Position numbers and translations under genes: made by a program. Under the pieces are notes generated by a model. It worked only from the letters and a program-made list of their open reading frames with translations, did no database searches and was not told the origin of the DNA. Source: Alteromonas stellipolaris (lineage in GTDB: Bacteria; Pseudomonadota; Gammaproteobacteria; Enterobacterales; Alteromonadaceae). Taken from it: a stretch of DNA of 64,000 bases. Shown here in pieces: positions 1-64,000 of this stretch (position 1 is the stretch's first letter; each line of letters opens with the position of its first letter). The stretch lies in NCBI RefSeq assembly GCF_001562115.1, contig NZ_CP013926.1, forward strand, positions 2,170,001 to 2,234,000, written 5' to 3'.

Positions 1-539
1 TTAATATCAGCCACTTCAAGAGCATCTTCGCTTATATCTACCGCATCAATCTGTGAGTCGGGGTACGCATGCGCAAGCGCAATCGCAATACAACCACCAC
101 CGGTACACATATCTAAAATATGTGACGGTGCTTCTTTAACGAAGGGCTCAAAGTTATTTTGAATCAGTTCCGCAAACGGAGAGCGAGGAATAAGCACGCG
201 CTCATCAACGTAAAATGGCATGCCGCAAAACCAAGCTTCGTTGGTAATGTAAGGCAGTGGCATACGAGTTTGCACACGTTTTAAAACAAGCTCAGCAATT
301 TTTTCCCGCTCACTTTTTGTAAGTCGTGATGACAACATACTGTCGCCAACATGCTCAGACAACGAATGCGGCAAGTGCAGCGCTTGCATAGTAAGGCTCA
401 ATGCTTCATCCCAAGCGTTATCGGTACCATGACCAAAATAGAGGGCGGCGTCGTTAAATCGACTGGTAGCCCACCGAATCATATCAAGTATGCTGTGTAA
501 ATCTTCGATGGCTTCTTCTAAGTAAAACTTGTCGGTCAT
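1..539 (-). CDS. prmB: PrmB, ribosomal protein uL3 glutamine N5-methyltransferase (3' part beyond window)
   Basis: Class I SAM-dependent methyltransferase that modifies a glutamine of 50S protein L3 in the cytosol. The reading frame starts at an ATG at 539 (MTDKFYLEEAIEDLHSIL) and runs off the left edge. The visible part holds the helical N-terminal domain, the IPRSPFAELI segment and the SAM-binding glycine loop (DMCTGGGCIAIALA), followed by an acidic residue pair in VDISEDAL. The catalytic NPPY motif expected further on lies outside the window. It is divergent from smrB with an 88-bp gap, the arrangement known from E. coli and its relatives, which supports the assignment. I chose PrmB over PrmC because of the long N-terminal region and the smrB neighbour. 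Confidence 0.93.
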   Translation of the reverse strand, partial: MTDKFYLEEAIEDLHSILDMIRWATSRFNDAALYFGHGTDNAWDEALSLTMQALHLPHSLSEHVGDSMLSSRLTKSEREKIAELVLKRVQTRMPLPYITNEAWFCGMPFYVDERVLIPRSPFAELIQNNFEPFVKEAPSHILDMCTGGGCIAIALAHAYPDSQIDAVDISEDALEVADI

Positions 540-627
540 AAGAGCTTGGGTACATCAGGAATATGAAAGCTGGTATCATACCCAAAGATAACGCCTGCGC
601 CCACGTTAATTTGCATATCGGTTCATA

Positions 628-1221
628 ATGAAAGCATTTAAAAAAGAACTAAAAGCCATGAAAAAAGGCACTGAGAAGCCCAAAGTGATTGAAGACACCT
701 TCTCATTTGCTGATGCTATGCAAGGTGTAAAGCCCATTGAGCAGGACAAGATTGTACCGAATAAGAAGGTTGCTCTTGAAAAGAAAAAACAAATGGCAGG
801 GGTTAAACACCTTAAAGGCAGTAAGCAGGTAGCGGCGAGTTTCAGCTTTTCAGATATGTACCAAGCCGTACTTCCACAAGATGGACCCATGCGGTATTGC
901 CGAGAAGGCGTGCCGACGCATGTACTAAAGCAGCTTAGACGAGGAGACTATTCCCCTGAGTTTTTGCTCGATTTACATGGTATGACCCGAGAAATGGCAA
1001 AAACCGAAATAGCCTCATTAATTTATGCCGCCCGCAAAGCGTCGGTAGACTGTGTTTCTATTATGCACGGGTTTGGGCAAGGCGTATTAAAAAACGCGCT
1101 TCCCCACTACTTAATACAGCATCCCCACGTGAATGCATTCCACCAAGCGCCCCTTGAATACGGCGGACAAGCAGCATTGCTTGTTTTGCTAGATGTGCCC
1201 ACGCCAGAATATAAGCGATAG
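628..1221 (+). CDS. smrB: SmrB, Smr-domain endonuclease/ribosome rescue factor
   Basis: SmrB cleaves mRNA at collided ribosomes and so starts ribosome rescue (established for the E. coli protein). The 197-aa product has a lysine-rich N-terminal arm (about residues 1-75) that in the family contacts the ribosome, and a C-terminal Smr domain with the LDLHG signature at about 114-118 and the HGFGQG loop at 147-152. E. coli SmrB is about 183 aa, so the length is normal. The start is the first ATG after the divergent prmB promoter region; the Shine-Dalgarno sequence is weak. No terminator is evident directly downstream. Confidence 0.93.
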   Translation: MKAFKKELKAMKKGTEKPKVIEDTFSFADAMQGVKPIEQDKIVPNKKVALEKKKQMAGVKHLKGSKQVAASFSFSDMYQAVLPQDGPMRYCREGVPTHVLKQLRRGDYSPEFLLDLHGMTREMAKTEIASLIYAARKASVDCVSIMHGFGQGVLKNALPHYLIQHPHVNAFHQAPLEYGGQAALLVLLDVPTPEYKR

Positions 1222-1286
1222 CAAACTTAGTCCTGTTTACTGAGGGTTCTTGACCTAAGGGACAATGCTCCAGGCTAAAGCCCTGC

Positions 1287-1412
1287 CTACTTATCAAGCT
1301 CTGCGCTGTTGTGCATAAACATGTATGTGTAAAACACGCCCATTCCAATAATTATACTGATACCTAAAAGCGAGCCCCATACAACGGGATCTGAAATCAT
1401 ACTTAGTAACAT
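1287..1412 (-). CDS. Small membrane protein, DUF3149 family (41 aa)
   Basis: A 41-codon frame beginning MLLSMISDPVVWGSLLG, followed by a hydrophobic run (about residues 14-31) and a short polar tail ending ELDK. The SDPVVWGSLLG segment before a single transmembrane helix is typical of the DUF3149 small-protein family, whose function is unknown to me. A GAGGAG ribosome binding site sits 9 nt before the ATG at 1412, which is strong support for translation. A -10-like TATCAT (1443-1448) lies about 31 bp downstream of the centre of an FNR-type palindrome, the spacing of a class II FNR promoter, so oxygen-dependent control is likely. It is too short for most gene finders. Confidence rests on the RBS, the family-like sequence and the promoter. 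Confidence 0.75.
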   Translation of the reverse strand: MLLSMISDPVVWGSLLGISIIIGMGVFYTYMFMHNSAELDK

Positions 1413-1469
1413 AGTGTTTCTCCTCACAGGGTTAATAAGTTAATGATAGCGATTTCTTGGGGAGGGTTT

Positions 1470-1483
1470 GTGATCTAGATCAA
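1470..1483 (-). promoter_or_regulatory. FNR/CRP-family (EtrA/FNR-like) site upstream of the DUF3149 gene
   Basis: On the minus strand this reads TTGATctagATCAC, a one-mismatch copy of the FNR consensus TTGAT-N4-ATCAA. Its centre (1476.5) is about 31 bp upstream of the centre of a TATCAT -10 element at 1443-1448, which puts it near -41 relative to a start site around 1436, the class II activator position. The assignment is inferred from sequence match and spacing. Confidence 0.6.
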
Positions 1484-1519
1484 GTCTGAAATGCGGTAAA
1501 TAAAAGGGTTCTAGAGAAG

Positions 1520-1533
1520 TTGATCGAGATCAA
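1520..1533. promoter_or_regulatory. Perfect FNR box
   Basis: TTGATCGAGATCAA is a perfect match to TTGAT-N4-ATCAA and is symmetric. Its centre is 50 bp from the second FNR-like site, about five helical turns. It could support the minus-strand DUF3149 promoter, or act at about -76 on the plus-strand Fur-box promoter, or both. Confidence 0.62.
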
Positions 1534-1566
1534 TATAGAAATAAATCAAAAATAATTCAAAATGAC

Positions 1567-1596
1567 ATTGCAAATCATTCTCATTTGCAATACATT
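1567..1596 (+). promoter_or_regulatory. Promoter with embedded Fur box
   Basis: An inverted repeat ATTGCAAAT-N6/7-ATTTGCAAT spans 1567-1591. Its reverse complement contains AAATGAGAATGATTT, which is very close to the classical Fur box. On the plus strand it is overlapped by a promoter with TTGCAA (1568-1573), a 17-nt spacer and TACATT (1591-1596). Fur with iron would sit exactly over the spacer and -10. No coding sequence follows on this strand, only an intrinsic terminator 50 bp on. Confidence 0.65.
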
Positions 1597-1602
1597 GTAC
1601 AT

Positions 1603-1681
1603 GCCTGTTCGACGTAGGTTAAAAACGGTCTTGGCTTAGCGTCGTAAGGGGAACAGACGCCCGTCTGTTCCCCTCTTTTTT
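1603..1681 (+). ncRNA. Candidate Fur-repressed small RNA (about 80 nt)
   Basis: The interval between the Fur-box promoter and a strong rho-independent terminator is about 80 nt, has no plausible open reading frame and lies antisense to nothing. The size and layout (Fur box, short transcript, GC stem, U tract) are those of iron-starvation small RNAs such as RyhB, PrrF and NrrF. I could not recognise the conserved RyhB core in it, so it is not called RyhB. An unstructured stretch at about 1605-1640 would be the likely pairing region. The start site is inferred from the -10 position. Confidence 0.5.
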
Positions 1682-1684
1682 TCT
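1647..1684 (+). terminator. Strong intrinsic terminator, plus strand
   Basis: A 13-bp perfect stem (AGGGGAACAGACG paired with CGTCTGTTCCCCT) with a minimal loop is followed by TCTTTTTTTCT. The T run is only on the plus-strand 3' side, so it ends a plus-strand transcript. The nearest plus-strand gene, smrB, ends 430 bp earlier with a minus-strand gene in between, so the terminator fits the candidate small RNA. Confidence 0.85.
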
Positions 1685-1685
1685 A

Positions 1686-3068
1686 TTACTTTGTTGTTTT
1701 ATCAATAATAAAACGTACGCATAATCCCTTGTCTTTTCGGTTTTGAATCACTAAATGGCCATTATGCGCATCGGTAATTTCTCGGCATAGCGCCAGCCCC
1801 AATCCACTTCCATTCGCCTTAGTGGAATAAAAAGGAACCAGCGCATTTGTCATTACGCTATCCGTCATGCCTTTTCCGCTATCGAGGACTTCTATAATCA
1901 CTTGAGAGGCCGTTTGCTTGATAACGAGCTCCACATCCTGTGGGTTTCCTCCCGACTCATGGGCATTTTTCAGTAAGTTAATTAATAGCTGTTCTACTTG
2001 GACTGCATCGGCTTTCACCTCGACAGCTTCTGGCATGGTTAACGTGAAATCACATTGATTGCTGAGTTGCGCCGTTATTTTATCCCAATCAATTGTTGCC
2101 AAAACCGGCGGAGGCAATTTGGCAAACCTTCCATACCCTTGGACAAACTGATTTAAATGGGCAATACGCTCTTCGATGGTATGGAATACACGCACCAGAC
2201 GAGTATCTCCGTTTTGTTGCCCCACTATTTGACCGCTATGCAATAGGCTAGAAATAGGCCCTAGGGAATTATTCAGCTCGTGACTAATTACCCTTATTAC
2301 TTTTTTCCAAACCGACACTTCTTGTCGGTTAAGCTCTCGAGTCATTTGCTTAAGAATATACAATCGGTGAGTTTGGTTATTAAGTAAGAAGGTTCCGGTA
2401 GCCATATGCCATGTTTGAATACCGCTGGCATCTTGCGGCAAAGTAAATAGGCCTTCTCGATTTTCTAACAAAACATCTTTAAGCGTATCAGGTTTATTTT
2501 TAAGTAACGTACCAAGGGTGTAACCCTCTAAGCTTCTGGTACCCATGCTTTTCTCACCCAAGCTGTTCGCACCTACCCTACTGGCATTATTTGCCTGTGA
2601 GGCACTATCCTTCACTTTACTTGTTGGGTGGAAAAACTCGCAGGCTTGGCGGTTACTCAGCACTACATGCATCTGATCGTTTACTAGTAATAAAACGTCA
2701 GGTGAACTATGCAGCACTTTGTCTAACATTAGCTCTCGTTGATACAACCACTGTTTTTCTCGGCGAAGGGTTTCTGCGGTATCGTTATAAAGCTGGCATA
2801 AGGTTTCAAACTCATCATTCGTTTTACAAGCCAGTGTTGATGAAAATTCACCGTCTTTAAAATTGAGCAAGCCTATTTCGAGGGCATCCAATTGATTAGT
2901 TATTTGCGCAGTACAGACTTTCACTGCAGTTGCGCACAAGCACAAAGACGTGATGACAAGCAGCGTTTTTTGAACAACCAACAAGTCGCTTACATACAAC
3001 ATAGGCGACATACCGATAGCTGTTGCGCAAAGCGCAGCTACTAGAATCTTATTTTTAATTAACCTCAC
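1686..3068 (-). CDS. Membrane sensor histidine kinase, NtrY/AtoS-like
   Basis: A 460-aa inner-membrane kinase. Two hydrophobic segments (about 5-25 and 29-50) are followed by a HAMP-like linker, a PAS-like region (about 113-245), the phosphoacceptor H box ISHELNNSLGP with His263, the N box LINLLKNAH (about 362-370), the G1 box DSGKGM (396-401) and the F/G2 region FYSTKANGSGLGLAL (413-427). A low-complexity Ser/Asn stretch lies within the PAS region near 152-182. It starts with GTG at 3068, whose GTGA overlaps the stop of the upstream regulator gene, so the pair is translationally coupled. It is the last gene of the exporter operon. With the short periplasmic part, the signal may be membrane or cytosolic. 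The partner is the adjacent NtrC-family regulator. Confidence 0.88.
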   Translation of the reverse strand: MRLIKNKILVAALCATAIGMSPMLYVSDLLVVQKTLLVITSLCLCATAVKVCTAQITNQLDALEIGLLNFKDGEFSSTLACKTNDEFETLCQLYNDTAETLRREKQWLYQRELMLDKVLHSSPDVLLLVNDQMHVVLSNRQACEFFHPTSKVKDSASQANNASRVGANSLGEKSMGTRSLEGYTLGTLLKNKPDTLKDVLLENREGLFTLPQDASGIQTWHMATGTFLLNNQTHRLYILKQMTRELNRQEVSVWKKVIRVISHELNNSLGPISSLLHSGQIVGQQNGDTRLVRVFHTIEERIAHLNQFVQGYGRFAKLPPPVLATIDWDKITAQLSNQCDFTLTMPEAVEVKADAVQVEQLLINLLKNAHESGGNPQDVELVIKQTASQVIIEVLDSGKGMTDSVMTNALVPFYSTKANGSGLGLALCREITDAHNGHLVIQNRKDKGLCVRFIIDKTTK

Positions 3069-4408
3069 GATTTATAATCAATTCCGTATTTATCTAATCT
3101 GCGGTAAAGGGCCTGCCTTGATAACCCCAAGTACCTTGCGACTTTAGATATTGTGCCGTTAAATTCTGTAAGCGCCGCCTCTATCTCTAACTTGCTGGGT
3201 TCTTTTCCCCGGTTGGGCTCGGTATTCGAATCCCCATTTACAAAGGGTAAACCAAAATCTTCAGCATCAAGGGTACCATCTGGGTGCAAAATACTAACTC
3301 GTCGACACACATTCTCAAGCTCACGTACATTTCCTGGCCACGCATAGGCTTGCAGTGCTTGCTGCCCAGTAAGGCTAATATCTCGACCAGGCAAAAAATG
3401 CTTGGCTAAGGCCAACACATCGTCACCTCGCTCATTGAGCGGCGGCACATTAATTTCAATAACATTTAATCGATAAAACAAGTCCTCGCGAAATGCACCG
3501 TTGGCGATATCGCGGGTTAAATCAGAATTGGTAGCCGATATAATTCTTACGTCAGTTTTTTGTGTTTTCACCGAGCCCAGTTTTTCAAATTCACCGGTTT
3601 GCAATACCCGCAATAATTTAACTTGGCCCGACAAAGGCAAGTTGCCAATTTCATCTAAAAACAAAGTGCCTTGGTTGGCGGCTTCAAAACGGCCAATTCG
3701 CGTTTTATTAGCGCTGGTAAATGCCCCCACTTCTGCGCCAAATAGCTCTGCTTCAATAAGCTCTTGAGGAAGGGCTCCCGCGTTTACCTTTACAAATGCC
3801 GACTGATTAAGCGGTGATTGAGACTGAATGAGTTCAGCAATTTTTTCCTTACCACTCCCATTGGGCCCAGTAATTAGAACAGGCACATCTGATTTAGCCA
3901 CCTGCACCGACATATCTACCACCCGCTGCATGGCTGCACTTTCGTACACTAATCCAATACTTACTGCTGCCTGGCGTGTTTTGTCAAAATTTGCCGCTTG
4001 TTGCTTCAATACTTTATTTTGGCTAACGGCCTGCCCTAACGCCACAAGGTTTTTAATGGTAGTAATAAGCTTGCTATCATCCCAAGGCTTTGGGATGTAG
4101 TCTGCCGCTCCCGCTTTTACCAACTCTACTGCTTGTTCTAATTCCGTCCACGCTGTGATGAGAATAATGGGTAATAGCGGGTTTAGCTCACGAAGTGCAA
4201 AGAAGAGCTCGCGCCCTTCCTCGCCAGAGGTGGTGTCTGCACTGAAATTCATATCTTGCAGCACTAACCCAATCGCTTGGTAATTAACTATTTGTAGCGC
4301 CGCTTTTGGCGTGGTGGCTGTCACCACATCGTAACCATGAATTTCTAGCAATAATGACAACGCCTCTAATACGGCGGCGTTGTCATCAACAATTAACACT
4401 TTTGTCAT
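3065..4408 (-). CDS. Sigma-54-dependent response regulator, NtrC family
   Basis: A 447-aa transcription factor with a receiver domain (phospho-acceptor Asp52 in LVLQDM, conserved Lys107 in PKPW), an AAA+ domain with Walker A GPNGSGKE (181-188) and Walker B GTLFLDE (247-253), and a C-terminal Fis-type helix-turn-helix ending LGLSRQALYRRLDKYG. The sigma-54 contact loop reads GAFTSA instead of the usual GAFTGA (about 228-233). The first possible start, 14 codons earlier, is a TTG that overlaps the previous gene; the ATG at 4408 directly precedes TKVLIVDDN and is preferred. It lies between the permease and kinase genes, so it most likely controls its own exporter operon from the palindromes at 9176-9219. 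Confidence 0.9.
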   Translation of the reverse strand: MTKVLIVDDNAAVLEALSLLLEIHGYDVVTATTPKAALQIVNYQAIGLVLQDMNFSADTTSGEEGRELFFALRELNPLLPIILITAWTELEQAVELVKAGAADYIPKPWDDSKLITTIKNLVALGQAVSQNKVLKQQAANFDKTRQAAVSIGLVYESAAMQRVVDMSVQVAKSDVPVLITGPNGSGKEKIAELIQSQSPLNQSAFVKVNAGALPQELIEAELFGAEVGAFTSANKTRIGRFEAANQGTLFLDEIGNLPLSGQVKLLRVLQTGEFEKLGSVKTQKTDVRIISATNSDLTRDIANGAFREDLFYRLNVIEINVPPLNERGDDVLALAKHFLPGRDISLTGQQALQAYAWPGNVRELENVCRRVSILHPDGTLDAEDFGLPFVNGDSNTEPNRGKEPSKLEIEAALTEFNGTISKVARYLGLSRQALYRRLDKYGIDYKS

Positions 4409-4430
4409 GTCTACACTTCTTAAATACGGC

Positions 4431-5639
4431 TTATATGCTACGAGTAGCAATACTGGGGGAAATATTAGCGGCCCGCATAGCAGGAAAAATAACGGCGACT
4501 ATGCTCATTACAAAAATAAACACGGCAGTACCGAGGATGAATTCTGGTTCTAATGATGAAATAGAGTAGGATTTCATCATCACATCACCTAAAACCACTG
4601 CTGCTATTCCCCCTATCAGTAAGCCCGCTATACATACCATGGTATTTTCGACTAAAAAATACCTTACGATAGCAGACTTTCTTGCCCCTAAGGCCCGTCG
4701 GGTTCCAATTTGCTTTGTGCGTTTACTAATATTGAATTGCGTGAGCCCGAATATGCCAAGTGCAGTCACCAGTAAAAGAATAACAACCAATACAATTAAC
4801 ATACGCATCATGAGCACATCAGTGGCGTCATAGTTTTCTTTGGTTTTATCTAACCCATCGACATTAATGATGACCCGTTTATCGTAAACGTCCAACATAT
4901 TCTGTTCAATATTTGCCATGATATTAGCTCTTTCAGTTTTATCCGTTCGAACTAGAATATGTTGATAATTTTGCACATCCATAAACGGTACAATAGCCGT
5001 GTTTTTATCACGCATACCATTGGGCCAAGGGCTTTTCATTGTTCCTACAATACCGATAATTTCAAGGGGTCTATTTTTAAGATAAACCGTTTCACCTAGT
5101 GCACCGCCATCAGAAAATAGTGCATCAGCGAGGGCTTGAGAGACTATACTCGTATTGGGGCCATTACCGCTGAAATCATTGCCAACGATAACTTCTTCAG
5201 GCCTAAAGTTACGCCCTTCAAGTAGTTTTATACCAAAAGTATTTAAGCCGTGCTCATCCATATAATAGTAAGGCACGCTAATGGATTTAGATTTCTCTGG
5301 AGATGGCTTCAAACGCACTGATGATGAAGAACCACCACCTGACAAGGGTATGGCTTGAATTAAACTGGCGTCAATTACGCCAGGAAGGCTTCTAATCATT
5401 GTTTCATCGAGTTCGGCTTGTTGACTGAGAGAGCGGTCTTTTCCAAATGTCATAACCGACAAGCTAAAGATTTCCTTTTCTGGGAACCCTGTATCTTCGC
5501 GAAGATATGAAACATGATCGTTAATCATAAATGCCGCGTTGCTAACAATCGCCATAGTAAGCGCAATTTGAAGTAATAAAAGCACAGCACCAATTTTAGA
5601 GCGGCGTATTGCGTTGAAGATAGGTTTAATGTCTAACAT
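4431..5639 (-). CDS. ABC transporter permease, FtsX/MacB type (second permease)
   Basis: A 402-aa inner-membrane protein with the MacB/FtsX plan: one N-terminal membrane helix (about 18-38), a large periplasmic MacB_PCD domain with VSQALADALF and a GETVYLKN segment, then three helices (about 283-305, 330-352 and 368-390). The RRALGARKSAIVRYFL sequence before the third helix is the coupling segment that meets the ATPase and is seen across this family. It is followed after 22 bp by the response regulator gene. With the previous gene it would form a heterodimeric permease. The substrate is not evident; relatives export peptides, macrolides or lipids. Confidence 0.86.
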   Translation of the reverse strand: MLDIKPIFNAIRRSKIGAVLLLLQIALTMAIVSNAAFMINDHVSYLREDTGFPEKEIFSLSVMTFGKDRSLSQQAELDETMIRSLPGVIDASLIQAIPLSGGGSSSSVRLKPSPEKSKSISVPYYYMDEHGLNTFGIKLLEGRNFRPEEVIVGNDFSGNGPNTSIVSQALADALFSDGGALGETVYLKNRPLEIIGIVGTMKSPWPNGMRDKNTAIVPFMDVQNYQHILVRTDKTERANIMANIEQNMLDVYDKRVIINVDGLDKTKENYDATDVLMMRMLIVLVVILLLVTALGIFGLTQFNISKRTKQIGTRRALGARKSAIVRYFLVENTMVCIAGLLIGGIAAVVLGDVMMKSYSISSLEPEFILGTAVFIFVMSIVAVIFPAMRAANISPSIATRSI

Positions 5640-5649
5640 AGCTTGCTCC

Positions 5650-6963
5650 CTATTGGCTTTTTAAGTAGATAGCGGGTTGTGTTCTGCACACTAACCATGC
5701 TGGATACAGTCCAGCCAAGAAACTGGCCACAAGGGCAATAATTGGCGCAGCGAGCAACATTGAGACATCCATAGTTGCTAAGGCATCATAATAGCTGTTG
5801 GTCACGCGAATTCCCCATAAACCAATTTGCGCAATCACAATACCTAACAAGCCGCCAGCTAATCCAATCACTGATACTTCAACAATATGCTGGGCAAATA
5901 TATGACGCTTGCTGGCACCTAGTGCTCTTCGGACACCCACCTCTGGCGCTCGCTTTAAAAACTTCGCCAGCAGTAACCCTAAAATGTTGGACACACACAC
6001 TAATAGGAACATAAAACTCAACCCCACCAGAATACGGTTATCTTCAGATACGACTGAGTTGTACTCCAGCCATTCCGTCACGTTTCTAAGCTTGTATTCC
6101 AACGCTTCTCGGTTAAATCGCCCTTTTTCTCTTTGATCTTCCATATAGGTCATTAGGAAATTGGCGAACTGTTGCTTCTCTTCTTCCGTGTTCAGTTGAA
6201 CCCAAAATTGAAGCCATACGTGCTCTGAATGCATTAAGTCTTGATAGTTTTTCATCCCCTCATGCTTCCAGCCGTTTAAGTTTCCCCATGTGGTAATTTC
6301 TTCTAGCGCGCCAATGCCAAAAGGAATATAGAGCTGTTCAGAGGAATTAAACGCACCGTTGTTCACGTCGTAGTACTTTACATGGTGATCCCAATTCGCT
6401 GTGACACCCACAATTCGGTAACTATTATTGTCAAGATAAATATGTTGACCAACCGAATCTTCACCCGCAAATAAACGGTTGTTTATTTTTTCCGAGATCA
6501 CTACTACATACTCGTGGGTGTCTTGTGAGTTTAAGGACCATGGGGCGCCATAAATAAAAGGTCGGTCGAAGATAGTGAAGAACTCGCTATTCACCAATCG
6601 CGCGGGCTCCATAGTAGGTTTCACGTCAGGCGAATTAAGATGCACAGAGAAGCCACTTCTAAAGCTCGGCGACTTAGGTACTGGAACATCTGCGTTGTAG
6701 AGGTTCACGGCATCCTGATAGGTCAGTTGATAAGGTAGATTGTCAGATGAATGCCACTCATTGCCATCGTCCATGATATTCAGCTGCGGATAAAAAATAG
6801 CGCCACTTTTGTGGGGAATGGGATCCATCGACATCATGTGGTAAACCGACAGACTTGTCATAGTCAGTCCAATACCAATAGCAATGGCGAGCACCATCAA
6901 AAAACTAATGACAGGCGTGCGTTTAATACTTCGCCAACTCAAATCGATATAATGGAAGAACAT
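5650..6963 (-). CDS. ABC transporter permease, FtsX/MacB type (first permease)
   Basis: A 437-aa protein with the same layout as its neighbour: an N-terminal helix in the segment TPVISFLMVLAIAIGIGL, a periplasmic MacB_PCD domain, and three C-terminal helices, with the coupling sequence VGVRRALGASKRHIFAQHI. The longest frame starts 10 codons earlier and overlaps the ATPase gene; the ATG at 6963 has a TCAGGAGT ribosome binding site and leaves a 1-bp gap, so it is preferred. The sequence is clearly distinct from the second permease, so the transporter is likely a heterodimer rather than the result of a recent duplication. Confidence 0.86.
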   Translation of the reverse strand: MFFHYIDLSWRSIKRTPVISFLMVLAIAIGIGLTMTSLSVYHMMSMDPIPHKSGAIFYPQLNIMDDGNEWHSSDNLPYQLTYQDAVNLYNADVPVPKSPSFRSGFSVHLNSPDVKPTMEPARLVNSEFFTIFDRPFIYGAPWSLNSQDTHEYVVVISEKINNRLFAGEDSVGQHIYLDNNSYRIVGVTANWDHHVKYYDVNNGAFNSSEQLYIPFGIGALEEITTWGNLNGWKHEGMKNYQDLMHSEHVWLQFWVQLNTEEEKQQFANFLMTYMEDQREKGRFNREALEYKLRNVTEWLEYNSVVSEDNRILVGLSFMFLLVCVSNILGLLLAKFLKRAPEVGVRRALGASKRHIFAQHIVEVSVIGLAGGLLGIVIAQIGLWGIRVTNSYYDALATMDVSMLLAAPIIALVASFLAGLYPAWLVCRTQPAIYLKSQ

Positions 6964-6964
6964 A

Positions 6965-7699
6965 TTATACTCCTGACGCAACAACGGTTTCATCGTTGCG
7001 GGTGGCTGCTACTGTCGGTTTACCTTGATACAACGTAAAGTCGGCTAACTGCCCGTCTACCACTTGAATATTTCTAGGCGCTCGGCGGGCCAATTCTGCA
7101 TCATGAGTTACCATCACAATTGTTGCGCCATTTTTGTTTATTTCTTCCAGTAGCTCCATGACTTGGCGTGCCATAAGGCTGTCCAGATTTCCCGTAGGTT
7201 CATCGGCAAGTAAGAAACGAGGCTTGCCCGCAAGAGCGCGTGCTATTGCCACACGCTGCTGCTGCCCGCCAGATAACTGTTGGGGTAAATGTTTCGCTCT
7301 GCTGGCTAGTCCAACTTGCTCTAAACATTGTTCAATTCTAATTTTACGTTCTTTAGCGGCAATGCCTCGATAACGCAGGGGCACTTCAACATTTTCATAT
7401 AAATTCAAATCAGGTATTAAATTGAACCCCTGAAATATATACCCAATCTTCTGATTTCTTAGGTCAGCAGTTTCATTGTCAGAAAGCCCGCCGATATCGA
7501 CACCGTCTAAGGTATATTGCCCTGTGGTAAACGGTTCGAGCAAACCAGCTATGTTTAAAAACGTTGTTTTCCCAGAGCCAGAAGGCCCAGTAACGGCGAT
7601 AAACTCCCCCTCATTAACGGTTAAGGAAAAGTCTCTTAGTGCATGGGTTTGTACGCTGTTCGTTTGGTATATTTTGCTTACGTTATTCATGGTCAACAT
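6965..7699 (-). CDS. ABC transporter ATP-binding protein, MacB/LolD type
   Basis: A 244-aa cytosolic ATPase with Walker A GPSGSGKTT, Q-loop region IGYIFQGFNLIP, the signature LSGGQQQRVAIARAL, Walker B FLLADEPTGNLDS and switch histidine VTHD. The DEPTGNLDS form and the length are those of the MacB/LolD/FtsE group, which pairs with FtsX-type permeases, as found here. It sits between the membrane fusion protein and permease genes. The C-terminal about 25 residues after the H-loop region are family-specific and unassigned. Confidence 0.92.
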   Translation of the reverse strand: MLTMNNVSKIYQTNSVQTHALRDFSLTVNEGEFIAVTGPSGSGKTTFLNIAGLLEPFTTGQYTLDGVDIGGLSDNETADLRNQKIGYIFQGFNLIPDLNLYENVEVPLRYRGIAAKERKIRIEQCLEQVGLASRAKHLPQQLSGGQQQRVAIARALAGKPRFLLADEPTGNLDSLMARQVMELLEEINKNGATIVMVTHDAELARRAPRNIQVVDGQLADFTLYQGKPTVAATRNDETVVASGV

Positions 7700-7717
7700 T
7701 GCTATTTATCCTTTTTA

Positions 7718-8974
7718 TTAGCGCAGAAGTACTGTAGCCGCTTGATTAAACTGTTCGTAATTTGAAACTATTATTTCATCGCCTTCTTGCAAGCCGCTGA
7801 GGATTTCGACTTCTCGAATGCTGGTTGCACCAATCTGAATGTCGATTCGCTCTGCAAGGTCGCCGGTGACTAGATAAGCTGTGGTGCCGCCGGCTTGAAG
7901 GAAGCTCCCACGATCTACCTTAAGTACATCCCTTTTGTTCTCTAACAATATTCGTGCTGACACCTGTTGGTTCTGACGAATTGACTGCACACTATTTTCA
8001 GGAAAGCGCACTCTTGCAGTAACCTGTCTATCGACTACCTCTGGGGATATTGAAACCAGTTTGCCAATCACTTTCTGGACACCCACTTTTAACTCAACAC
8101 TCATCCCTAATCCCAGCTCATTTGCGTAACTCTCAGCAACGTTGAGCTCGGCTTCATAAGCAGTTAAATCTACCAATTTCATTAATGGCTCATTTTTCGC
8201 AACAAGTGCATTCGGCTGAATTAACACGTTCCCCACGACACCTGACACGCTCGCTCTAATAGTTAAATCAGCAAGTTGGCGGGTAAGGTCATCAACAACC
8301 AGAGCTTGCCTGGCAACCTTCTCCTTCGTAGTCTTTAGCTCAAAAGCTAACGTATCTGTTGCTAATTCAATTTCGCTAATGGCGTGCTTATAAGTCACTT
8401 CTGCCTTAGCTAGATTGTCTAGTGCCTCTTCTAAATCTATCTGGCTAATGAGGTGGTCTTTGATAGACAGTTTTGCTCTTTTTTCTTCTCGCTGAGCAGC
8501 GACCAATTCAACGTTGGCAATATCAGCTTGTTTATTTAATAAAAGTGCCTGTCTACGTACATCGAGCTCTTGCCTAGCAAGATCACTTTGCAAGCTTGCT
8601 AGCGCAGATTGCTCTTGCTTCATAGTATTCTGTAATTCAGGAGAATCGACTATTGCTACAATATCCCCATTTTCTACCGAATCACCTGGCTTAACCTTTA
8701 GTAGGACATAGCCTTGCTCAGGGCTGTAGAGCTGCGGGGCATTTGATGCGATTATTCTGCCAGTGGTGACAATATCCCTGATTAAATTACCTTTCGTTAC
8801 TGCACTGAATTTCAGCGAATCACGACTGCTAGATAATCCAGCGTTAGTGCTAGAAGAAAGGAATAAATATCCAAAGACACACGCGATTAAGATGATGACG
8901 GAGACACCCACCCATTTTTTTCGCGATGATTTCGTTTCAACAAGGGTATCTTGGCTACTTGTATCTTGAATCAT
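7718..8974 (-). CDS. Periplasmic adaptor (membrane fusion protein, HlyD/MacA family)
   Basis: A 418-aa protein with a short cytosolic N-terminus, one membrane anchor (about residues 22-42), a split lipoyl domain around the helical hairpin (coiled coil about 115-235) and a beta-barrel/membrane-proximal domain ending in VTGDLAERIDIQIGATS. It would link the inner-membrane ABC transporter to an outer-membrane channel; no TolC gene is in the window. Its ATG overlaps the stop of a 34-codon upstream frame as ATGA. It is the first recognised gene of the operon running to the kinase at 1686. Confidence 0.88.
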   Translation of the reverse strand: MIQDTSSQDTLVETKSSRKKWVGVSVIILIACVFGYLFLSSSTNAGLSSSRDSLKFSAVTKGNLIRDIVTTGRIIASNAPQLYSPEQGYVLLKVKPGDSVENGDIVAIVDSPELQNTMKQEQSALASLQSDLARQELDVRRQALLLNKQADIANVELVAAQREEKRAKLSIKDHLISQIDLEEALDNLAKAEVTYKHAISEIELATDTLAFELKTTKEKVARQALVVDDLTRQLADLTIRASVSGVVGNVLIQPNALVAKNEPLMKLVDLTAYEAELNVAESYANELGLGMSVELKVGVQKVIGKLVSISPEVVDRQVTARVRFPENSVQSIRQNQQVSARILLENKRDVLKVDRGSFLQAGGTTAYLVTGDLAERIDIQIGATSIREVEILSGLQEGDEIIVSNYEQFNQAATVLLR

Positions 8975-9075
8975 AAGGCATCCTCATGATTCACTAACTC
9001 AAAATTAGCGAGCAAGACTACAATAATAAAGATAAAAATAGGCAGACTGATAAAGTGAAAAAGCAACATGTTCAT
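8971..9075 (-). CDS. Possible small hydrophobic leader protein (34 aa)
   Basis: A 34-codon frame starting MNMLLFHFIS with a hydrophobic stretch (about residues 4-24) and the tail NFELVNHEDAL. Its TGA overlaps the ATG of the adaptor gene in an ATGA arrangement, the usual sign of translational coupling. No good Shine-Dalgarno sequence precedes the ATG at 9075, and I do not recognise a family. It could be a single-helix accessory subunit of the exporter, a coupling leader, or chance. Confidence 0.35.
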   Translation of the reverse strand: MNMLLFHFISLPIFIFIIVVLLANFELVNHEDAL

Positions 9076-9107
9076 CTAGTTTTTTTGTTGAAGGTTTTAA
9101 CTAGTAA

Positions 9108-9123
9108 TACGAATAGCGTGCCA
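9108..9123 (-). promoter_or_regulatory. Sigma-54-like promoter of the exporter operon
   Basis: On the minus strand TTGGCACG gives a perfect -24 element, and the -12 region 10 bp after the GG reads TTCGT, keeping G but not C of the expected GC. It lies about 140 bp before the adaptor gene, downstream of two palindromes, and the operon encodes an NtrC-family activator. The imperfect -12 keeps confidence moderate. Confidence 0.45.
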
Positions 9124-9175
9124 AAAATTAAACAACTGATTAATATAGTTATTTTAAACTTACAAGTAGCAAGCA

Positions 9176-9219
9176 TGTCCGATCGGACACTTTTTATTGT
9201 CCGTTTAATCTGAACGGAC
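9176..9219. promoter_or_regulatory. Two GTCCG palindromes, probable activator sites
   Basis: TGTCCGATCGGACA (9176-9189) is a perfect 14-bp palindrome. GTCCGTT-N7-AACGGAC (9199-9219) is a second inverted repeat with the same GTCCG half-site, about 26 bp further on centre to centre. They lie about 60-100 bp upstream of the sigma-54-like element, where upstream activator sequences of NtrC-type regulators are usually found. An alternative is that they belong to the neighbouring RAYT gene as REP-like elements. Confidence 0.5.
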
Positions 9220-9343
9220 GCGTTCGTTAACTTAAGGGTTAACTATAAGATAATGAATGAGTGTTACTGAAAAAGCGATAACAACTCGCCTCAATAGTTT
9301 CTGATGCAAAATACGATACTTTGGTAGGAAAATAGTCTTCAAT

Positions 9344-10291
9344 TTAGCAGGCTAGTTGATGGCTCACTCCAGTTCTTCGTTTTACCAATCCCAAGCTTAT
9401 CTTGCTGGAGAAGTTACTCTCAATAGAGCCTACAACGGCAGACCAATCTGTTTGTGATAAACCGGTGCGCGATAAAATAGGCTCACAATTTCGCGGTATT
9501 GCTCCCTTTATGTTACTTCTTAGCTGTCTACCGGTTTGATCCACAAGCTGCAAATAATCATCGACTCGAAATGGTAAGCCTTTTAACTTGTTCTGTTGTG
9601 AATCACCAATAAATGGAAGTAGCTCTGTGGGTTGTTTGTTCGTTTTCGCCTTTGCTATGCGACGTTTCACACTGGTATACATTGCCTTTTCAGGTGTCTT
9701 CGCATTACCAGCTCTAATAGGGTTTAAGTCAACATAGGCCATACAAGCCAGTAACGCTGACTCATCTAACAGAGCTTGAGACTTAAATCTCCCTTCCCAA
9801 AAGCGCCCTGTGCATTCGTCCTCCTTGTTTGCTTTCCTTGCAATAAACTCATTAAGAAGCCGCATGAACCAACTTATATCGTACAATCGCTTTCTATAAA
9901 CTTCCACGCAAGCAAGTACCGATTTTATTTGTGCTTCAGAAAGATTAGGCCTCTGATCTCTATTCATAAATTGACGAGTGAGCAAGGTTCCATTATGAAG
10001 CGTATGCCAGCGAGTTAGCACTTCCTCCGGACTCATTGCGAGCGCTAGGGTTTTATCTACTCGGAGGACAGTATGCGTATGATTACTCATGACTGCGTAA
10101 GCACAAACATCAATGGCAAATACACTCGCAAGTTTAAGCAAGCGGTTCTCTACCCACTGCCTTCTATGCTCGAAGCTTTTTCCACTGAACCTGTCTTTAC
10201 CGCATAGAAATGCTCTACGGACACAACGAGAAACACAATGATAGTAAGGAGTCTCATCTAAACATATTAGTGACTTACGAGGACGCGGCAT
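9344..10291 (-). CDS. REP-associated tyrosine transposase (RAYT, Y1 HUH family)
   Basis: A 315-aa protein of the IS200/IS605-related Y1 transposase superfamily. The N-terminal half carries the HUH metal motif as MSNHTHTVLRV (His71, His73), and the domesticated-transposase pattern YYHCVSRCVRRAFLCG is at 16-31. The usual catalytic tyrosine lies further C-terminal in the family; Tyr132 or nearby residues are candidates. Such proteins are normally single-copy and linked to short palindromic REP sequences rather than flanked by IS ends. In keeping with this, palindromes and GTGGGTGTC words occur on both sides and no target duplication is seen. The protein appears full length. Confidence 0.88.
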   Translation of the reverse strand: MPRPRKSLICLDETPYYHCVSRCVRRAFLCGKDRFSGKSFEHRRQWVENRLLKLASVFAIDVCAYAVMSNHTHTVLRVDKTLALAMSPEEVLTRWHTLHNGTLLTRQFMNRDQRPNLSEAQIKSVLACVEVYRKRLYDISWFMRLLNEFIARKANKEDECTGRFWEGRFKSQALLDESALLACMAYVDLNPIRAGNAKTPEKAMYTSVKRRIAKAKTNKQPTELLPFIGDSQQNKLKGLPFRVDDYLQLVDQTGRQLRSNIKGAIPRNCEPILSRTGLSQTDWSAVVGSIESNFSSKISLGLVKRRTGVSHQLAC

Positions 10292-10417
10292 GCTGAAGTT
10301 TTGGTGTGGGTATTTGATGTTTATAGTGGATTAATCTGTCATAGGAGAAAACTGAACCTTGGGTTAGTTTTCCCTCTGTTTTGAATCAATTGACTGAGGT
10401 TTTCATTTTATCAAACA

Positions 10418-10448
10418 AACCTTGGACATCCATGTTATGTCCAAGGTT
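10418..10448. repeat. Perfect 12-bp inverted repeat (REP-like hairpin) beside RAYT
   Basis: AACCTTGGACAT and ATGTCCAAGGTT are exact inverse copies separated by 7 nt (CCATGTT). There is no T tract, so it is not a standard terminator. It lies upstream of the RAYT start and is most simply a REP-like element. Confidence 0.6.
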
Positions 10449-10507
10449 CTAATAACTGTGAGTGTCTTAGTTCTCTCTTTTCACCTGACCTAAATAAACC
10501 TGAGCCT

Positions 10508-10563
10508 ATGGGTGTCTAAACTTTTAAAATTTGTGGGTGTCCATGTTTTGAAGGTGAGTGTCC
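10508..10563 (+). repeat. Cluster of GTGGGTGTC-type repeats
   Basis: Three direct, degenerate copies: ATGGGTGTC (10508-10516), GTGGGTGTCC (10533-10542) and GTGAGTGTCC (10554-10563). The same 9-mer recurs elsewhere in the window, mostly within a few kb of the RAYT gene. It is possibly the recognition word of this RAYT. The rest of 10292-10585 shows no gene. Confidence 0.5.
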
Positions 10564-10585
10564 AACAATCTACGCTTCCACAAAC

Positions 10586-11224
10586 CTAGCTAAAAAGCTT
10601 CATGAACCAGCCTTTGCTTAGTTCTTCTTCACAGGTTTTAAGTTGGGTGGCGTAGCGTAACGATCTTGCTTTCACCTTAGATGCTACTTTCTTCAGCCAA
10701 GGTTTACGGTCGTAACTTCTACGTTTATAGCCACCCCAGCCTTCGTGGTAATTCAAGTATTGAGCGTATGCATCCCACTTTGAAATGCCATTTACCTTCT
10801 GCGATTTATAAATAAACCAACCCATAAAATCGATGGCATCTTCGAAATCGTCGCGATCAGCGCCGCTGTTATCAGTTTCGCGCATGTAGTCGGCCCATGT
10901 GGGTGTCTTAGCTTGGGAATAACCATAAGCGGAGCTAACTCTGCCCCAGGGGACTAAGCCGAAAAATACATAATCACGGGGTGGCAATGCATCGTGCCTA
11001 AAGGAGCTTTCTTGATACATCATCGCCATCGGCACATGAATGGGTACGCCCCATTTATCACGTGCATCGGCTGCAGCATCGTACCAATCATCTTTTTCAA
11101 AGAAGATTTCGCACAAATTACTGCTGTCTTTCGGCGGTGTTGTAGCGCACCCAGCGATAAATAGCGGAAAAAGCACGACCAAACTTGATAAAAAAATGCA
11201 CAACGGTTTGAACTTTTGATGCAT
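10586..11224 (-). CDS. Lipoprotein with SLT (lytic transglycosylase-like) domain
   Basis: A 212-aa predicted lipoprotein. The signal peptide ends in the lipobox FIAGC (Cys26). The mature part has MAMMYQESSFRHDA, the glutamate-serine pair typical of the lysozyme-like SLT fold, followed by SAYGYSQAKTPTW and AQYLNYHEGWGGY. It would act on peptidoglycan from the inner leaflet of the outer membrane, or may be a structural relative without activity. It follows gshA on the same strand after 66 bp. Many Alteromonadales carry a protein of this kind; its substrate is not established here. Confidence 0.78.
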   Translation of the reverse strand: MHQKFKPLCIFLSSLVVLFPLFIAGCATTPPKDSSNLCEIFFEKDDWYDAAADARDKWGVPIHVPMAMMYQESSFRHDALPPRDYVFFGLVPWGRVSSAYGYSQAKTPTWADYMRETDNSGADRDDFEDAIDFMGWFIYKSQKVNGISKWDAYAQYLNYHEGWGGYKRRSYDRKPWLKKVASKVKARSLRYATQLKTCEEELSKGWFMKLFS

Positions 11225-11277
11225 AGCTTGTCTTAACTTATGTTCTAGTAAAATGTGTGTTTCCCTGGAACCTTCTA

Positions 11278-11306
11278 CGCCTGATTTATATCAGGCGTTT
11301 TTTTTT
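11278..11306 (+). terminator. Hairpin with T tract at the gshA 3' end
   Basis: CGCCTGAT-N4-ATCAGGCG (11278-11297) followed by nine T on the plus strand. The gshA stop codon lies inside the stem. The T run is on the plus side although both flanking genes are on the minus strand, so it would end a plus-strand transcript or act weakly on gshA. Confidence 0.5.
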
Positions 11307-12889
11307 GCTAGCGGTTCGTTAAAATAATCACGAATGAAGCTGTCGAAGTCTTTAGTATCAGCGGCTTCCACATCAGCTTGCGCTGCTAACGATGTCTCAG
11401 CGGCATCTACAAACATAGCTTCCGTAGTTTGCTGATAATCGAACCCTTTCATCTGCTCTTGATAACGTGCAGCTAACTCTAGGCCGTAAACACCATTATC
11501 TTTGTCATGTTTAAGCAGTTCATCTAAAAGAACACCTGAAGGGGTTAACGCAGGGTTTGCAACTTTCTTCGCCTCTGCAGCAACTGCGTCACTATATCGA
11601 GTGGTATCATTTGCCAAATCGAGTATTTTCGCCACTTCCTCAAACTCTTCAAACAGTGATGAAGCCCACGCTGTTAGTGAAGTTTCCTCATTGTTGTGAT
11701 TAAGTACCAAATTAGGTTTTCTACCTTCTAACACCACTCGGTTCATATTGTCTTTAGCTTCATTTAGCTGAGCTTCGTCTAATTCAGCACTGGGCTTCAA
11801 CAAGCACGTCAACAAAAACACATCAAGAAAATCGAATTGGGTTTGGCTAATACCAATAGGCGAAAATGGATTTACATCTAACGCACGCACTTCAATGTAG
11901 CTTATCCCGCGCTTAACCAGCGCATCGGTCGGCTTTTCCATAGACTGCGTAGGCTGCTTTGGACGAATTGGCGAATACAGCTCGTTCTCTATCTGTAAAA
12001 TATTTCTGCTGAGCTGCTGATAATTACCACCTTCACCAGCAGAAAAGCTACTAAAGCGATTTGATGGCGTATCCATAGCACCGCGAAGCAAACGAACATA
12101 GTTATCTAACTGGTTGTAACAAATTTTAAGTGAAGACTGCTCTGCACTGGTATATCCCAAGTCACTCATTCTCAATGATGTGGCATACGGCATGTAATAC
12201 GTACCCTTGCCCACTTTTTCGAATGGTAGTGCATGTTCTTTTCCTTTCAAAAACGAACCACACAACGCAGGTGAAGCACCGTATAGATAAGGAATTATCC
12301 AGCAGTAGCGACGATAGTTTCTAATCAATGAGAAGTAATCGGCTGAAGTCTGATCTTGGCTATGCTCAGTACCGTTAAGCGCAGCCCAAAGTTTCCAGAA
12401 ATCATTAGAGAAAGAAAAGTTAAAATGTACGCCAGCAATCGCCTGCATCATGCTGCCATAGCGGTTTTTTAACCCAATGCGATATACTCGCTTCATTTTG
12501 CCAATGTTAGATTCGCCAAAATAAGCAATAGGAATATGCGCTTCATCTTCGATAAAGCACGGCATGCTGAGTGGCCAAATTTGCTCATCGCCAATATTAT
12601 CAATGGTGTACTTATGAACATCTTGTAACTGCGTAATAGTTTTAGCGGCGCTACTTTCAGGTGGCGTAATAAACTCTAACAACGACTCTGAAAAGTCTGT
12701 GGTTATTGTGTCGTGCGTTAGCGCAGAGCCCAACGCCTTTGGATGAGGCTCTTGCGACAGAGCACCGTTCGGCTTAATGCGTAACGCTTCACGCTCAACA
12801 CCACGTTTAATTTGCGTAAGTGCCGTTAAAAATTCAGGTGATTTAAGCGCAGCCAAACGCTCGTTGAAACACGTTGAGTTTACAGTCAA
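11291..12889 (-). CDS. gshA: Glutamate-cysteine ligase (proteobacterial type)
   Basis: First step of glutathione synthesis: ATP-dependent joining of glutamate and cysteine in the cytosol. The 532-aa product matches the E. coli type (about 518 aa): N-terminal IKRGVEREALRI, the LLEFITPP segment, MQAIAGVHFNFSF, the RNYRRYCWIIPYLYGASPA region and the SYIEVRALDVNPFSPIG segment that binds substrates and metal. The only start in frame giving the full N-terminus is a TTG at 12889 with GGATATG before it; an ATG 6 bp upstream is out of frame. E. coli gshA also starts with TTG. The C-terminus is Lys/Ala-rich and runs into a hairpin. Confidence 0.96.
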   Translation of the reverse strand: MTVNSTCFNERLAALKSPEFLTALTQIKRGVEREALRIKPNGALSQEPHPKALGSALTHDTITTDFSESLLEFITPPESSAAKTITQLQDVHKYTIDNIGDEQIWPLSMPCFIEDEAHIPIAYFGESNIGKMKRVYRIGLKNRYGSMMQAIAGVHFNFSFSNDFWKLWAALNGTEHSQDQTSADYFSLIRNYRRYCWIIPYLYGASPALCGSFLKGKEHALPFEKVGKGTYYMPYATSLRMSDLGYTSAEQSSLKICYNQLDNYVRLLRGAMDTPSNRFSSFSAGEGGNYQQLSRNILQIENELYSPIRPKQPTQSMEKPTDALVKRGISYIEVRALDVNPFSPIGISQTQFDFLDVFLLTCLLKPSAELDEAQLNEAKDNMNRVVLEGRKPNLVLNHNNEETSLTAWASSLFEEFEEVAKILDLANDTTRYSDAVAAEAKKVANPALTPSGVLLDELLKHDKDNGVYGLELAARYQEQMKGFDYQQTTEAMFVDAAETSLAAQADVEAADTKDFDSFIRDYFNEPLAKKNA

Positions 12890-12980
12890 TGTTCATATCC
12901 ATGGATGAGTTGTTCCCCTCAAAATGGGGAACAACGTATTAAATTCAAGTCAATATTACCAATGACTTGCTATCAGATAC

Positions 12981-15818
12981 TTAGTTTATCTTTTCTCGAC
13001 TATTGGTATCTACCGATAATTCGATGATCGGCATATTTAACGACTCCAATTGCTCAAGAATCGCATCTTTATCGCCAACAACGATAACTTGCAACGCATC
13101 TGTCGACAAATATTGCTTAGCAAGCGCGTTAATTTCGTCTTTACTGATGCTATTAATTATTTCAATTTGCTCGTTTCGGTACCCTTTTTCAAGGCCATAA
13201 CTTTGCAACTGACGAAGAAAGCGCGCTTTACTATTGGGGGTTTCAAACTCTAAGGCATCGCTCAACGTAAACGCATTACGCATAAATTGAATTTCCTCGT
13301 CGGTCGCCCCGTTTTCGATGTACTGATTTATTTCTTTAAAAACTTCAGTAATGCCTTGGGCAGTGTTCGCTGCCGTTAAATCAGTTCCAACTTCAAACCA
13401 ACCTAGGGTTTTGCCTCCCATAAACGCACTATTCGCGCCATAGGTAATGCCTTTGTCTTCACGCAAGTTCAGATTTATCCGGCTATTAAAGCCGCCACCT
13501 AGTGGGAAGTTCACTAAACGAGATTTAAAGTAATCGCCGGTTGCATCAAAAGGTAAGCTACGTTTAACAATATAAACCACCGACTGCACTGCACTGGGGC
13601 TATCTACCAAAAACACTTGGTTCTTATCGTAGGTAGGGAAAGCATCATAATCTTCAAAGGTATAAGCCTCAACTTCCCATTTCGACATGAAATCTAATGC
13701 ATCTACTACCGCATCAGAACTCATATTACCCACGACTACCGCACTCGCTTTACTGGGTGAATAATACTGATTATAAAACTGTTTCACATCGTCAAGTGTG
13801 ATGGACTGGACCGTTTCAATGGTGCCTTCATCAGGAAGACTTACGCGATTGTCGGCACCAAATAATACTAAATCTCGCGCACGTCGAGCCAAACTAGACG
13901 GCGTTTTCGCTTGCTGCTGCAAGCCTTGCAACACCCGCTCTTTCATTCGAATGAAATCACTTTCTTCAAAAGCAGGGTTGAAGAATTTCTCTTTTAGTAG
14001 TGCCAAAGTTGGCATTACGTTTTTAGTTAACGTAGACACATATACCTGTGAGTATCGGCCTGCTGCACTAAAGCGAATTGAGCTGCCTAATTTAGCTAGC
14101 TCGTTCGCTAATTCTTCATTTGTATAGTTTTGCGTAGATTCATTCATCATTAATGCGGTGAGATACGCTGTACCCGCTTTACCCTCAGCATCTAGCAACA
14201 TACCACCATCCATACTAATGGTTAACGCTACCGTTGGTGTTTCACTCATGGTCACACCAAGTACATTCACACCATTTGCTAGTTCACGCTCCCAGTAATC
14301 CGGCACCGTCACTACAGGTGCTTCCCCGGCTTTCGGTTGTTCGGTTCTGTCAAAACTAGATGGTGAAGACGTATATTCGTGATTATCGGGCTGCGTTTCA
14401 GGTAGTGTTCGAACGGGGCGCTCAAACGTGGGCTGGGCAGCCTGCAGCTGAGGCTGGCCTTTTGGCACAATACTCAACACCACACTATTGGCGTCTTTGA
14501 TATATTTTTTATAGACACGCATTACATCTTCAGCGGTCACTGAATTATAACGGGCGATATCTTCAGACACTAAATCTGGAGTTTGATAAAAAGTCTCATT
14601 GGCCGCAAGCGCAGTCACTTTGCCGGCTACGCTTTGTAAGCCAAATACGGTAGATGCTTCAATACTGCCTTTGGTTCGCGCTAAATCGTCTGGTTTAACA
14701 CCGCGGGTTTCAAATTCAGCCAGGGTGGCTTCTATTACCTTTTGAAGCTCATCCAGTGACTGCACTTTTGCTGGATTAGCCAAGGCAATTAATTGAAATT
14801 CACAGGCAAGCTCCCGGCATGGGTGTGACACTACAGCTTGGACAGCCATGCCTTCTTTCACTAAATTTTTATAAAACAAAGACGTTTTACCGCCACCTAG
14901 AATGTCAGACAGCACATCTAATGGTGCTTCATCAGGGTGGCGTGCATATACAGTAGGGAAAGTGATTTGAAGTAAGGGTAAGTGGACCTTATCTTCTAAG
15001 GTCATATAGCGTGTTTCAGATAGGGTCACGGGCTGAGGCTCAGGATCTTTAACCTCAGGCCCTTTTGGAATGTCTCCAAAATATTGCGCTATTAGTGCTT
15101 TGGTTTTCGCACTGTCTATATCACCACCTATGGTTAACACTGCATTGTTTGGCCCATACCAGCGTTTGAAAAAGGCTTTAAGGTCGTTTACGTTAACTCG
15201 ATCTAAGTCTTCAACATATCCAATCGTCATCCATGAATAGGGATGCCCCTCAGGATACATAGCCTCGCCATTTAGCTCATGTCTTAGTCCGTAAGGCTGG
15301 TTATCTACTCGCTGAGCGCGTTCGTTTTTAACGGTTTCACGCTGGTTTTCAAATTTGGTTTGGTTGACTGCTTCAAGCAAATACCCCATTCGGTCTGCTT
15401 CAAGCCACAACACTTTTTCAAGCTGGTTGGCAGGCACAGTTTCGTAATAATTGGTTCTGTCGGTATTTGTCGAGCCGTTTAAACTACCACCGGCTTCGGT
15501 GATCACCTTAAAATGCTGTTCATCTGCTACATGTTTCGAGCCTTGAAACATCATATGCTCAAAAAAGTGCGCGAAACCAGACTTACCGACTTCTTCACGG
15601 GCCGAGCCAACGTGGTATGTCACATCTACATGAACGAGTGGATCGGAATGGTCTTCGTGAAGAATAACCGTTAATCCGTTACTGAGCGTGTACTTTTCGT
15701 ATGGGATAGTAACTGCGGAGCTATCGGCGGGGGTGTCTACGTTTGCTCTTTGACATCCATTAAGTACGCTAATAGCAAAAACTGCAACAATAAGGCGAAA
15801 CGCCAAACTTCCTGACAT
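12981..15818 (-). CDS. M16 family zinc metallopeptidase, lipoprotein
   Basis: A 945-aa insulinase/pitrilysin-family protein. The ATG at 15818 has AAGGA at good spacing and gives the signal SLAFRLIVAVFAISVLNGC with a lipobox Cys; an ATG 11 codons earlier would bury the signal peptide. The active N-terminal M16 domain has the inverted zinc motif HFFEHMMF (HxxEH) with the downstream ENQRETVKNE glutamate region. Three further M16 repeats follow; the second half (RMKERVLQGL, GGFNSRINLNLREDKG) forms the non-catalytic partner. It likely degrades peptides in the periplasm or at the outer membrane. It is monocistronic as far as can be seen. Confidence 0.9.
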   Translation of the reverse strand: MSGSLAFRLIVAVFAISVLNGCQRANVDTPADSSAVTIPYEKYTLSNGLTVILHEDHSDPLVHVDVTYHVGSAREEVGKSGFAHFFEHMMFQGSKHVADEQHFKVITEAGGSLNGSTNTDRTNYYETVPANQLEKVLWLEADRMGYLLEAVNQTKFENQRETVKNERAQRVDNQPYGLRHELNGEAMYPEGHPYSWMTIGYVEDLDRVNVNDLKAFFKRWYGPNNAVLTIGGDIDSAKTKALIAQYFGDIPKGPEVKDPEPQPVTLSETRYMTLEDKVHLPLLQITFPTVYARHPDEAPLDVLSDILGGGKTSLFYKNLVKEGMAVQAVVSHPCRELACEFQLIALANPAKVQSLDELQKVIEATLAEFETRGVKPDDLARTKGSIEASTVFGLQSVAGKVTALAANETFYQTPDLVSEDIARYNSVTAEDVMRVYKKYIKDANSVVLSIVPKGQPQLQAAQPTFERPVRTLPETQPDNHEYTSSPSSFDRTEQPKAGEAPVVTVPDYWERELANGVNVLGVTMSETPTVALTISMDGGMLLDAEGKAGTAYLTALMMNESTQNYTNEELANELAKLGSSIRFSAAGRYSQVYVSTLTKNVMPTLALLKEKFFNPAFEESDFIRMKERVLQGLQQQAKTPSSLARRARDLVLFGADNRVSLPDEGTIETVQSITLDDVKQFYNQYYSPSKASAVVVGNMSSDAVVDALDFMSKWEVEAYTFEDYDAFPTYDKNQVFLVDSPSAVQSVVYIVKRSLPFDATGDYFKSRLVNFPLGGGFNSRINLNLREDKGITYGANSAFMGGKTLGWFEVGTDLTAANTAQGITEVFKEINQYIENGATDEEIQFMRNAFTLSDALEFETPNSKARFLRQLQSYGLEKGYRNEQIEIINSISKDEINALAKQYLSTDALQVIVVGDKDAILEQLESLNMPIIELSVDTNSREKIN

Positions 15819-16048
15819 GCTGGATCCTTCTAGGTGGCCTCGCTTTTGCAATACATTTAACTCGCATCACACTAGCGTTTATAATAATACAACCGTTGAG
15901 ACAATGGCCTGGGGCATACGTTTCATCGAAGACTACCAGACTTTTTAACGCTTTACTTGCTCTGACTTGCTATCATTGTATTAATTTATAAAATTCTGAA
16001 ATACACTGACAGTGAACACAGTACAGAAACATAGTTAAAGGAACTTAT

Positions 16049-16606
16049 ATGGATCAGCCCGCAACAGTCTTAGATTTTGAATTTGGCATGTCTCAACTAA
16101 GTGGTAATAAAACACTGTTGTTAACCTTATTGAATAAGTTTTCGGATGAATATCGCTCAGCAAACGATGATTTACAGCGATTAGTGAAAGAAGGTAATTT
16201 CGACGACGCATATTCTTTAATTCACACGCTAAAAGGTGTGGCAGGTAACCTTGGGTTATTTGCTTTACATCACGCCAGTAAGCCCGTTGAAGCAAGTGTA
16301 AGAAACGACAAATGCCTTCCCGATGACTACGCCAGCTTTTCTGCTCTAGTTGATGAAACCATAGCAGCTGTTGATGCATTATCGGCTGCTCCTGAGCCCG
16401 CTGCGCCTGAAGTAACTAGCGCAGTAGCGGCACAAGCGCGCGATCAATTTATTACAGCATTAAAAGCCAGTGAATTCATTTCCCAGTCAACACTTGATGA
16501 GTGGCTAAGTGTGCTTTCACTGCCTGCTGAAACGAAGCAAGGAATTGAAGACGCGGTAGACGAACTAGACTACGACGAAGCCATTAAATTGCTCGAAAAA
16601 GCCTAA
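16049..16606 (+). CDS. Hpt (histidine phosphotransfer) domain protein
   Basis: A 185-aa protein with one Hpt four-helix bundle at about residues 8-112. The phosphoacceptor is His59 in IHTLKGVAGNLG, the standard Hpt signature. An Ala/Pro-rich linker (about 118-135) leads to a C-terminal helical region of about 50 residues rich in Asp/Glu that I do not recognise. The ATG follows an AAAGGAAC ribosome binding site. It probably relays phosphate in a multistep phosphorelay; no hybrid kinase is adjacent. The next gene starts directly after its stop codon. Confidence 0.85.
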   Translation: MDQPATVLDFEFGMSQLSGNKTLLLTLLNKFSDEYRSANDDLQRLVKEGNFDDAYSLIHTLKGVAGNLGLFALHHASKPVEASVRNDKCLPDDYASFSALVDETIAAVDALSAAPEPAAPEVTSAVAAQARDQFITALKASEFISQSTLDEWLSVLSLPAETKQGIEDAVDELDYDEAIKLLEKA

Positions 16607-17416
16607 GTGAACGAAATACCTATTTTAGTTGACGATAACGATGTGCTTATCGTCAACAAGCCTTCCGGCATAGCCATGCATGACAGTGCTAATACTCAAA
16701 ATGCTAATAGCACTGGTAAGAATATAAGAACTAGTGAAAGCGCTGATTCTGCCAATACCACTAATATAGACAACAATATAGACACCCATACATTAGGCAT
16801 CGTCAGTCGGCTTCGCGAGCAAACCGGTTATAACCAGCTTCACCTTTGTCATCGCTTAGATACCGGCACCTCTGGCTGTTTATGTTTAGCCAAAAATGCC
16901 CATACAGCAGCACTTATTGGTGATGCCTTTGCCACCCGTCAGGTTAGTAAATACTACCTAGCCATTAGTGCCGACAAGCCGAAAAAGAAACAAGGTACTA
17001 TTGTGGGTGATATGAAAAATCGCCGTGGCGGCCAGTTCATGTTACTCAAAAGCAAAGAGAACCCTGCAGTCACCCAGTTTTTTAGTCAATCAGCCAAACC
17101 TGGCTACCGCGGATTTATCGTCAAACCGCTTACGGGCAAAACCCATCAAATTCGGGTGGCCCTTAAAAGTGTGGGCGCAGCTATACATGGTGATACGCTC
17201 TATAGCGGTAAACCATCCGATAGATTACATCTACATGCAGGTTGGTTAAGCATTCCCCTTCCCTCTCGCACTATTTCAGTGAAAGCGCCAATACTCTCAG
17301 GTGATTTATTTGCTGACAGTGAAGTGGCGACCTGGTTAGCTGAATTGCCGGAACCGGATACTTTTAACTGGCCTGACGTTGCGCCTTCCTTACTACGGTT
17401 AGTTAGCAAAACCTAA
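16607..17416 (+). CDS. RluA-family RNA pseudouridine synthase
   Basis: A 269-aa protein with the RluA/RsuA-fold catalytic motif HRLDTGTSGCLCLAKN (catalytic Asp in HRLD), followed by KYYLAISADKPKKKQG and LTGKTHQIRVALKSVGAAIHGD. There is no S4 domain. It resembles the short Rlu-like group rather than RluA, RluC or RluD themselves; the target uridine is unknown. The start is a GTG immediately after the upstream TAA. Residues about 22-60 form a low-complexity Asn/Ser/Thr insertion not expected in the family, located between IMHDS and GIVSRLREQTGY, which would be a surface loop. Confidence 0.85.
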   Translation: MNEIPILVDDNDVLIVNKPSGIAMHDSANTQNANSTGKNIRTSESADSANTTNIDNNIDTHTLGIVSRLREQTGYNQLHLCHRLDTGTSGCLCLAKNAHTAALIGDAFATRQVSKYYLAISADKPKKKQGTIVGDMKNRRGGQFMLLKSKENPAVTQFFSQSAKPGYRGFIVKPLTGKTHQIRVALKSVGAAIHGDTLYSGKPSDRLHLHAGWLSIPLPSRTISVKAPILSGDLFADSEVATWLAELPEPDTFNWPDVAPSLLRLVSKT

Positions 17417-17423
17417 GCAAATT

Positions 17424-18512
17424 ATGAAAAGTAACAAAGCAATTCTAGGCGTGCAGAAAACCGAAAACGTAAAGGCTGAGCAGGTCGCGATAAAAAAAAT
17501 CCACATTGCAGGCCGCGGCGCTATCGGTTCTTTACTTGCGGGGGCTGCCGAAAAGCAAACCATGCCTTACGCGCTTTATCCAAGAAGCCCTGTATCTCAA
17601 GTTGATAAATCTGGTTTTCAGAAACCTAGCCTTGAGCAACATAATGGTGAGCTACCTAAAACTGAGACACCCACACGCTATTCACAACATGAGAATGGGA
17701 CACCCACTTCTTATTTCCTAGAATGGATTGATGGTACCGCATACCCCGTTACGCAAATAAGCAGAACCAAACCTCATCTTTCTGATAACGATATTCTAGT
17801 GCTGCCTTTAAAGGTACATCACCTGAAAGCCGCGCTTACTCAATGGTTGCCATTTTTAGGGAGCAACACACCAGTTGTGCTTTTACATAATGGTATGGGC
17901 GGATATGAAATAGCGAAATCGCTATTGCCATCGGGCCAGCCATTGCTGCTTGCTAGCACCAGCCATGGGGCGATGAAGCGCACGGCAACTCAGGTTATTT
18001 ACACCGGCGTGGGCGCCACTCAAGTGGGTATTGCCCCTCATTTGCTTTCGCACGAACACTCAGCCATACCTGAATGGGCGAAAAGTGTGTGTCACACTTT
18101 GCATGCGCTGCTTCCACCAGTGAAATATCAAACTGATATTATGCAGGCATTGTGGGCCAAGCTTGCTATTAATGTGGTGATAAACCCGCTAACTGCGCTG
18201 AATAATATAACCAATAGCCATATTGCTGGTGAGCAGTTTACTAATGAACGCAAAACGCTTTGTGAAGAATTTGCTCAAGTGGCTAATGCATGTGGGCAGT
18301 GTTTTGATGCGATTGAAGTTGAACAGCAGGTAATTAAAGTCGCAAGTCTTACCGGCAATAACTACTCCAGTATGCATCAAGATGTAAAGAACCAGCGACA
18401 AACCGAGATTGAAGCAATTAATGGCTACATTGTTAATATGGCACAAAAAAAGGGTATTGAAGTTCCCCTCAACACCCTTCTTACAAAACAAGTCACTGCG
18501 CGTTTAACATAA
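17424..18512 (+). CDS. panE: Ketopantoate reductase-like protein (2-dehydropantoate 2-reductase)
   Basis: NADPH-dependent reduction of ketopantoate to pantoate in coenzyme A synthesis is the expected role. The Rossmann glycine loop HIAGRGAIGSLLAG starts at about residue 30. VLPLKVHHLKAAL, VVLLHNGMGG and LWAKLAINVVINPLTALNNITN are PanE landmarks, including the active-site Lys. At 362 aa it is about 60 residues longer than E. coli PanE. The extra length comes from an N-terminal extension of about 28 residues and a polar insertion (about residues 53-93), in which the DNA carries two GGGACACCCAC-type words 33 bp apart. It starts 7 bp after the synthase gene, so the two are likely cotranscribed. 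I am less sure that pantoate is the natural product than that it is a PanE homologue. Confidence 0.82.
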   Translation: MKSNKAILGVQKTENVKAEQVAIKKIHIAGRGAIGSLLAGAAEKQTMPYALYPRSPVSQVDKSGFQKPSLEQHNGELPKTETPTRYSQHENGTPTSYFLEWIDGTAYPVTQISRTKPHLSDNDILVLPLKVHHLKAALTQWLPFLGSNTPVVLLHNGMGGYEIAKSLLPSGQPLLLASTSHGAMKRTATQVIYTGVGATQVGIAPHLLSHEHSAIPEWAKSVCHTLHALLPPVKYQTDIMQALWAKLAINVVINPLTALNNITNSHIAGEQFTNERKTLCEEFAQVANACGQCFDAIEVEQQVIKVASLTGNNYSSMHQDVKNQRQTEIEAINGYIVNMAQKKGIEVPLNTLLTKQVTARLT

Positions 18513-18578
18513 GCGCTGTAAACTGTTTTTTATATACGCTGCTTTTTTATAACGTATGCATAAGGTCATCTACACAGC

Positions 18579-20135
18579 TTACTCTTCTTCAGCGCCTTTC
18601 GACACTTCAGGCTTCATGTGCGGGAATAAAATCACGTCTTTAATCGTTGGACTGTCAGTAAATAGCATGGCCAATCGGTCAATACCAATACCTTCACCAG
18701 CCGTAGGCGGTAAACCATACTCTAATGCACGAATGTAATCTTCGTCGTAGTGCATTGCTTCATCGTCACCAGCATCTTTCTCTTCAACTTGCTTAGAGAA
18801 ACGCTTAGCTTGATCTTCAGAATCATTCAACTCGCTGAAGCCGTTTGCTAGCTCACGGCCGCCAACGAAGAATTCAAACCTGTCGGTAATGAACGGGTTG
18901 TCATCGTTACGACGTGCAAGAGGCGATACCTCCCACGGGTATTCAGTAATAAACGTAGGCTGTTCAAGCTTCTCTTCTGCTGTAGCTTCGAAGATTTCAC
19001 ATAGGTACTTACCAGCGCCCCAGATACCATCAACTTCAGGCTCTTTAATATGCAACTGCTTCGCCATGGCTTTAAGTGCATCAAGGTTAGCTTCTGGGTC
19101 GCGAATAGCGGCCTCATTGGCTTCTGGCCAGTATTTTAGAATGGCGTTGCCCATACTTAAGCGCTCAAACGGCTTACCAAAGTCGTACTGAACTTCTGAA
19201 ACCACGTTACCGTCGGTATCTTTAGTGGTGTTAGTAATAACACTAGAACCTAGAATATCTTCGGCAAGGGTACGCAACATATCTTCTGTTAAGTTCATCA
19301 GGTCGTTGAAATCAGCATAGGCCTGATAAAATTCCAACATGGTGAACTCAGGGTTATGACGCGTTGAAAGCCCTTCGTTTCTAAAGTTACGGTTAATTTC
19401 GAACACACGCTCGAAACCACCTACCACCAAGCGCTTCAAGTAAAGTTCTGGGGCAATACGCAAGTACATATCAATGTCTAACGCATTATGATGAGTAACA
19501 AACGGTTTCGCAGTAGCACCACCTGGAATAACCTGCAGCATAGGCGTTTCTACTTCAAGGAAGTCGCGCTGAGTTAGGTAGTTACGAATACCATTTACAA
19601 TCTTACTTCTGATCATAAAGGTTTTACGGGTTTGTTCGCTGGTAATAAGGTCAACGTAACGCTGACGATATTTAGTTTCTTGGTCACTTAGGCCATGGAA
19701 CTTCTCTGGTAGAGGGCGCAGTGCTTTGGTTAGCAATGCATACTCTTCCATGTTCACATATAAATCGCCTTTACCCGACTTATGCAATACACCAGCAACA
19801 CCAATAATGTCACCAATATCTAGCGCGCCGTATTGGGCTTTAAGGGCTTTTTGAGTGTCTTTGTCTGCGTAAGCTTGAATGCGACCTGTCATGTCTTGAA
19901 GCAACATGAAAGGACCACGTTTAGCCATAATACGGCCAGCAATGCTTACTTTGTTACCTTGCTCTTGCAAGGTTTCTTTATCTAGTTCACCGAACTTGCC
20001 TTGAAGTTCGTCAGCATAGTTTTCACGACGGAAGCTGTTTGGGAAGCCATTTGCACGGCACTGCTCACGAATTGCGCTTAGTTTTGCTCGGCGCTCAGCA
20101 ATTAATTTATTTTCGTCGGTTTGTTGGTCAGTCAT
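18579..20135 (-). CDS. lysS: Lysyl-tRNA synthetase, class II
   Basis: A 518-aa class IIb synthetase (E. coli LysS 505 aa). An N-terminal OB-fold anticodon-binding domain (about 60-150: [20 protein letters not shown]) is followed by the catalytic core with motif 1 around [15 protein letters not shown], motif 2 [20 protein letters not shown] and motif 3 [19 protein letters not shown]. The C-terminus is a short Glu-rich tail. It lies 25 bp downstream of prfB, the standard prfB-lysS operon. Confidence 0.97.
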
Positions 20136-20160
20136 AACCTATTCACTTTCGTTGTTCGGA

Positions 20161-21259
20161 TTACAGCCCTGATTTAAGGCTGGCTTCGATAAATTTATCC
20201 AGACCACCATCTAGCACGGCCTGAGTGTTGCGTGTTTCCACGCCAGTACGCAAATCTTTAATGCGAGAGTCGTCTAGTACGTATGAACGAATTTGACTTC
20301 CCCAGCCGATATCTGACTTGCTGTCTTCCATCGCTTGTTTCTCGGCGTTTTGCTTTTGAAGCTCATACTCGTAGAGTTTAGCTTTCAACTGCTTCATCGC
20401 CTGATCTTTATTCTTGTGCTGCGAGCGGTCGTTCTGACACTGCACTACAATACCTGTAGGTTCGTGGGTAATACGCACCGCTGAATCTGTTCTGTTTACG
20501 TGCTGACCACCCGCGCCAGATGCACGGTAGGTATCAATACGTAAATCTGAAGGGTCGATATCAATATCGATATCGTCATCCACTTCAGGGTAAACAAACG
20601 CTGATGAAAACGACGTATGACGGCGGTTGCCTGAGTCAAATGGCGACTTACGCACTAAGCGATGCACGCCCGTTTCAGTACGTAACCAACCAAAAGCGTA
20701 CTCACCTGCAATACGCAAGGTAGCACTTTTAATACCCGCTACGTCACCATCAGATACTTCAATAAGTTCGGTTTTGAAGCCGTGAGCCTCACCCCAACGA
20801 AGGTACATACGAAGGAGCATATTAGCCCAGTCTTGCGCTTCTGTACCGCCAGAGCCAGATTGAATATCAATATAACAATCGTTGGCATCGTTAGGCTGTG
20901 AGAACATGCGGCGAAACTCAAGCTTTTCAAGTTGCTCAAGTAGGCCTTCTAATTCTTTATTGGCCTCATCGAAGGTTTCTTCATCTTCTGCTTCAACGGC
21001 GAGTTCAAGCAAACCTTCAACGTCTTCGGTGCCCTGCTCAAGGTTGTGAATGGTTTCTACAACCAGCTCTAAGGCCACCTTTTCTTTGCCTAACGCTTGT
21101 GCGCGTTCTGGCTCGTTCCATACCTCAGAGCTCTCAAGCTCTCGGTTAACTTCTTCTAAGCGCTCTGACTTTGCATCAAAGTCAAAGGTACCCCCTAAGC
21201 GCGTCGGTGCGCTCGCGGATATCTTTTATCGCATTGGTAACGGGGTTTACTTCAAACAT
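20161..21259 (-). CDS. prfB: Peptide chain release factor 2 (programmed +1 frameshift)
   Basis: RF2 ends translation at UAA and UGA. The gene is in two frames: 25 codons from the ATG at 21259 ([17 protein letters not shown]...) to CTT, then an in-frame TGA (21182-21184), after which translation resumes +1 by skipping the T at 21184. The joined product is 365 aa, the exact length of E. coli RF2. Conserved parts are the anticodon-like tripeptide SPF in [15 protein letters not shown] and the catalytic GGQ in [10 protein letters not shown]. Annotation from the ATG at 21078 alone would lose the N-terminus. It is followed by lysS. Confidence 0.97.
21181..21196 (-). promoter_or_regulatory. RF2 autoregulatory frameshift site
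   Basis: On the minus strand: AGGGGG, then TAC, then CTT TGA C. The Shine-Dalgarno-like AGGGGG, slippery CTT and in-frame TGA followed by C form the canonical RF2 recoding signal. Low RF2 slows termination at TGA and favours the +1 shift. Confidence 0.95.
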
Positions 21260-21378
21260 AGTCCGCTTATCAACTGTAAAATAAGACCGCGGATAGTACC
21301 GAATTTGCACGAAATTTGATAGGGGGTAACGAAATAAAAGGCAGCATTTTAGGGGATTGGTTTTACTGCCTTATTTAC

Positions 21379-21417
21379 CTAAAGAGCCAGCCTAAAAAGC
21401 CAGCTTAAAGAGCCGAC
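21379..21417. repeat. Three 13-bp tandem repeats
   Basis: CTAAAGAGCCAGC, CTAAAAAGCCAGC and TTAAAGAGCCGAC follow one another between prfB and the DUF2177 gene. On the minus strand the last one joins a GCCGA-N7-TCGGC hairpin (21412-21428) followed by TCTTT, a weak terminator candidate for the DUF2177 gene. Confidence 0.55.
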
Positions 21418-21436
21418 TAAAAATCGGCCAGAGCGT

Positions 21437-21889
21437 TTATTTCTCTTCACTATTTCGCACCTGTTGAAAGCCCGTCCAGCCCGCCATTGCGCTTACACTG
21501 GTTAAGAAAGTGCCCCAGGCCCAATCAATCGCCGTGATAAACAGTGTAAAACCTTCAACAATACTGTAGTTAGTTAGGTTGTATGCTCCGTAACTGGCGA
21601 GCCCAAGCAGTGCTCCATCAATACCTGCGTAGTAAAGTGGTTTATCTCTGTTTGCCACTACGGCTAATACGAAAACGACAAACCCATACATTAAATAGAA
21701 CACAACCCAAGGCCAGGTAATATAGTTTTCTCGCAATAAGCTCGCCATTTCGGTGGTATACCAGTCACGGGCTATCCAGCCTAGCCATAGGGCATCTAAT
21801 ACACCAAAGCACACTAAAATGGCCAATATCGAAAGAGCAATACTGGAAGAAAACATAATGATTTTTTGGAGCATGAACTCGCGTTCCAT
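21437..21889 (-). CDS. DUF2177 family membrane protein
   Basis: A protein of up to 150 aa with four predicted membrane helices (about 12-34, 58-79, 86-105 and 112-140). The sequence VLDALWLGWIARDWY and the distal GVLLGLASYGAYNLTN-like region (here GALLGLASYGAYNLTNYS) are characteristic of DUF2177, an inner-membrane family of unknown function. The start is uncertain: ATG at 21889 or at 21874 (MLQKIIM), the latter giving a more usual short N-terminus. It is followed by a weak hairpin. No functional partner is evident. Confidence 0.8.
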   Translation of the reverse strand: MEREFMLQKIIMFSSSIALSILAILVCFGVLDALWLGWIARDWYTTEMASLLRENYITWPWVVFYLMYGFVVFVLAVVANRDKPLYYAGIDGALLGLASYGAYNLTNYSIVEGFTLFITAIDWAWGTFLTSVSAMAGWTGFQQVRNSEEK

Positions 21890-21967
21890 TCATAAACATG
21901 TGTAGGTTTTCAGTTTGTCATGCCTATGAATAAAATAGCAATATGTAAAACTTGTATCCTGGCAACA

Positions 21968-22594
21968 CTAGTTCAGTCTAACCGCTAAATAACTGACTTT
22001 TCCTTCAGTTGATTGAGGCAGAAAATATAAACCGCCGTACAAAAAGTACTGAGTACCATGTATTTTTAATGGCTGCGCACCTTCAGGAAGTGCATCATAA
22101 TGCTTGCCTGCTTCATACTCACCACTGTCTGCTCGTGACCATTCAACAGGTGCTTTCACAACGATATACTCACCATCCATTCGTTTGTAATACACCCCTT
22201 CTACAACATAGTAGGTTTGCCCATCGACAAAAATGGTATCAGGATGATCAGGTAAGGTATGAATGATGATCCCTGCAGGTGGAAGCACTACAGTAAAATC
22301 GCCTCCTATTTTGCGATAATACACACCATTTCTATACCGATAGTCTATGCCATGGTGATGAATGAAGGCAGCGTCTTTAGGTAAGTGCTTTACTCTATGT
22401 CCTGGCTCATATCGCGGGGACGCTAGCACTGCAACAGCAACCCCAGCCGCAATGCCCGCACCTATACTTAACGCTGCATTCCCACTATGAAAGCCGCCAC
22501 GTGCACCGCCACCATGTAGCGGCACTGCACATGCGCTTAGCAGGGTGATAGAGCAAACAATAGGTATTAAGCGTAAGTTCGTAAGTAAATTCAT
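21968..22594 (-). CDS. DUF6515-type lipoprotein with repeated YYxxxxVYY modules
   Basis: A 208-aa predicted lipoprotein: signal peptide with lipobox LLSAC (Cys22), then a Gly/Ala-rich stretch (about 28-60) that may be a second hydrophobic segment. Three related modules follow, each built as a short strand plus YRYRNGVYYRK, YYVVEGVYYKR or YFLYGGLYFLP (starting near 84, 129 and 188), linked by a VVLPPAGIIIHTLP-type segment. This pattern fits the DUF6515 envelope proteins; the function is unknown. The mature protein is probably anchored to the outer membrane. It is separated by 127 bp from the next gene and is probably transcribed alone. Confidence 0.72.
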   Translation of the reverse strand: MNLLTNLRLIPIVCSITLLSACAVPLHGGGARGGFHSGNAALSIGAGIAAGVAVAVLASPRYEPGHRVKHLPKDAAFIHHHGIDYRYRNGVYYRKIGGDFTVVLPPAGIIIHTLPDHPDTIFVDGQTYYVVEGVYYKRMDGEYIVVKAPVEWSRADSGEYEAGKHYDALPEGAQPLKIHGTQYFLYGGLYFLPQSTEGKVSYLAVRLN

Positions 22595-22721
22595 AAAGTA
22601 TTACTCCCAACAAATTAAGAGTACGGCGACAATGCCGTGTACTTAGTTATATGGGGGTATAGACCCATACAAGAATAGGTCTTCTTAAGCCTTTACTTAA
22701 CCTTTACGAGGCTTACGCCTT

Positions 22722-23345
22722 TTACTCGCTCGTTCCCGACATCGCGATATCAACTGCACTTTTACCCATAGTTTGCTCACCCACATATTTTGGGTCGAAT
22801 GCCGTTCTAGAGAATATCTTTCTAACCAATGGCTCGAAGTGTGACAGCGGTTTTGTTGGGTAGTCAGGGTCGAATGACGATTGATCCCACTTTTCACAAA
22901 AATCAACACAGGCTTGATACCAAGGGTGATCTTTTAAATACTCGCGCTCATTCGGATCGCCCCCTAAAAAGTGAGCGTAATAGACGTTTTGAAATAACCC
23001 ATGCTGGTTAATAATCCAAGTCACTTCAGGTCGCACATAGGGGCGTAAAATCGATGCCGCGTATTGCGAGTGATTGTGCGGCGCTAAGTCATCACCAAGA
23101 TCGTGAATAAGTGCCGCAACTATCATTTCCTCATCGGCGCCATCGGCTTCAGCGCGGGTTGCTGATTGCAGTGAGTGTCCAAGTCGTGAAACCTGATAGC
23201 CTGATAAGGTATTCTCTAAATTTTTCAGCGCTTGTAATATTCTATCGGGCAAGCCTTTCGCGTATTCATCTTCGTGTTTGGTAAGAAACAAATACTCTTC
23301 TTTTGTTCCGTCTTTCATCTGGCGAAATTGAACAGTTTCCATCAC
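22722..23345 (-). CDS. HD-domain oxygenase, TmpB/PhnZ-like
   Basis: A 207-aa HD-superfamily protein. Metal ligands are readable as His57 (GHSLQSATRAEADGA), His81-Asp82 (ALIHDLGDDLAPH), His90 or His92, His115 (INQHGLFQ) and an Asp near 154-161. This is the pattern of the mixed-valent diiron HD oxygenases such as PhnZ and TmpB, which cleave 1-hydroxy-2-aminoalkylphosphonates to a carboxylate and phosphate. It lies 0 bp downstream of a GBBH-like 2-oxoglutarate oxygenase, exactly the TmpA-TmpB pairing. I infer cleavage of (1-hydroxy-2-trimethylaminoethyl)phosphonate to glycine betaine and phosphate. A plain HD phosphohydrolase remains possible. Confidence 0.7.
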   Translation of the reverse strand: MMETVQFRQMKDGTKEEYLFLTKHEDEYAKGLPDRILQALKNLENTLSGYQVSRLGHSLQSATRAEADGADEEMIVAALIHDLGDDLAPHNHSQYAASILRPYVRPEVTWIINQHGLFQNVYYAHFLGGDPNEREYLKDHPWYQACVDFCEKWDQSSFDPDYPTKPLSHFEPLVRKIFSRTAFDPKYVGEQTMGKSAVDIAMSGTSE

Positions 23346-24554
23346 TTAACCTCTCATTTCTTCTGTTTCTGCTGTGGCTTTGGTATTCGCTATTTTAAAC
23401 TCACCGTTCGTACTTGCTGATTCAATCGCAGCGTTGGTATACATAGAGCCTTGCTTCCTTTTAAGCGCATTGTAACGGCCTTTCGGTGCATCAATATCTA
23501 TGTAAGCGCCTTGTAGGTGACGACGCCCCTCGCTAGGGTCAAATCCTGTTCGCCCATGTAACACCCGGGTGTTGTGAAACATCTGCAATTGACCGGGCTC
23601 TAATCTAAAACGCCACTCATATTCAGGCGAACACAACAACTGCCCCAGACGTTTACGGGCACGATGAAATATAACCATTTCTTGATCTTGTAATAGCGGC
23701 AAGTAGTCGAGTCGTGGGCTATAAGCGATCCCCGTAATTCTGCCACTGGGATCAGATTCAATCATGGTACGCCTTTCTATCAAGTCAACATCGTTGTCAT
23801 AATAGCGGTAACGAACAGGTACCTTGCAAAGCAATGCGAAACCATCGGGATCTTCCTTTTTCAACTGCTCTAGCACCGACAGACTATCTACCAGGGTCGA
23901 CAAGCCTTCTGTCGTTTGGTTTTCTAAACAATGTAGAAGTTGAATACCCGGCATGGGGTTTCGGTAAGGGTTATCGGTATGTGGCCCTAACGGTACTGAA
24001 CGATATGCGAGATCGTTCGAGTTTGGACGGGTGAAAACCTCGAAGTATTTACCAAAGTTCGTTTCTCTAACATGGCCAAATAGGTTTGCTACTTCTAATA
24101 CCGCGTCTGATTCAGTAGGCACGTTATCAACAATTAGCACACCGTAGGTTAAGAATATTTCTATTCCTTTAATTAACCCCGCTTCCGATTTCAACGTGGC
24201 TAAATCGATATGAAATAATGACTTGTCCACATTGCTTTTCCACGGAATATCATTAGGCGCGCCATCCCAAACATCGAAGTCGGCAGCGAACTCGTTCAAA
24301 TCGTACTCACCAGAATACCCGTCACTGAACGTAAGGTTAGCAAGCGTATTGTGCTTCTTTTCTACCTTAACCAGCGACACATTTTCATCTAACTGATGTG
24401 GGTCGAAAAAGCGCTGTTTAGTGGTTTTATCCAGGTTTTCTGAGTCTTGGCAACGCTCACGAAGCCACAATGCGGGTAAAGGATAGTGTTGCCCATTTAC
24501 AGTCGCTGACACGGAAGCATTCGCTTCGTTGATAATATAGTCTATTTGCTGCAC
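23346..24554 (-). CDS. 2-oxoglutarate/Fe(II) oxygenase, TmpA / gamma-butyrobetaine hydroxylase-like
   Basis: A 402-aa protein with an N-terminal GBBH-like domain (about 1-100, LWLRERCQDSENLD; it lacks the zinc-binding cysteine set of animal GBBH) and a TauD-type jelly roll with iron ligands His192 and Asp194 (GPHTDNP), distal His333 (VLHGRTGFD) and a 2OG-binding Arg near 344. The family hydroxylates trimethylammonium compounds. Next to an HD oxygenase the best guess is TmpA, which hydroxylates 2-(trimethylamino)ethylphosphonate at C1; carnitine synthesis is the alternative. A strong AGGGAGA ribosome binding site precedes the ATG. A LysR regulator is divergent at 24651. Confidence 0.75.
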   Translation of the reverse strand: MQQIDYIINEANASVSATVNGQHYPLPALWLRERCQDSENLDKTTKQRFFDPHQLDENVSLVKVEKKHNTLANLTFSDGYSGEYDLNEFAADFDVWDGAPNDIPWKSNVDKSLFHIDLATLKSEAGLIKGIEIFLTYGVLIVDNVPTESDAVLEVANLFGHVRETNFGKYFEVFTRPNSNDLAYRSVPLGPHTDNPYRNPMPGIQLLHCLENQTTEGLSTLVDSLSVLEQLKKEDPDGFALLCKVPVRYRYYDNDVDLIERRTMIESDPSGRITGIAYSPRLDYLPLLQDQEMVIFHRARKRLGQLLCSPEYEWRFRLEPGQLQMFHNTRVLHGRTGFDPSEGRRHLQGAYIDIDAPKGRYNALKRKQGSMYTNAAIESASTNGEFKIANTKATAETEEMRG

Positions 24555-24650
24555 GAGAATCTCCCTTAAAAATTAATAGGAGAAGTATCAAGTAATCGCG
24601 GTTTATATTACAGTAGCAAAGCCTTATAGCTAACATGCAAATTAGTAATA

Positions 24651-25559
24651 ATGAAAGAATCTGAGTTACCTACACTTAACGGCCTATTATGTTTTGAAGC
24701 AACGGTCAGGCATGGCTCTATGACATTAGCAGCTGAAGATCTTGGTATTACACAGCCATTGGTGTCTCAAAGAATTCGCGCACTGGAAGATGTGGTAGGT
24801 GGTATTTTAATTGATCGTAGTAAGAAACCCGTCACACCTACGATTGAAGGGCTCAAGTATTACAATGAGTTAAGAGGCTCTACATCATCTATTCTGCGTG
24901 CTACCAATAACGCACGAGAAGATTTTCGTGAAACAAAAACTAAAATTTCTATTAGCGCCTATTTTGGTTTTGCCTTTCATTGGATAATGCCTAGGCTGCA
25001 GCGATTACAACAAGCTTTTCCTGATTATCTTTTCGAAATCCAACCAACCAATAGCTTAAATGACCTAACCACTGCACATGCAGATATATTATTTCACTTC
25101 TCATCAAAAATTGGTAAATATCAGTTTGAAAAGATGTTAATTCCTGAGATGGTTTTTCCCGTTTGTTCACCTGAATTCGCAGCTAAATACGACTTAAAAA
25201 GTGGTCAACTACTCAGTGACTTGAGAAACCTTCCCCTATTACACAAGGATGTAGATGATTCCCGTTGGCTAAATTGGCAACGCTGGGCACAAGCATTAAG
25301 TGTTAAGCCCTCCGCAAGCCCTATTTCTTTTCGATATAACAATTACCCCCTTATTGTTGAAGCCGCTATTGGCGGACATGGGCTCTGCTTAGGATGGGAA
25401 GGCTTAATAAACCCTTTTATTGAAGATGGTAAACTTATTGAATTAGGGCCGCGATTAAAATCTGAAACACGGGGGTATCAGATTTGTTCAGATCAATACG
25501 CTAACTTTGCAATCGGTAATGTGATCAAGTGGTTCATTAAAGAAGTAGAACAAGACTAG
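24651..25559 (+). CDS. LysR-family regulator, divergent from the TmpAB-like pair
   Basis: A 302-aa regulator with an N-terminal winged helix (about 6-65: LAAEDLGITQPLVSQRIRALEDVVG) and a periplasmic-binding-protein-like effector domain (about 95-295), including GHGLCLGWEGLI. The 96-bp gap to the divergent oxygenase gene is the usual place for a LysR binding site, and regulation of that operon by its substrate is inferred. The start ATG at 24651 has no strong ribosome binding site but gives a normal N-terminus. Confidence 0.85.
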   Translation: MKESELPTLNGLLCFEATVRHGSMTLAAEDLGITQPLVSQRIRALEDVVGGILIDRSKKPVTPTIEGLKYYNELRGSTSSILRATNNAREDFRETKTKISISAYFGFAFHWIMPRLQRLQQAFPDYLFEIQPTNSLNDLTTAHADILFHFSSKIGKYQFEKMLIPEMVFPVCSPEFAAKYDLKSGQLLSDLRNLPLLHKDVDDSRWLNWQRWAQALSVKPSASPISFRYNNYPLIVEAAIGGHGLCLGWEGLINPFIEDGKLIELGPRLKSETRGYQICSDQYANFAIGNVIKWFIKEVEQD

Positions 25560-25591
25560 GTTATAAGAGGTTAGATTGACGAAACAATAGA

Positions 25592-25608
25592 GGCGAGAAT
25601 TACTCGCC
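25592..25608. terminator. Weak hairpin between convergent genes
   Basis: GGCGAG-N5-CTCGCC lies between the 3' ends of the LysR and FMN reductase genes. The following bases are only moderately T-rich on the minus strand (TCTATTGTTT), so this is a weak terminator candidate. Confidence 0.35.
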
Positions 25609-25628
25609 CCTACCCACTCAAGCATTAA

Positions 25629-26210
25629 CTATAGAACCTGCGCGTTCATTTTCATCGTTAGTTCGGCGGTTTGTTTACCCAAGTTTTTAAGTTGTTTGAT
25701 GGTTTTCTCGTCGGTAATTACGCCGCTATCATCCATTAAGGTATTCACTTTGGCTACAGCAAGTTGTGCGGGTAACACCGTCACGCCTATGTTTGCCAGC
25801 AACATGCGTAAAACCACCAATACCCTCATTCCGCCCAAACCACCAGCCGATGCAGCCATAATCCCTGCGGTCTTGCCTTTAAAAGCCTGCATGGGTTTAT
25901 CACCTTCTTCCATTCGACTAGCCCAATCAATAGCATTTTTGAGCAATGCGGGGTAACTCGAATTGTACTCTGGTGAGGCAATCAAGAAACCATCATGTTC
26001 AGTTAATAACCGCTTAAAGCCTCTCGCATTTTCTGGTACGCCTGACTTGCCCTCTTCATCTTCATTATAAATAGGCATCGGATAATCAGCTAGATTAACG
26101 ACAGTAACTTTAGCGCCTGACTCCCTTGCGCCTTCAGCAGCAATCTCTAGTATTGCTTGATTAAATGAGCCGTTCCGCGTACTGCCAGAAAAAGCGAGTA
26201 GCCTTGTCAT
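25629..26210 (-). CDS. NADPH-dependent FMN reductase (flavodoxin-fold)
   Basis: A 193-aa protein of the NADPH-dependent FMN/azo/chromate reductase family. The FMN phosphate loop is FSGSTRNGSFN near the N-terminus, followed by LIASPEYNSSYPALLKNAIDWASR and MAASAGGLGG. The longest frame begins 18 codons upstream, but MTRLLAFSGS at 26210 has an AGGA site at suitable spacing and gives the normal family start. It is cytosolic; the physiological acceptor is unknown. It stands alone, converging on the LysR gene. Confidence 0.88.
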   Translation of the reverse strand: MTRLLAFSGSTRNGSFNQAILEIAAEGARESGAKVTVVNLADYPMPIYNEDEEGKSGVPENARGFKRLLTEHDGFLIASPEYNSSYPALLKNAIDWASRMEEGDKPMQAFKGKTAGIMAASAGGLGGMRVLVVLRMLLANIGVTVLPAQLAVAKVNTLMDDSGVITDEKTIKQLKNLGKQTAELTMKMNAQVL

Positions 26211-26546
26211 ATTATAAATTCCTATATTAGGGCTATGCAAAATAAACATATTGTAGCAAGTCACACTACTACATTATTAATAAAAAATTGCGAGCGATAA
26301 GCCAATTATTTAATCGTTATTGTAAAGCAACTTCGGTATTCTATGAATAAACACTCCGCAACCAGAGCGGCAAAGTTAAATTAAATCAACATGTTAATAA
26401 GAATTACCGCTTTTATAGTATTGTTACTATACTTATGCAAATTGTCGGCGCATTTAAAGGCCACGCACTGTTCGATATGGTTATACACTACGATAAATCT
26501 TCACGTTTTCGTAGTAACCTTGGTTAAATGGATTTAGAAAAACTAC

Positions 26547-29500
26547 ATGGCGTACCTTTTTCAGTCACTTCAGTCGAGAATAATTCTTCTCATCGTTATG
26601 GTTGCATTACCAGGGTTGGTTGGCGTTTTTTACGACTCATACATTGAAAGAGAGCGAGCTGTAGAAGCAGCTATAAGCCAATCCGTAAATACCGCCAACG
26701 CCACCTCAAAATTTCAATCTACGTTGCTTGATAAAACACGTATTTTTCTGCAAAACCTCTCCAGTTTCGATGCGGTTAAAAATCCTGACTCACAAATATG
26801 CAGTGCATTTCTCTCCGACGTACTCAAAGTAAATAGTAATTATATTAATCTAGGTGCACCAAGAGCAGATGGCGAACTCCTGTGTAATGCCCGCGCCATC
26901 AAAACACCAATCAACGTCTACGATCGCCCTTATATTCAAGAGGCGCTAGCTACTCGAGATTTTTCTATAGGTGAGTTTCAAATTGACCGGGCAACTAACC
27001 TTACCAGCGTAAATTTCGCTTACCCGGTAATGAGTGCTACAAGCGATACTGTGGTGGCATTGGTGGTGGCAGTCATCTCACTAGAATGGTGGAGTGAAGT
27101 ACTGTCAGAGTCTCATTTACCCAATAATACCGTTGCTTACATTACCGATAGAGAAAATCAAATTGTTGCTGCATATCCGACGAACAACAACCTGTTAGGA
27201 GCGTCATTAGAAACGGGCAGCGTGGCAATAGCTAACTCAAATATTGCATTTGTTGACAGCGCTTTTATTAGCAATGATCCTTATCAACGAGTATATGTAA
27301 AACGCCCGTTGTTTGAAGGTGGTCGGCAAATTAATATTACGGTAGGCATACCACTTAAACAAACCCTTGAGGTCATAAATGAGCGACTGATTAACACGGC
27401 TGGAATTTTGACCGCACTAGTAATGGTACTCGTGGGTGTCTCAGTATGGAGCGTGCGAAGAAACGTACTAAAACCCATTCGCACCTTGCTTCACTCTACT
27501 AAAGCCCTTGCTGAAGGCAAAGACATAAGTGACGCGCCTTTGCATGGTAGTGTTGAGCTAGTGAAATTACAGCAACGCTTCACCTCTATGGCAAAAACAC
27601 GGCTAGAGGCAGAAAAACGACTTATCGATAGCCAAGCTTCCTTGCTGGAAAGCAAAAACATACTAGCGAGCCATATTGAAAATACCCCTCTAGGGTGCAT
27701 TACTTGGAACACTCAGCTTATTTGTACCGATTGGAACAAATCGGCAGAATTTATCTTTGGCTATAAAAAAGAAGAAGCAATTGGAAAACATGCCTCAGAC
27801 CTCATCATCCCCCTAGAACGTCGGGCTGAAATAGATGACGCATTTGCTCAACTTATTAAGAGAAAGGCACCAAAGCGAAAAATTAATAAAAACGTGACTA
27901 AGTTTCGCCACCCCATTATCTGTGAATGGTATAGCACGCCCATTCTTGATCTGACTGGTAACGTAATAAGCGTCACCTCTTTAGTTCAAGATATTACTAA
28001 GAACAAGCATTTAGAAGAAAAACTAAAACTATCAGCAAGTGTTTTTTCTCACGCACGAGAAGGCATATTCATCACCGATAGCTGCGCAAACATCATCGAC
28101 GTGAACAAAACCTTTGTAGATATAACAGGCTATAAACGAAACGAAGTGTTAGGCAAAAAGCCCAGTATATTTAAGTCGGGAAAACAGTCTCCTGAGTTTT
28201 ACCGTCATCTATGGTCATCGATTGTTAACAAAGGTTACTGGGCAGGAGAAATTTGGAACAAACGGAAAAATCATGAAGTTTACGCCCAACTATTAACCGT
28301 TAGCGCAGTTAATGACGATGAAGGCAATGTAAAAAACTACATCGCTATTTTTAGCGACATTTCTGAAGCCAAAGAGCAGCAACATAAATTAGAACATATG
28401 GCTCATTATGACGTATTGACTAATTTACCCAACCGATCGTTGCTTGCCGAGCGGTTAGACAAAGCATTGTCTCATTGCAAATCCGATAAAGGGTTTGTGG
28501 CCGTGGCACTCCTCGATTTAGATGGATTTAAGGAAATAAATGATAGTTTTGGACATAGCGTAGGCGACGAACTACTTGTCATTTTGGCTCATCGTTTGAA
28601 AGCAACATTGCGAGAGTGTGACACTATTTCACGCTTTGGTGGTGACGAATTTGTTGCGGTATTAGCAAATTTAAAACAGCCCCAAGATTTTGCTGCTATC
28701 GTAAAGAGTATGCTTAGAGTTGCATCAGAACCGGTAAAAATTGGTGAGCACCAGCTTAAAGTATCTGCCAGTATTGGCGTTACGCTTTACCCTGCAGATG
28801 ACACCGATGCTGATCAGCTTATCCGCCACGCCGACCAAGCGATGTACGTGGCAAAACAGAAAGGCAAAAACTGCTATCACTTATTTGATATAGAGTCTGA
28901 GGGCGCGATAAAAGCACGTCATGAAATACTCCAGAGCATAACTACAGCCTTACACAACCGAGAGTTCGTGCTTTACTATCAGCCGAAAGTGAATATGCGC
29001 ACTGGGGAAATGATTGGCGCAGAGGCCCTTATTCGTTGGAAACATCCCGTTGAAGGCATACTCTCCCCTGCAGCTTTTTTACCGTTTATTGAAAATCATC
29101 AGCTCAGTATAGATATTGGTGAGTGGGTGATAGAAGAGTCATTGCAGCAATTTAGTCGCTGGAAGGAATTAGGGGTTCACATTCCTATTAGTGTGAATAT
29201 TTCTGCGTTGCAGATTCAGCAAAGAAATTTTCCTATTCGCTTAGCTCGTCTGTTGTCTAAAGTACCCAATGTTCCCCCTGAGGCGTTTCAGTTAGAAGTA
29301 TTAGAAACCAGTAAGCTAGGTGATATTAAAAAAGTCGCGGAAATTATGGATGATTGCGTAAAGCTAGGGGTCACGTTCGCCATTGATGACTTTGGAACAG
29401 GTTATTCCTCTCTCACTTACTTAAGACGATTGCCGGCAAAAGTTATTAAGGTGGATCAAACCTTTGTGCGTGATATGTTAATCGACCCAGAAGATAGAAC

Positions 29501-29735
29501 CATTGTTGTAGGGGTGATCGCACTTGCTAAATCGTTTAATCGAGATGTTATTGCTGAAGGAGTAGAAACTATTGCTCATGGCACATCTCTGTTAGCTTTG
29601 GGTTGCGAACTGGCGCAAGGATATGGGATTGCTCGACCTATGCCCGCCACGGATATGCCTGATTGGATAGCACATTGGTCCACTAAAACCGAATGGACAT
29701 CCCCTTCACTACAGCTTCTCGATAACAAGTCATAA
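26547..29735 (+). CDS. Membrane GGDEF-EAL cyclic-di-GMP protein with dCache and two PAS domains
   Basis: A 1062-aa inner-membrane protein. The order is: membrane helix (about 10-29), extracytoplasmic dCache-like sensor (about 30-275), helix (about 278-298), HAMP (300-350), PAS (about 370-490), PAS (about 500-615), GGDEF domain with intact GGDEF near 697 and an RxxD inhibitory site (RECD) five residues before it, and EAL domain with EALIRWKHP near 825, IDDFGTGYSSL and IAEGVET. Both catalytic motifs are intact, so it may synthesise and degrade c-di-GMP, or use one domain as a sensor. It is monocistronic; a bidirectional terminator follows. Confidence 0.92.
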   Translation: MAYLFQSLQSRIILLIVMVALPGLVGVFYDSYIERERAVEAAISQSVNTANATSKFQSTLLDKTRIFLQNLSSFDAVKNPDSQICSAFLSDVLKVNSNYINLGAPRADGELLCNARAIKTPINVYDRPYIQEALATRDFSIGEFQIDRATNLTSVNFAYPVMSATSDTVVALVVAVISLEWWSEVLSESHLPNNTVAYITDRENQIVAAYPTNNNLLGASLETGSVAIANSNIAFVDSAFISNDPYQRVYVKRPLFEGGRQINITVGIPLKQTLEVINERLINTAGILTALVMVLVGVSVWSVRRNVLKPIRTLLHSTKALAEGKDISDAPLHGSVELVKLQQRFTSMAKTRLEAEKRLIDSQASLLESKNILASHIENTPLGCITWNTQLICTDWNKSAEFIFGYKKEEAIGKHASDLIIPLERRAEIDDAFAQLIKRKAPKRKINKNVTKFRHPIICEWYSTPILDLTGNVISVTSLVQDITKNKHLEEKLKLSASVFSHAREGIFITDSCANIIDVNKTFVDITGYKRNEVLGKKPSIFKSGKQSPEFYRHLWSSIVNKGYWAGEIWNKRKNHEVYAQLLTVSAVNDDEGNVKNYIAIFSDISEAKEQQHKLEHMAHYDVLTNLPNRSLLAERLDKALSHCKSDKGFVAVALLDLDGFKEINDSFGHSVGDELLVILAHRLKATLRECDTISRFGGDEFVAVLANLKQPQDFAAIVKSMLRVASEPVKIGEHQLKVSASIGVTLYPADDTDADQLIRHADQAMYVAKQKGKNCYHLFDIESEGAIKARHEILQSITTALHNREFVLYYQPKVNMRTGEMIGAEALIRWKHPVEGILSPAAFLPFIENHQLSIDIGEWVIEESLQQFSRWKELGVHIPISVNISALQIQQRNFPIRLARLLSKVPNVPPEAFQLEVLETSKLGDIKKVAEIMDDCVKLGVTFAIDDFGTGYSSLTYLRRLPAKVIKVDQTFVRDMLIDPEDRTIVVGVIALAKSFNRDVIAEGVETIAHGTSLLALGCELAQGYGIARPMPATDMPDWIAHWSTKTEWTSPSLQLLDNKS

Positions 29736-29766
29736 AAAAGGCCGACACGCGTGTCAGCCTTTTTTA
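29734..29766. terminator. Bidirectional intrinsic terminator
   Basis: A run of A, a GGC-GACACG/CGTGTC-GCC stem with one mismatch, then a run of T. It serves both the GGDEF-EAL gene (plus) and argS (minus), which converge here. Confidence 0.85.
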
Positions 29767-29832
29767 AATACCATAGCACAATGACTATCTCTGTTCGAAA
29801 ATCAAATGCCGATATCGTGTATGTTATCCGAG

Positions 29833-31563
29833 TTACATTCTTTCAAGAGTTTCAATACCCAACAAGTTCAAGCCTTGGCTTAACGTGCTAGCCACAAGTG
29901 CTGATAAGGCCAGACGGCTGTCTCGTACTTCCAGTTCAATGCCGTCTTTTAGCATTGGGCAGGCTTCGTAGAAGCTCATGAAGGCGCTGGCTAGTTCGTA
30001 CAAGTATGTGCACAATACATGTGGCGTAGCATCACGTGATACCAAGCCTACCACTTCTTCAAACTGCAATAACAGTACCGACAACGCGTGTTCTTGTTTT
30101 TCAACAATATTGATATCTACTGGCATGGTTTCAATAGCAACACCTGCTTTTCTGAATAAGCTTTTAACCCGCGTGTAAGCGTATTGCAAATACGGAGCGG
30201 TATTTCCTTCAAAGCTCAACATGGTGTCCCAGTTAAACATATAGTCAGTGGTACGGTTTTTACTTAAATCGGCATATTTTACTGCGCCGATACCTACTTT
30301 ACGGGCAACTTCCGCTAATTCGTCTTCTGATAAATCGTTGTCACGCTCGGCAATCAATTTACCAGCACGTTCTACTGCTTCATCTAATAATTCAACCAGT
30401 TTAACCGTACCGCCGGTACGTGTTTTAAATGGCTTACCATCACTGCCTAACATCATGCCAAATGGGCAGTGTTCGTAGGTTTGTGCCTCTTCCATGAATC
30501 CTGCTTTACGACCTACTATTTCGGTTTGCTTGAAATGTAGCGCTTGGCGAGCATCAGTAAGAATAAGCGTTCTGTCGGCGTTCAACGTACCACTACGATA
30601 GCGCATGGCGGCCAAATCTGTGGTGGCATATAAATATCCGCCACCAGATTTTTGTACAATATAAACCGCAGGATTGCCTTCTTTGTCGGCCAACTCAGGA
30701 ATAAATACTACTTGAGCGCCTTGGTCCTCTACTGCAATACCTTTTTCTTTTAGCTCGCTGATTACATTAGCTAAATCGTGATTATAGGCAGACTCACCCA
30801 TAATATCAGCACGGGTTAAGCTTACGTTTAATTTCTTATAAACGTCTTCAGAGTGTGCAATAGACACATCAATGAATTTTTCCCATAAGCTCAGGCATTT
30901 TTCATCACCGCCTTGAAGCTTAACCACGTATTCACGGGCACGATCGGCAAAGCCTTCTTCGTCATCAAAACGCACTTTTGCTTCACGGTAAAAGTCTTCT
31001 AAATCGGATAACGCCGTTTCAGCCACTTCTTGTTCTAACTTGTCTGACAAATGCGCCAGCAACATACCAAACTGCGTACCCCAGTCACCCATGTGATTTT
31101 GGCGAATGACTTTATGGCCTAAAAACTCTAATACCTTCACCACAGCATCACCAATAATGGTGGTACGTAGGTGCCCTACGTGCATTTCTTTAGCTAGGTT
31201 TGGAGAAGAGTAATCTACCACCACGGTATGCTCTGGCGATTTTGCTACGCCAATGCGTGGGTCGTGTAACGCTAGCTCACACTGATTTGCCAGCCACTCG
31301 TTGTTCAAATGAACATTGATAAAGCCTGGGCCAGCCACTTCTAGTTTACTGGCTACATCGTCAAGTTTTACAATCTCAACAATCTTTTCTGCAATATCGC
31401 GAGGCTTTTGTCTAAGTTGTTTCGCCAACGCCATTGCGCCATTGAATTGATATTCACCAAATTCAGGACGAGCACTGCGCGATACAGGAATAGGTGCGTT
31501 TTCAACACCCATTGTTTCTAAAGCTTCACTAAATCGATTAATTAATAATGCATGTATATTCAT
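29833..31563 (-). CDS. argS: Arginyl-tRNA synthetase
   Basis: A 576-aa class I synthetase (E. coli 577 aa). It has the N-terminal Add-1 domain (about 1-105), the HIGH signature as HVGH in NLAKEMHVGHLRTT, the Rossmann core with GRKAGF and the FKTRTGG segment that replaces KMSKS in most ArgRS, and an all-helical anticodon-binding domain at the end (about 450-576: LQYAYTRVKSLFRKAG). It is downstream of prfC by 14 bp on the same strand and may be cotranscribed. Confidence 0.97.
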   Translation of the reverse strand: MNIHALLINRFSEALETMGVENAPIPVSRSARPEFGEYQFNGAMALAKQLRQKPRDIAEKIVEIVKLDDVASKLEVAGPGFINVHLNNEWLANQCELALHDPRIGVAKSPEHTVVVDYSSPNLAKEMHVGHLRTTIIGDAVVKVLEFLGHKVIRQNHMGDWGTQFGMLLAHLSDKLEQEVAETALSDLEDFYREAKVRFDDEEGFADRAREYVVKLQGGDEKCLSLWEKFIDVSIAHSEDVYKKLNVSLTRADIMGESAYNHDLANVISELKEKGIAVEDQGAQVVFIPELADKEGNPAVYIVQKSGGGYLYATTDLAAMRYRSGTLNADRTLILTDARQALHFKQTEIVGRKAGFMEEAQTYEHCPFGMMLGSDGKPFKTRTGGTVKLVELLDEAVERAGKLIAERDNDLSEDELAEVARKVGIGAVKYADLSKNRTTDYMFNWDTMLSFEGNTAPYLQYAYTRVKSLFRKAGVAIETMPVDINIVEKQEHALSVLLLQFEEVVGLVSRDATPHVLCTYLYELASAFMSFYEACPMLKDGIELEVRDSRLALSALVASTLSQGLNLLGIETLERM

Positions 31564-31577
31564 AGTTGTTCTTTATC

Positions 31578-33167
31578 TTAATTTTCGCGCGTGTTTTTAA
31601 ATTCGATGTCTGGATAACGTTCTTGAGACAGCTGTAAGTTCACTCTAGTAGGCGCGATATACGTAAGATTATCGCCACCATCTAGTGCAAGGTTTTGCTC
31701 ACCCTTGCGGCGGAATTCATCCAGCTTTTTCTCGTCTTTACAGTACACCCATCGGGCTGTGTTTACGTTTATGTGCTCGTACAACGCATCAACATTGTAT
31801 TCTGCCTTCAAGCGGGCGACGACGACATCAAACTGAAGCACACCTACCGCACCTACAATTAGGTCATTATTGGCAAGCGGCCTAAATACCTGAACCGCAC
31901 CTTCTTCAGAAAGCTGGATAAGACCTTTAAGCAATTGCTTCTGTTTTAGCGGATCGCGCAATCGAATGCGCTTAAATAGTTCTGGTGCGAAGTTAGGAAT
32001 ACCACTGAAGCGATAGTTATCGCCTGAGGTAAAGGTATCGCCAATTCGAATGGTACCGTGGTTATGCAGGCCAATAATATCTCCCGCATACGCCTCTTCA
32101 AGCAAGGCTCTATCGCCGGCTAAAAAGGTTAATGCATCAGAAATACGCACGTCTTTACCAAGTCGTGAATGGCGCATTTTCATGCCCTTCTCGTACTTGC
32201 CAGACACAATACGGCAAAACGCGATACGGTCACGATGCTTAGGATCCATGTTCGCCTGTATTTTGAATACAAAACCACTGAACTTGGTATCTGTCGATTC
32301 AACGGGGTTTTCGTCAGTCTCACGGCCTTGGGGCGCTGGTGCCCATTCAATCATGCCATCAAGCATATGATCGACACCAAAATTACCCAATGCGGTACCG
32401 AAAAATACTGGCGTAAGCTGGCCGTCTAAAAAGAGCTCTTTATCAAAGTCGTTTGATGCACCGCGCACAAGCTCTAGCTCGTCACGTAAAGTTTCAGCTA
32501 GGTCGCTGCCAATGGCATCTTCAAGTTCAGGGTTATCTAACCCTTTTAAGATACGAACTTCTTGAATGGTGTGCCCATGGCCACTTTGGTACAAAATAAC
32601 TTCATCACGATAAAGGTGATAAACCCCTTTAAAGCTTTTACCGCAACCGATTGGCCAGGTAATAGGTGCGCAAAGAATATCGAGTTCGCTCTCAACTTCA
32701 TCCATCACTTCTAATGGATCGCGTATATCGCGGTCGAGCTTGTTCATAAAGGTCAAGATAGGAGTGTCACGTAAACGCGTGACTTCCATCAATTTACGGG
32801 TTCTATCCTCTACCCCTTTCGCGGCATCGATAACCATTAAGCAAGAGTCAACAGCGGTAAGCGTACGGTAGGTATCTTCCGAGAAATCTTCGTGTCCAGG
32901 CGTATCCAGTAAATTAACCAGATGGTCGTTGTAAGGAAATTGCATTACAGAGGTAGTGACAGATATACCACGCTCTTTTTCCATCTCCATCCAATCTGAT
33001 TTAGCATGTTGGCCAGACTTTTTACCTTTTACCGTACCTGCAGTTTGCAGTGCGTTTCCGAACAACAGTACTTTTTCAGTAATGGTGGTTTTACCCGCAT
33101 CTGGATGCGAGATAATAGCGAATGTTCTTCGCTTATTGATTTCGTTAAGAAAATCGGCATTTGCCAT
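31578..33167 (-). CDS. prfC: Peptide chain release factor 3
   Basis: RF3 is the translational GTPase that recycles RF1 and RF2 from the ribosome. The product is 529 aa, identical in length to E. coli RF3. G1 is SHPDAGKTT, the switch region has [12 protein letters not shown]3 is [14 protein letters not shown] and G4 is MNKLDRD. It is followed by argS. Confidence 0.96.
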
Positions 33168-33652
33168 GAAAAATCGATCCCGTTTTCGTACCCGTAATGG
33201 TACTTCAGTCTTGAGTATTTACTCGCTTTGCTTAGTGACGTTCTTACTGTCGTTACTTACTTATGCATACAAGATAACGAAGGGACGCCAAGCATTACGC
33301 CTTCCCCTTTGAAGCCTTCATTGGCACCCAAAAAGTGGAAAGCATTGAGGGAGTATAAAATGCCGCTTATTATACATTTGTGGCAGCTAAAAACACGCTC
33401 TGCTGACGTTTTTCTGATAACTCGTAAATAAATACTGATTGACGGGTAAATTCGTCATTTCAGTAGTGAAAATAGTGCAGGCAAAAGAGCTGATGAAAGA
33501 GATAATTAAAGACGTAGTAGCGGGATTAGTGACCGCGTAGAAAAGAGCGTTGTTAGAGCTGTAGTAAAGTTCCTTTTTAGACGGATATAACTACCGTGGT
33601 GAGAGCGCTAACGAAAAGTTTCATGATCTATTAATATCATGAGCTATTAATC
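33168..33652. other. Intergenic region without a supported gene
   Basis: The 485 bp between prfC and the decayed transporter show no convincing gene. A 15-codon frame (MKEIIKDVVAGLV, 33494 onward) with a fair upstream purine stretch is too short to call. The prfC promoter must lie in the first 100-200 bp on the minus strand. Confidence 0.5.
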
Positions 33653-34030
33653 TCAGAGTCTGGCGGTATCTCGTAACTCCATGCCCTCAACAACCGCACC
33701 ACGTAATACTGAACCAAGTGCAATGCCAATATTAAACGCCGCAATATTTAATCCTAATGCCACATCTACCGCGTTTGGGGTATATCGCTTGGCCAATTTC
33801 ACCACATATACTTGCAAGCCAGGTACATTACCAAAGGCAAATGCGCCTCACACCAATACGGTTAATACAGCATCTACCAGGATGTTCATAGTAAATGTTA
33901 GAGTAAATAGTATGAGCGCGAGGGCAGTAAAAATAATGGCAATAGCACTGGCTACCTTGTCTTTACTTACCAAACCTGTGGCAATGGTAGAACCGATAAA
34001 GAAGCACACGCCATGGGCATTTTCTTCCTC
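33653..34030 (-). pseudogene. Remnant of an MFS efflux transporter
   Basis: The minus-strand frame from about 34030 to the TGA at 33653 encodes MFS pieces: HGVCFFIGSTIATGLVSKDK (middle loop of sugar/drug efflux permeases), then, after an apparent internal deletion, LVDAVLTVLV, an in-frame TGA at 33848-33850 where the family usually has Trp, and GAFAFGNVPGLQVYVVKLAK and LGLNIAAFNIGIALGSVL from the C-terminal half. The N-terminal half is missing. It abuts a LysR-type gene in divergent orientation, the usual layout for such permeases and their regulators, so the transporter has probably been lost while the regulator remains. Confidence 0.8.
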
Positions 34031-34132
34031 AAAAAGTAAGTTTCAGTGCGTGCACTGTGCAGATTGTTTTTGTTGCAAATAAAAGCAACAATGACAAAAT
34101 ATTTTTGTGATTATTGATAAAGTAAAAGCTGA

Positions 34133-35020
34133 ATGAGCGTAAGTGCTAAAACCGAAGACATAGAAGCGTTTGTTGCCGTGGTAGATGCAGGCAGCTTTTC
34201 TCGCGCCGCTGAATTGCTGGGCCAGCAGGTGGCAAAAGTGTCTCGCGCTGTTGGCCGTTTAGAGGATGTCCTTAATGTTACCCTCCTTAACCGTACCACC
34301 CGCCGATTGGAGCTAACCGAAGAAGGTGTAGTCTACCTACAGTACGCCCGCGACAGTTTGAACTTACTAGAAAAAGGCGAAGAAGCGTTACGGCTGCTAA
34401 GCCAAAAGCCTTCTGGGCTATTAAGAGTAGATGCTGCAAGCCCTTTTGTGCTGCATCAGTTAACCCCACTAGTAGGTGAATTTCGTAAAGCGTACCCAGA
34501 GATAAAACTCGATATTACCAGTCACGACAACATAATTGATTTGCTTGAACATAAAACTGATATCGCCATTCGAATTGGTACCCTAAGCGATTCTAATTTG
34601 CACGCAAAGACCTTGGGACGAAGTGCACTTCATTTGGTGGCTAGCCCAGCCTATTTAGCAAATTCTAATATTGATGTGACAATAACGTCATTAGGCGAAC
34701 ATCAGCTCATTGGTTTTTCTAGTGGTGCTAGCTTGAACCGCTGGCCTTTATCAGAAGAGGTAAAACTTAATTTCGATTTAAAGGCATCTAGTGGAGAAAC
34801 CATCAGGCAACTGTGTTTGGCAGGTCAAGGCATTGCCCTACTGTCGCACTTTATGGTGGCGGACGATTTAAAAAACGGAAAACTTGTCAGCGTATTAGGC
34901 GAGCACTTACTTACACCAAACAATCGAGAGCCCGTGCAAGCCGTTTACTACCGAAACAGTGCAGTGTCGTCTCGTATATCGGCTTTTTTAGATTTTATAC
35001 AGCCACGCCTCAAGCTGTAG
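34133..35020 (+). CDS. LysR-family regulator beside a lost MFS transporter
   Basis: A 295-aa regulator: winged helix (about 8-66: AAELLGQQVAKVSRAVGRLEDVLN) and effector domain (about 90-290) of the AaeR/CrgA-like group, with LLRVDAASPFVLHQLTPLV and GQGIALLSHFMVADDL. The gene looks intact. Its probable divergent target at 33653-34030 is a pseudogene, so its remaining regulon is unknown. The start ATG at 34133 has a weak ribosome binding site. It converges on the EamA gene with 28 bp between the stops. Confidence 0.83.
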   Translation: MSVSAKTEDIEAFVAVVDAGSFSRAAELLGQQVAKVSRAVGRLEDVLNVTLLNRTTRRLELTEEGVVYLQYARDSLNLLEKGEEALRLLSQKPSGLLRVDAASPFVLHQLTPLVGEFRKAYPEIKLDITSHDNIIDLLEHKTDIAIRIGTLSDSNLHAKTLGRSALHLVASPAYLANSNIDVTITSLGEHQLIGFSSGASLNRWPLSEEVKLNFDLKASSGETIRQLCLAGQGIALLSHFMVADDLKNGKLVSVLGEHLLTPNNREPVQAVYYRNSAVSSRISAFLDFIQPRLKL

Positions 35021-35048
35021 CGACTTATTTAATTGCCCAGTTTATTTA

Positions 35049-35987
35049 TTAGGTTTGTCCAGGCACCTTGGAGATCAATTTCTTTAGTGCCGACTTTGGC
35101 AACGCGTTGAGGGTAAGTGCACAAAGCATTACAGTGGCGCCAACAATCACCATGGGCAACAAGGTCTCACCTAGTAACAGCACCGAGCTTACGTAACCAA
35201 TGATTGGCGTTAGCGTGCTAATAAGTACTATTCGCTCAGGCGGAAGCTTAGGCCCTGCAGACACCATAAGACCAAAACCCAACCCAGTAGCGATTGGTCC
35301 AATGTAAGATAGTGACAACCAACCTCGCACCCCGTATTCAGCAAAATTGGGGACCCCCTCAATAGCACACGCAATCGCTAGCATTACTAATCCAGCCAAC
35401 GCGAATTGCCAAAACACCGCATCAATAACACTCCCATGCCATTTGTGAAATGAAACACGCCTTATAGAGACTGCCCACAACCCCGAAGCTAATAGCATGC
35501 CAAACAAAGGTAACCAAGCACCAGGCTGGCCCGACGCGAACAATATTAAGCCAACGCCAACTGTAGAGATACTCGTCAATACAAAGCGTTTGGCTGCAGG
35601 GCGCTGTCGATACCACACGGTATCAATCACCAGCATCCACAGTGGCGTGGTGTAAATCAAAATACTCGCGGTACCGGCGGGAATGTACTGCAAGCAAACC
35701 GTGATTAACCCCATAGAGCCAATGAACTGCACCAAGGCTACCGTAAAGATAACCGCGCGGTCGGGGCGTGAAAACGTTGGTAATCGTTTTTTAGTGATAA
35801 ACACAAATAAGGCGATAACAGGCAAGGCAAATAATAGCCTGAGCGCCACCATCCAATAAGCACTTACGGAATCTAAACCTAGCTTCATTGCTGGCCAACT
35901 TAAGCCTAAGCACAACACTGAAACAAACAGCATTTTAATGCCTTTTGCTTGAACTGACGGAGGAGGCAACGCAGAAGACATATTCAA
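35049..35987 (-). CDS. EamA/DMT-superfamily transporter
   Basis: A 312-aa inner-membrane protein with about ten predicted helices in two EamA repeats, including the first-repeat landmark GTASILIYTTPLWMLVIDTVWYRQRP and the second-repeat SYIGPIATGLGF and STLTPIIGYVSSVLLLGETL. Members export amino acids, nucleobases or other metabolites; the substrate cannot be told. It has a Pro/Ser-rich cytosolic N-terminus. It is transcribed alone. Confidence 0.86.
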   Translation of the reverse strand: MNMSSALPPPSVQAKGIKMLFVSVLCLGLSWPAMKLGLDSVSAYWMVALRLLFALPVIALFVFITKKRLPTFSRPDRAVIFTVALVQFIGSMGLITVCLQYIPAGTASILIYTTPLWMLVIDTVWYRQRPAAKRFVLTSISTVGVGLILFASGQPGAWLPLFGMLLASGLWAVSIRRVSFHKWHGSVIDAVFWQFALAGLVMLAIACAIEGVPNFAEYGVRGWLSLSYIGPIATGLGFGLMVSAGPKLPPERIVLISTLTPIIGYVSSVLLLGETLLPMVIVGATVMLCALTLNALPKSALKKLISKVPGQT

Positions 35988-36153
35988 TACCTATAAAATG
36001 AAAAAGCATGCGCTATTTCACAAAAATGAGAGCGATAAGTGACGTTTCACCAAGCCGCGCAATATACGCGAATTACCCGGCACCGGATAGAGACCTTAAC
36101 GACGTAATTAGGTGCCTTATCGCGCGTGAAGGCTTAGGTAACTAAAGGTTAGG

Positions 36154-36453
36154 CTAAGGTAATAATATTGCCACAGACAATAGTTTGCGATGGCCTTGTT
36201 GAATGGGCGTAACACTATGACTGTACAAATCAGGTCGAAAGAAATAAACACGGTTAAATAAGTTAAAAATAACCTTGTCGGCACAAAACACCCCACCCAC
36301 TTTTGGCTGCTTTAATACCACATTAAACTTATAGTATTTTCCTTCGCTAACAGGGTCGTTATGTCTCATTACCCGATGCCCTTCAGGATAAGTCACGAAA
36401 TTAATTGCAAACCGTTTAAATCGCACAATCTCCCGATTGATAACCTTTGGCAT
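36154..36453 (-). CDS. Small 2OG-Fe(II) oxygenase-like protein (99 aa)
   Basis: A 99-aa protein with a compact set of 2OG-oxygenase landmarks: EGHRVMRHNDPV (His-x-Asp), a strand KYYKFNVVLKQPKVGG, FFRPDLYSHSVTPI (distal His) and a following RKLLSVAI (Arg for 2-oxoglutarate). This is about half the usual domain, so either it is a minimal family of its own or the N-terminal strands have been lost. I recall similar proteins of about 100 aa in this lineage, so I call it a gene rather than a fragment. Neighbours give no hint of a substrate. Confidence 0.6.
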   Translation of the reverse strand: MPKVINREIVRFKRFAINFVTYPEGHRVMRHNDPVSEGKYYKFNVVLKQPKVGGVFCADKVIFNLFNRVYFFRPDLYSHSVTPIQQGHRKLLSVAILLP

Positions 36454-36603
36454 TTATCCTCTTTAGTTAGTTTTTAACAAATTATACGTTGAACGGTATT
36501 GTCTCAAAGAAAAGGAGTAGACCGATAGTGCGCGGGTAGATCGAGAAGGTATAACTTGTGCGATTGCGTGTTCAATATAGTGTGTTTAATTTAGCCTGAT
36601 TAG

Positions 36604-36645
36604 TTTAGCTTCTTGGGTTTAGCTTCTTGGGTTTAGCTTCTCGGG
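36604..36645. repeat. Three 14-bp tandem repeats
   Basis: TTTAGCTTCTTGGG twice and TTTAGCTTCTCGGG once, directly joined and ending at the rimI stop codon (36647-36649). It is a minisatellite outside the coding sequence. Confidence 0.8.
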
Positions 36646-36646
36646 T

Positions 36647-37096
36647 TTAAAGTGAGGCCTTCATTATTTGAGCGTCTTCTTTGCCATTAGCGGTTTGATA
36701 ATAGCCTTTTCTTACTTCGATATGCTCAAAACCGGTATGTTCGTAAAGGTTGATAGCCCCAATATTACTGGCTCGAACCTCTAACCACATTGAGGTCATT
36801 TTGTTGTGCTGAGCGTGTTGTTTTACATACTCCACTAACGCCCGCCCTATCCCTTCTTGGCGACAACGTTTGTCTACCGCAATATCCATTAATGTAGCTT
36901 CATCAACCACTTCAAGTACCAATGCGTATCCCACTACTTGATCATCTTTTATGGCAAGGGCCCCGAAATAAGGAGCAGTAGTGCAATCAGCAAACGTTGC
37001 AAAAGACCAAGGTTTAAATTGGGACGCTTCGTGAATACCGTGGGCTTGCGCTAATGCGCGTTTACAACTTGTATCTGAAACTAATTGGATATGCAA
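36647..37096 (-). CDS. rimI: Ribosomal protein bS18 alanine N-acetyltransferase
   Basis: A 149-aa GNAT protein (E. coli RimI 148 aa). The acetyl-CoA loop is CRQEGIGRALV, followed by MWLEVRASNIGAINLYEHTGFEHIEVRKGYY, the conserved RimI C-terminal half with the NxxAxxLYxxxGF pattern. It acetylates the N-terminus of ribosomal protein S18. It is 40 bp downstream of the holD-like gene, matching the holD-rimI pairing of enterobacteria. Confidence 0.9.
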   Translation of the reverse strand: MHIQLVSDTSCKRALAQAHGIHEASQFKPWSFATFADCTTAPYFGALAIKDDQVVGYALVLEVVDEATLMDIAVDKRCRQEGIGRALVEYVKQHAQHNKMTSMWLEVRASNIGAINLYEHTGFEHIEVRKGYYQTANGKEDAQIMKASL

Positions 37097-37136
37097 AATA
37101 GGACAACCGAGTTAGGAAATTTAACGCGCTTCAGGC

Positions 37137-37817
37137 TTAACTTACATTGTTGGATAAAGCACAAAGCATTTTCCACAGCTGCCTTTGCATTGCCGCCGTC
37201 AGTAAGTGAGGCGCCGACGGTAAAACAATGCCACCGTTAGTTACTGCTACATCTTGCCCTATCTTCACCTGAGTGCTGGTGAAGGATAATTGAAGATACG
37301 CGAGCGCAACATCTAAATCTTGTAACCACTGCTTGCCCTGTAAACGCTGTGCTTGGGTTAATTCAACCAGAGCAGGTGTATTGTTTGAAGCAGGATTGGA
37401 TAACACGTTTGACGAATGGCTGGATAATTGGCTTGAAGCATTAACAGACTCCACTTGTGATGCACTCTTGCTTGCAGTGCTATCAACATTGCTATCTTCA
37501 GCGCTATCTACCGAGCGCGGTGTCGCTGACGACGAATCACTAGCTTTCGGGCTGGTAGCTTTTGTTTGGCCAGAGGCTTTGGTCGAATCTGATGATACTT
37601 GAGCACGAAGTTGTGCCAACCGGCTTTGCTTTTCTTCATTAGAAGGCATGGCTGGTGAATAATTACTGGCCATTGCAAAAGAATCATTTGCAGAGCGCTT
37701 ATTAGCAACATCAGTCGCAACTGAGTTCGTGTTTTCATCTTGCAGCGATGACTGGCTCACCCACACAGGTATTCCCATTTCTTGCAATACAGCACGCTGA
37801 AAAGTAGAAAGCGACAT
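37137..37817 (-). CDS. holD: DNA polymerase III psi subunit-like protein
   Basis: A 226-aa protein. The N-terminal FQRAVLQEMGIPVWVSQ is the chi-binding segment of psi. The C-terminal third (about 145-226: LQGKQWLQDLDVALAYLQLSF ... AMQRQLWKMLCAL) matches the rest of the short psi fold. Between them lies a Ser/Thr/Asn/Lys-rich linker of about 120 residues (about 25-145) that makes it much longer than the 137-aa E. coli protein. Position upstream of rimI supports the call. Psi connects the clamp loader to SSB through chi. Confidence is moderate because psi is poorly conserved. Confidence 0.75.
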   Translation of the reverse strand: MSLSTFQRAVLQEMGIPVWVSQSSLQDENTNSVATDVANKRSANDSFAMASNYSPAMPSNEEKQSRLAQLRAQVSSDSTKASGQTKATSPKASDSSSATPRSVDSAEDSNVDSTASKSASQVESVNASSQLSSHSSNVLSNPASNNTPALVELTQAQRLQGKQWLQDLDVALAYLQLSFTSTQVKIGQDVAVTNGGIVLPSAPHLLTAAMQRQLWKMLCALSNNVS

Positions 37818-37982
37818 AAAAATCCAACTTCGATAAATTACTTAACATTGTATAGCAACGCGATTAAAAATGGCAACGCGAATAAAAATGGCAGATACAG
37901 AATGACTAACTTGCTGAGTTTAACTTAGCTTAAGAAAAGTAAATAATGATAAAAATTGAATTTAGAAAACAAGAAGGGAAAG

Positions 37983-38059
37983 TGGCAGGGGTGGAGGGAC
38001 TCGAACCCCCAACCATCGGTTTTGGAGACCGCTGTTCTACCAATTCGAACTACACCCCT
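37983..38059 (-). tRNA. tRNA-Trp (CCA anticodon)
   Basis: A complete cloverleaf on the minus strand. The acceptor AGGGGTG pairs with CACCCCT, the anticodon loop CTCCAAA carries CCA, the T loop is GTTCGAG, and the 3' CCA is encoded at 37983-37985. Total length with CCA is 77 nt. Confidence 0.95.
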
Positions 38060-38174
38060 AGCGCGCTGTGCATTATACGGATGACATTTAAAAGGTAAAG
38101 CATTTTTCTACTACCTTATGCACTACCGCTTACTAAACAAACAAAGCGCTGTGAAAACAAACAAAAAGCGTACT

Positions 38175-38966
38175 TTATCCAGCGTTTTGCTTAGTAGCCT
38201 CAAGTGCAGCTAGCCATAAATCGTTAGTTACGTTAACGATTTCCATATGAAGTTGAACTTGCGATAAGACCTCATCTTCATCTTTACCTACTTCTTTGGC
38301 ATAGGCGATGGCTAATGCCCGTGTTTGCGCTTCACTCATTGCGTTTATCTTTGCACACCCAGCCACATCGAAATAACGATTACCCATGGCCGAGTATTCC
38401 CAATCAACAATGAACGGCGTTGAGTCACGTACCACATGATGAGCAAGCAAGTCGTTGTGACACAGCACATAGTCTTCTGTGTTGCCTTCACTTTTAACTA
38501 AACTTGCTCGAAGTTGAATAGCGCGGTCGAAAAGCGCATCGCCTTCTTTCAATCCAGCGGAGTGCATATAATGCAACCAACGAGAAAATAAGTTGAGAGG
38601 TCTAGCTGTGATAGGCAGGGCGTGGACACGGGCAAGTACTGATGCTAACGCTTCGGGAGAACGAATACTGGGATGAGGATCGGTTTCCTCTTCCCATTGT
38701 TCTACCCAAATTAATTCATCATCGCTTAACCAAATAGGCTTTGGTGCAATGCCTCGCTCAGCAAGTTGCTGTTGCAATACAAATTGATGGAATCTGTCGA
38801 TACCGCTAAATGTATCTTCCCCCACCCATTTGACAGCATACCCACGATTATCATCTTTGAGATAGTACACCTGATTCACTATGCCAGCGGGGTGACGTTC
38901 CACTGTGGCCGAATCAGATAAATTAAGTGCTTCTTTCAAAAGCGGAATGATAGTTTCCGGTTTCAT
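38175..38966 (-). CDS. Aminoglycoside/choline kinase-fold protein, probable thiamine kinase
   Basis: A 263-aa APH-fold kinase with the catalytic loop CHNDLLAHHVV and the metal motif FIVDWEYSAMGNRYFDVA. The position as the last gene of the TPP-riboswitch operon, after PnuC/PnuT, suggests it phosphorylates imported thiamine (thiamine kinase, YcfN-like) rather than choline. The ATG at 38966 lies 44 bp inside the pnuC gene and no later start gives the N-terminal region, so translational coupling is likely. Substrate assignment is by context. Confidence 0.75.
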   Translation of the reverse strand: MKPETIIPLLKEALNLSDSATVERHPAGIVNQVYYLKDDNRGYAVKWVGEDTFSGIDRFHQFVLQQQLAERGIAPKPIWLSDDELIWVEQWEEETDPHPSIRSPEALASVLARVHALPITARPLNLFSRWLHYMHSAGLKEGDALFDRAIQLRASLVKSEGNTEDYVLCHNDLLAHHVVRDSTPFIVDWEYSAMGNRYFDVAGCAKINAMSEAQTRALAIAYAKEVGKDEDEVLSQVQLHMEIVNVTNDLWLAALEATKQNAG

Positions 38967-39567
38967 CTTGCTTATTCCACTGCGCTAACCATTGTAGGTA
39001 CCCAAAAATCGAGAATCCTACGTATCCAAGGAATAAGCATGCTGATAATGCCATCCCCACTTGAAAGTATAAAAAGGCGGAGGCCAAATTAATAAAGAAC
39101 CAGTAAATCCAATTTTGTAAAACTTTATGCGCCACCATAAAAGTGGTAACTACACTCAGCAGATGGATACTCGCATCTAGCAGTAAATGATCACTATTAA
39201 ATTGTGAAGTGACTAATTTAGATAATCCCCATGCACAGCATAAAAGCACAGGGACTATTGTAAGATGTATCCATAACGGCCATGAACGCACTGGCTTCTC
39301 CGTGCCTCCATCACCACCTTTTGACCACTGATAATAACCATAGCCTGCCATTATCATATAGAAAAAGTTCAGCATGGACTGAAACGGCAATGTCACCTGC
39401 CAAAACAGCCAGGTATAAATAGCCGTACTGGCGAAGGCACAAAGCCAACACCAGCTGTTCTGTTTAGCCGCAAGCAACACATAGGCAATGGCAAGCACTA
39501 CCGCCAACCATTCCAGTTTTGATGTGGCCGCTATCTGCGACAAAAACTCAGTGAAAAATGTACTCAT
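38923..39567 (-). CDS. pnuC: PnuC-family transporter, probable thiamine transporter (PnuT)
   Basis: A 214-aa inner-membrane protein with seven or eight predicted helices. The sequences NSWCWLCAFASTAIYTWLFW, MIMAGYGYYQWSKGG and LQNWIYWFFINLASAFLYFQ are PnuC-type. PnuC proteins carry nicotinamide riboside, while PnuT members carry thiamine. The TPP riboswitch, the thiamine-binding neighbour and the downstream kinase that would trap the substrate argue for thiamine here. Confidence 0.86.
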   Translation of the reverse strand: MSTFFTEFLSQIAATSKLEWLAVVLAIAYVLLAAKQNSWCWLCAFASTAIYTWLFWQVTLPFQSMLNFFYMIMAGYGYYQWSKGGDGGTEKPVRSWPLWIHLTIVPVLLCCAWGLSKLVTSQFNSDHLLLDASIHLLSVVTTFMVAHKVLQNWIYWFFINLASAFLYFQVGMALSACLFLGYVGFSIFGYLQWLAQWNKQDETGNYHSAFERST

Positions 39568-39569
39568 GC

Positions 39570-39842
39570 TTAAGTTTTTCTGGCTTGCTTGTTAGCCTGC
39601 ATGGCATCGTAGTTTAGAAACTTCGCCACGAAAATAGCCTGTCCAACTTCTTCGTGAGTGCGCTGCATTTCCTTACCAAGAATAGACATCACATGTCCGT
39701 AATCACCGGATACTTGCGTGCTGGTAGAAGTAGTTAATACGCCAATATTACCGTAGCTATTCATGCGATCGATAAATTGCTGAATAGGCTCAATGTATTC
39801 ACCCACGAGCGGGTATAGCGATAGCTCAACCATGACTTGCAT
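39570..39842 (-). CDS. Thiamine-binding protein, MTH1187/YqgV (DUF77) family
   Basis: A 90-aa protein of the small ferredoxin-like family that binds thiamine in YkoF and its relatives. The start MQVMVELSLYPLVGEY and the segment VLTTSTSTQVSGDYGHVMSILGKEM are typical. It would be cytosolic or periplasmic; no signal peptide is seen, so it probably buffers thiamine in the cytosol. It is 9 bp downstream of the receptor gene and 2 bp upstream of pnuC, so tightly in the operon. Confidence 0.85.
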   Translation of the reverse strand: MQVMVELSLYPLVGEYIEPIQQFIDRMNSYGNIGVLTTSTSTQVSGDYGHVMSILGKEMQRTHEEVGQAIFVAKFLNYDAMQANKQARKT

Positions 39843-39851
39843 AGTGTACTC

Positions 39852-41951
39852 CTAGAATTCGTATTTAACGGTAACGCCAAACTGTCGGCCATTACCTAGT
39901 TGATAGTAAGGTTCTGCAAACGCATACTCATCACGAGGGTCGTTACTGAAGCCACCAAAACCTCTGGTGTAATACTCATTATCGAAGGCATTTTTAACCC
40001 ACACGCTGGTTTGCCAATTATCAGAAAACCACACGATTTCACTGTTAACCAACGTTGTCGAAGGTGCCTCTACATCATGGCCATCAGAAAAACGGTAGCT
40101 GTCTTTAAAGTCGATATCGATGCGCCAAAGCACATCATCAGTAATAGATAGCTCACTAAATAAGTTAGCCGTGTATTCAGGTGCTTGTGCTTGGCGCTGT
40201 TTTTCAATCACAGTGCCATCAGTCAGCGTATAATCTTCGAAGGTAGCATCTAGGTAGCCCAAACTCATGTTCATGGTCCAGTTTTCATCTACCAGCCAAC
40301 TCAACTCTAGCTCAGCCCCCTTGTTAGTGCCTATATCAGCGTTGTCTATAATGTCGATAAAATCAGGTGTTCCATCTTCGCGAATTTGAACATCAAAATT
40401 ACTTACTTGCGTATCGTCCCTGTCCATATAGAAGAGTGCTGCTCGCATGGTTAGTTCAGGCACTAATAAAGGCCCTTTTACACCAAGCTCGTAATTCCAG
40501 TTATATTCTTCATCAAAGAATCGCTGCTCATCTGATACGCGCTCGTCAGGGTTATACCCTGCCCCTTTATAGCCGCGAGAAATACTGGCGTAGTAAAAGT
40601 GTTTTTCACCCGTATATTGCAATGCCACTTTACCGCCAGTCATCGTAGTATCATGACTGCTTTCAAGGCCATTGTTATCAGAGTAGTCAAAGCCGTAGTT
40701 TTCTACACGTAACCCTGCAACTAGCGTTAGGCTAGTGGTGATTGTAGATTCAGTCTGTAAATATACCGCTTTGGTGGTGGGTTCATACACACTGGTAAAG
40801 TCACCTGATGCATAGGTGTATTCACGCAACAAATCTTCTTCACTGGTTTTATAAAAAGCGCCAAGCGTCCAAGCCGTCGCGCCATTAAATAACGCGGCAC
40901 TGTCTGAAGATACAAAGCGTACTTCTGCTGTTTGTGTGTCTACATCACGGAAATAAGCGTCGAATGAAGTATACCCGAAAGGGTGAAATCCTTCGTAAGT
41001 CCAATCTTCGTCATATCCATAACCGATGTTATGGGAGGCGTGAGTGGCGACTAGAATAATATCACCGCCATTAGTCGAGGTAGTGGCTCTAGCACTCACA
41101 GCATGAGTTTGATGGGTGTCAAAACCTGGCTCATCAGATAAGGTCTGATTATTATTATCTAAAGAAAACGCATCATACCCATTGTCGATGTCATACCAAC
41201 GATAAGTTAGTGCCAAAGTGCTTCTTTCGTCAATATTTCCCGCTACACTTATGCGCGCAGCAGTTTCATCAAGATTATTCGTATCATCACGTTTTTGCTC
41301 GGTGCCGTCACTGTTAACGACGGTATTTTCTACAAAACCATCACTACGGTTATGCATAAGTGCAACGCGATAACCCCAATCTTGATTGATATCGTTACCT
41401 GTAGCAGCTTCTACGCGATAACTATCTTTATTACCTGCTCTTACTTCAACATAGTCAGCACTCTCTGAGCCAACAGGGGTGCTAGAAAGCTTAACCGCTC
41501 CTGCTAAAGCGCCGGAACCAAATAAGGTGGCCTGAGGCCCTCGGTAAACTTCTAGTTGCTGCGTATCAAAAATAAGTCCTGCTGCTGCAAGACCAGAGAA
41601 ATCAAATTCGTCAACGATGAAACTAACAGACGGATTAATAGGCTCTACAAACTGGCTACGTTCACCGATACCGCGAATTTGAACAAAGCGTCCGCGAGAA
41701 GCGCCTGCGGCGAAGTTCACGTTCGGCACACTATTTAGCACACTATCAATATGGGTAGGCTGGCGACTGCTTAAGCGCTTAGCACTCATAACGGTAGCAC
41801 TTGCACTTAGCTGGTCTAACACGGTTTCGCGAAAGTCTCCGCTCACGACAACACGTTCTACGTCATCAAGTTGTGTTTCTTGCTGAGTAGTTTGTGCGCT
41901 AACTGAAAGCGATGCGGCAAGTAAAGAAAGACAAAATATAGGTTTTTGCAT
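39852..41951 (-). CDS. TonB-dependent outer-membrane receptor, probable thiamine transporter
   Basis: A 699-aa receptor. It has a signal peptide (1-19, cleaved near VSAQ), a TonB box region around VERVVVSGD, a plug domain (about 45-155: TVMSAKRLSSRQPTHIDSVL, ... VYRGPQATLFGSGALAGAV) and a 22-strand barrel ending in the C-terminal aromatic VKYEF. It is the first gene after the TPP riboswitch and heads the thiamine operon, so thiamine or a thiamine compound is the expected substrate. Energy would come from a TonB system such as the one at 46-50 kb. Confidence 0.88.
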   Translation of the reverse strand: MQKPIFCLSLLAASLSVSAQTTQQETQLDDVERVVVSGDFRETVLDQLSASATVMSAKRLSSRQPTHIDSVLNSVPNVNFAAGASRGRFVQIRGIGERSQFVEPINPSVSFIVDEFDFSGLAAAGLIFDTQQLEVYRGPQATLFGSGALAGAVKLSSTPVGSESADYVEVRAGNKDSYRVEAATGNDINQDWGYRVALMHNRSDGFVENTVVNSDGTEQKRDDTNNLDETAARISVAGNIDERSTLALTYRWYDIDNGYDAFSLDNNNQTLSDEPGFDTHQTHAVSARATTSTNGGDIILVATHASHNIGYGYDEDWTYEGFHPFGYTSFDAYFRDVDTQTAEVRFVSSDSAALFNGATAWTLGAFYKTSEEDLLREYTYASGDFTSVYEPTTKAVYLQTESTITTSLTLVAGLRVENYGFDYSDNNGLESSHDTTMTGGKVALQYTGEKHFYYASISRGYKGAGYNPDERVSDEQRFFDEEYNWNYELGVKGPLLVPELTMRAALFYMDRDDTQVSNFDVQIREDGTPDFIDIIDNADIGTNKGAELELSWLVDENWTMNMSLGYLDATFEDYTLTDGTVIEKQRQAQAPEYTANLFSELSITDDVLWRIDIDFKDSYRFSDGHDVEAPSTTLVNSEIVWFSDNWQTSVWVKNAFDNEYYTRGFGGFSNDPRDEYAFAEPYYQLGNGRQFGVTVKYEF

Positions 41952-41987
41952 GGGATCTCTTATTCTTTTTTAAGAAAAAAGATCCGG
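41949..41987 (-). promoter_or_regulatory. Expression platform of the TPP riboswitch
   Basis: Downstream of the aptamer, minus-strand GGATCT (41980-41985) can pair with AGATCC (41953-41958), closing a hairpin that includes the ribosome binding region just before the ATG at 41951. CCGGATC (41981-41987) can instead pair with GATCCGG inside the aptamer. The two structures exclude each other, giving a plausible translational OFF switch. Confidence 0.45.
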
Positions 41988-42014
41988 GTGTACGGCAGGT
42001 GATACGACTATGTG

Positions 42015-42110
42015 GTCAACCATCCCTACGCCGGCATTATCCGGATCAGGTGTAAGGGTTCTCACAATGATAATGTGAATCTCAGTCCGCGGTACGGACA
42101 CCCCTTGGTA
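42015..42110 (-). promoter_or_regulatory. TPP riboswitch (thi box)
   Basis: The minus strand contains the conserved TPP aptamer blocks in order: GGGGTGTCC, CTGAGATT, an AACCCTTACACCTGATCCGG block, GATAATGCC and GGCGTAGGGATGG. It lies upstream of the receptor gene of the thiamine operon. Thiamine diphosphate would switch the operon off. Confidence 0.95.
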
Positions 42111-42227
42111 TATGCGTTCGTTATGAATAACGAATACAGCGGGAAGTCTACCAGTTACGCCAAAACCGTCAAGATATTAAACGGTTAACTTGGCGTAACA
42201 GTAGGCTCGCTATTCGTGTGATGTGGC

Positions 42228-42656
42228 TTATTTTTGCTCTTCTAATTCGAGATTGAGCTTTCGCACTTCTTCGTTAGTTTGAGATACTAACGCCTCAAGG
42301 GTTTTACCATGCGCTGCTGGTTGACGTGATTCTGGGTCTACTTTAACGAAGACGATATCATCGGCGAAACAAATAGTTTTTTTGGTGGCTTTATTGCGCA
42401 CTAAACAACTGACCGTAATCGACGTTCTACCAACCGCTTTCGTCTCAAGACCAAACTCAACAATATCACCTTGCAGTGCAGGAGACTCAAAACTAATTTC
42501 CCCTATATGTTTGGTTACCAAACAATTGGTTTCTAATTGGCAAATTGCCCAAATAGCAGCCTCTTCATCAATCCATTCAAGCGCGCGGCCGCCAAATAAA
42601 GAGTTGGCATAATTTAAGTCGTTTGGCATCACTAGACGCCGAGAAAGAAAGCGCAT
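42228..42656 (-). CDS. Acyl-CoA thioesterase, hotdog fold (YciA-like)
   Basis: A 142-aa hotdog-fold thioesterase with the sequence VMPNDLNYANSLFGGRALEWIDEEAAIWA (catalytic Asp/Glu in the ALEWIDEEA helix), followed by IGEISFESPALQGDIVEF and SITVSCLVRN. It hydrolyses acyl-CoA in the cytosol. The frame is open for 22 more codons upstream, but the ATG at 42656 has AAGGA at the right distance and begins in the family-typical MRFLSRRLVMPNDLN; it is preferred. It is divergent from tmcA. Confidence 0.87.
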   Translation of the reverse strand: MRFLSRRLVMPNDLNYANSLFGGRALEWIDEEAAIWAICQLETNCLVTKHIGEISFESPALQGDIVEFGLETKAVGRTSITVSCLVRNKATKKTICFADDIVFVKVDPESRQPAAHGKTLEALVSQTNEEVRKLNLELEEQK

Positions 42657-42724
42657 TCGAATTCCTTTAGATAAGTAGTTACTATAAGCAGAGAAAGTCT
42701 TAATTATACCGAAAAAACACACCT

Positions 42725-45082
42725 ATGGCGCCACCGGAATTGACTCAATGGTTATTTAGCCCTATTTATTCGCAAGCACGACATACTGAGCATCGCCGTC
42801 TACTCGTGCTTTCTGGTGAGTATGACTGGGTGAATAAGAGTTTAACGTCTATTTTGAGCGATATTTCCCCCTCACTTACCGTCAAAGAAATAGGCGCTGA
42901 GAACTCACTGCTCCGTAAACATTTGTTGGGTAAAGAATGCGATATCGGGGTGGTACATTCACATCAAGGGTTTAACCCTGGAAACCTCATGGCCATTGCA
43001 GGCACCATTCGATGGGGTGGCTGTCTCATTTTATGCTGCCCTACGCTCGACTCTTGGCATTTGCACACCCGCCCTAGTCACCTCTCACATGGTTTTACTG
43101 CATCACGAAGTCCGTATATAAAACGGCTTGTAGCAATACTAAAAAACGATGCAGATGTAGCCATTTGGAATTCCAACAACTGCCATATTCCTGATTCAGT
43201 AGCGAGTGATACCTTTGATTCGATAAACCGGCTAACCCCGATTACCTCTGAAAGCCCTATTAATCGGATAGTTTCAGAAAACGCACGCGCAACACAGCCA
43301 GTAGATGATGAACAAACCCGTCGGCCACAGTTCAAATCACTTGAACAGCAGGCGGCATTTGATTGCCTGACAAATAAGTGGTCGCAAGATAATCGAAAAG
43401 CTGTCATCACAGCGCCTAGAGGCAGAGGGAAGTCTGCGCTTGTAGGGCTGTTTGTTGCATCAAGGCTGAAAAAGGGCGAGAAAGTAGTGATCACAAGCGC
43501 CATTCGTGAAAACACGAGCACCCTTTTCAAGCACATTCGTATAGGCATAAATTCACCAAATTCAGAAGAAAATAAACTAGAAAGTAAGACTACTGATAAT
43601 GAGTTAAGCACTGCTGGAACTGTCACTGAAGCGGCTTTTGCTGTTGAGGATTTTGTTAGTGAAGCAGTCTCTAATCAAGCTTCAGAGAGTGAGAAAAGTG
43701 GATCTGCACAGTGGCTTGCGCCAGATAACCCAACGCTTATCGATGGTGACTTTGACTTGCTTATTATTGATGAAGCAGCGTCCTTCGCGTTACCTGTGCT
43801 TAAGATGTTAATCAGCGCTCATGATAACTACGTGATTAGCACAACATTGCAGGGATACGAAGGAAGTGGGCAAGGTTTTATGCAGCGTATGCTACCGGCT
43901 TTTAACGCTGAAGGCGCTTTGCACCTTTCATTGAGCACACCGCTACGATGGACAAAGAACGATAAGTTAGAAAACCTCATACATAATATTTGCTTATTTG
44001 AAGGAACAGAGTCATTTAATACCTTCAATGAAGTTCCGCGAGAAGCACGCCGGGGAGTAAGGCAAGAAATACTGCGAGAATTACAACGAAAAGCACCGAC
44101 AGATAAATCTAGCAATGACTACAGGATAGGTTTGGTGTCTGCATTGTCGGAACACGAATTACACTGTGTCATGCAACTGTTAGCCGCTGCACACTATCAA
44201 ACCACCCCCGATGACTTCATGCGGCTTTATGACAGCCCAGACATCGTATTGTGTACCCAATGGGACGACCTTCGTTTAATCGCAGCTGCAATAATAAATT
44301 GTGAAGGTGGCGACCCTTTAGCAGATGTAAGTGAAGGAATTGCAGATGGTTCCCGGCGCCCTAAAGGACATTTAGGGGCACAGAGGCTTACGCTACTCAC
44401 GGCGAACCCCGCTACTGCATCATATCGGTATTGGAGAATAAACCGTATAGCAGTTGCTCCTCATCTACAAGGCCAAGGGCTAGGTACGCGCCTTGTAAGC
44501 TATATTAACGGACAAGCCCTTGCACAACATATTGATGCACTGACTAGCTCTTATGGCGCTTCTGACAAGCTTAATCACTTTTGGCAGCAATGCGGTTTTA
44601 CGCTTGTGGATATGGGTGAAAAACCTAATAAAGCGAGCGGTGAGACCAGCGCATTGGTTGTGAAATGTATCTCTGAACGCTTTGGGCCACAACAAGAAGT
44701 ATTGTCATGCTTGTTTACCCATAGTCAAGCAACCGACATTGTCCCTATAAGTAAGCTTCCGACTATCACACGAAATATACTAATAAAAAAACTAAATCAG
44801 TTCGTTAATGCGACTAGACCATTAAACCAAGTTAGCTTAGCAATAAACGCGTTGGCCGCTGAGGTCTCTGTGTCCACACAGTGTGTTAAACATACTGAAA
44901 GACCTACTAAAGCGTGCACGAGTGGAACGGATGAAGTTACGTCTGAACTTCTTTTACTACTTAGTCGTTCCCCGCTACCCACGAATAAGCTTACAAAACT
45001 CTTGGACGTGAATGGTCGTAAAGCGTTGACTGAATCATTAAGAAAAAAGATAGGCTATATGTTGGCTTCAATAACTATATAA
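42725..45082 (+). CDS. tmcA: tRNA(Met) cytidine acetyltransferase TmcA
   Basis: A 785-aa enzyme that makes N4-acetylcytidine at the wobble position of elongator tRNA-Met. It has an N-terminal DUF1726-type domain (about 1-190), a helicase-like ATPase module with Walker A APRGRGKS (230-237) and LLIIDEAASFALPVL (Walker B), a GNAT domain (about 450-640) with RIAVAPHLQGQGLGTRL near 574, and a C-terminal tRNA-binding tail. It is somewhat longer than the 671-aa E. coli protein because of a Ser/Glu-rich insertion between Walker A and B (about 275-330). No clear ribosome binding site is seen. Confidence 0.92.
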   Translation: MAPPELTQWLFSPIYSQARHTEHRRLLVLSGEYDWVNKSLTSILSDISPSLTVKEIGAENSLLRKHLLGKECDIGVVHSHQGFNPGNLMAIAGTIRWGGCLILCCPTLDSWHLHTRPSHLSHGFTASRSPYIKRLVAILKNDADVAIWNSNNCHIPDSVASDTFDSINRLTPITSESPINRIVSENARATQPVDDEQTRRPQFKSLEQQAAFDCLTNKWSQDNRKAVITAPRGRGKSALVGLFVASRLKKGEKVVITSAIRENTSTLFKHIRIGINSPNSEENKLESKTTDNELSTAGTVTEAAFAVEDFVSEAVSNQASESEKSGSAQWLAPDNPTLIDGDFDLLIIDEAASFALPVLKMLISAHDNYVISTTLQGYEGSGQGFMQRMLPAFNAEGALHLSLSTPLRWTKNDKLENLIHNICLFEGTESFNTFNEVPREARRGVRQEILRELQRKAPTDKSSNDYRIGLVSALSEHELHCVMQLLAAAHYQTTPDDFMRLYDSPDIVLCTQWDDLRLIAAAIINCEGGDPLADVSEGIADGSRRPKGHLGAQRLTLLTANPATASYRYWRINRIAVAPHLQGQGLGTRLVSYINGQALAQHIDALTSSYGASDKLNHFWQQCGFTLVDMGEKPNKASGETSALVVKCISERFGPQQEVLSCLFTHSQATDIVPISKLPTITRNILIKKLNQFVNATRPLNQVSLAINALAAEVSVSTQCVKHTERPTKACTSGTDEVTSELLLLLSRSPLPTNKLTKLLDVNGRKALTESLRKKIGYMLASITI

Positions 45083-45108
45083 AACTTGGTTTATTTCTAA
45101 CAAAAAAA

Positions 45109-45133
45109 AAGGCCTCCAAATGGAGGCCTTTTT
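45109..45133. terminator. Bidirectional intrinsic terminator after tmcA
   Basis: A run of A, then AAGGCCTCCA-AAT-GGAGGCCTT and a T run. It serves tmcA (plus) and the TPR/TonB operon (minus), which converge here. Confidence 0.9.
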
Positions 45134-45150
45134 ATTTATCGATATAACTA

Positions 45151-46422
45151 CTAAATGTTAATACCGCGGTTTTTAGCCTTCTCTTTAATGTAAGGCTCCC
45201 AAGCCGCTGCATTACGACGTAGTGAGCGATCTTTCTTCGCTTCTTGTACGTGCTTAAACGCTGCTCTGAAATCACCTGCGTAGAAGTTCGCTTCCATTAG
45301 CGTAAAGTGAACTTTTTCAGGGTTTTCAACACCGCGCTCTAAAGCGTTATTTAACGCTTTAATCGCACCTTTATAATCTTCAGCAACTAACAACAAGGTA
45401 CCTTGCTTTCTGTAATGCTCAGGATCTGAACTCTTCGCGGCAGCTTTAGCGTAAAGCGTAGCTGCTTTGTCGTAGTTTTTAGCCTGGTGATATGCGTTAG
45501 CAATACTAGCTAGCATATCGGCATCATCTTCAAGCAAACCAGATTTAACGTGTTTTTCCAAAATTTGAGCAGCTTTAAAAGGCATGCCGTTTGTTTGGAA
45601 TAACTGAGATAACGTTTTAATCTCGTTTACTTTCTTAAGGTAACCTTGGATGTAAGCCATCTCGAACGTAGACAAACCTTTCTCGAAGTCTTCTACTGAA
45701 AGGTAGAAGAAACCAAGCTGAGTCCACCAACGTGGCTCCTCTGGGAAGTTGCGAACAAGTTCTTCAGCAACTGCCACTGTTTGAGGAAACATTTTACGTT
45801 CGTAGTAAGATGTTAGCTTTAACACATAAGGGTTTTTGTTCGGCTCATCATACAGAGCTATTGCTCTGTCAGCTGGCTCAATCATCTTATCTAATTGGCC
45901 TGCTTCATAATAAGCTTGCGCTAAACGGGTATAAACGTCTGCATCTTCTTTACACGTAAAGTCCATCCACGCGTTATACCATTTAATCGCATCAGTATAT
46001 TTGTTCTCTTGCATGTTCAAATCACCTAATAACTTAAGTGTTTGAGAATGCTCGAGATCATTCAATACTTTAGGTTCTACAGACTGGTTCAAATAACCAA
46101 GTGCTTTAGAGCCTTTACCTTCTTGTGCAGCTAATAAGTTACCAATAAAGCGATTTACATACGCTGCATCAAAATCTTCAGAAGGGTCAATTTCATATAG
46201 AATATTTAACGCTTCATCAACTTGATCTTCGTTGTAAAATTCAAATGCTTTTTGAACTTTTTTACCTGTACGCTCACCGACTAAGGTTGTTTTGGCTTTT
46301 TCATAACCAGGGCACATAACAGGTGAAGACTGTGCTAGTGCCGCTGGTGCAGAAAACACTGCACCGGCACCAAGCACTAAAGCAAATGCAGACATTTTGA
46401 ATTTATTTTTCATCATGATCAT
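45151..46422 (-). CDS. Periplasmic TPR protein of the TonB2 operon
   Basis: A 423-aa protein with a signal peptide (cleaved near ALAQ at about residue 31) and about eight tetratricopeptide-type helix pairs from residue 55 on (for example LKLLGDLNMQENKYTDAIKWY and LASIANAYHQAKNYDKAATLYAKA). The C-terminus is basic. Its ATG overlaps the stop of tonB as ATGA, so it is part of the energy-transduction operon and likely a periplasmic scaffold or sensor for it. In Vibrio and Shewanella TonB2-type operons a TPR gene often occupies this place. Confidence 0.86.
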   Translation of the reverse strand: MIMMKNKFKMSAFALVLGAGAVFSAPAALAQSSPVMCPGYEKAKTTLVGERTGKKVQKAFEFYNEDQVDEALNILYEIDPSEDFDAAYVNRFIGNLLAAQEGKGSKALGYLNQSVEPKVLNDLEHSQTLKLLGDLNMQENKYTDAIKWYNAWMDFTCKEDADVYTRLAQAYYEAGQLDKMIEPADRAIALYDEPNKNPYVLKLTSYYERKMFPQTVAVAEELVRNFPEEPRWWTQLGFFYLSVEDFEKGLSTFEMAYIQGYLKKVNEIKTLSQLFQTNGMPFKAAQILEKHVKSGLLEDDADMLASIANAYHQAKNYDKAATLYAKAAAKSSDPEHYRKQGTLLLVAEDYKGAIKALNNALERGVENPEKVHFTLMEANFYAGDFRAAFKHVQEAKKDRSLRRNAAAWEPYIKEKAKNRGINI

Positions 46423-47030
46423 TGCTCCAGTTTAAAGTCTAGCTGTACGAACATGCCAGTCTGCTTAACAGCTTTGCCGTCAACAATCTTAGGCTTGTAT
46501 TTCCACTTACGTAATGCACGTCGTGCCTCACGGTCGAATACACGCTTAGGTTCAGCTTCAATTACTTCGATGTCGTCTACACCACCAATTTCATTGATAG
46601 TGAAAGACAATCTTACCCATCCTTCACGGCCATCACGGGCTGCATCAGGTGGATATTTCGGATCGATACGAACGATTGGAGTAGCGTCGCCATCGCGCTG
46701 CATAGCGCCAACACCACCAATGTTTACACCAACACCACCAGTGTCAATAGCTGGGATTGCTAGGCTAAAGCCATCTGCATCCGGTTCAGCTGCTTCTGGC
46801 TCAACAAGCTCCATTTTAGGAGGCTGCTGAGGCGGAGGTGGAGGTGGAGGCGGAACACGTTGACGCGTTTGCGTCTGATCGTCTGGTTCCTGCATCACAA
46901 TATCGATTACCGGTGCTTCAGGTACTTCGTCCGCCGGTCTGGCTGAGTTTTCAATCAACTTAGCCATAAGTACGAACAGGGCAAATGCAACACCAGCACC
47001 TAAGAATATAGATACAATTATACGTAACAT
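46419..47030 (-). CDS. tonB: TonB energy-transducing protein (TonB2 type)
   Basis: A 203-aa protein with a short cytosolic start, one membrane anchor (about 5-27, FLGAGVAFALFVLMAKLI), a periplasmic Pro-rich stretch (RVPPPPPPPPQQPPKMELVEP, about 59-79) and a C-terminal TonB domain (about 120-203) with DPKYPPDAARDGREGWV and LRKWKYKPKIVDGKAV. The short spacer is typical of TonB2 rather than TonB1. It energises outer-membrane receptors, three of which are in this window. It overlaps the TPR gene by 4 bp. Confidence 0.93.
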   Translation of the reverse strand: MLRIIVSIFLGAGVAFALFVLMAKLIENSARPADEVPEAPVIDIVMQEPDDQTQTRQRVPPPPPPPPQQPPKMELVEPEAAEPDADGFSLAIPAIDTGGVGVNIGGVGAMQRDGDATPIVRIDPKYPPDAARDGREGWVRLSFTINEIGGVDDIEVIEAEPKRVFDREARRALRKWKYKPKIVDGKAVKQTGMFVQLDFKLEQ

Positions 47031-47031
47031 C

Positions 47032-47430
47032 TTAACCCCTTGCCGCTACCGAGACACGGTTAACGCCAGCGGCTTTAACCTGATCCATAATTTCCACTAC
47101 CAAACCATGCTTAGCTTTAACATCAGCCTGAATGATTACATAGTCAGTTGGCTGCTCGGTAAGCAGTCGTTCAATATTCGCTCTAACGCTGTCCGGCGCT
47201 ACTTCACGTTTATCTAACCAAACGCTTCCATCTTCTGTTACAGCTATGAAAATGTTTGCGTTCTTGTGAAGAACCGCCTGGCTCGCGTCGGGCTTATTAA
47301 CTTCAATCCCTGCTTCTTTAACGAAAACAGTGGTAACGATAAAGAAGATCAGCATGATAAACACGATATCCAACATGGGTGTCATGTCAATCTGTGCGTC
47401 TTCTTCCTCGATTCTGACTTTTCGAGCCAT
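47032..47430 (-). CDS. exbD: ExbD biopolymer transport protein
   Basis: A 132-aa inner-membrane protein with one helix (about 17-39). The conserved aspartate sits in MTPMLDIVFIMLIFF (Asp21). The periplasmic domain has TEQPTDYVIIQADVKAKHGLV. It forms the proton channel with ExbB and drives TonB. It is directly before tonB (1-bp gap). Confidence 0.93.
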   Translation of the reverse strand: MARKVRIEEEDAQIDMTPMLDIVFIMLIFFIVTTVFVKEAGIEVNKPDASQAVLHKNANIFIAVTEDGSVWLDKREVAPDSVRANIERLLTEQPTDYVIIQADVKAKHGLVVEIMDQVKAAGVNRVSVAARG

Positions 47431-47441
47431 AATATCTCTCT

Positions 47442-47966
47442 CTAATGATGTGGCAGGCTATCAACTAACCCTTCGCGTGCCAGCTTCACTTTCGCTTCAA
47501 GACGAGAACTGATGAACAGTCCAGAAAGCGCGGCTACCATTCCGGCCATAGTCGGAACTGTTGCCATGGAGATACCAGCAGCCATTAAACGTGCATTGCT
47601 GGTGCCTTGTGTCGCCATCGTCTCGAAAACACCGATCATACCGGTTACTGTTCCCAGTAGCCCGATTAACGGACACATTGCAATAATGGTGCGAATAATC
47701 AGCATTCTTGCGTTCAGGTCATCTGACGCTTGAGAAATCCACGCGTCACGGATTCTATGCGCATACCAAGATGTGGTATCTGCTCGGGCATCCCAATTTT
47801 TGATGATGTTTTTCTTCACCGTTGGAAAGACCGAGGTTAAATACCAATAACGCTCAATCATTAAAACCCACATGAGAAAGAGCGCGGCAGCAACGAAATA
47901 AAGTACGTCACCACCGGTAGCGATAAAATCCCTGACCGATTCTATTAATCCAATCAGGTAATTCAT
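47442..47966 (-). CDS. exbB: ExbB proton channel subunit (MotA/TolQ/ExbB family)
   Basis: A 174-aa protein with three membrane helices (about 19-37, 100-120 and 135-155). The conserved GLLGTVTGMIGVFETMA region and TVPTMAGMVAALSGLFISSRLE are ExbB/TolQ landmarks. It pairs with ExbD. It starts 1 bp after the ttpC stop. Confidence 0.93.
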   Translation of the reverse strand: MNYLIGLIESVRDFIATGGDVLYFVAAALFLMWVLMIERYWYLTSVFPTVKKNIIKNWDARADTTSWYAHRIRDAWISQASDDLNARMLIIRTIIAMCPLIGLLGTVTGMIGVFETMATQGTSNARLMAAGISMATVPTMAGMVAALSGLFISSRLEAKVKLAREGLVDSLPHH

Positions 47967-47967
47967 T

Positions 47968-49326
47968 CTACACTCTCTCCGACTCTGAATGAGCTGCTAC
48001 GATACCTGCAGTTTGCTCATCAAGAATGTGGATGATTGATTTGCTACGTGAAGCTACGATGCTGTGAGTAAGAATCAGTGGCAATGCCGCGATAATACCT
48101 TGAGCCGTAGTTACAAGCGCCATAGAGATACTGCCAGCCATCATACGAGGGTCGCCTGTACCGAACAATGTGATTGTTTGGAACGTCGCGATCATACCTA
48201 GTACCGTACCTAGTAGACCTAGTAGAGGTGCGATTGCTGCGAAGATCTTGATTACGTTAATGCCGCTTTCGATACGTGGAAGTTCACGTAAAATAGCTTC
48301 ATCAAGTTTAAGTTCTAAGTTTTCTGCATCAGCTGCTTTGTTCTCTTGGTAAACTTTCAAGATACGACCTAAAGGGTTGCCATCTGAAGGGTTACCTGGG
48401 TTTTTAAGCTGTGAACGCATTTTACCAGCAACTACTGTAAGCGTAATTAGCTTGTAAAGACCGATAAGTAGACCAATCGCTAGCATTACAGTGATTGTGT
48501 AACCTACTACACCACCTGCATGATAACGCTCAGACATAGTCGCTTTTTGCTTTAACAGACCAAGGATTGCACCTTGAGAAGGGTCAGCGTAGAAAGGAAC
48601 CATACCTGAAGTTGCTGCGATTAAATCGTCAGCTGAACCTACAAAGCGGCTATCTGGTTGGCGACCTAGAGGCTGAACAATTTCGTTTTCAGCATCATAA
48701 GTTAGGTAACCGTCTTCACCTACAAGGTTGAAAGTACCGATACGAACAACTTCTTGCTGTGAAGAACCGCCGTCAAGGTTAACAACTTCTGTAGTGAAAC
48801 GAACTGTTTCGCCACCTTCAGTCATTTCTTTCTGTAGAGCAAACCAAAGGTCTTCTAGTTCTTGAATGTTAGGAAGACCTTTAGAGTCTTCTGCCATTCC
48901 AGCTAGGAACTCACCACGGCCTGGGAATTGAGCACTAACGATTGATGTAGCAACACGGCCATAAGCTTCTGAAGACGCTTGACGAACCACACCGAACATC
49001 TCACCAAGTGTACCAGTTGCCTGGTCAAGCTCAGCGGCTTTTTCGTTAAGCGTTACTTCGTTGTCAGAGAATTGTTGTTGAAGACGGTCACCACGACCCT
49101 GTTCAGCTTTCAATTCAGATTCTGCTTTACGAAGAAGCGCTTGCTTGTCTGCACGAGCAGATTGAAACTCTGCTTCACGCTGCTTGTTGATACGTGTTTC
49201 AGAAACACGGTTATCCTGAACTTGGTCTAAAAGTTCCTTAAGGCTCTTTGCTTCCTGAGCCTGAGCTCCGGTTGCTACAACCGCAAGAGTGGCAGCGGTT
49301 AAAAGAGATTTGAATACTGGTTTCAT
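47968..49326 (-). CDS. ttpC: TtpC-like protein (ExbB domain with periplasmic coiled-coil extension)
   Basis: A 452-aa fourth component of TonB2-type systems. A signal sequence (MKPVFKSLLTAATLAVVATGAQA) is followed by a long coiled coil (about 33-110), a periplasmic domain (to about 255), one helix (about 275-297) and a MotA/TolQ/ExbB domain (about 330-445) with GLLGTVLGMIATFQTITLF and ALVTTAQGIIAALPLIL. In Vibrio, TtpC is needed for TonB2 function. The longest frame begins two codons earlier with TTG; the ATG at 49326 has GGAG at good spacing. Confidence 0.88.
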   Translation of the reverse strand: MKPVFKSLLTAATLAVVATGAQAQEAKSLKELLDQVQDNRVSETRINKQREAEFQSARADKQALLRKAESELKAEQGRGDRLQQQFSDNEVTLNEKAAELDQATGTLGEMFGVVRQASSEAYGRVATSIVSAQFPGRGEFLAGMAEDSKGLPNIQELEDLWFALQKEMTEGGETVRFTTEVVNLDGGSSQQEVVRIGTFNLVGEDGYLTYDAENEIVQPLGRQPDSRFVGSADDLIAATSGMVPFYADPSQGAILGLLKQKATMSERYHAGGVVGYTITVMLAIGLLIGLYKLITLTVVAGKMRSQLKNPGNPSDGNPLGRILKVYQENKAADAENLELKLDEAILRELPRIESGINVIKIFAAIAPLLGLLGTVLGMIATFQTITLFGTGDPRMMAGSISMALVTTAQGIIAALPLILTHSIVASRSKSIIHILDEQTAGIVAAHSESERV

Positions 49327-49332
49327 TAACAA

Positions 49333-50103
49333 TTACTCCGCTGCACTAATTGGTAGTTTGATCAGGTCCGCAGGAATGACGTTATTAGCCATTTTAACTG
49401 CGTCAACAACTGAAGACAGATATTCGTCGCCAAGTTGCTCCCATGCGCGGCTTTCATTGTTCCATGCCCAAGCGTGTTCTTGATCAAGAGACAATGCAAC
49501 TAGTGCAGTACGACCTAGGTTAAAGAAGTCAACAGTCACTTCAGTGCCGTTGCTATCGATAGTACCTTGGTAAGAGTTGATCTTAGTGCCGTACTCAACT
49601 TCAACCAAGTATGCTTCGATTACTTGGCGGAACTGTTCTGAAACAGTTACGTTAGAGTTAGACATAACATCACGTAAACGCTGAACACGCTCTAGACGCT
49701 CGTCTAAGTGAATAGGACGGTCAAGTTTGATGAATTTCTCAAGACTATCGATCATGCGGAACATAAGAGGAACGATGCCCTGCTTAGTTTGCTCGATGCT
49801 GTCAATCTGACGTTGCAAAGAGTCAATTCCACGTTGTTGATCTGCTACAAGACTCGCAATGTAGTCATTGTATATTTTGAGGTTTTCTGTCTCATCTACT
49901 GTTTGACGATACTCAACCAGTAATTCTTGAGACTGTTCAAACAACGTGTTGATTTTTTCCTGAGATTTCGCTGCAGCCGCGTGGATTTTCGCTTCTTCTT
50001 TATGAAGGTCATCAAGCGTATCTGCAGAGACTGCACTACCTGTTAGTGCGAAAGCACCGATAACAGTAGAAGCAATAAGAGTTCTCTTGCTCATTTTGGA
50101 CAT
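49333..50103 (-). CDS. DUF3450 periplasmic protein of the TonB2 operon
   Basis: About 256 aa. A signal peptide (cleaved near VSAD) is followed by a helical, coiled-coil region (about 30-105: EEAKIHAAAAKSQEKINTLFEQ) and an alpha/beta C-terminal part with GTIDSNGTEVTVDFFNLGRTALVALSLD. This is the DUF3450 family, regularly first in TtpC-ExbB-ExbD-TonB operons. A TTG three codons upstream extends the frame, but the ATG at 50103 with GGGAAC just before it is preferred. Function unknown; it may contact TtpC in the periplasm. Confidence 0.86.
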   Translation of the reverse strand: MSKMSKRTLIASTVIGAFALTGSAVSADTLDDLHKEEAKIHAAAAKSQEKINTLFEQSQELLVEYRQTVDETENLKIYNDYIASLVADQQRGIDSLQRQIDSIEQTKQGIVPLMFRMIDSLEKFIKLDRPIHLDERLERVQRLRDVMSNSNVTVSEQFRQVIEAYLVEVEYGTKINSYQGTIDSNGTEVTVDFFNLGRTALVALSLDQEHAWAWNNESRAWEQLGDEYLSSVVDAVKMANNVIPADLIKLPISAAE

Positions 50104-50754
50104 AGTTCCCAACCAAATTTCTTATTTGAATCCTCGCCGATAAAGGAAAACAGTTCGGGCAAGGGGCGTATTAAACTTTCACAATTATGTTTTAGGAATG
50201 TAGTACGGACCTTAGCTTCCAGTACTACGAACGTATTATACTCACACGGATTACAGCACTGAGTCAAGTAACACCCTGTTTACACCAAGTAGATTTTTCA
50301 TCATCTGTTTAATATACGTTCGAATTCTCCTGCAGAATTCATTCCAACGTACAAATAACTGGCAGATACGGGGTGTTTTTTTTGTCTATGAGCAAAAATA
50401 AACCCTTTTTTTACTTAGCGTTATATCAAAATTTTGAGGTGAAACGCCGCAATTTCATTCAAAGTCTGATACAAGGTTCAACTTCGTTACTTAAGATTCA
50501 AAGTAATCACTTTTTGTTAACTTCTCATGGCCATAATTTGCTGGGCAAACCATAAAACGAAAGCACATGCAGTATTCCTACAGATGAAAGGTTTCATTTT
50601 GGTGCAGCAATTCACTAAATGTTATCGCCATGCCACATTTAAGATGTAAGCGCTCTTTTTCTTAATTGGATTTTTGCCGTCTATAGGTGTTAGGTATAAT
50701 TGCTAAACGCTATAGGATAAACTAAATAAAAAAATGAATTATCGGGATTAATTT
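50104..50754. other. Divergent intergenic region, no supported gene
   Basis: 651 bp between the TonB2 operon and a plus-strand 2OG oxygenase. It holds their promoters, which I could not place with confidence, a GTAGTAC-N15-GTACTAC inverted repeat (about 50201-50229) and AT-rich DNA. A 60-codon plus frame at 50373-50555 has no ribosome binding site or recognisable sequence and is not called. Confidence 0.5.
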
Positions 50755-51315
50755 ATGACGTATGAAGCTACACATTCCGTATCAATAGACAATAAACCAC
50801 TTTGGATTTTTGACGGCTTATGCTCTTCGCAAGAAGCACAGGGGATTTTTAATGGTTTGGAAGCTAGTGCTTTCAAACGCAATGAAATTGCACGTCCCGA
50901 TACGAAAGAGTTTCGCCATTGGGCAGTTAATCTATCAGGCGCTCAAATACAAAGCCTACCCGTCTACAACCGCGCCATAAGTGCGGTGCAAGCCCTTACT
51001 GGCAAAACATATAAAGCGTATAGAGGCTACGTAAATCACGCTTCTTTCGGTGACATGCTTTTTACTCACACTGATTGCATGCCTGGCGCTGACGAATTAA
51101 CTGTACTCGTTTATATTTCGCCTACGTGGGATATAGAATGGGGTGGAGAAACCATGTTTTTCAATGAACATGATGATTGCTTATTCGCGTGTACACCAAA
51201 ACCCGGTCGAGTCAGTATCTTCCATGGTGCCATTAAACATGTAGGCAGACCGCCTAACCGTATCTGTTACACACCAAGGTATACATTGGCGTTTAAACTT
51301 GAATTGGCCAGCTAA
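50755..51315 (+). CDS. 2OG-Fe(II) oxygenase, prolyl-4-hydroxylase-like
   Basis: A 186-aa soluble protein. The 2OG-oxygenase double-stranded helix is seen as LFTHTDCMPGADELTVLVYISPTWDIEWGGET (His-x-Asp), GRVSIFHGAIKHVG (distal His) and RICYTPRYTLAFKLE (2OG-binding Arg). This is the P4H/2OG-FeII_Oxy_3 type, which hydroxylates amino-acid side chains in peptides. It is convergent with a TPR-2OG oxygenase and is the plus-strand member of the oxygenase cluster. Confidence 0.8.
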   Translation: MTYEATHSVSIDNKPLWIFDGLCSSQEAQGIFNGLEASAFKRNEIARPDTKEFRHWAVNLSGAQIQSLPVYNRAISAVQALTGKTYKAYRGYVNHASFGDMLFTHTDCMPGADELTVLVYISPTWDIEWGGETMFFNEHDDCLFACTPKPGRVSIFHGAIKHVGRPPNRICYTPRYTLAFKLELAS

Positions 51316-51416
51316 TCATTAGTGCTATTTATTCACTGTGAAGACAGGCACCTGAACGTTAAAGGCGTTTACCCAAAGTAGCATAGGCATCGCTCTGTTT
51401 AATCAAACATCCCAAG

Positions 51417-53219
51417 CTAATGACTTGGGATGATATCAAATGCAACCGTGAGTCTAGCGGTACTGCTCGTAAATGCATTGGTTCCATGCCACATGTATGA
51501 AGGAAACAAGACAAGATTACCCGACTTCGGCTTCACTGCAAAGTCTCCTTCAAAATTTTGATTTGCTATGTCAGCTCTACCGAAAGTTAGCCAACCTTCG
51601 CCATTGTTGTGAACCGCGTTAGGAACATCTACATAATACACGCCACTCAACCACCCCTCAGGATGATAATGGGAACGATGATATCCATCGGTACGTAACT
51701 TTACAGACCAAGAACCCTTAAATGTTAGATCCTTACTTAAACGAGATAAGAAAGGATGTTTTCTATCTTTGCTTTGCAACTCTATGAACTCTTGAGCTCT
51801 TTCTAAAATGAGACTCGACAGCGTGTTTATTACTTCGTTCTTTCCATCAAAGAGATTTTCATAGGTCTGAGTACCATTTCTTAATGATTGCCCGATTGGA
51901 TGGCGTTCATTTTGGTGCAAAGCTTCTAGCACGTCACGTAATTCATCATTTAAGTTCTGTCTCTTCTCTTTGCTCGGAAGCACTGGCATTACGGCCAATA
52001 ATTGCTGATAGTTACACAGCCAATGATATTTATTTTCTTCATTTAACAGGCAATAGCAGGTAGAAAGCATGGTCCACCACCCCTGATTACGCGGCTCTTG
52101 TTTCACTAATTTTGAAAATTTTGTGAGGGCTTCTTTTGCTCTACCTAAACTTAGTAAGGTATATCCCGCCTCACTCTCAAGTCCTATGGTATTGTTTATT
52201 TTTAGCTTTTCGCCTTTCTCAACATAGTCTAGCGATGCGTCATAGTCCCCTAACTCTCGATGTACGCGTGCTTTATATATATACAAATCGAGATTAGAAC
52301 GTAATAGGTGTTCTTGACTATTAAGTACATCAAGCGCTTTTTGAAATTGGTCTGCCCGAACTAATAGCTTTATGTAGGCTAAGACAAATGCCGCATTAGC
52401 ATCTTCATGATTGATATGAGGCTCGATATACTCAAAAGGAGATTCAACACCTTCTTCCCATAAAAAAGCAGCGAGCTCTTCTTGTGCTGTCCAATCTAAG
52501 GGGGTTAATGATACTGCGTCGATAAAACACTGTTTGGCTTCTTCGCGGCGATTTAGTAACACCAAAGTTGCAGCTAAATTTCGTCGTAAAGTACTGTTAG
52601 TCGGTTGTAGCTTTATTGCGGCTTCAAAACGCTCAGCTGACGCTTTAAAGTTATTATCCCGTCTTAGCACGTTACCTAAATTATTTAATGCAACAACGTT
52701 TGCTGGGTCTCGTTCTAATACAGACGTTAAACACTTTTGTGCTTTTTCTAAAGCGCCCAAGTTAGTGTGTATATCTGCAAGATGAATGCTTGCCTGGCTA
52801 TACGTCGGCTTTTTACGAATCACATCGACAAAGATGCTTTCAGCTTCATTAAATAAGCCAACTTCTTTATACGCTCTGGCAAGATTATATTTAACTTCTA
52901 TATCAAGAGGGTTTGCTGACAGAGCTTTTTTAAATGATTGCACCGCATTTTTTGCCTTCCCCAGTTCCAGCTGTGTGGTACCCAAGCTGTTGAGTAATTG
53001 AGGGCTTCCTTTGAATGTTTTTAGCCCTTTTATGACTACTGATTCTGCGCGCGTTCCATTTCCCACCTTCCGAAGGGCGCTTGAATATACCTGAATAGCA
53101 ACAGGATCAAGCTTTAAGATGGTATTGTTGGCTTCTATAAATTGTATAACGTAGTTGAACTTTCCTTGTTGAAAAGCATTAACAACTTGCCGTAATAAAA
53201 CCATTTTATCAACCGCCAT
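51417..53219 (-). CDS. TPR-repeat protein with C-terminal 2OG-Fe(II) oxygenase domain
   Basis: A 600-aa fusion. Residues 1 to about 420 are TPR helices (for example PQLLNSLGTTQLELGKAKNA and VVALNNLGNVLRRDNNFKAS). Residues about 455-600 are a 2OG-FeII_Oxy_5-type domain with SHYHPEGWLSGVYYV (His517/His519), GWLTFGRAD, LVLFPSYMWHGT (His578) and RLTVAFD (Arg589). The TPR part probably holds a peptide substrate. It starts 2 bp after the Asp/Asn hydroxylase gene and is cotranscribed with it. Confidence 0.83.
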   Translation of the reverse strand: MAVDKMVLLRQVVNAFQQGKFNYVIQFIEANNTILKLDPVAIQVYSSALRKVGNGTRAESVVIKGLKTFKGSPQLLNSLGTTQLELGKAKNAVQSFKKALSANPLDIEVKYNLARAYKEVGLFNEAESIFVDVIRKKPTYSQASIHLADIHTNLGALEKAQKCLTSVLERDPANVVALNNLGNVLRRDNNFKASAERFEAAIKLQPTNSTLRRNLAATLVLLNRREEAKQCFIDAVSLTPLDWTAQEELAAFLWEEGVESPFEYIEPHINHEDANAAFVLAYIKLLVRADQFQKALDVLNSQEHLLRSNLDLYIYKARVHRELGDYDASLDYVEKGEKLKINNTIGLESEAGYTLLSLGRAKEALTKFSKLVKQEPRNQGWWTMLSTCYCLLNEENKYHWLCNYQQLLAVMPVLPSKEKRQNLNDELRDVLEALHQNERHPIGQSLRNGTQTYENLFDGKNEVINTLSSLILERAQEFIELQSKDRKHPFLSRLSKDLTFKGSWSVKLRTDGYHRSHYHPEGWLSGVYYVDVPNAVHNNGEGWLTFGRADIANQNFEGDFAVKPKSGNLVLFPSYMWHGTNAFTSSTARLTVAFDIIPSH

Positions 53220-53221
53220 AA

Positions 53222-54196
53222 CTACCCTAAGCCACGATCTAAATTCATAAGCTTACCAGCCCCTTCGTTCCATTTAGATAATATGGACATAAACTGGGTT
53301 ATTGCTTGCCTTTCATTGAGAGACAATGACGGATTCCAAACATCAAGTATTAATACTGCCCGCTCTTTGTCCGATAAATTAGACGCGGAATGTACGAAGC
53401 TATCGTCAAAAACCAAATGTTTATTAGACTCACACCAATGAAAAGTTTCCCCCCCGACCGTTAAGCTTGCTTTTTCACTAACCTGCAAGGGAATGTGGAC
53501 AGTCAGCTTACAATTTGAAATCCCGTAATGCGGCGGTATGTAAGCACCAGCTTTAAGCACCGAAAGAAACATCTCTGGGGCATGCGGAGGACAAAAGGCT
53601 AAAGGTGCGTTATCAAGCACACTACTTAACGGCACAGATAAATCCTGCATTGCTTTGCAGCGTTTACCTTCCTTTAACAGATGAGTAGATAGCCATTCAT
53701 CACGTAGTTTATTCCATGTCTCAGTGGCTGGTACATTATCAAACTCACCGACATATTTAACTTCTGCACGTTTCCCGATGTTGAGTAGTTCATCTTCATG
53801 ACCTTGAAGTTTATCTATCCAATCGGTTAACCCATCAATTTCACTTGCATCGTAAAAGGGTTTACTCGGTAAATCAGGAATGTAAAAGAAACTCGGTTGC
53901 TGAAGTTTATTTTGAAAAGGGTGGAATTCGAGGCCAAAAAAGAGCGCGAGGGATTTTTTCAATCTCGGTGACACTGACTCCATGAATTGAAGCCGAGTAT
54001 AGCCATCTCTTCGAGCTAAGTTAGCTGCATTTTTAATATGAGAAAAACGTGGCCGCGTCATTTCTCCTGATTTGGGGTCAAGATAATCTGAATTTTGACT
54101 ATTTAACGTAACATATAAGGAAAGTGCTTGGTCAAAATGTCCTTTCGATAACATTTTCTCAATTTCATCGAGGGTCGATTTATATAAAGGTGTCAT
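53222..54196 (-). CDS. Aspartyl/asparaginyl beta-hydroxylase-like oxygenase
   Basis: A 324-aa protein. The N-terminal about 100 residues are helical and unassigned. The C-terminal part is of the Asp_Arg_Hydrox family: MFLSVLKAGAYIPPHYGISNCKLTVHIPLQV (first His), GGETFHWCESNKHLVFDDSFVHSASNLS (distal His) and a following RAVLILDVWNP (2OG-binding Arg). Relatives hydroxylate Asp, Asn or the free amino acids. It is directly upstream of the TPR-2OG gene. Confidence 0.82.
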   Translation of the reverse strand: MTPLYKSTLDEIEKMLSKGHFDQALSLYVTLNSQNSDYLDPKSGEMTRPRFSHIKNAANLARRDGYTRLQFMESVSPRLKKSLALFFGLEFHPFQNKLQQPSFFYIPDLPSKPFYDASEIDGLTDWIDKLQGHEDELLNIGKRAEVKYVGEFDNVPATETWNKLRDEWLSTHLLKEGKRCKAMQDLSVPLSSVLDNAPLAFCPPHAPEMFLSVLKAGAYIPPHYGISNCKLTVHIPLQVSEKASLTVGGETFHWCESNKHLVFDDSFVHSASNLSDKERAVLILDVWNPSLSLNERQAITQFMSILSKWNEGAGKLMNLDRGLG

Positions 54197-54249
54197 TGAA
54201 AACCTGAGGTAAAAGGAGCTGCGTAAAAACGTCAGCTCCGTTTATTATT

Positions 54250-54531
54250 CTAATTGTCTGAACCTGATGTTTCGGTACCACGTTGCATACGTATCCAACC
54301 TTCTCGAGACGCTTCTTCCATACGTTCTCTTTCTTCTACTGTATAACAAACACGACGCATCATGTTAGAACCAATTCGCTTTTCCATTTTACAAATTTGA
54401 TCATCACGCTCTTGATTGCTAGCTATCTCTTCAGTTTTATTGGTAGCTACTGCTGCAGTTTTATTACTTGTAGAGCCGCAACCCACCAAAGTGGCAGAAA
54501 TAGCAAGACTGACTAAAATCGTTTTAAACAT
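54250..54531 (-). CDS. Small lipoprotein with a conserved Cys-pair motif
   Basis: A 93-aa protein: signal peptide and lipobox LVGC (Cys18), a Ser/Thr/Asn linker, then ICKMEKRIGSNMMRRVCY and VEERERMEEASREGWIRM. Two cysteines (in ICK and RVC) about 15 apart with charged helices are the pattern of a widespread small lipoprotein family of unknown function. It may be outer-membrane anchored. It is the second gene of the P4H-lipoprotein-hydroxylase run. Confidence 0.72.
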   Translation of the reverse strand: MFKTILVSLAISATLVGCGSTSNKTAAVATNKTEEIASNQERDDQICKMEKRIGSNMMRRVCYTVEERERMEEASREGWIRMQRGTETSGSDN

Positions 54532-54555
54532 TTATAAATCCTTATTCAAAGTTTA

Positions 54556-54615
54556 TTGGGTTAAAGTTCCGTAGGTTAAAGTACCGTAGGTTTAATTTCC
54601 GTGGGTTAAAATACC
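54556..54615. repeat. Four 15-bp tandem repeats at the 3' end of the P4H gene
   Basis: On the minus strand the units read GGTATTTTAACCCAC, GGAAATTAAACCTAC, GGTACTTTAACCTAC and GGAACTTTAACCCAA. Read in the P4H frame they encode GILTH, GN-stop, GTLTY, GTLTQ. The current stop lies in the second unit; the last two units remain in frame behind it and end at a TAA. Confidence 0.85.
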
Positions 54616-55728
54616 ATACTGTGTCTGGTGAATTCTTATCCATTTTGTAAGCGTCCATTTCTCACCGTTAGCCACTGGCGCGCCAAGGTGCAGACTCAAT
54701 TTTAGTATCTCATTATTTTCATCAATATTTTTAAAAGAAACAATGGTTCCCTGTTCAGGCTTTATTTTAACGTCTATTTTCGGGAAATGTGTTTCGCCGT
54801 CACTACTCATAGAATTCAAATACGCAAGGACGGTGTGAGCCCGTTGCCCCCCTTCCTCAATTAGCTCAGTTTGTTGGCACTGTTTATGAGAAAAAGCATC
54901 ATAATGCGCTTTGTATTCTTGGCCTTTTTGGTAGCGCAATAAATTCAAAGGCTCACCATGGGATGTTTTAGTTTTTGAGATATTTGCCATTCGTGTATCT
55001 ATATCTCTCACAATCCAATCTGCCATTTCAGACAAAATAACGCCAACGTCACTTGTGCGGATAGAATCTACCAAAGGACTTCCATCTGCAGGGTTAGCTA
55101 CCATGGAGCGGGTTAACAGTGGTATAAAACGTTGCTGTAAATAACGACACTCAAATGCTGACAATGCATTTTTAACACGAACTAATGATATATCTTCGTT
55201 AAGCATTTCATGTTCAAGTGAGCGTAATTTTGCTTCTCGAGCTCGAATAGCACGTTCAATACTACTTTCATCCAAAGGCTCAAGAGACGTACTTACCAAC
55301 ACTCTGTCATCGTTAACAAGTTGCCGGTAAATATTCGGAGACAACTTCGCCATAACACTGACAATTTGAAGATATACTTTTTCCTCTTCAGAGCACCAAC
55401 AAGATAGCACTAGCAAAGATTCTGCATGTCCACTCTGCGCTAAAGCTACAAGTTCACTTATGACGCTGCGACTAAAGTTTTCTTCAACATAGAATCGAGT
55501 GATTAGCGCCGTGTGATATCGCACCGTGGGATGCTGAGCATTTGGGATAGACTGAAGATAAATAAGTGCAAATTTTGCGTCACTACGCACCTTATAATAG
55601 GCAAAATCTAAGGCAGCATAAATGTTGCCTAGTTTACCGGCTTCACCAAGCAATGCCATAGACTTATCAATGGCGCCTTGCTGTTGATGATACTGAGCCT
55701 GGTCAAGCAACTGCTGTACTGAATTCAC
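54592..55728 (-). CDS. Prolyl-4-hydroxylase-type 2OG-Fe(II) oxygenase with helical N-terminus
   Basis: A 378-aa protein. The N-terminal half (about 1-190) is a helical repeat region (Sel1/TPR-like: QLLDQAQYHQQQGAIDKSMALLGEAGKLG). The C-terminal domain is P4H-like: LLRYQKGQEYKAHYDAF (His-x-Asp), VLAYLNSM, GETHFPKID, GTIVSFKN and LSLHLGAPVANGEKWTLTKWIR (distal His, Lys for 2OG). It follows the receptor gene terminator. The C-terminal five residues are encoded by a tandem repeat that also creates the stop codon. Confidence 0.83.
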   Translation of the reverse strand: MNSVQQLLDQAQYHQQQGAIDKSMALLGEAGKLGNIYAALDFAYYKVRSDAKFALIYLQSIPNAQHPTVRYHTALITRFYVEENFSRSVISELVALAQSGHAESLLVLSCWCSEEEKVYLQIVSVMAKLSPNIYRQLVNDDRVLVSTSLEPLDESSIERAIRAREAKLRSLEHEMLNEDISLVRVKNALSAFECRYLQQRFIPLLTRSMVANPADGSPLVDSIRTSDVGVILSEMADWIVRDIDTRMANISKTKTSHGEPLNLLRYQKGQEYKAHYDAFSHKQCQQTELIEEGGQRAHTVLAYLNSMSSDGETHFPKIDVKIKPEQGTIVSFKNIDENNEILKLSLHLGAPVANGEKWTLTKWIRIHQTQYGILTHGN

Positions 55729-55740
55729 AATTTACCCTCA

Positions 55741-55768
55741 TAAAAAAGGCCTCATAAGAGGCCTTTGT
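55741..55768 (-). terminator. Intrinsic terminator after the TonB receptor gene
   Basis: Minus-strand AAAGGCCTC-TTAT-GAGGCCTTT followed by TTT. It ends the receptor transcript. Confidence 0.85.
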
Positions 55769-55791
55769 AAAATGCAATTAAATGCCTGTGC

Positions 55792-58629
55792 TTAGAAGTC
55801 TACGTTAATACGACCGTAGAAGAAACGTCCAGGAATTTCATACATTGAAGGATCGAAGCTGTTTGCAAATGTAGTGTAAGAAATTTCAGGATCTGCATCC
55901 CACAAGTTGTTAACACCAAATGTCAAACGAAGGTTCTCTGTTACTGAGTAACCTACTGAAGCGTCATGGTAAGCCATCGCATCAAGTTCGTTGAAGCTGT
56001 CTTTAGACTCAAGACTTCCATCTTCAGCAAACACGCTTACGCCTGGATCACTACACAATGTATCTTCTAGGTAGTTACCTGCATCATCTGTATCGTCATC
56101 GAATGAACATGCTTCGGTAGTTCCGCCAATGAAGCGAACTAGGTAGTTAGCAGTCCAATCTTCGTATGCCCAAGTAACAGATAGGTTAGTACGGATACGA
56201 GGAATAACGTCACGGTCAAATGCTTTACCAGCATCGTTCTCTGAGATTGACTCACCTGTTACAGGGTCAACAAAGATACTAGTACGCTCGTCTACATAAG
56301 TACCGTCCCAGTTTACTCGGAAGTCACCGTATTCAGTGTCGAAGTTATACGCTACGTTATAATCGAAACCAGATGTCGTTTGACCACCAAGGTTAACAAG
56401 GCCGTTGAACAACTCAGTTACAACACCGCCGCTATTACGTTCGATTAGAGAACAGAAAGTAGTACCAGTAGTTGCACAAGCATCTAGGATACGTTGAGCA
56501 CCAACGGTTGATACTGCGTTGTCCACTTCAATGTCGAATACGTCAAATGTGATTGACAGACCTTCAACTTGAGCTGGTGAGTATACGAAACCATATGTAA
56601 AGCTTTCTGCTTCTTCAGGTGCTAAATCTGCATTACCACCAACCGTAGTTCTGATCTGAGGGTTAGGTTGCTCGTAAGCAGCAGGAATACCAGCACAGCC
56701 AGGGCTGTTGGCATTTGCAGCTTCACCGCCATTACATGGATCGATTAGCGTTGCGAAACTGTCGCTGTTACCTAGGAACAATTCAGATAGCGAAGGTGCA
56801 CGGAATGCTTCAGACCATGTACCACGAACTAATACGTCTTCATTGATGCGCCATTTCAAACCAACTTTTGAGTTTGTAGTGTCGCCGAAGTTGCTGTAGT
56901 CAGAGTAACGAGTAGCAAGTTCTAAATCTAATTGCTCAATAAACTCAACATCTGAGATAAGAGGGATAGCAACTTCTAAGTAAACTTCTTCAACACTGAA
57001 TGAACCAGAAGTAGGTTGACGAGAGTTACCAGAAGTAATACCAGCTGCAATTAATGCATCAGGTTGGTCGTAACCTGACTGCCAGCGTTTTTCGTAACCA
57101 GCAGCAAATGCAAGATAACCAGCAGGTAGTTCAAAAACTTCACCTGAGATATTTGCTGAGTAACTTTCTAACGTAGAGTTAGCTGCATCTTGTGCAGTAA
57201 ACTGAATGTAATCAAGCATTTCTTGCGTGATTGTACCTTCGCCGATAGCAGTCGCACCACCGAAGAAGTTTAATGGCACACAACCATCAGTAGCAGCACA
57301 GGTATCAACGTCACCCAAGGCTAGTGCTACGCGGTCCATGTTAAGAAGACCGTCAGTTAGCGTATTCTGAGTAATGTCTGCATACGTGTAAGTTGCATCC
57401 CAGTAGTACTCTTGGTCGCCCAGTTCAATAACACCGTCAAAGCCACCATTGAATTGGAACTGATCAACGTTTTGAGCAAATTCACGGTAACCCGCTTCCA
57501 TCATACGACGGCCAGCGAAGAACAAGCTGTTCGCTTCACCGAAACCAGCAGTGTCGGTTAAATCAAGACCTGTTGGGTTATAAGGGTTATTTGCAGCAAT
57601 TGTTACACCAGATGTACCTGCAGCGTTACCGATAAATAAAGGTGTTGGAGCAAGAAGCTGTGAAGAACGTCTGTTGCCGTAGAAACCAGTTACGTTAACA
57701 GAAACGTTATCTGTTAATTCGTAACGACCTTGTGAGTAAAGGTTAATACGCTCTTGAGGAGTAGAAAGGTAGTTAAGAGGTGCAAAGTTAAATGCACTGC
57801 TACCAGTCCAAGGAATCAATCCGCCTTGACCATCGTTTTGAACGTTGAATGAAGTAGCTTCATCATCGAAATACCAAAAACGACCATTAGGAGTACCTGA
57901 TGAACCGCCGTAGCCAGTAGGAGCACCAAATACTGGTACTGCAGAAATCTCACGATCTCCTGCGAATGTTGGCTCTTCTTCTACGTAACTTACGTTGAAG
58001 TATACGTTACCTCTGTCATTAGCAACACCGAAACCGATATCCCACGATTCTTTGTTACCGTCGCCTTCATCGTATTGACCAAGGTAGCCAGAAGCGTGAA
58101 CGCCTTCAAAATCTTGACGAGTGATAATGTTCACAACACCTGCAACAGCATCTGAACCATATACCGCTGATGCACCGTCTTTAAGTACTTCGATACGCTC
58201 GATGATAGAAGAAGGAATGTTGTTAAGGTCAACAGAACCGGTAAGGCCTGGAGCCCAACGTTTACCGTTTACAAGAACAAGAGTACGGTTAGAACCGATA
58301 CCACGAATGTTAATAGTAGTTGTACCATTACCACCGTTGTTGTTATTGGTGTTGATTGCTGAACCAGCAGATGGGATAGCTTGAAGTACGTCACCGATTG
58401 AAGTGATACCGAATTTTTCGATATCTACACGAGTCATAACCGTTACTGGGTTAGCACCTTCGATGTCTGTACGACGGATACGAGAACCAGTTACTTCGAT
58501 TTTTTCAACAGAATCGGCTGCTTCTTCGGCTTCTTGTGCAGCAACTGCACCAGAAAAACCTATCGTCGACACCGCGCCGAACGCGCAGGCCAACCTAACT
58601 GACTTAGCCAGCTTAGAATTTGTAAACAT
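55792..58629 (-). CDS. Large TonB-dependent receptor (945 aa)
   Basis: Outer-membrane receptor. The signal peptide MFTNSKLAKSVRLACAFGAVSTIGFSGAVAA is followed by a TonB-box-like SVEKIEVTGSRI, the plug domain (about 55-175: NPVTVMTRVDIEKFGITSIGDVLQ, VLVNGKRWAPGL, IERIEVLKDGASAVYGSDAVAGVVNIIT) and a long barrel ending FFYGRINVDF. Two internal cysteine-rich loops (CAATDGCVPLNFFGG) occur. The PNPxV/ADSVEK type is common in Alteromonadales for peptides, glycans or chitin oligomers; the substrate is unknown. A terminator follows directly. Confidence 0.9.
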   Translation of the reverse strand: MFTNSKLAKSVRLACAFGAVSTIGFSGAVAAQEAEEAADSVEKIEVTGSRIRRTDIEGANPVTVMTRVDIEKFGITSIGDVLQAIPSAGSAINTNNNNGGNGTTTINIRGIGSNRTLVLVNGKRWAPGLTGSVDLNNIPSSIIERIEVLKDGASAVYGSDAVAGVVNIITRQDFEGVHASGYLGQYDEGDGNKESWDIGFGVANDRGNVYFNVSYVEEEPTFAGDREISAVPVFGAPTGYGGSSGTPNGRFWYFDDEATSFNVQNDGQGGLIPWTGSSAFNFAPLNYLSTPQERINLYSQGRYELTDNVSVNVTGFYGNRRSSQLLAPTPLFIGNAAGTSGVTIAANNPYNPTGLDLTDTAGFGEANSLFFAGRRMMEAGYREFAQNVDQFQFNGGFDGVIELGDQEYYWDATYTYADITQNTLTDGLLNMDRVALALGDVDTCAATDGCVPLNFFGGATAIGEGTITQEMLDYIQFTAQDAANSTLESYSANISGEVFELPAGYLAFAAGYEKRWQSGYDQPDALIAAGITSGNSRQPTSGSFSVEEVYLEVAIPLISDVEFIEQLDLELATRYSDYSNFGDTTNSKVGLKWRINEDVLVRGTWSEAFRAPSLSELFLGNSDSFATLIDPCNGGEAANANSPGCAGIPAAYEQPNPQIRTTVGGNADLAPEEAESFTYGFVYSPAQVEGLSITFDVFDIEVDNAVSTVGAQRILDACATTGTTFCSLIERNSGGVVTELFNGLVNLGGQTTSGFDYNVAYNFDTEYGDFRVNWDGTYVDERTSIFVDPVTGESISENDAGKAFDRDVIPRIRTNLSVTWAYEDWTANYLVRFIGGTTEACSFDDDTDDAGNYLEDTLCSDPGVSVFAEDGSLESKDSFNELDAMAYHDASVGYSVTENLRLTFGVNNLWDADPEISYTTFANSFDPSMYEIPGRFFYGRINVDF

Positions 58630-58692
58630 GTGTTGTCTCCCTGGACCACTAAAGCTTGTTTAGTGTGTATTTCTAAAATCGTTTATAACGAA

Positions 58693-58731
58693 TTATTATT
58701 AGTAAGGTCAAAGCCTCACTAAGATAATAAA
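58693..58731. promoter_or_regulatory. Imperfect long inverted repeat upstream of the receptor gene
   Basis: TTATTATTAGTAAGG is followed by 6 nt and CCTCACTAAGATAATAA, an imperfect palindrome over 39 bp in the 300-bp gap before the receptor. It may be an operator or a 5' UTR hairpin. Nothing else is evident in this gap. Confidence 0.35.
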
Positions 58732-58929
58732 CACAACAAGCGTAAACGGTCAACTGAGATCGGGAGTGGAATAATTAAAAGTTCAATTTTTTTCGTTTAT
58801 TTTTCCTTTTTCTGTAAATGTTTACTTACAATTTACATAAGAACTACATTTCGCTGTGCATTTTTCAAGCAACACTGACGAAACGTCATATTTACACGAT
58901 AAGATACACAAATTTGATTAAAAGACTTT

Positions 58930-60390
58930 TTACAGATTCCTATAAAGTTCTTGAAATGGTTCTGGAATAGTAAAGGTATGAGTATTTATCTTGTTAAGCG
59001 GCTGCCTAATTTGAGACATACTTGCAGTTTTTACAACTGTCGGCGTTTTATGGAAATATGTGTGATTGTTTTCGTAATTTAGACCAATTGAATTAAATAC
59101 TCTGTGGAGCACTAATTCAGGTTCTGCCTTCAACGCTTCGAGTTCAACCAGCTCTATTTTGATAATCGTTTGTAGTTTCTCTATTGCTTTATTGTCCATT
59201 TGAATCGCTCGCTTAACTGAGGGAACGTCAAAAGACCAATGCAAATTGCTGCTAAAAAAGGTTTTGTAGATTGACCATGCATTCTCAAGCTCGTTTCGCC
59301 TAGTCGCGATAAATTTAGCGTTAGGAAAGACTCGCTGTATCATCAAAACAATATGACTGTTGTTTAAACTTTTATTGACGCATACGTTTTCTGTACACCC
59401 TAACTCTCTCGCAATCCGCTCGTACTCTTTTGCAATTGCTTTTAGTTCAACTTTTTGACAATTGAGTATGGTGTCTAAATCGTAAGCTGAATTTTTCTTT
59501 TTAAGTACTGTGTCACAGGCAATAGTAAATGCATCCGTTTCACCAACTGAGCTAACACCTTTATCTGAGCACAAAATATTGTTCAACAAGGTGGTACCAG
59601 AACGGGGTAGTCCCATTATAAATACTGGCGTGAAAGCATTCGATGTTAATGCATTCGATGTAAAGCTACTCTGCTCAGTATCGCTTTCAGTATCTTTTAA
59701 TACCTTGGTAATTTTTGTGTAGTTCGCATCTATGTTGAAAGTCGTTGTGGGGGCATTTGAGTTTGTGATTTGCCTCATAGCATTTGCTGATTTCTCATAA
59801 AAAACGAACGCGCTTTTCTCATCACCATTTAACCAATTTACATTTCCCATAGCGTTTAGAAAGCAAGCTTTAGATACATTGTTAGGCAACTGATTAAATT
59901 TTACCGTTTGCGCACTAATAAAATTTTGAAAATCAGGTTGAGCGATCACATTTTGCAGAGTTGATAGCATGTGCCACGCTTCGCCCGCTAAAGGTGCCTT
60001 TTCAACCACCTTTTTAAGCAATGTTTCTGCTTCTTCAAGTTCGCCTTTTTGATAAGCAAATACACCTGTGATATGAAGTGCTGCAACTGATGTCGGAGCC
60101 TTGTTCGCCCACTGTTTTGCGCTCTGGTATGCATCATCATCTTTACCACAATCGGCTAGCATGCCAAGTTGCTTTGCTATTGTCGTATCTTCACACTTTG
60201 ATTGATCTAGCATATGTAAACACTTAACAGCTAAATCATAGCATCCAACTGTCATCGCCAAACGCGCTACTCCTAACCAGTTTTCTTTGAGTTCTAACTC
60301 AGTATTCAAAAAACCGGTAATTAAAGAAACAACCAATGTTTGGTCCATTGCTCGCGTTGCGTGCACTAATTTCTGTAGTTCTAGTTTCAT
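58930..60390 (-). CDS. TPR-sulfotransferase fusion protein
   Basis: A 486-aa protein. Residues about 30-215 are TPR-like helices (SVAALHITGVFAYQKGELEEAETLLKKV). Residues about 255-486 are a sulfotransferase domain with the PAPS-binding loop FIMGLPRSGTTLL (PRSGTT at 262-267) and a later FPNAKFIATRRNELENAWSIYKTFF segment that supplies the 3'-phosphate contact. It transfers sulfate from PAPS to a hydroxyl, amine or tyrosine. It is between two receptor genes on the same strand and followed by its own promoter region for the first of them. Confidence 0.85.
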   Translation of the reverse strand: MKLELQKLVHATRAMDQTLVVSLITGFLNTELELKENWLGVARLAMTVGCYDLAVKCLHMLDQSKCEDTTIAKQLGMLADCGKDDDAYQSAKQWANKAPTSVAALHITGVFAYQKGELEEAETLLKKVVEKAPLAGEAWHMLSTLQNVIAQPDFQNFISAQTVKFNQLPNNVSKACFLNAMGNVNWLNGDEKSAFVFYEKSANAMRQITNSNAPTTTFNIDANYTKITKVLKDTESDTEQSSFTSNALTSNAFTPVFIMGLPRSGTTLLNNILCSDKGVSSVGETDAFTIACDTVLKKKNSAYDLDTILNCQKVELKAIAKEYERIARELGCTENVCVNKSLNNSHIVLMIQRVFPNAKFIATRRNELENAWSIYKTFFSSNLHWSFDVPSVKRAIQMDNKAIEKLQTIIKIELVELEALKAEPELVLHRVFNSIGLNYENNHTYFHKTPTVVKTASMSQIRQPLNKINTHTFTIPEPFQELYRNL

Positions 60391-60400
60391 ATGCCTAAAT

Positions 60401-60427
60401 AAAAGCCCAGCATGAGCTGGGCTTTTT
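60401..60427 (-). terminator. Intrinsic terminator after the Oar-like receptor gene
   Basis: Minus-strand AAGCCCAGC-TCAT-GCTGGGCTT followed by TT. It lies between the receptor and sulfotransferase genes. Confidence 0.85.
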
Positions 60428-60440
60428 CATTACTCAATTA

Positions 60441-63413
60441 TTAAAATGTAACTTCAACACTGAAACGCACGTAACGTGGCGTTTGGAAAGAAGTTGGTAG
60501 GCCATAACTAGGGTTAGATTCACCGCGAGCAATATAGCCAAATGGAGCAAATTGTTCTCCGTCCTCATATCCTGATAGTCGTTCATTAACTTCATTCAAT
60601 TGTGTTGCTTCATCATTATTGAACACATTGAAGATATCAGCACGAAGAGCAATATCAGCTTCTTCAAGTTCTATCAAATATTTAGCGCTTAAATCAAGGT
60701 TCCAAACATTTGGTGTTCTACCTTGAGAGCCACGAGGAGCAATCTCACCTTCATAAACGAATGATTCTGCATCATATAGAGACGCAAATACATCAGTTGG
60801 GTGGTAACCAAATGAGCTTAGTGGGCGGCCCGATGTCCAACGGAAATTAGCGCCTAACGAGAAATTTTCTGTTAATTGATACGCACCATTTAATTTAAAT
60901 GAGTGGCGACGATCATTAGGAAGATTACCAGAAGCTCCGTTCGTTAACCCTGGTTGGTCAAAGTTAGTCGTTAATCCAGAATCGTCCTGATCATTGTCTG
61001 AACGAACGAAACCTTCATTGTTGCCCCAACTATGGCTCCACGTATAGGTAAAGCTCATCATCCACACGTCATCCCATGCACGGTCGACAGTGAAATCAAC
61101 AGAAGCATATTGGCGCTCCGCTTCAGGATAACCTAGCATATCTGCAGGAATAGTATATGTTCCAAAAGGAACTGGGCCGTCACCATCTGGATCAGTAGTG
61201 ATTGTTACATCGTTGCCCGGGTTGGTTAGCACGTAGTAGTGGAAGCCAGAGTCACACATAGTACAAGAGGAACCAAACTCTTGCTCAATAAACTCGTTAA
61301 AGCCTGCATCAATTGCAATGTCTTCTAGTGAACTACCAAGGTCACGGTAAGTGGCTTTAACACCAAAGCTCCATGATTCATTAAGTACTTGCTCGTAACC
61401 AAGTATGAATTCATCTTGATACATTGGGTCTAAATCGGCATTAACCGTTTCTGTTGTGCTCTTGAGTGTGCCATCAGAGTATACCGTCATGCCACCAACC
61501 TCATCACCTAGTACTGGTGTGAAATCAGCGTTAATTGACTCTACTTCATAGTACTGTCGAGTATAAAGTTCATCACCCGCTAAACGGATGTTTGTATTTG
61601 TCGCAACTGGAAGGTAGTAACGACCATAGTTAGCAAAAATTTTGCTTTCGCCATCACCTTTAACGTCCCAACTAAGCCCTAGACGAGGAGCCCACTGGTC
61701 AGTAACGTCAACAAATTTATCACCTGCTTTGTTGTAGTTTTCAAAGCTCTCATTACGCAAGCCGATACGTGCTGTAATATTATCAGTTACGGTCCAAGTA
61801 TCTTCGATATAGTACGCGAAGCTTTTCGTTTCAAAATCGCCTTGGTTTATGTAGTACTCTTGACGAACTAAGCAATCTTCGTTTCCTGCTTCATCAAGAT
61901 TAGCACCACAGTTTTCATAGCGATAGGCTACACCACCGGCTCTTTGAGTATTTTCAGACGCTTCTAGATCTTCGTTATCCACACCAAATTTCAACACGTG
62001 GTCAGCATTGACATACCATTCAACATCAAAACGAATAGCTGTACGCTTATCTTCTTGAATAGAAGGTGTAGCTAAACCGTATGCGCCGTATTCGACATTT
62101 GTAAATCTGTCGAAAATAACAGGAGCATCACCAAGCGGATTACTTCCATCATTTAAATTACTGTAGCTTGTTTCGTTAATTGAGTATTGGGTGCTAATAG
62201 TAATATCATCGGTAATAATACCTGTGTACTGAATACCCCAAGTTTTACCACCTCGCTCTAAGGTATAATTACCTAAAGAGTTTCCTACTTCATCTGAATC
62301 AGGGCTGTATAAGAACTTTTCAGATTCAAGCTCTTCGGTATTGTCCCATGCTGTAATTTCTAGGATGTGCTCTGGCGTAATGTACCAGTCGAGCTTTGCA
62401 CTTAGTAATGTATCGTTACCTTCGCGATCATAAATTACTGCAGTATCACCATAATCTCTTTGACGAAGTTTTTGGTTAATTAAACCGAAAAAGAAAAGCT
62501 TATCTTCAACAAGTGCGCCGCTAGCCCACAAGTTTACATTTGTTTCACTGCGCTCATCTTCTTTGAATACTTCATAATAAGCTGTTCCTGCTTCGTCAGC
62601 ATCAGCCTGGGTTCTATAAAAGACGTCAGGGCTATGTGCTCTTAACGCAGCTGGCTCGTAGTAAGCGCTCGCGCCCCACTTAAATTCGTTGCTACCACTC
62701 TTCGTTCTTGCGTTAATAACACCGCCCGTAGAACGGCCATATTCAGCAGAGTAGCCACCTGTCTTCACTTCAAACGATTCATACATTTCAAATGGAAGTT
62801 CAGAACCACCAAGACCGTTTCTGAAGTTAGTTACGTTAATACCATTTACGTAATAAACGTTTTCACCTACAGATGAACCACCAAAGGAAGCATAGTTCCC
62901 GAAGTCGGAGTCACCAGATACCGTACCTGGCGCTAAAAGCGCGACAGAAGCGATATCACGTGGCACAGGAACTTTTGCAATGAAATCTTGGTCTACATAA
63001 AGCTGTGATTCGCTTGAAGTAACATCAATATTCGAAATTGACGTTCCGCTTACTGAAATTCGCTCAATATCCCCAGATTCTAATGCCACATCTAAGTTAG
63101 TTCTTCCTGATGGACGCACTGTAAATTGCTTTTCCTGAGCAACTGTAAACCCAGCTTTTTGAGCTGAAAGGCTGTATTGGCCTGGTGGTAACAATGGAAA
63201 AGTGAATCGTCCATCTGAATCTGTCACAACACTACGTGTTAGACCTGTTTCAAGGTTGATAATTGTGACTTCAACATCACCAAGTAATTGGTTAGTACTT
63301 GCAGAAACAGAGGTACCAACAATAGTACCTTTTGACTCTTGTGCGAATGAAGGTGCAGCAACACCTAAAGACGCTGCTACAGCTAATGCTGTGAGCGTTT
63401 TATTATTTATCAT
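60441..63413 (-). CDS. Oar-like TonB-dependent receptor with N-terminal carboxypeptidase-regulatory-like domain
   Basis: A 990-aa outer-membrane receptor. A signal peptide (cleaved near SFAQ) is followed by an Ig-like CarboxypepD_reg domain (about 28-110: GDVEVTIINLETGLTRSVVTDSDGRF, PPGQYSLSAQKAGF), a plug with a PRDIASVALLAPG segment and VYYVNGINVTNFRNGLGGSEL, GVINARTKSGSNEFKWG, and a long barrel ending RYVRFSVEVTF. The layout is that of Oar/OmpA-related receptors, often found with secreted peptidases or peptide uptake. It is the largest protein here and adjoins a TPR-sulfotransferase. Substrate unknown. Confidence 0.9.
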   Translation of the reverse strand: MINNKTLTALAVAASLGVAAPSFAQESKGTIVGTSVSASTNQLLGDVEVTIINLETGLTRSVVTDSDGRFTFPLLPPGQYSLSAQKAGFTVAQEKQFTVRPSGRTNLDVALESGDIERISVSGTSISNIDVTSSESQLYVDQDFIAKVPVPRDIASVALLAPGTVSGDSDFGNYASFGGSSVGENVYYVNGINVTNFRNGLGGSELPFEMYESFEVKTGGYSAEYGRSTGGVINARTKSGSNEFKWGASAYYEPAALRAHSPDVFYRTQADADEAGTAYYEVFKEDERSETNVNLWASGALVEDKLFFFGLINQKLRQRDYGDTAVIYDREGNDTLLSAKLDWYITPEHILEITAWDNTEELESEKFLYSPDSDEVGNSLGNYTLERGGKTWGIQYTGIITDDITISTQYSINETSYSNLNDGSNPLGDAPVIFDRFTNVEYGAYGLATPSIQEDKRTAIRFDVEWYVNADHVLKFGVDNEDLEASENTQRAGGVAYRYENCGANLDEAGNEDCLVRQEYYINQGDFETKSFAYYIEDTWTVTDNITARIGLRNESFENYNKAGDKFVDVTDQWAPRLGLSWDVKGDGESKIFANYGRYYLPVATNTNIRLAGDELYTRQYYEVESINADFTPVLGDEVGGMTVYSDGTLKSTTETVNADLDPMYQDEFILGYEQVLNESWSFGVKATYRDLGSSLEDIAIDAGFNEFIEQEFGSSCTMCDSGFHYYVLTNPGNDVTITTDPDGDGPVPFGTYTIPADMLGYPEAERQYASVDFTVDRAWDDVWMMSFTYTWSHSWGNNEGFVRSDNDQDDSGLTTNFDQPGLTNGASGNLPNDRRHSFKLNGAYQLTENFSLGANFRWTSGRPLSSFGYHPTDVFASLYDAESFVYEGEIAPRGSQGRTPNVWNLDLSAKYLIELEEADIALRADIFNVFNNDEATQLNEVNERLSGYEDGEQFAPFGYIARGESNPSYGLPTSFQTPRYVRFSVEVTF

Positions 63414-63688
63414 GTATTTCCCCGGCTTTATATTCGCCCTTCATCGGTAACCGTAAATTATTGATGAGAGCAGACTTTTAAATTTTATTAAACTAACCAT
63501 TAAACTATTCTAAACGATTGTTTTTTATACGGATTTTAATAAATATCCGAAAGTATAATTGACATATTCAGAGGGGGTAAATCAAGTGTGAAGTGGATTT
63601 TTGTCGACGAGCGACAGTGCAGTGAAGTAGGGAAATTACACGTGAGCTATTGTGTTAATTGGCTTTGCAGGATATTTAAGAAGTTCCT

Positions 63689-63719
63689 CATTTGCGACGA
63701 ATTACATTCGTCGCAAATG
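63689..63719. repeat. Perfect 14-bp inverted repeat
   Basis: CATTTGCGACGAAT-TAC-ATTCGTCGCAAATG is exact. It lies 22 nt after the tryptophan dioxygenase stop and has no T tract on either side, so it is not a standard terminator. It may be an operator, a non-canonical terminator or a REP-like element. The rest of 63414-63740 shows no gene. Confidence 0.75.
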
Positions 63720-63740
63720 CAGAAATGTCGCATTTTTCGT

Positions 63741-64000
63741 CTATTGTAAATAAAACCCTAACCTGCGTTTTACCGATTCAGGCAATTCTGGAAGTGAACT
63801 TTTTGGTAAAAGGAACGTAGCCATGTTGAAAAAGTCTAAAAATATCCTGTTTGATTCAGTGGTTTTCTTCAAATAATGATGGCCAGATGACCCTCCAGTT
63901 CCTATTTTAGTACCCAGCATTCGTTGCACCATCATGGCATGGCGATAACGCCACAACGTTAATTGCTCATCTATTTCTGTTAGCGCAGTAATAAGTTGGA
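63741..64000 (-). CDS. kynA: Tryptophan 2,3-dioxygenase (C-terminal part, runs beyond window)
   Basis: The minus-strand frame is open from the right edge to the TAG at 63741. It reads QLITALTEIDEQLTLWRYRH, then MMVQRMLGTKIGTGGSSGHHYLKK, which is the conserved haem-proximal and substrate-binding C-terminal part of tryptophan 2,3-dioxygenase (R and GTGGSSG). The enzyme opens the indole ring to N-formylkynurenine in the kynurenine pathway. It is a true partial gene: the frame has no stop up to base 64000. An apparent start at 63956 is an internal TTG. Confidence 0.92.
   Translation of the reverse strand, partial: QLITALTEIDEQLTLWRYRHAMMVQRMLGTKIGTGGSSGHHYLKKTTESNRIFLDFFNMATFLLPKSSLPELPESVKRRLGFYLQ

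Follow-up and report, generated by a model that had tools for sequence, protein, structure and literature searches.

Marine bacteria have numerous TonB receptors in the outer membrane, many of which have no known substrate. Among described transport systems, TonB2, which has a role in iron uptake, and TonB3 of Vibrio vulnificus are each encoded by six genes, with the DUF3450 protein (TtpB2) first, ttpC second and ttpD last after tonB; the TonB3 operon starts with an outer-membrane receptor gene (PMC6957404). In Myxococcus xanthus, the receptor Oar and its Ton system are required for secretion of PopC (PMC6434023). Three kinds of protein-modifying enzymes are also relevant. Human AspH and the collagen prolyl-4-hydroxylases have TPR parts preceding the oxygenase domain, and that of AspH binds the protein substrate (PMC6817910). 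In Caulobacter, the flagellin glycosyltransferase FlmG uses its TPR part to select its target protein, and the modification takes place in the cytoplasm (PMC7591256). Tyrosine sulfation has been discussed for a bacterial sulfotransferase, RaxST of Xanthomonas (PMC4216712). The literature searched yielded no described system that joins such enzymes to a TonB receptor; the preliminary description of the present locus knew of no described pathway with this gene set.

The analyzed window is a 64,000-nucleotide stretch of the Alteromonas stellipolaris contig NZ_CP013926.1. Its locus consists of two receptor-enzyme modules. Module B (45151-58629) comprises a 945-aa TonB receptor, four oxygenases, a lipoprotein and a complete TonB operon; the fourth, small oxygenase gene faces the other receptor-enzyme genes, and the TonB operon of the TtpB-TtpC type lies beyond it. 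Module A (58930-63413) comprises a TPR-sulfotransferase and an Oar-type receptor. The preliminary description had placed four oxygenases, the lipoprotein, the sulfotransferase and two receptors correctly, and all eight genes were open in a reading-frame check; it had omitted the TonB operon (45151-50112), which belongs to the module B locus. The features are as follows.

45151..46422, minus strand: TPR protein in the TtpD position (TPR families)
46419..47030, minus strand: TonB (PF03544)
47032..47430, minus strand: ExbD (PF02472)
47442..47966, minus strand: ExbB (PF01618)
47968..49332, minus strand: long MotA/TolQ/ExbB protein in the TtpC position (PF01618)
49333..50112, minus strand: DUF3450 protein in the TtpB position (PF11932, E 4.7e-87)
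50755..51315, plus strand: small 2OG/Fe(II) oxygenase, "FlmC-like" (PF13640)
51408..51432, minus strand: terminator-like hairpin reaching into the end of the TPR-2OG gene, a possible end of the receptor-oxygenase transcript (weak evidence, the terminator scan total being no higher than in shuffles)
51417..53219, minus strand: TPR-2OG oxygenase (PF13759)
53222..54196, minus strand: Asp/Asn-hydroxylase-like oxygenase (PF05118)
54250..54531, minus strand: 93-aa lipoprotein with a conserved Cys-x6-GS[NRH]-x5-Cys motif
54592..55728, minus strand: prolyl-4-hydroxylase-like oxygenase, SEL-2OG (PF13640)
55792..58629, minus strand: 945-aa TonB-dependent receptor of module B (PF07715 and PF00593)
58724..58753, minus strand: sigma-70-like promoter (10/12 matches) preceding the gene for the 945-aa receptor, within a leader that is conserved at the DNA level (across the whole region, shuffles had more sigma-70-like sites than the real sequence)
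58930..60390, minus strand: TPR-sulfotransferase of module A (PF13469)
60441..63413, minus strand: 990-aa Oar-type TonB receptor of module A (PF13620, PF25183 and PF07715)
63741..63998, minus strand: end fragment of tryptophan 2,3-dioxygenase, a locus flank in many relatives (69-80% identity to relatives, one of which matches PF03301)

The TonB operon has the gene order of the TtpBCD type, with DUF3450 first, followed by the long ExbB-like protein, ExbB, ExbD and TonB, and the TPR protein last. DUF3450 was matched in all 118 family genomes, and a receptor gene lies upstream of the operon, as in the TonB3 form, in 53 of the 101 loci read, with enzymes between the two in 47. A search of Rfam at E <= 0.1 returned no match reaching its gathering score and three sub-threshold matches at a hairpin at 45.1 kb.

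Pfam assigned the small oxygenase to 2OG-FeII_Oxy_3 (E 3e-8); the term "FlmC-like" is a label only, its best NCBIfam match (NF052475, 129.6 bits) falling below the cut-off of 240. TPRs and 2OG-FeII_Oxy_5 (E 1.5e-23) were found in the TPR-2OG enzyme, Asp_Arg_Hydrox (E 7e-28) in the Asp/Asn-hydroxylase-like enzyme, 2OG-FeII_Oxy_3 (E 2e-13) in the prolyl-4-hydroxylase-like enzyme, and a plug and TonB barrel in the 945-aa receptor. No Pfam family matched the N-terminal part of the prolyl-4-hydroxylase-like enzyme, no Pfam TPR precedes the oxygenase domain of the Asp/Asn-hydroxylase-like enzyme as it does in AspH, and no EGF-like domain was detected among the ten locus proteins scanned with Pfam. 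Thus, of the two enzymes earlier credited with TPR parts, the TPR-2OG oxygenase has them clearly by Pfam, while the TPR matches of the sulfotransferase are weak and below their cut-offs.

The residues expected in these families to bind metal or 2OG are invariant in all four oxygenases: H105, D107, H162 and R175 of the small enzyme (31 aligned sequences), H517, H519, H578 and R589 of TPR-2OG (16 sequences), H223, H269 and R279 of the Asp/Asn-hydroxylase-like enzyme (16 sequences), which has the two-His iron site and Arg of AspH, and H275, D277, H347 and K357 of the prolyl-4-hydroxylase-like enzyme (14 sequences), which shows the HxD...H...K pattern of a P4H domain. The dN/dS values of the oxygenases against two sister species (0.01-0.14) indicate purifying selection; together with 0.23 for the sulfotransferase, measured against the one sister species having the gene, they rule out diversifying selection as an account of fast enzyme evolution. 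The nearest solved relatives are a P4H (3itq, E 2.1e-27) for the prolyl-4-hydroxylase-like enzyme and human AspH (5apa, E 7.8e-14) for the Asp/Asn-hydroxylase-like enzyme, which also weakly matches the lipid hydroxylases OlsC and LpxO; the sulfotransferase profile matches TPST1 (5wrj, E 8e-13) and also CurM of a polyketide pathway. By sequence likeness, these relatives favor the protein or peptide substrates proposed in the preliminary description. None of the five enzymes has a clear signal peptide by hydropathy. The lipoprotein belongs to no Pfam family, and its lipoprotein signal was recognized by inspection. It is present in 15 of 18 Alteromonadales and Rheinheimera loci and was not found in 31 loci outside these groups, a weak result with so short a query; a whole-database search gave 10 proteins, none having a named function. 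Its motif was considered as a TonB-box mimic and set aside as a resemblance only.

A lack of co-occurrence in related genomes, which the preliminary description had named as refuting its idea, was checked for and not observed: the genes co-occur, and the set recurs as a genuine unit. All four oxygenases are found together in five of the 118 family genomes, and the 945-aa receptor has 68-73% identity to its counterparts in the other four. At least one enzyme occurs in 47 of the 53 loci with a module-B-type receptor vs 3 of the 48 without; the remaining six receptors have no enzyme, and the TPR-2OG family is present in 33 of the 53. The enzyme set tracks receptor distance and not DUF3450 distance (partial Mantel r 0.51, n=53, P 2e-4; r 0.45 at one genome per genus, n=26, P 2e-4). 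For instance, a congener (G024) with 92% DUF3450 identity, but only 32% receptor identity, has no enzymes, and a genome of another genus (G106) with 61% and 69%, respectively, has all four oxygenases. Since receptor and enzymes are adjacent, co-transfer could yield such a correlation by linkage alone. Among relatives, the flanks of the locus are fixed and the interior is exchanged; some cassettes include methyltransferase, radical-SAM and S9 genes.

Across orders, the small oxygenase is tied to one receptor clade. A search of genome contigs gave 49 small-oxygenase loci, spread over Alteromonadales, Rheinheimera, Natronospirales, Lysobacterales and unnamed Gammaproteobacteria, and 39 of the 49 have a module-B-type receptor nearby. 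On a receptor tree of 80 rows, the 32 linked receptors that could be placed require two changes, a number as low as in none of 500 shuffles. The small oxygenase occurs without the receptor in four stretches of at least 12 kb (L235, L236, L246 and L258), and DUF3450 in none of the 31 loci outside Alteromonadales and Rheinheimera. As a control, paralogues elsewhere in the same genomes were never beside these receptors (0/25 for P4H-domain, 0/11 for AspH and 0/4 for TPR-2OG proteins), counting the best 30 loci per search, 1.5-kb flanks and receptor families f4 and f36 only.

Module A has its own history. Its receptor combines CarboxypepD_reg, OMP_b-brl_4 and a plug, an Oar-like build with a large barrel that the 945-aa receptor does not share. 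The sulfotransferase belongs to Sulfotransfer_3 (E 1.7e-21) and keeps a PRSGT or PRTGT loop and E284 in seven aligned rows, which represent six proteins as two rows are the same protein; the loop is presumably the PAPS-binding loop and the Glu the catalytic residue. Each of the six best sulfotransferase matches, among them the one in the window, has an Oar-type receptor no more than 1.5 kb away, but the sites are of only two kinds: the TonB-operon locus (the window and G004), and beside HSP33, facing the receptor, in four genomes, three of which have a DUF3016 gene between. The pair is absent from this locus in the other four family genomes having the oxygenase set. The preliminary description had joined the sulfotransferase and 990-aa receptor with the oxygenases in one system; the link to the Oar-type receptor rules this out and makes them a second module. 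Class-wide, sulfotransferase matches were found in 2 and TPR-2OG matches in 3 of 229 genomes at the thresholds used, the window's own counted in both. G106 has a different TPR-sulfotransferase between TPR-2OG and the small oxygenase. A TonB receptor adjoins a TPR-sulfotransferase in both Pseudoalteromonas regions opened; it has only distant likeness to the module-B family, and the two regions also share the genes on either side of the pair, for a leucyl aminopeptidase and an alpha/beta-hydrolase. One genome (G012) has a sulfotransferase and neither receptor family, and no receptor is annotated within 7 kb of a Sphingomonas sulfotransferase in an incomplete gene table. Of three other TPR-sulfotransferases in the window genome, one adjoins a TonB barrel and two have none in short flanks.

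The preliminary description had suggested that a small peptide gene might have been overlooked near 50.1-50.7 or 58.6-58.9 kb. Comparison of 31 small gap ORFs with 15 related loci, not counting matches in the nearest two (L221 and L222), found no conserved peptide gene in either interval. The ORF at 50091-50267 (minus strand) has long conserved matches and was rejected as a peptide because its DNA is conserved without third-position bias; two short ORFs at 58.6-58.75 kb fall within the conserved receptor leader. No RiPP or methanobactin-like precursor was recognized in the window gaps. Receptor sites were also compared with enzyme presence: 3935 column tests for six enzymes gave 103 candidate columns, with 54 for SEL-2OG, 40 for the small oxygenase, 8 for AspH and none for the sulfotransferase or TPR-2OG. 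These columns rest on 1-3 independent pairs among the rows listed, so that the test lacks power. Acidic-context tyrosines were not enriched in receptors beside a sulfotransferase (1.83 per receptor vs 2.67 otherwise, P 0.24), and the rule finds none in the 990-aa receptor; both indirect tests for sulfated tyrosines in receptors were negative.

Overall, the data suggest tailoring by these bacteria of the receptor or of something that it handles. The best reading, at a probability of about 40%, is receptor-dedicated protein modification in the cytoplasm in both modules. It draws on the co-occurrence, the receptor tracking, the protein-modifying relatives, the lack of a clear signal peptide and the paralogue controls. 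Module B would be a TtpB-TtpC-ExbB-ExbD-TonB-TtpD-type transport locus whose receptor has its own cytoplasmic modifying enzymes. A single transcript probably encodes the receptor together with the prolyl-4-hydroxylase-like enzyme, the lipoprotein, the Asp/Asn-hydroxylase-like enzyme and the TPR-oxygenase, and the enzymes would hydroxylate a protein of the same block prior to export, the TPR-oxygenase gripping it via its TPR part. The likeliest substrates would be the receptor precursor or the small lipoprotein. A modified receptor would then act in the outer membrane, energized by the adjoining TonB operon, with a presumed effect on transport; module A may follow the same scheme with its sulfotransferase and Oar-type receptor. 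Counted against this reading are that no substrate was seen, the null tyrosine result, the six enzyme-free receptors, the receptor-less exceptions, Pfam TPRs confined to TPR-2OG (and weakly the sulfotransferase), the OlsC/LpxO and CurM matches and the shared Pseudoalteromonas flanks.

Two other readings keep the enzymes in the cytoplasm and change what they act on. The receptor might secrete or display a protein or peptide encoded elsewhere, with the enzymes modifying this cargo; the Oar-PopC precedent, the Oar-like build of the module A receptor and the reported inactivity of TtpB3 and TtpD3, from the receptor-first TonB3 operon of Vibrio, in iron transport (PMC6957404) fit such export. We nevertheless consider it unlikely, as no recurrent cargo gene was seen in the locus and the lipoprotein, the sole recurrent small exported protein, did not turn up in the 31 outer loci, weak as that short query is. 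Import of a peptide-like or aromatic compound, oxidized or sulfated after uptake, would explain why the enzyme set tracks receptor type if each set suits a ligand, and it agrees with the tryptophan dioxygenase and amino-acid catabolic genes that flank the locus in many relatives, with a TauE/SafE transporter gene upstream in 28 of 101 loci and with the leucyl aminopeptidase near both Pseudoalteromonas pairs. However, the flank genes also occur at receptor-less loci (13 of the 28 with TauE/SafE and 6 of the 30, among 101, with the tryptophan dioxygenase family), a peptidase lies within the cassette in only 2 of 53 receptor loci, and the closest solved relatives of the enzymes act on proteins, which leaves import improbable.

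Still less probable is a production role, in which the enzymes would act on a small signal, a siderophore-like compound or a ribosomal peptide for later recapture by the receptor, as at methanobactin loci. A methanobactin genome-mining paper contains the terms TonB-dependent and sulfotransferase (PMC3621798), and the methyltransferase, radical-SAM and S9 genes of some cassettes would suit production, but the small-ORF scan gave no precursor peptide in the window gaps, the leader was judged non-coding and the recurrent cassette families include no scaffold enzyme or exporter. The enzymes might also share no function with the receptor, being passengers gathered and swapped with it by recombination between conserved flanks. 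Physical linkage and the exchanged interior between fixed flanks speak for this; in other orders, related receptors nevertheless have the same enzyme families beside them, with no TonB operon and in other orientations, the oxygenases are under purifying selection and their paralogues do not lie beside these receptors, so we give it little credence.

Compared with the described systems, receptor-dedicated modification would add enzymes to known transport architecture. Module B is likened to the V. vulnificus systems by gene order and description; the available text of that report mentions no oxygenase, sulfotransferase, lipoprotein or TPRs in TtpD (PMC6957404). Module A shares the Oar-type receptor and Ton system with Oar/PopC, a secretion system for which the text at hand mentions no modifying enzymes (PMC6434023). 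FlmG differs as a glycosyltransferase with a flagellin substrate and no TonB receptor, while RaxST is associated with a putative type I secretion system in a source whose accessible part mentions neither a TPR part nor a TonB receptor (PMC4216712). AspH and the collagen prolyl-4-hydroxylases have 2OG oxygenase domains alike by sequence; they are eukaryotic enzymes of the ER lumen, whereas the window enzymes are bacterial, lack a clear signal peptide and lie beside a TonB receptor, and the two nearest to AspH and P4H have no Pfam TPR. A receptor type that predicts its putative hydroxylase or sulfotransferase set turns the loose families of "putative 2OG oxygenase" and "TPR sulfotransferase" into a single testable hypothesis. 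Were the receptor the substrate, a new layer would be added to the chemistry of outer-membrane proteins; were it the cargo, there would be a way to learn what TtpBCD-type TonB systems transport. A stronger form, which we hold as doubtful, is that exchangeable enzyme cassettes, each specific to a receptor, hydroxylate and sulfate TonB receptors or a lipoprotein partner after translation in the cytoplasm. The enzyme set would then be a code that travels with the receptor type, and bacteria would have an equivalent of the hydroxylases and tyrosine sulfotransferases that act on proteins in the secretory pathway of eukaryotes.

The genes named in the preliminary description were all recovered in the ORF list and by Pfam, arranged as follows:

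58629-55792, minus strand: 945-aa TonB receptor (ORF list, Pfam)
After this receptor, minus strand: SEL-2OG (P4H-like oxygenase), 93-aa lipoprotein, AspH (Asp/Asn-hydroxylase-like oxygenase) and TPR-2OG (TPR-containing oxygenase) (ORF list, Pfam)
50755: small oxygenase, oriented toward the receptor-oxygenase block
50112-45151, beyond the small oxygenase: DUF3450, long ExbB, ExbB, ExbD, TonB and TPR protein (Pfam)
Upstream of the 945-aa receptor: TPR-sulfotransferase and 990-aa Oar-type receptor

Gaps within the block from the 945-aa receptor to TPR-2OG are 63, 60, 53 and 2 bases according to the ORF list. A promoter-like site precedes this receptor and a terminator-like hairpin lies at the TPR-2OG end, with scan totals no higher than in shuffles, and the block is probably expressed as one transcript. 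According to excerpts of PMC6957404, the TonB2 operon of Vibrio vulnificus comprises six genes; it opens with ttpB2, whose product belongs to DUF3450, continues with ttpC2 and closes with ttpD2. The small peptide gene that the preliminary description proposed to look for was not found in the gaps of the window. The leader upstream of the DUF3450 operon (50113-50285) lacks codon bias and is conserved as DNA, at ~83-86% in four related species and at 74% in two more. A stretch of ~209 bases preceding the 945-aa receptor is likewise conserved as DNA, and both leaders may have a regulatory role.

One set of 118 family genomes, sampled evenly from a larger group, was used for the searches with all four oxygenases. 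The four occur together in five genomes, namely the window's own, three members of genus g12 and a single member of g33; genome G083 contains the small oxygenase with the other three not nearby. The larger oxygenases of these genomes are only 30-43% identical to those of the window, and the receptor 68-73%. DUF3450 was matched in all 118 genomes, and the DNA upstream of it was compared in 101 of them (100 plus the window), with proteins grouped by BLAST. A receptor of the 945-aa type (group f4) precedes DUF3450 in 53 of the 101 loci, and at least one enzyme lies between the two in 47 of these 53. This cassette includes TPR-2OG (33 loci), TPR-sulfotransferase (24), a methyltransferase (21), AspH (14), another 2OG oxygenase (8), SEL-2OG (5) and the small oxygenase (5). 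Rarer members, each present in one or two loci, are an S9 peptidase, a SapC protein, a second type of sulfotransferase and a second methyltransferase accompanied by a radical-SAM protein. The lipoprotein group is represented in 10 loci. In two loci, the window and G087, a sulfotransferase is found upstream of the receptor as well. Among the 48 loci without an f4 receptor, such enzymes were found in only three within the stretch read (15 kb or less in nine loci): a sulfotransferase between two Oar-type receptors (G004), SapC with an Oar-type receptor (G048), and a sulfotransferase with neither receptor family (G012). The TonB-operon locus keeps its place in these genomes, and its gene content is exchanged.

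Several further genes were noted at this site. Family f64 proteins (~250 aa, no Pfam match; e.g. L148:17129-17875) occur in the cassettes of four of the 53 loci, and an 842-aa radical-SAM protein with a methyltransferase (L159:12856-16336) precedes TPR-2OG in G075 and G033. In 28 of 101 loci, 15 of which have a receptor of the 945-aa type, the TonB operon is preceded by a gene for a TauE/SafE transporter (sulfite exporter family; e.g. L110:3019-3822).

The enzyme set follows the receptor and hardly DUF3450. Enzyme-set distance correlated with receptor distance at r 0.52 and with DUF3450 distance at r 0.10; the partial r was 0.51 across all 53 loci, 0.45 when each genus was represented by a single genome (26), and 0.53 in the 47 loci with enzymes, each with P 2e-4, the lowest value possible from 5000 permutations. 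For instance, the window's three congeners have DUF3450 proteins 85-92% identical and receptors 32-36% identical; G024 has no cassette enzymes, G100 has TPR-2OG as its only one, and in G068 TPR-2OG is accompanied by a further oxygenase. Linkage through co-transfer can by itself produce such a correlation, and therefore the ties in other orders and in the sulfotransferase-Oar pair, together with paralogue controls, are of importance.

A small-oxygenase scan of genome contigs yielded 49 loci, five of which (L228, L229, L232, L233 and L235) probably also belong to the family set as G011, G060, G094, G106 and G083. By tblastn, the 18 Alteromonadales and Rheinheimera loci contain the receptor (16), SEL-2OG (16), AspH (15), TPR-2OG (15), lipoprotein (15), DUF3450 (12), Oar-type receptor (6) and sulfotransferase (3). 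The other 31 loci come from Natronospirales, Lysobacterales with Rhodanobacteraceae, further Gammaproteobacteria and one bin labelled Cupriavidus; there, tblastn detected the receptor (23), sulfotransferase (23), TPR-2OG (17), SEL-2OG (7) and AspH (4), and DUF3450 in none. For GC-rich loci, where gene picking performed poorly, the matches are those given by tblastn. Ten loci lack the receptor, six of them on contigs below 8 kb; L235, L236, L246 and L258 are either genuine exceptions or have the receptor farther off. The Rheinheimera records L235 and L236 show the small oxygenase without any other gene of the module in 20 kb. On a receptor tree of 80 rows, the 32 placeable receptors adjoining a small oxygenase require two changes, compared to a mean of 25.3 in shuffles (none of 500 as low as two), with G091 as the exception within the group. 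The tree shows a lasting tie between receptor and small oxygenase and not its strength, since sampling went through the oxygenase, the other receptors all belong to a single family, and the tree was built by a quick method and has several long branches. Proteins of 352 aa without a Pfam match (L239:12151-13206, L262:10546-11601) lie among the enzymes of Natronospirales and Lysobacter loci and possibly represent a further enzyme family.

Same-family oxygenases located elsewhere in these genomes did not adjoin f4 or Oar-type (f36) receptors at any of 25 P4H-domain, 11 AspH and four TPR-2OG loci, taken from among the 30 best laid out per search, with 1.5-kb flanks and a receptor database of f4 and f36 only. 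TPR-2OG also adjoins AspH at L272, which comes from a genome of a different family (f18), with no f4 or f36 receptor in the short flank.

The sulfotransferase was matched at E <= 1e-40 in six of 118 genomes, own included, and in all six an Oar-type receptor lies within 1.5 kb. These pairs are found in two settings. In the window and G004 they lie at the TonB-operon locus. In the remaining four genomes they lie beside HSP33, with sulfotransferase and receptor facing each other and, in three of the four, a DUF3016 gene between them. In Pseudoalteromonas (13 records matched), an annotated TonB receptor is followed by a sulfotransferase in both regions opened, and genes for leucyl aminopeptidase and alpha/beta-hydrolase flank the pair; the best BLAST matches of this receptor, among those listed, are distant f4 members and not Oar-type. 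For a Sphingomonas match, the gene table (incomplete) lists no receptor within 7 kb, no f4 or f36 receptor was found in the short flanks of the class-level match L270, and L221 has no sulfotransferase between its two receptors. Three further TPR-sulfotransferases of the window's genome differ in their surroundings: one adjoins a TonB barrel, and two have none in their short flanks.

Active-site residues of the enzymes are invariant across aligned relatives, and hydropathy gave no clear sign of signal peptides on the five enzymes. Compared to Alteromonas lipotrueae (L221) and Alteromonas sp. MMG017 (L222), oxygenase dN/dS is 0.01-0.14, and dS for the four oxygenases (0.55-1.34) exceeds that of the receptor (0.17), a difference that could stem from codon bias in a highly expressed receptor or from recombination.

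In sequence comparisons, SEL-2OG came closest to prolyl-4-hydroxylases (3itq, E 2.1e-27) and AspH to human AspH (E 7.8e-14), with weak NCBIfam matches of the latter to the lipid hydroxylases OlsC and LpxO, far below cut-offs. TPR proteins aside, the sulfotransferase profile matches TPST1 (E 8e-13), TPST2 (3e-10) and then CurM of a polyketide pathway (9e-10), while the single sequence matches TPST1 only at E 0.006. The small oxygenase matched only the putative hydroxylase 9blq, and weakly (E 0.014), and the TPR-2OG profile matches only TPR parts among the best 60 of 432 matches. Human AspH is described in excerpts of PMC6817910 as binding its protein substrate through the TPR part and having only two iron ligands. 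These nearest relatives (P4H, AspH and TPST) and the substrate binding by the AspH TPR part favour putative protein substrates. Tests of whether the receptor is the substrate gave null results or lacked power: under the filters used, no Y, S, T or W column tracked the sulfotransferase and no column tracked TPR-2OG; columns tracking other oxygenases, among those listed, rest on one to three independent pairs; and acidic-context tyrosines were not enriched (P 0.24 for 9 vs 14 receptor clusters, excluding 5 mixed ones).

The lipoproteins (window 54250-54531 and relatives) share a Cys-flanked GS[NRH] motif. A loose pattern, picked after the sequences were seen, fits 17 of 22 collected lipoproteins and the first 90 residues of 50 of 53 receptors, where it falls in the TonB-box region (e.g. 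VTGSRI), with a background of 14 matches in 487,208 residues; the motif is possibly a TonB-box mimic.

No description of a locus of this kind was recognised in the open-licence literature, as judged on titles and abstract starts, partly of the best-ranked records only. The gene set is real and conserved, and undescribed as far as that literature was searched. As a receptor-dedicated modification system, it has a well-supported partnership between enzymes and receptors and a putative substrate side, predicted from sequence.
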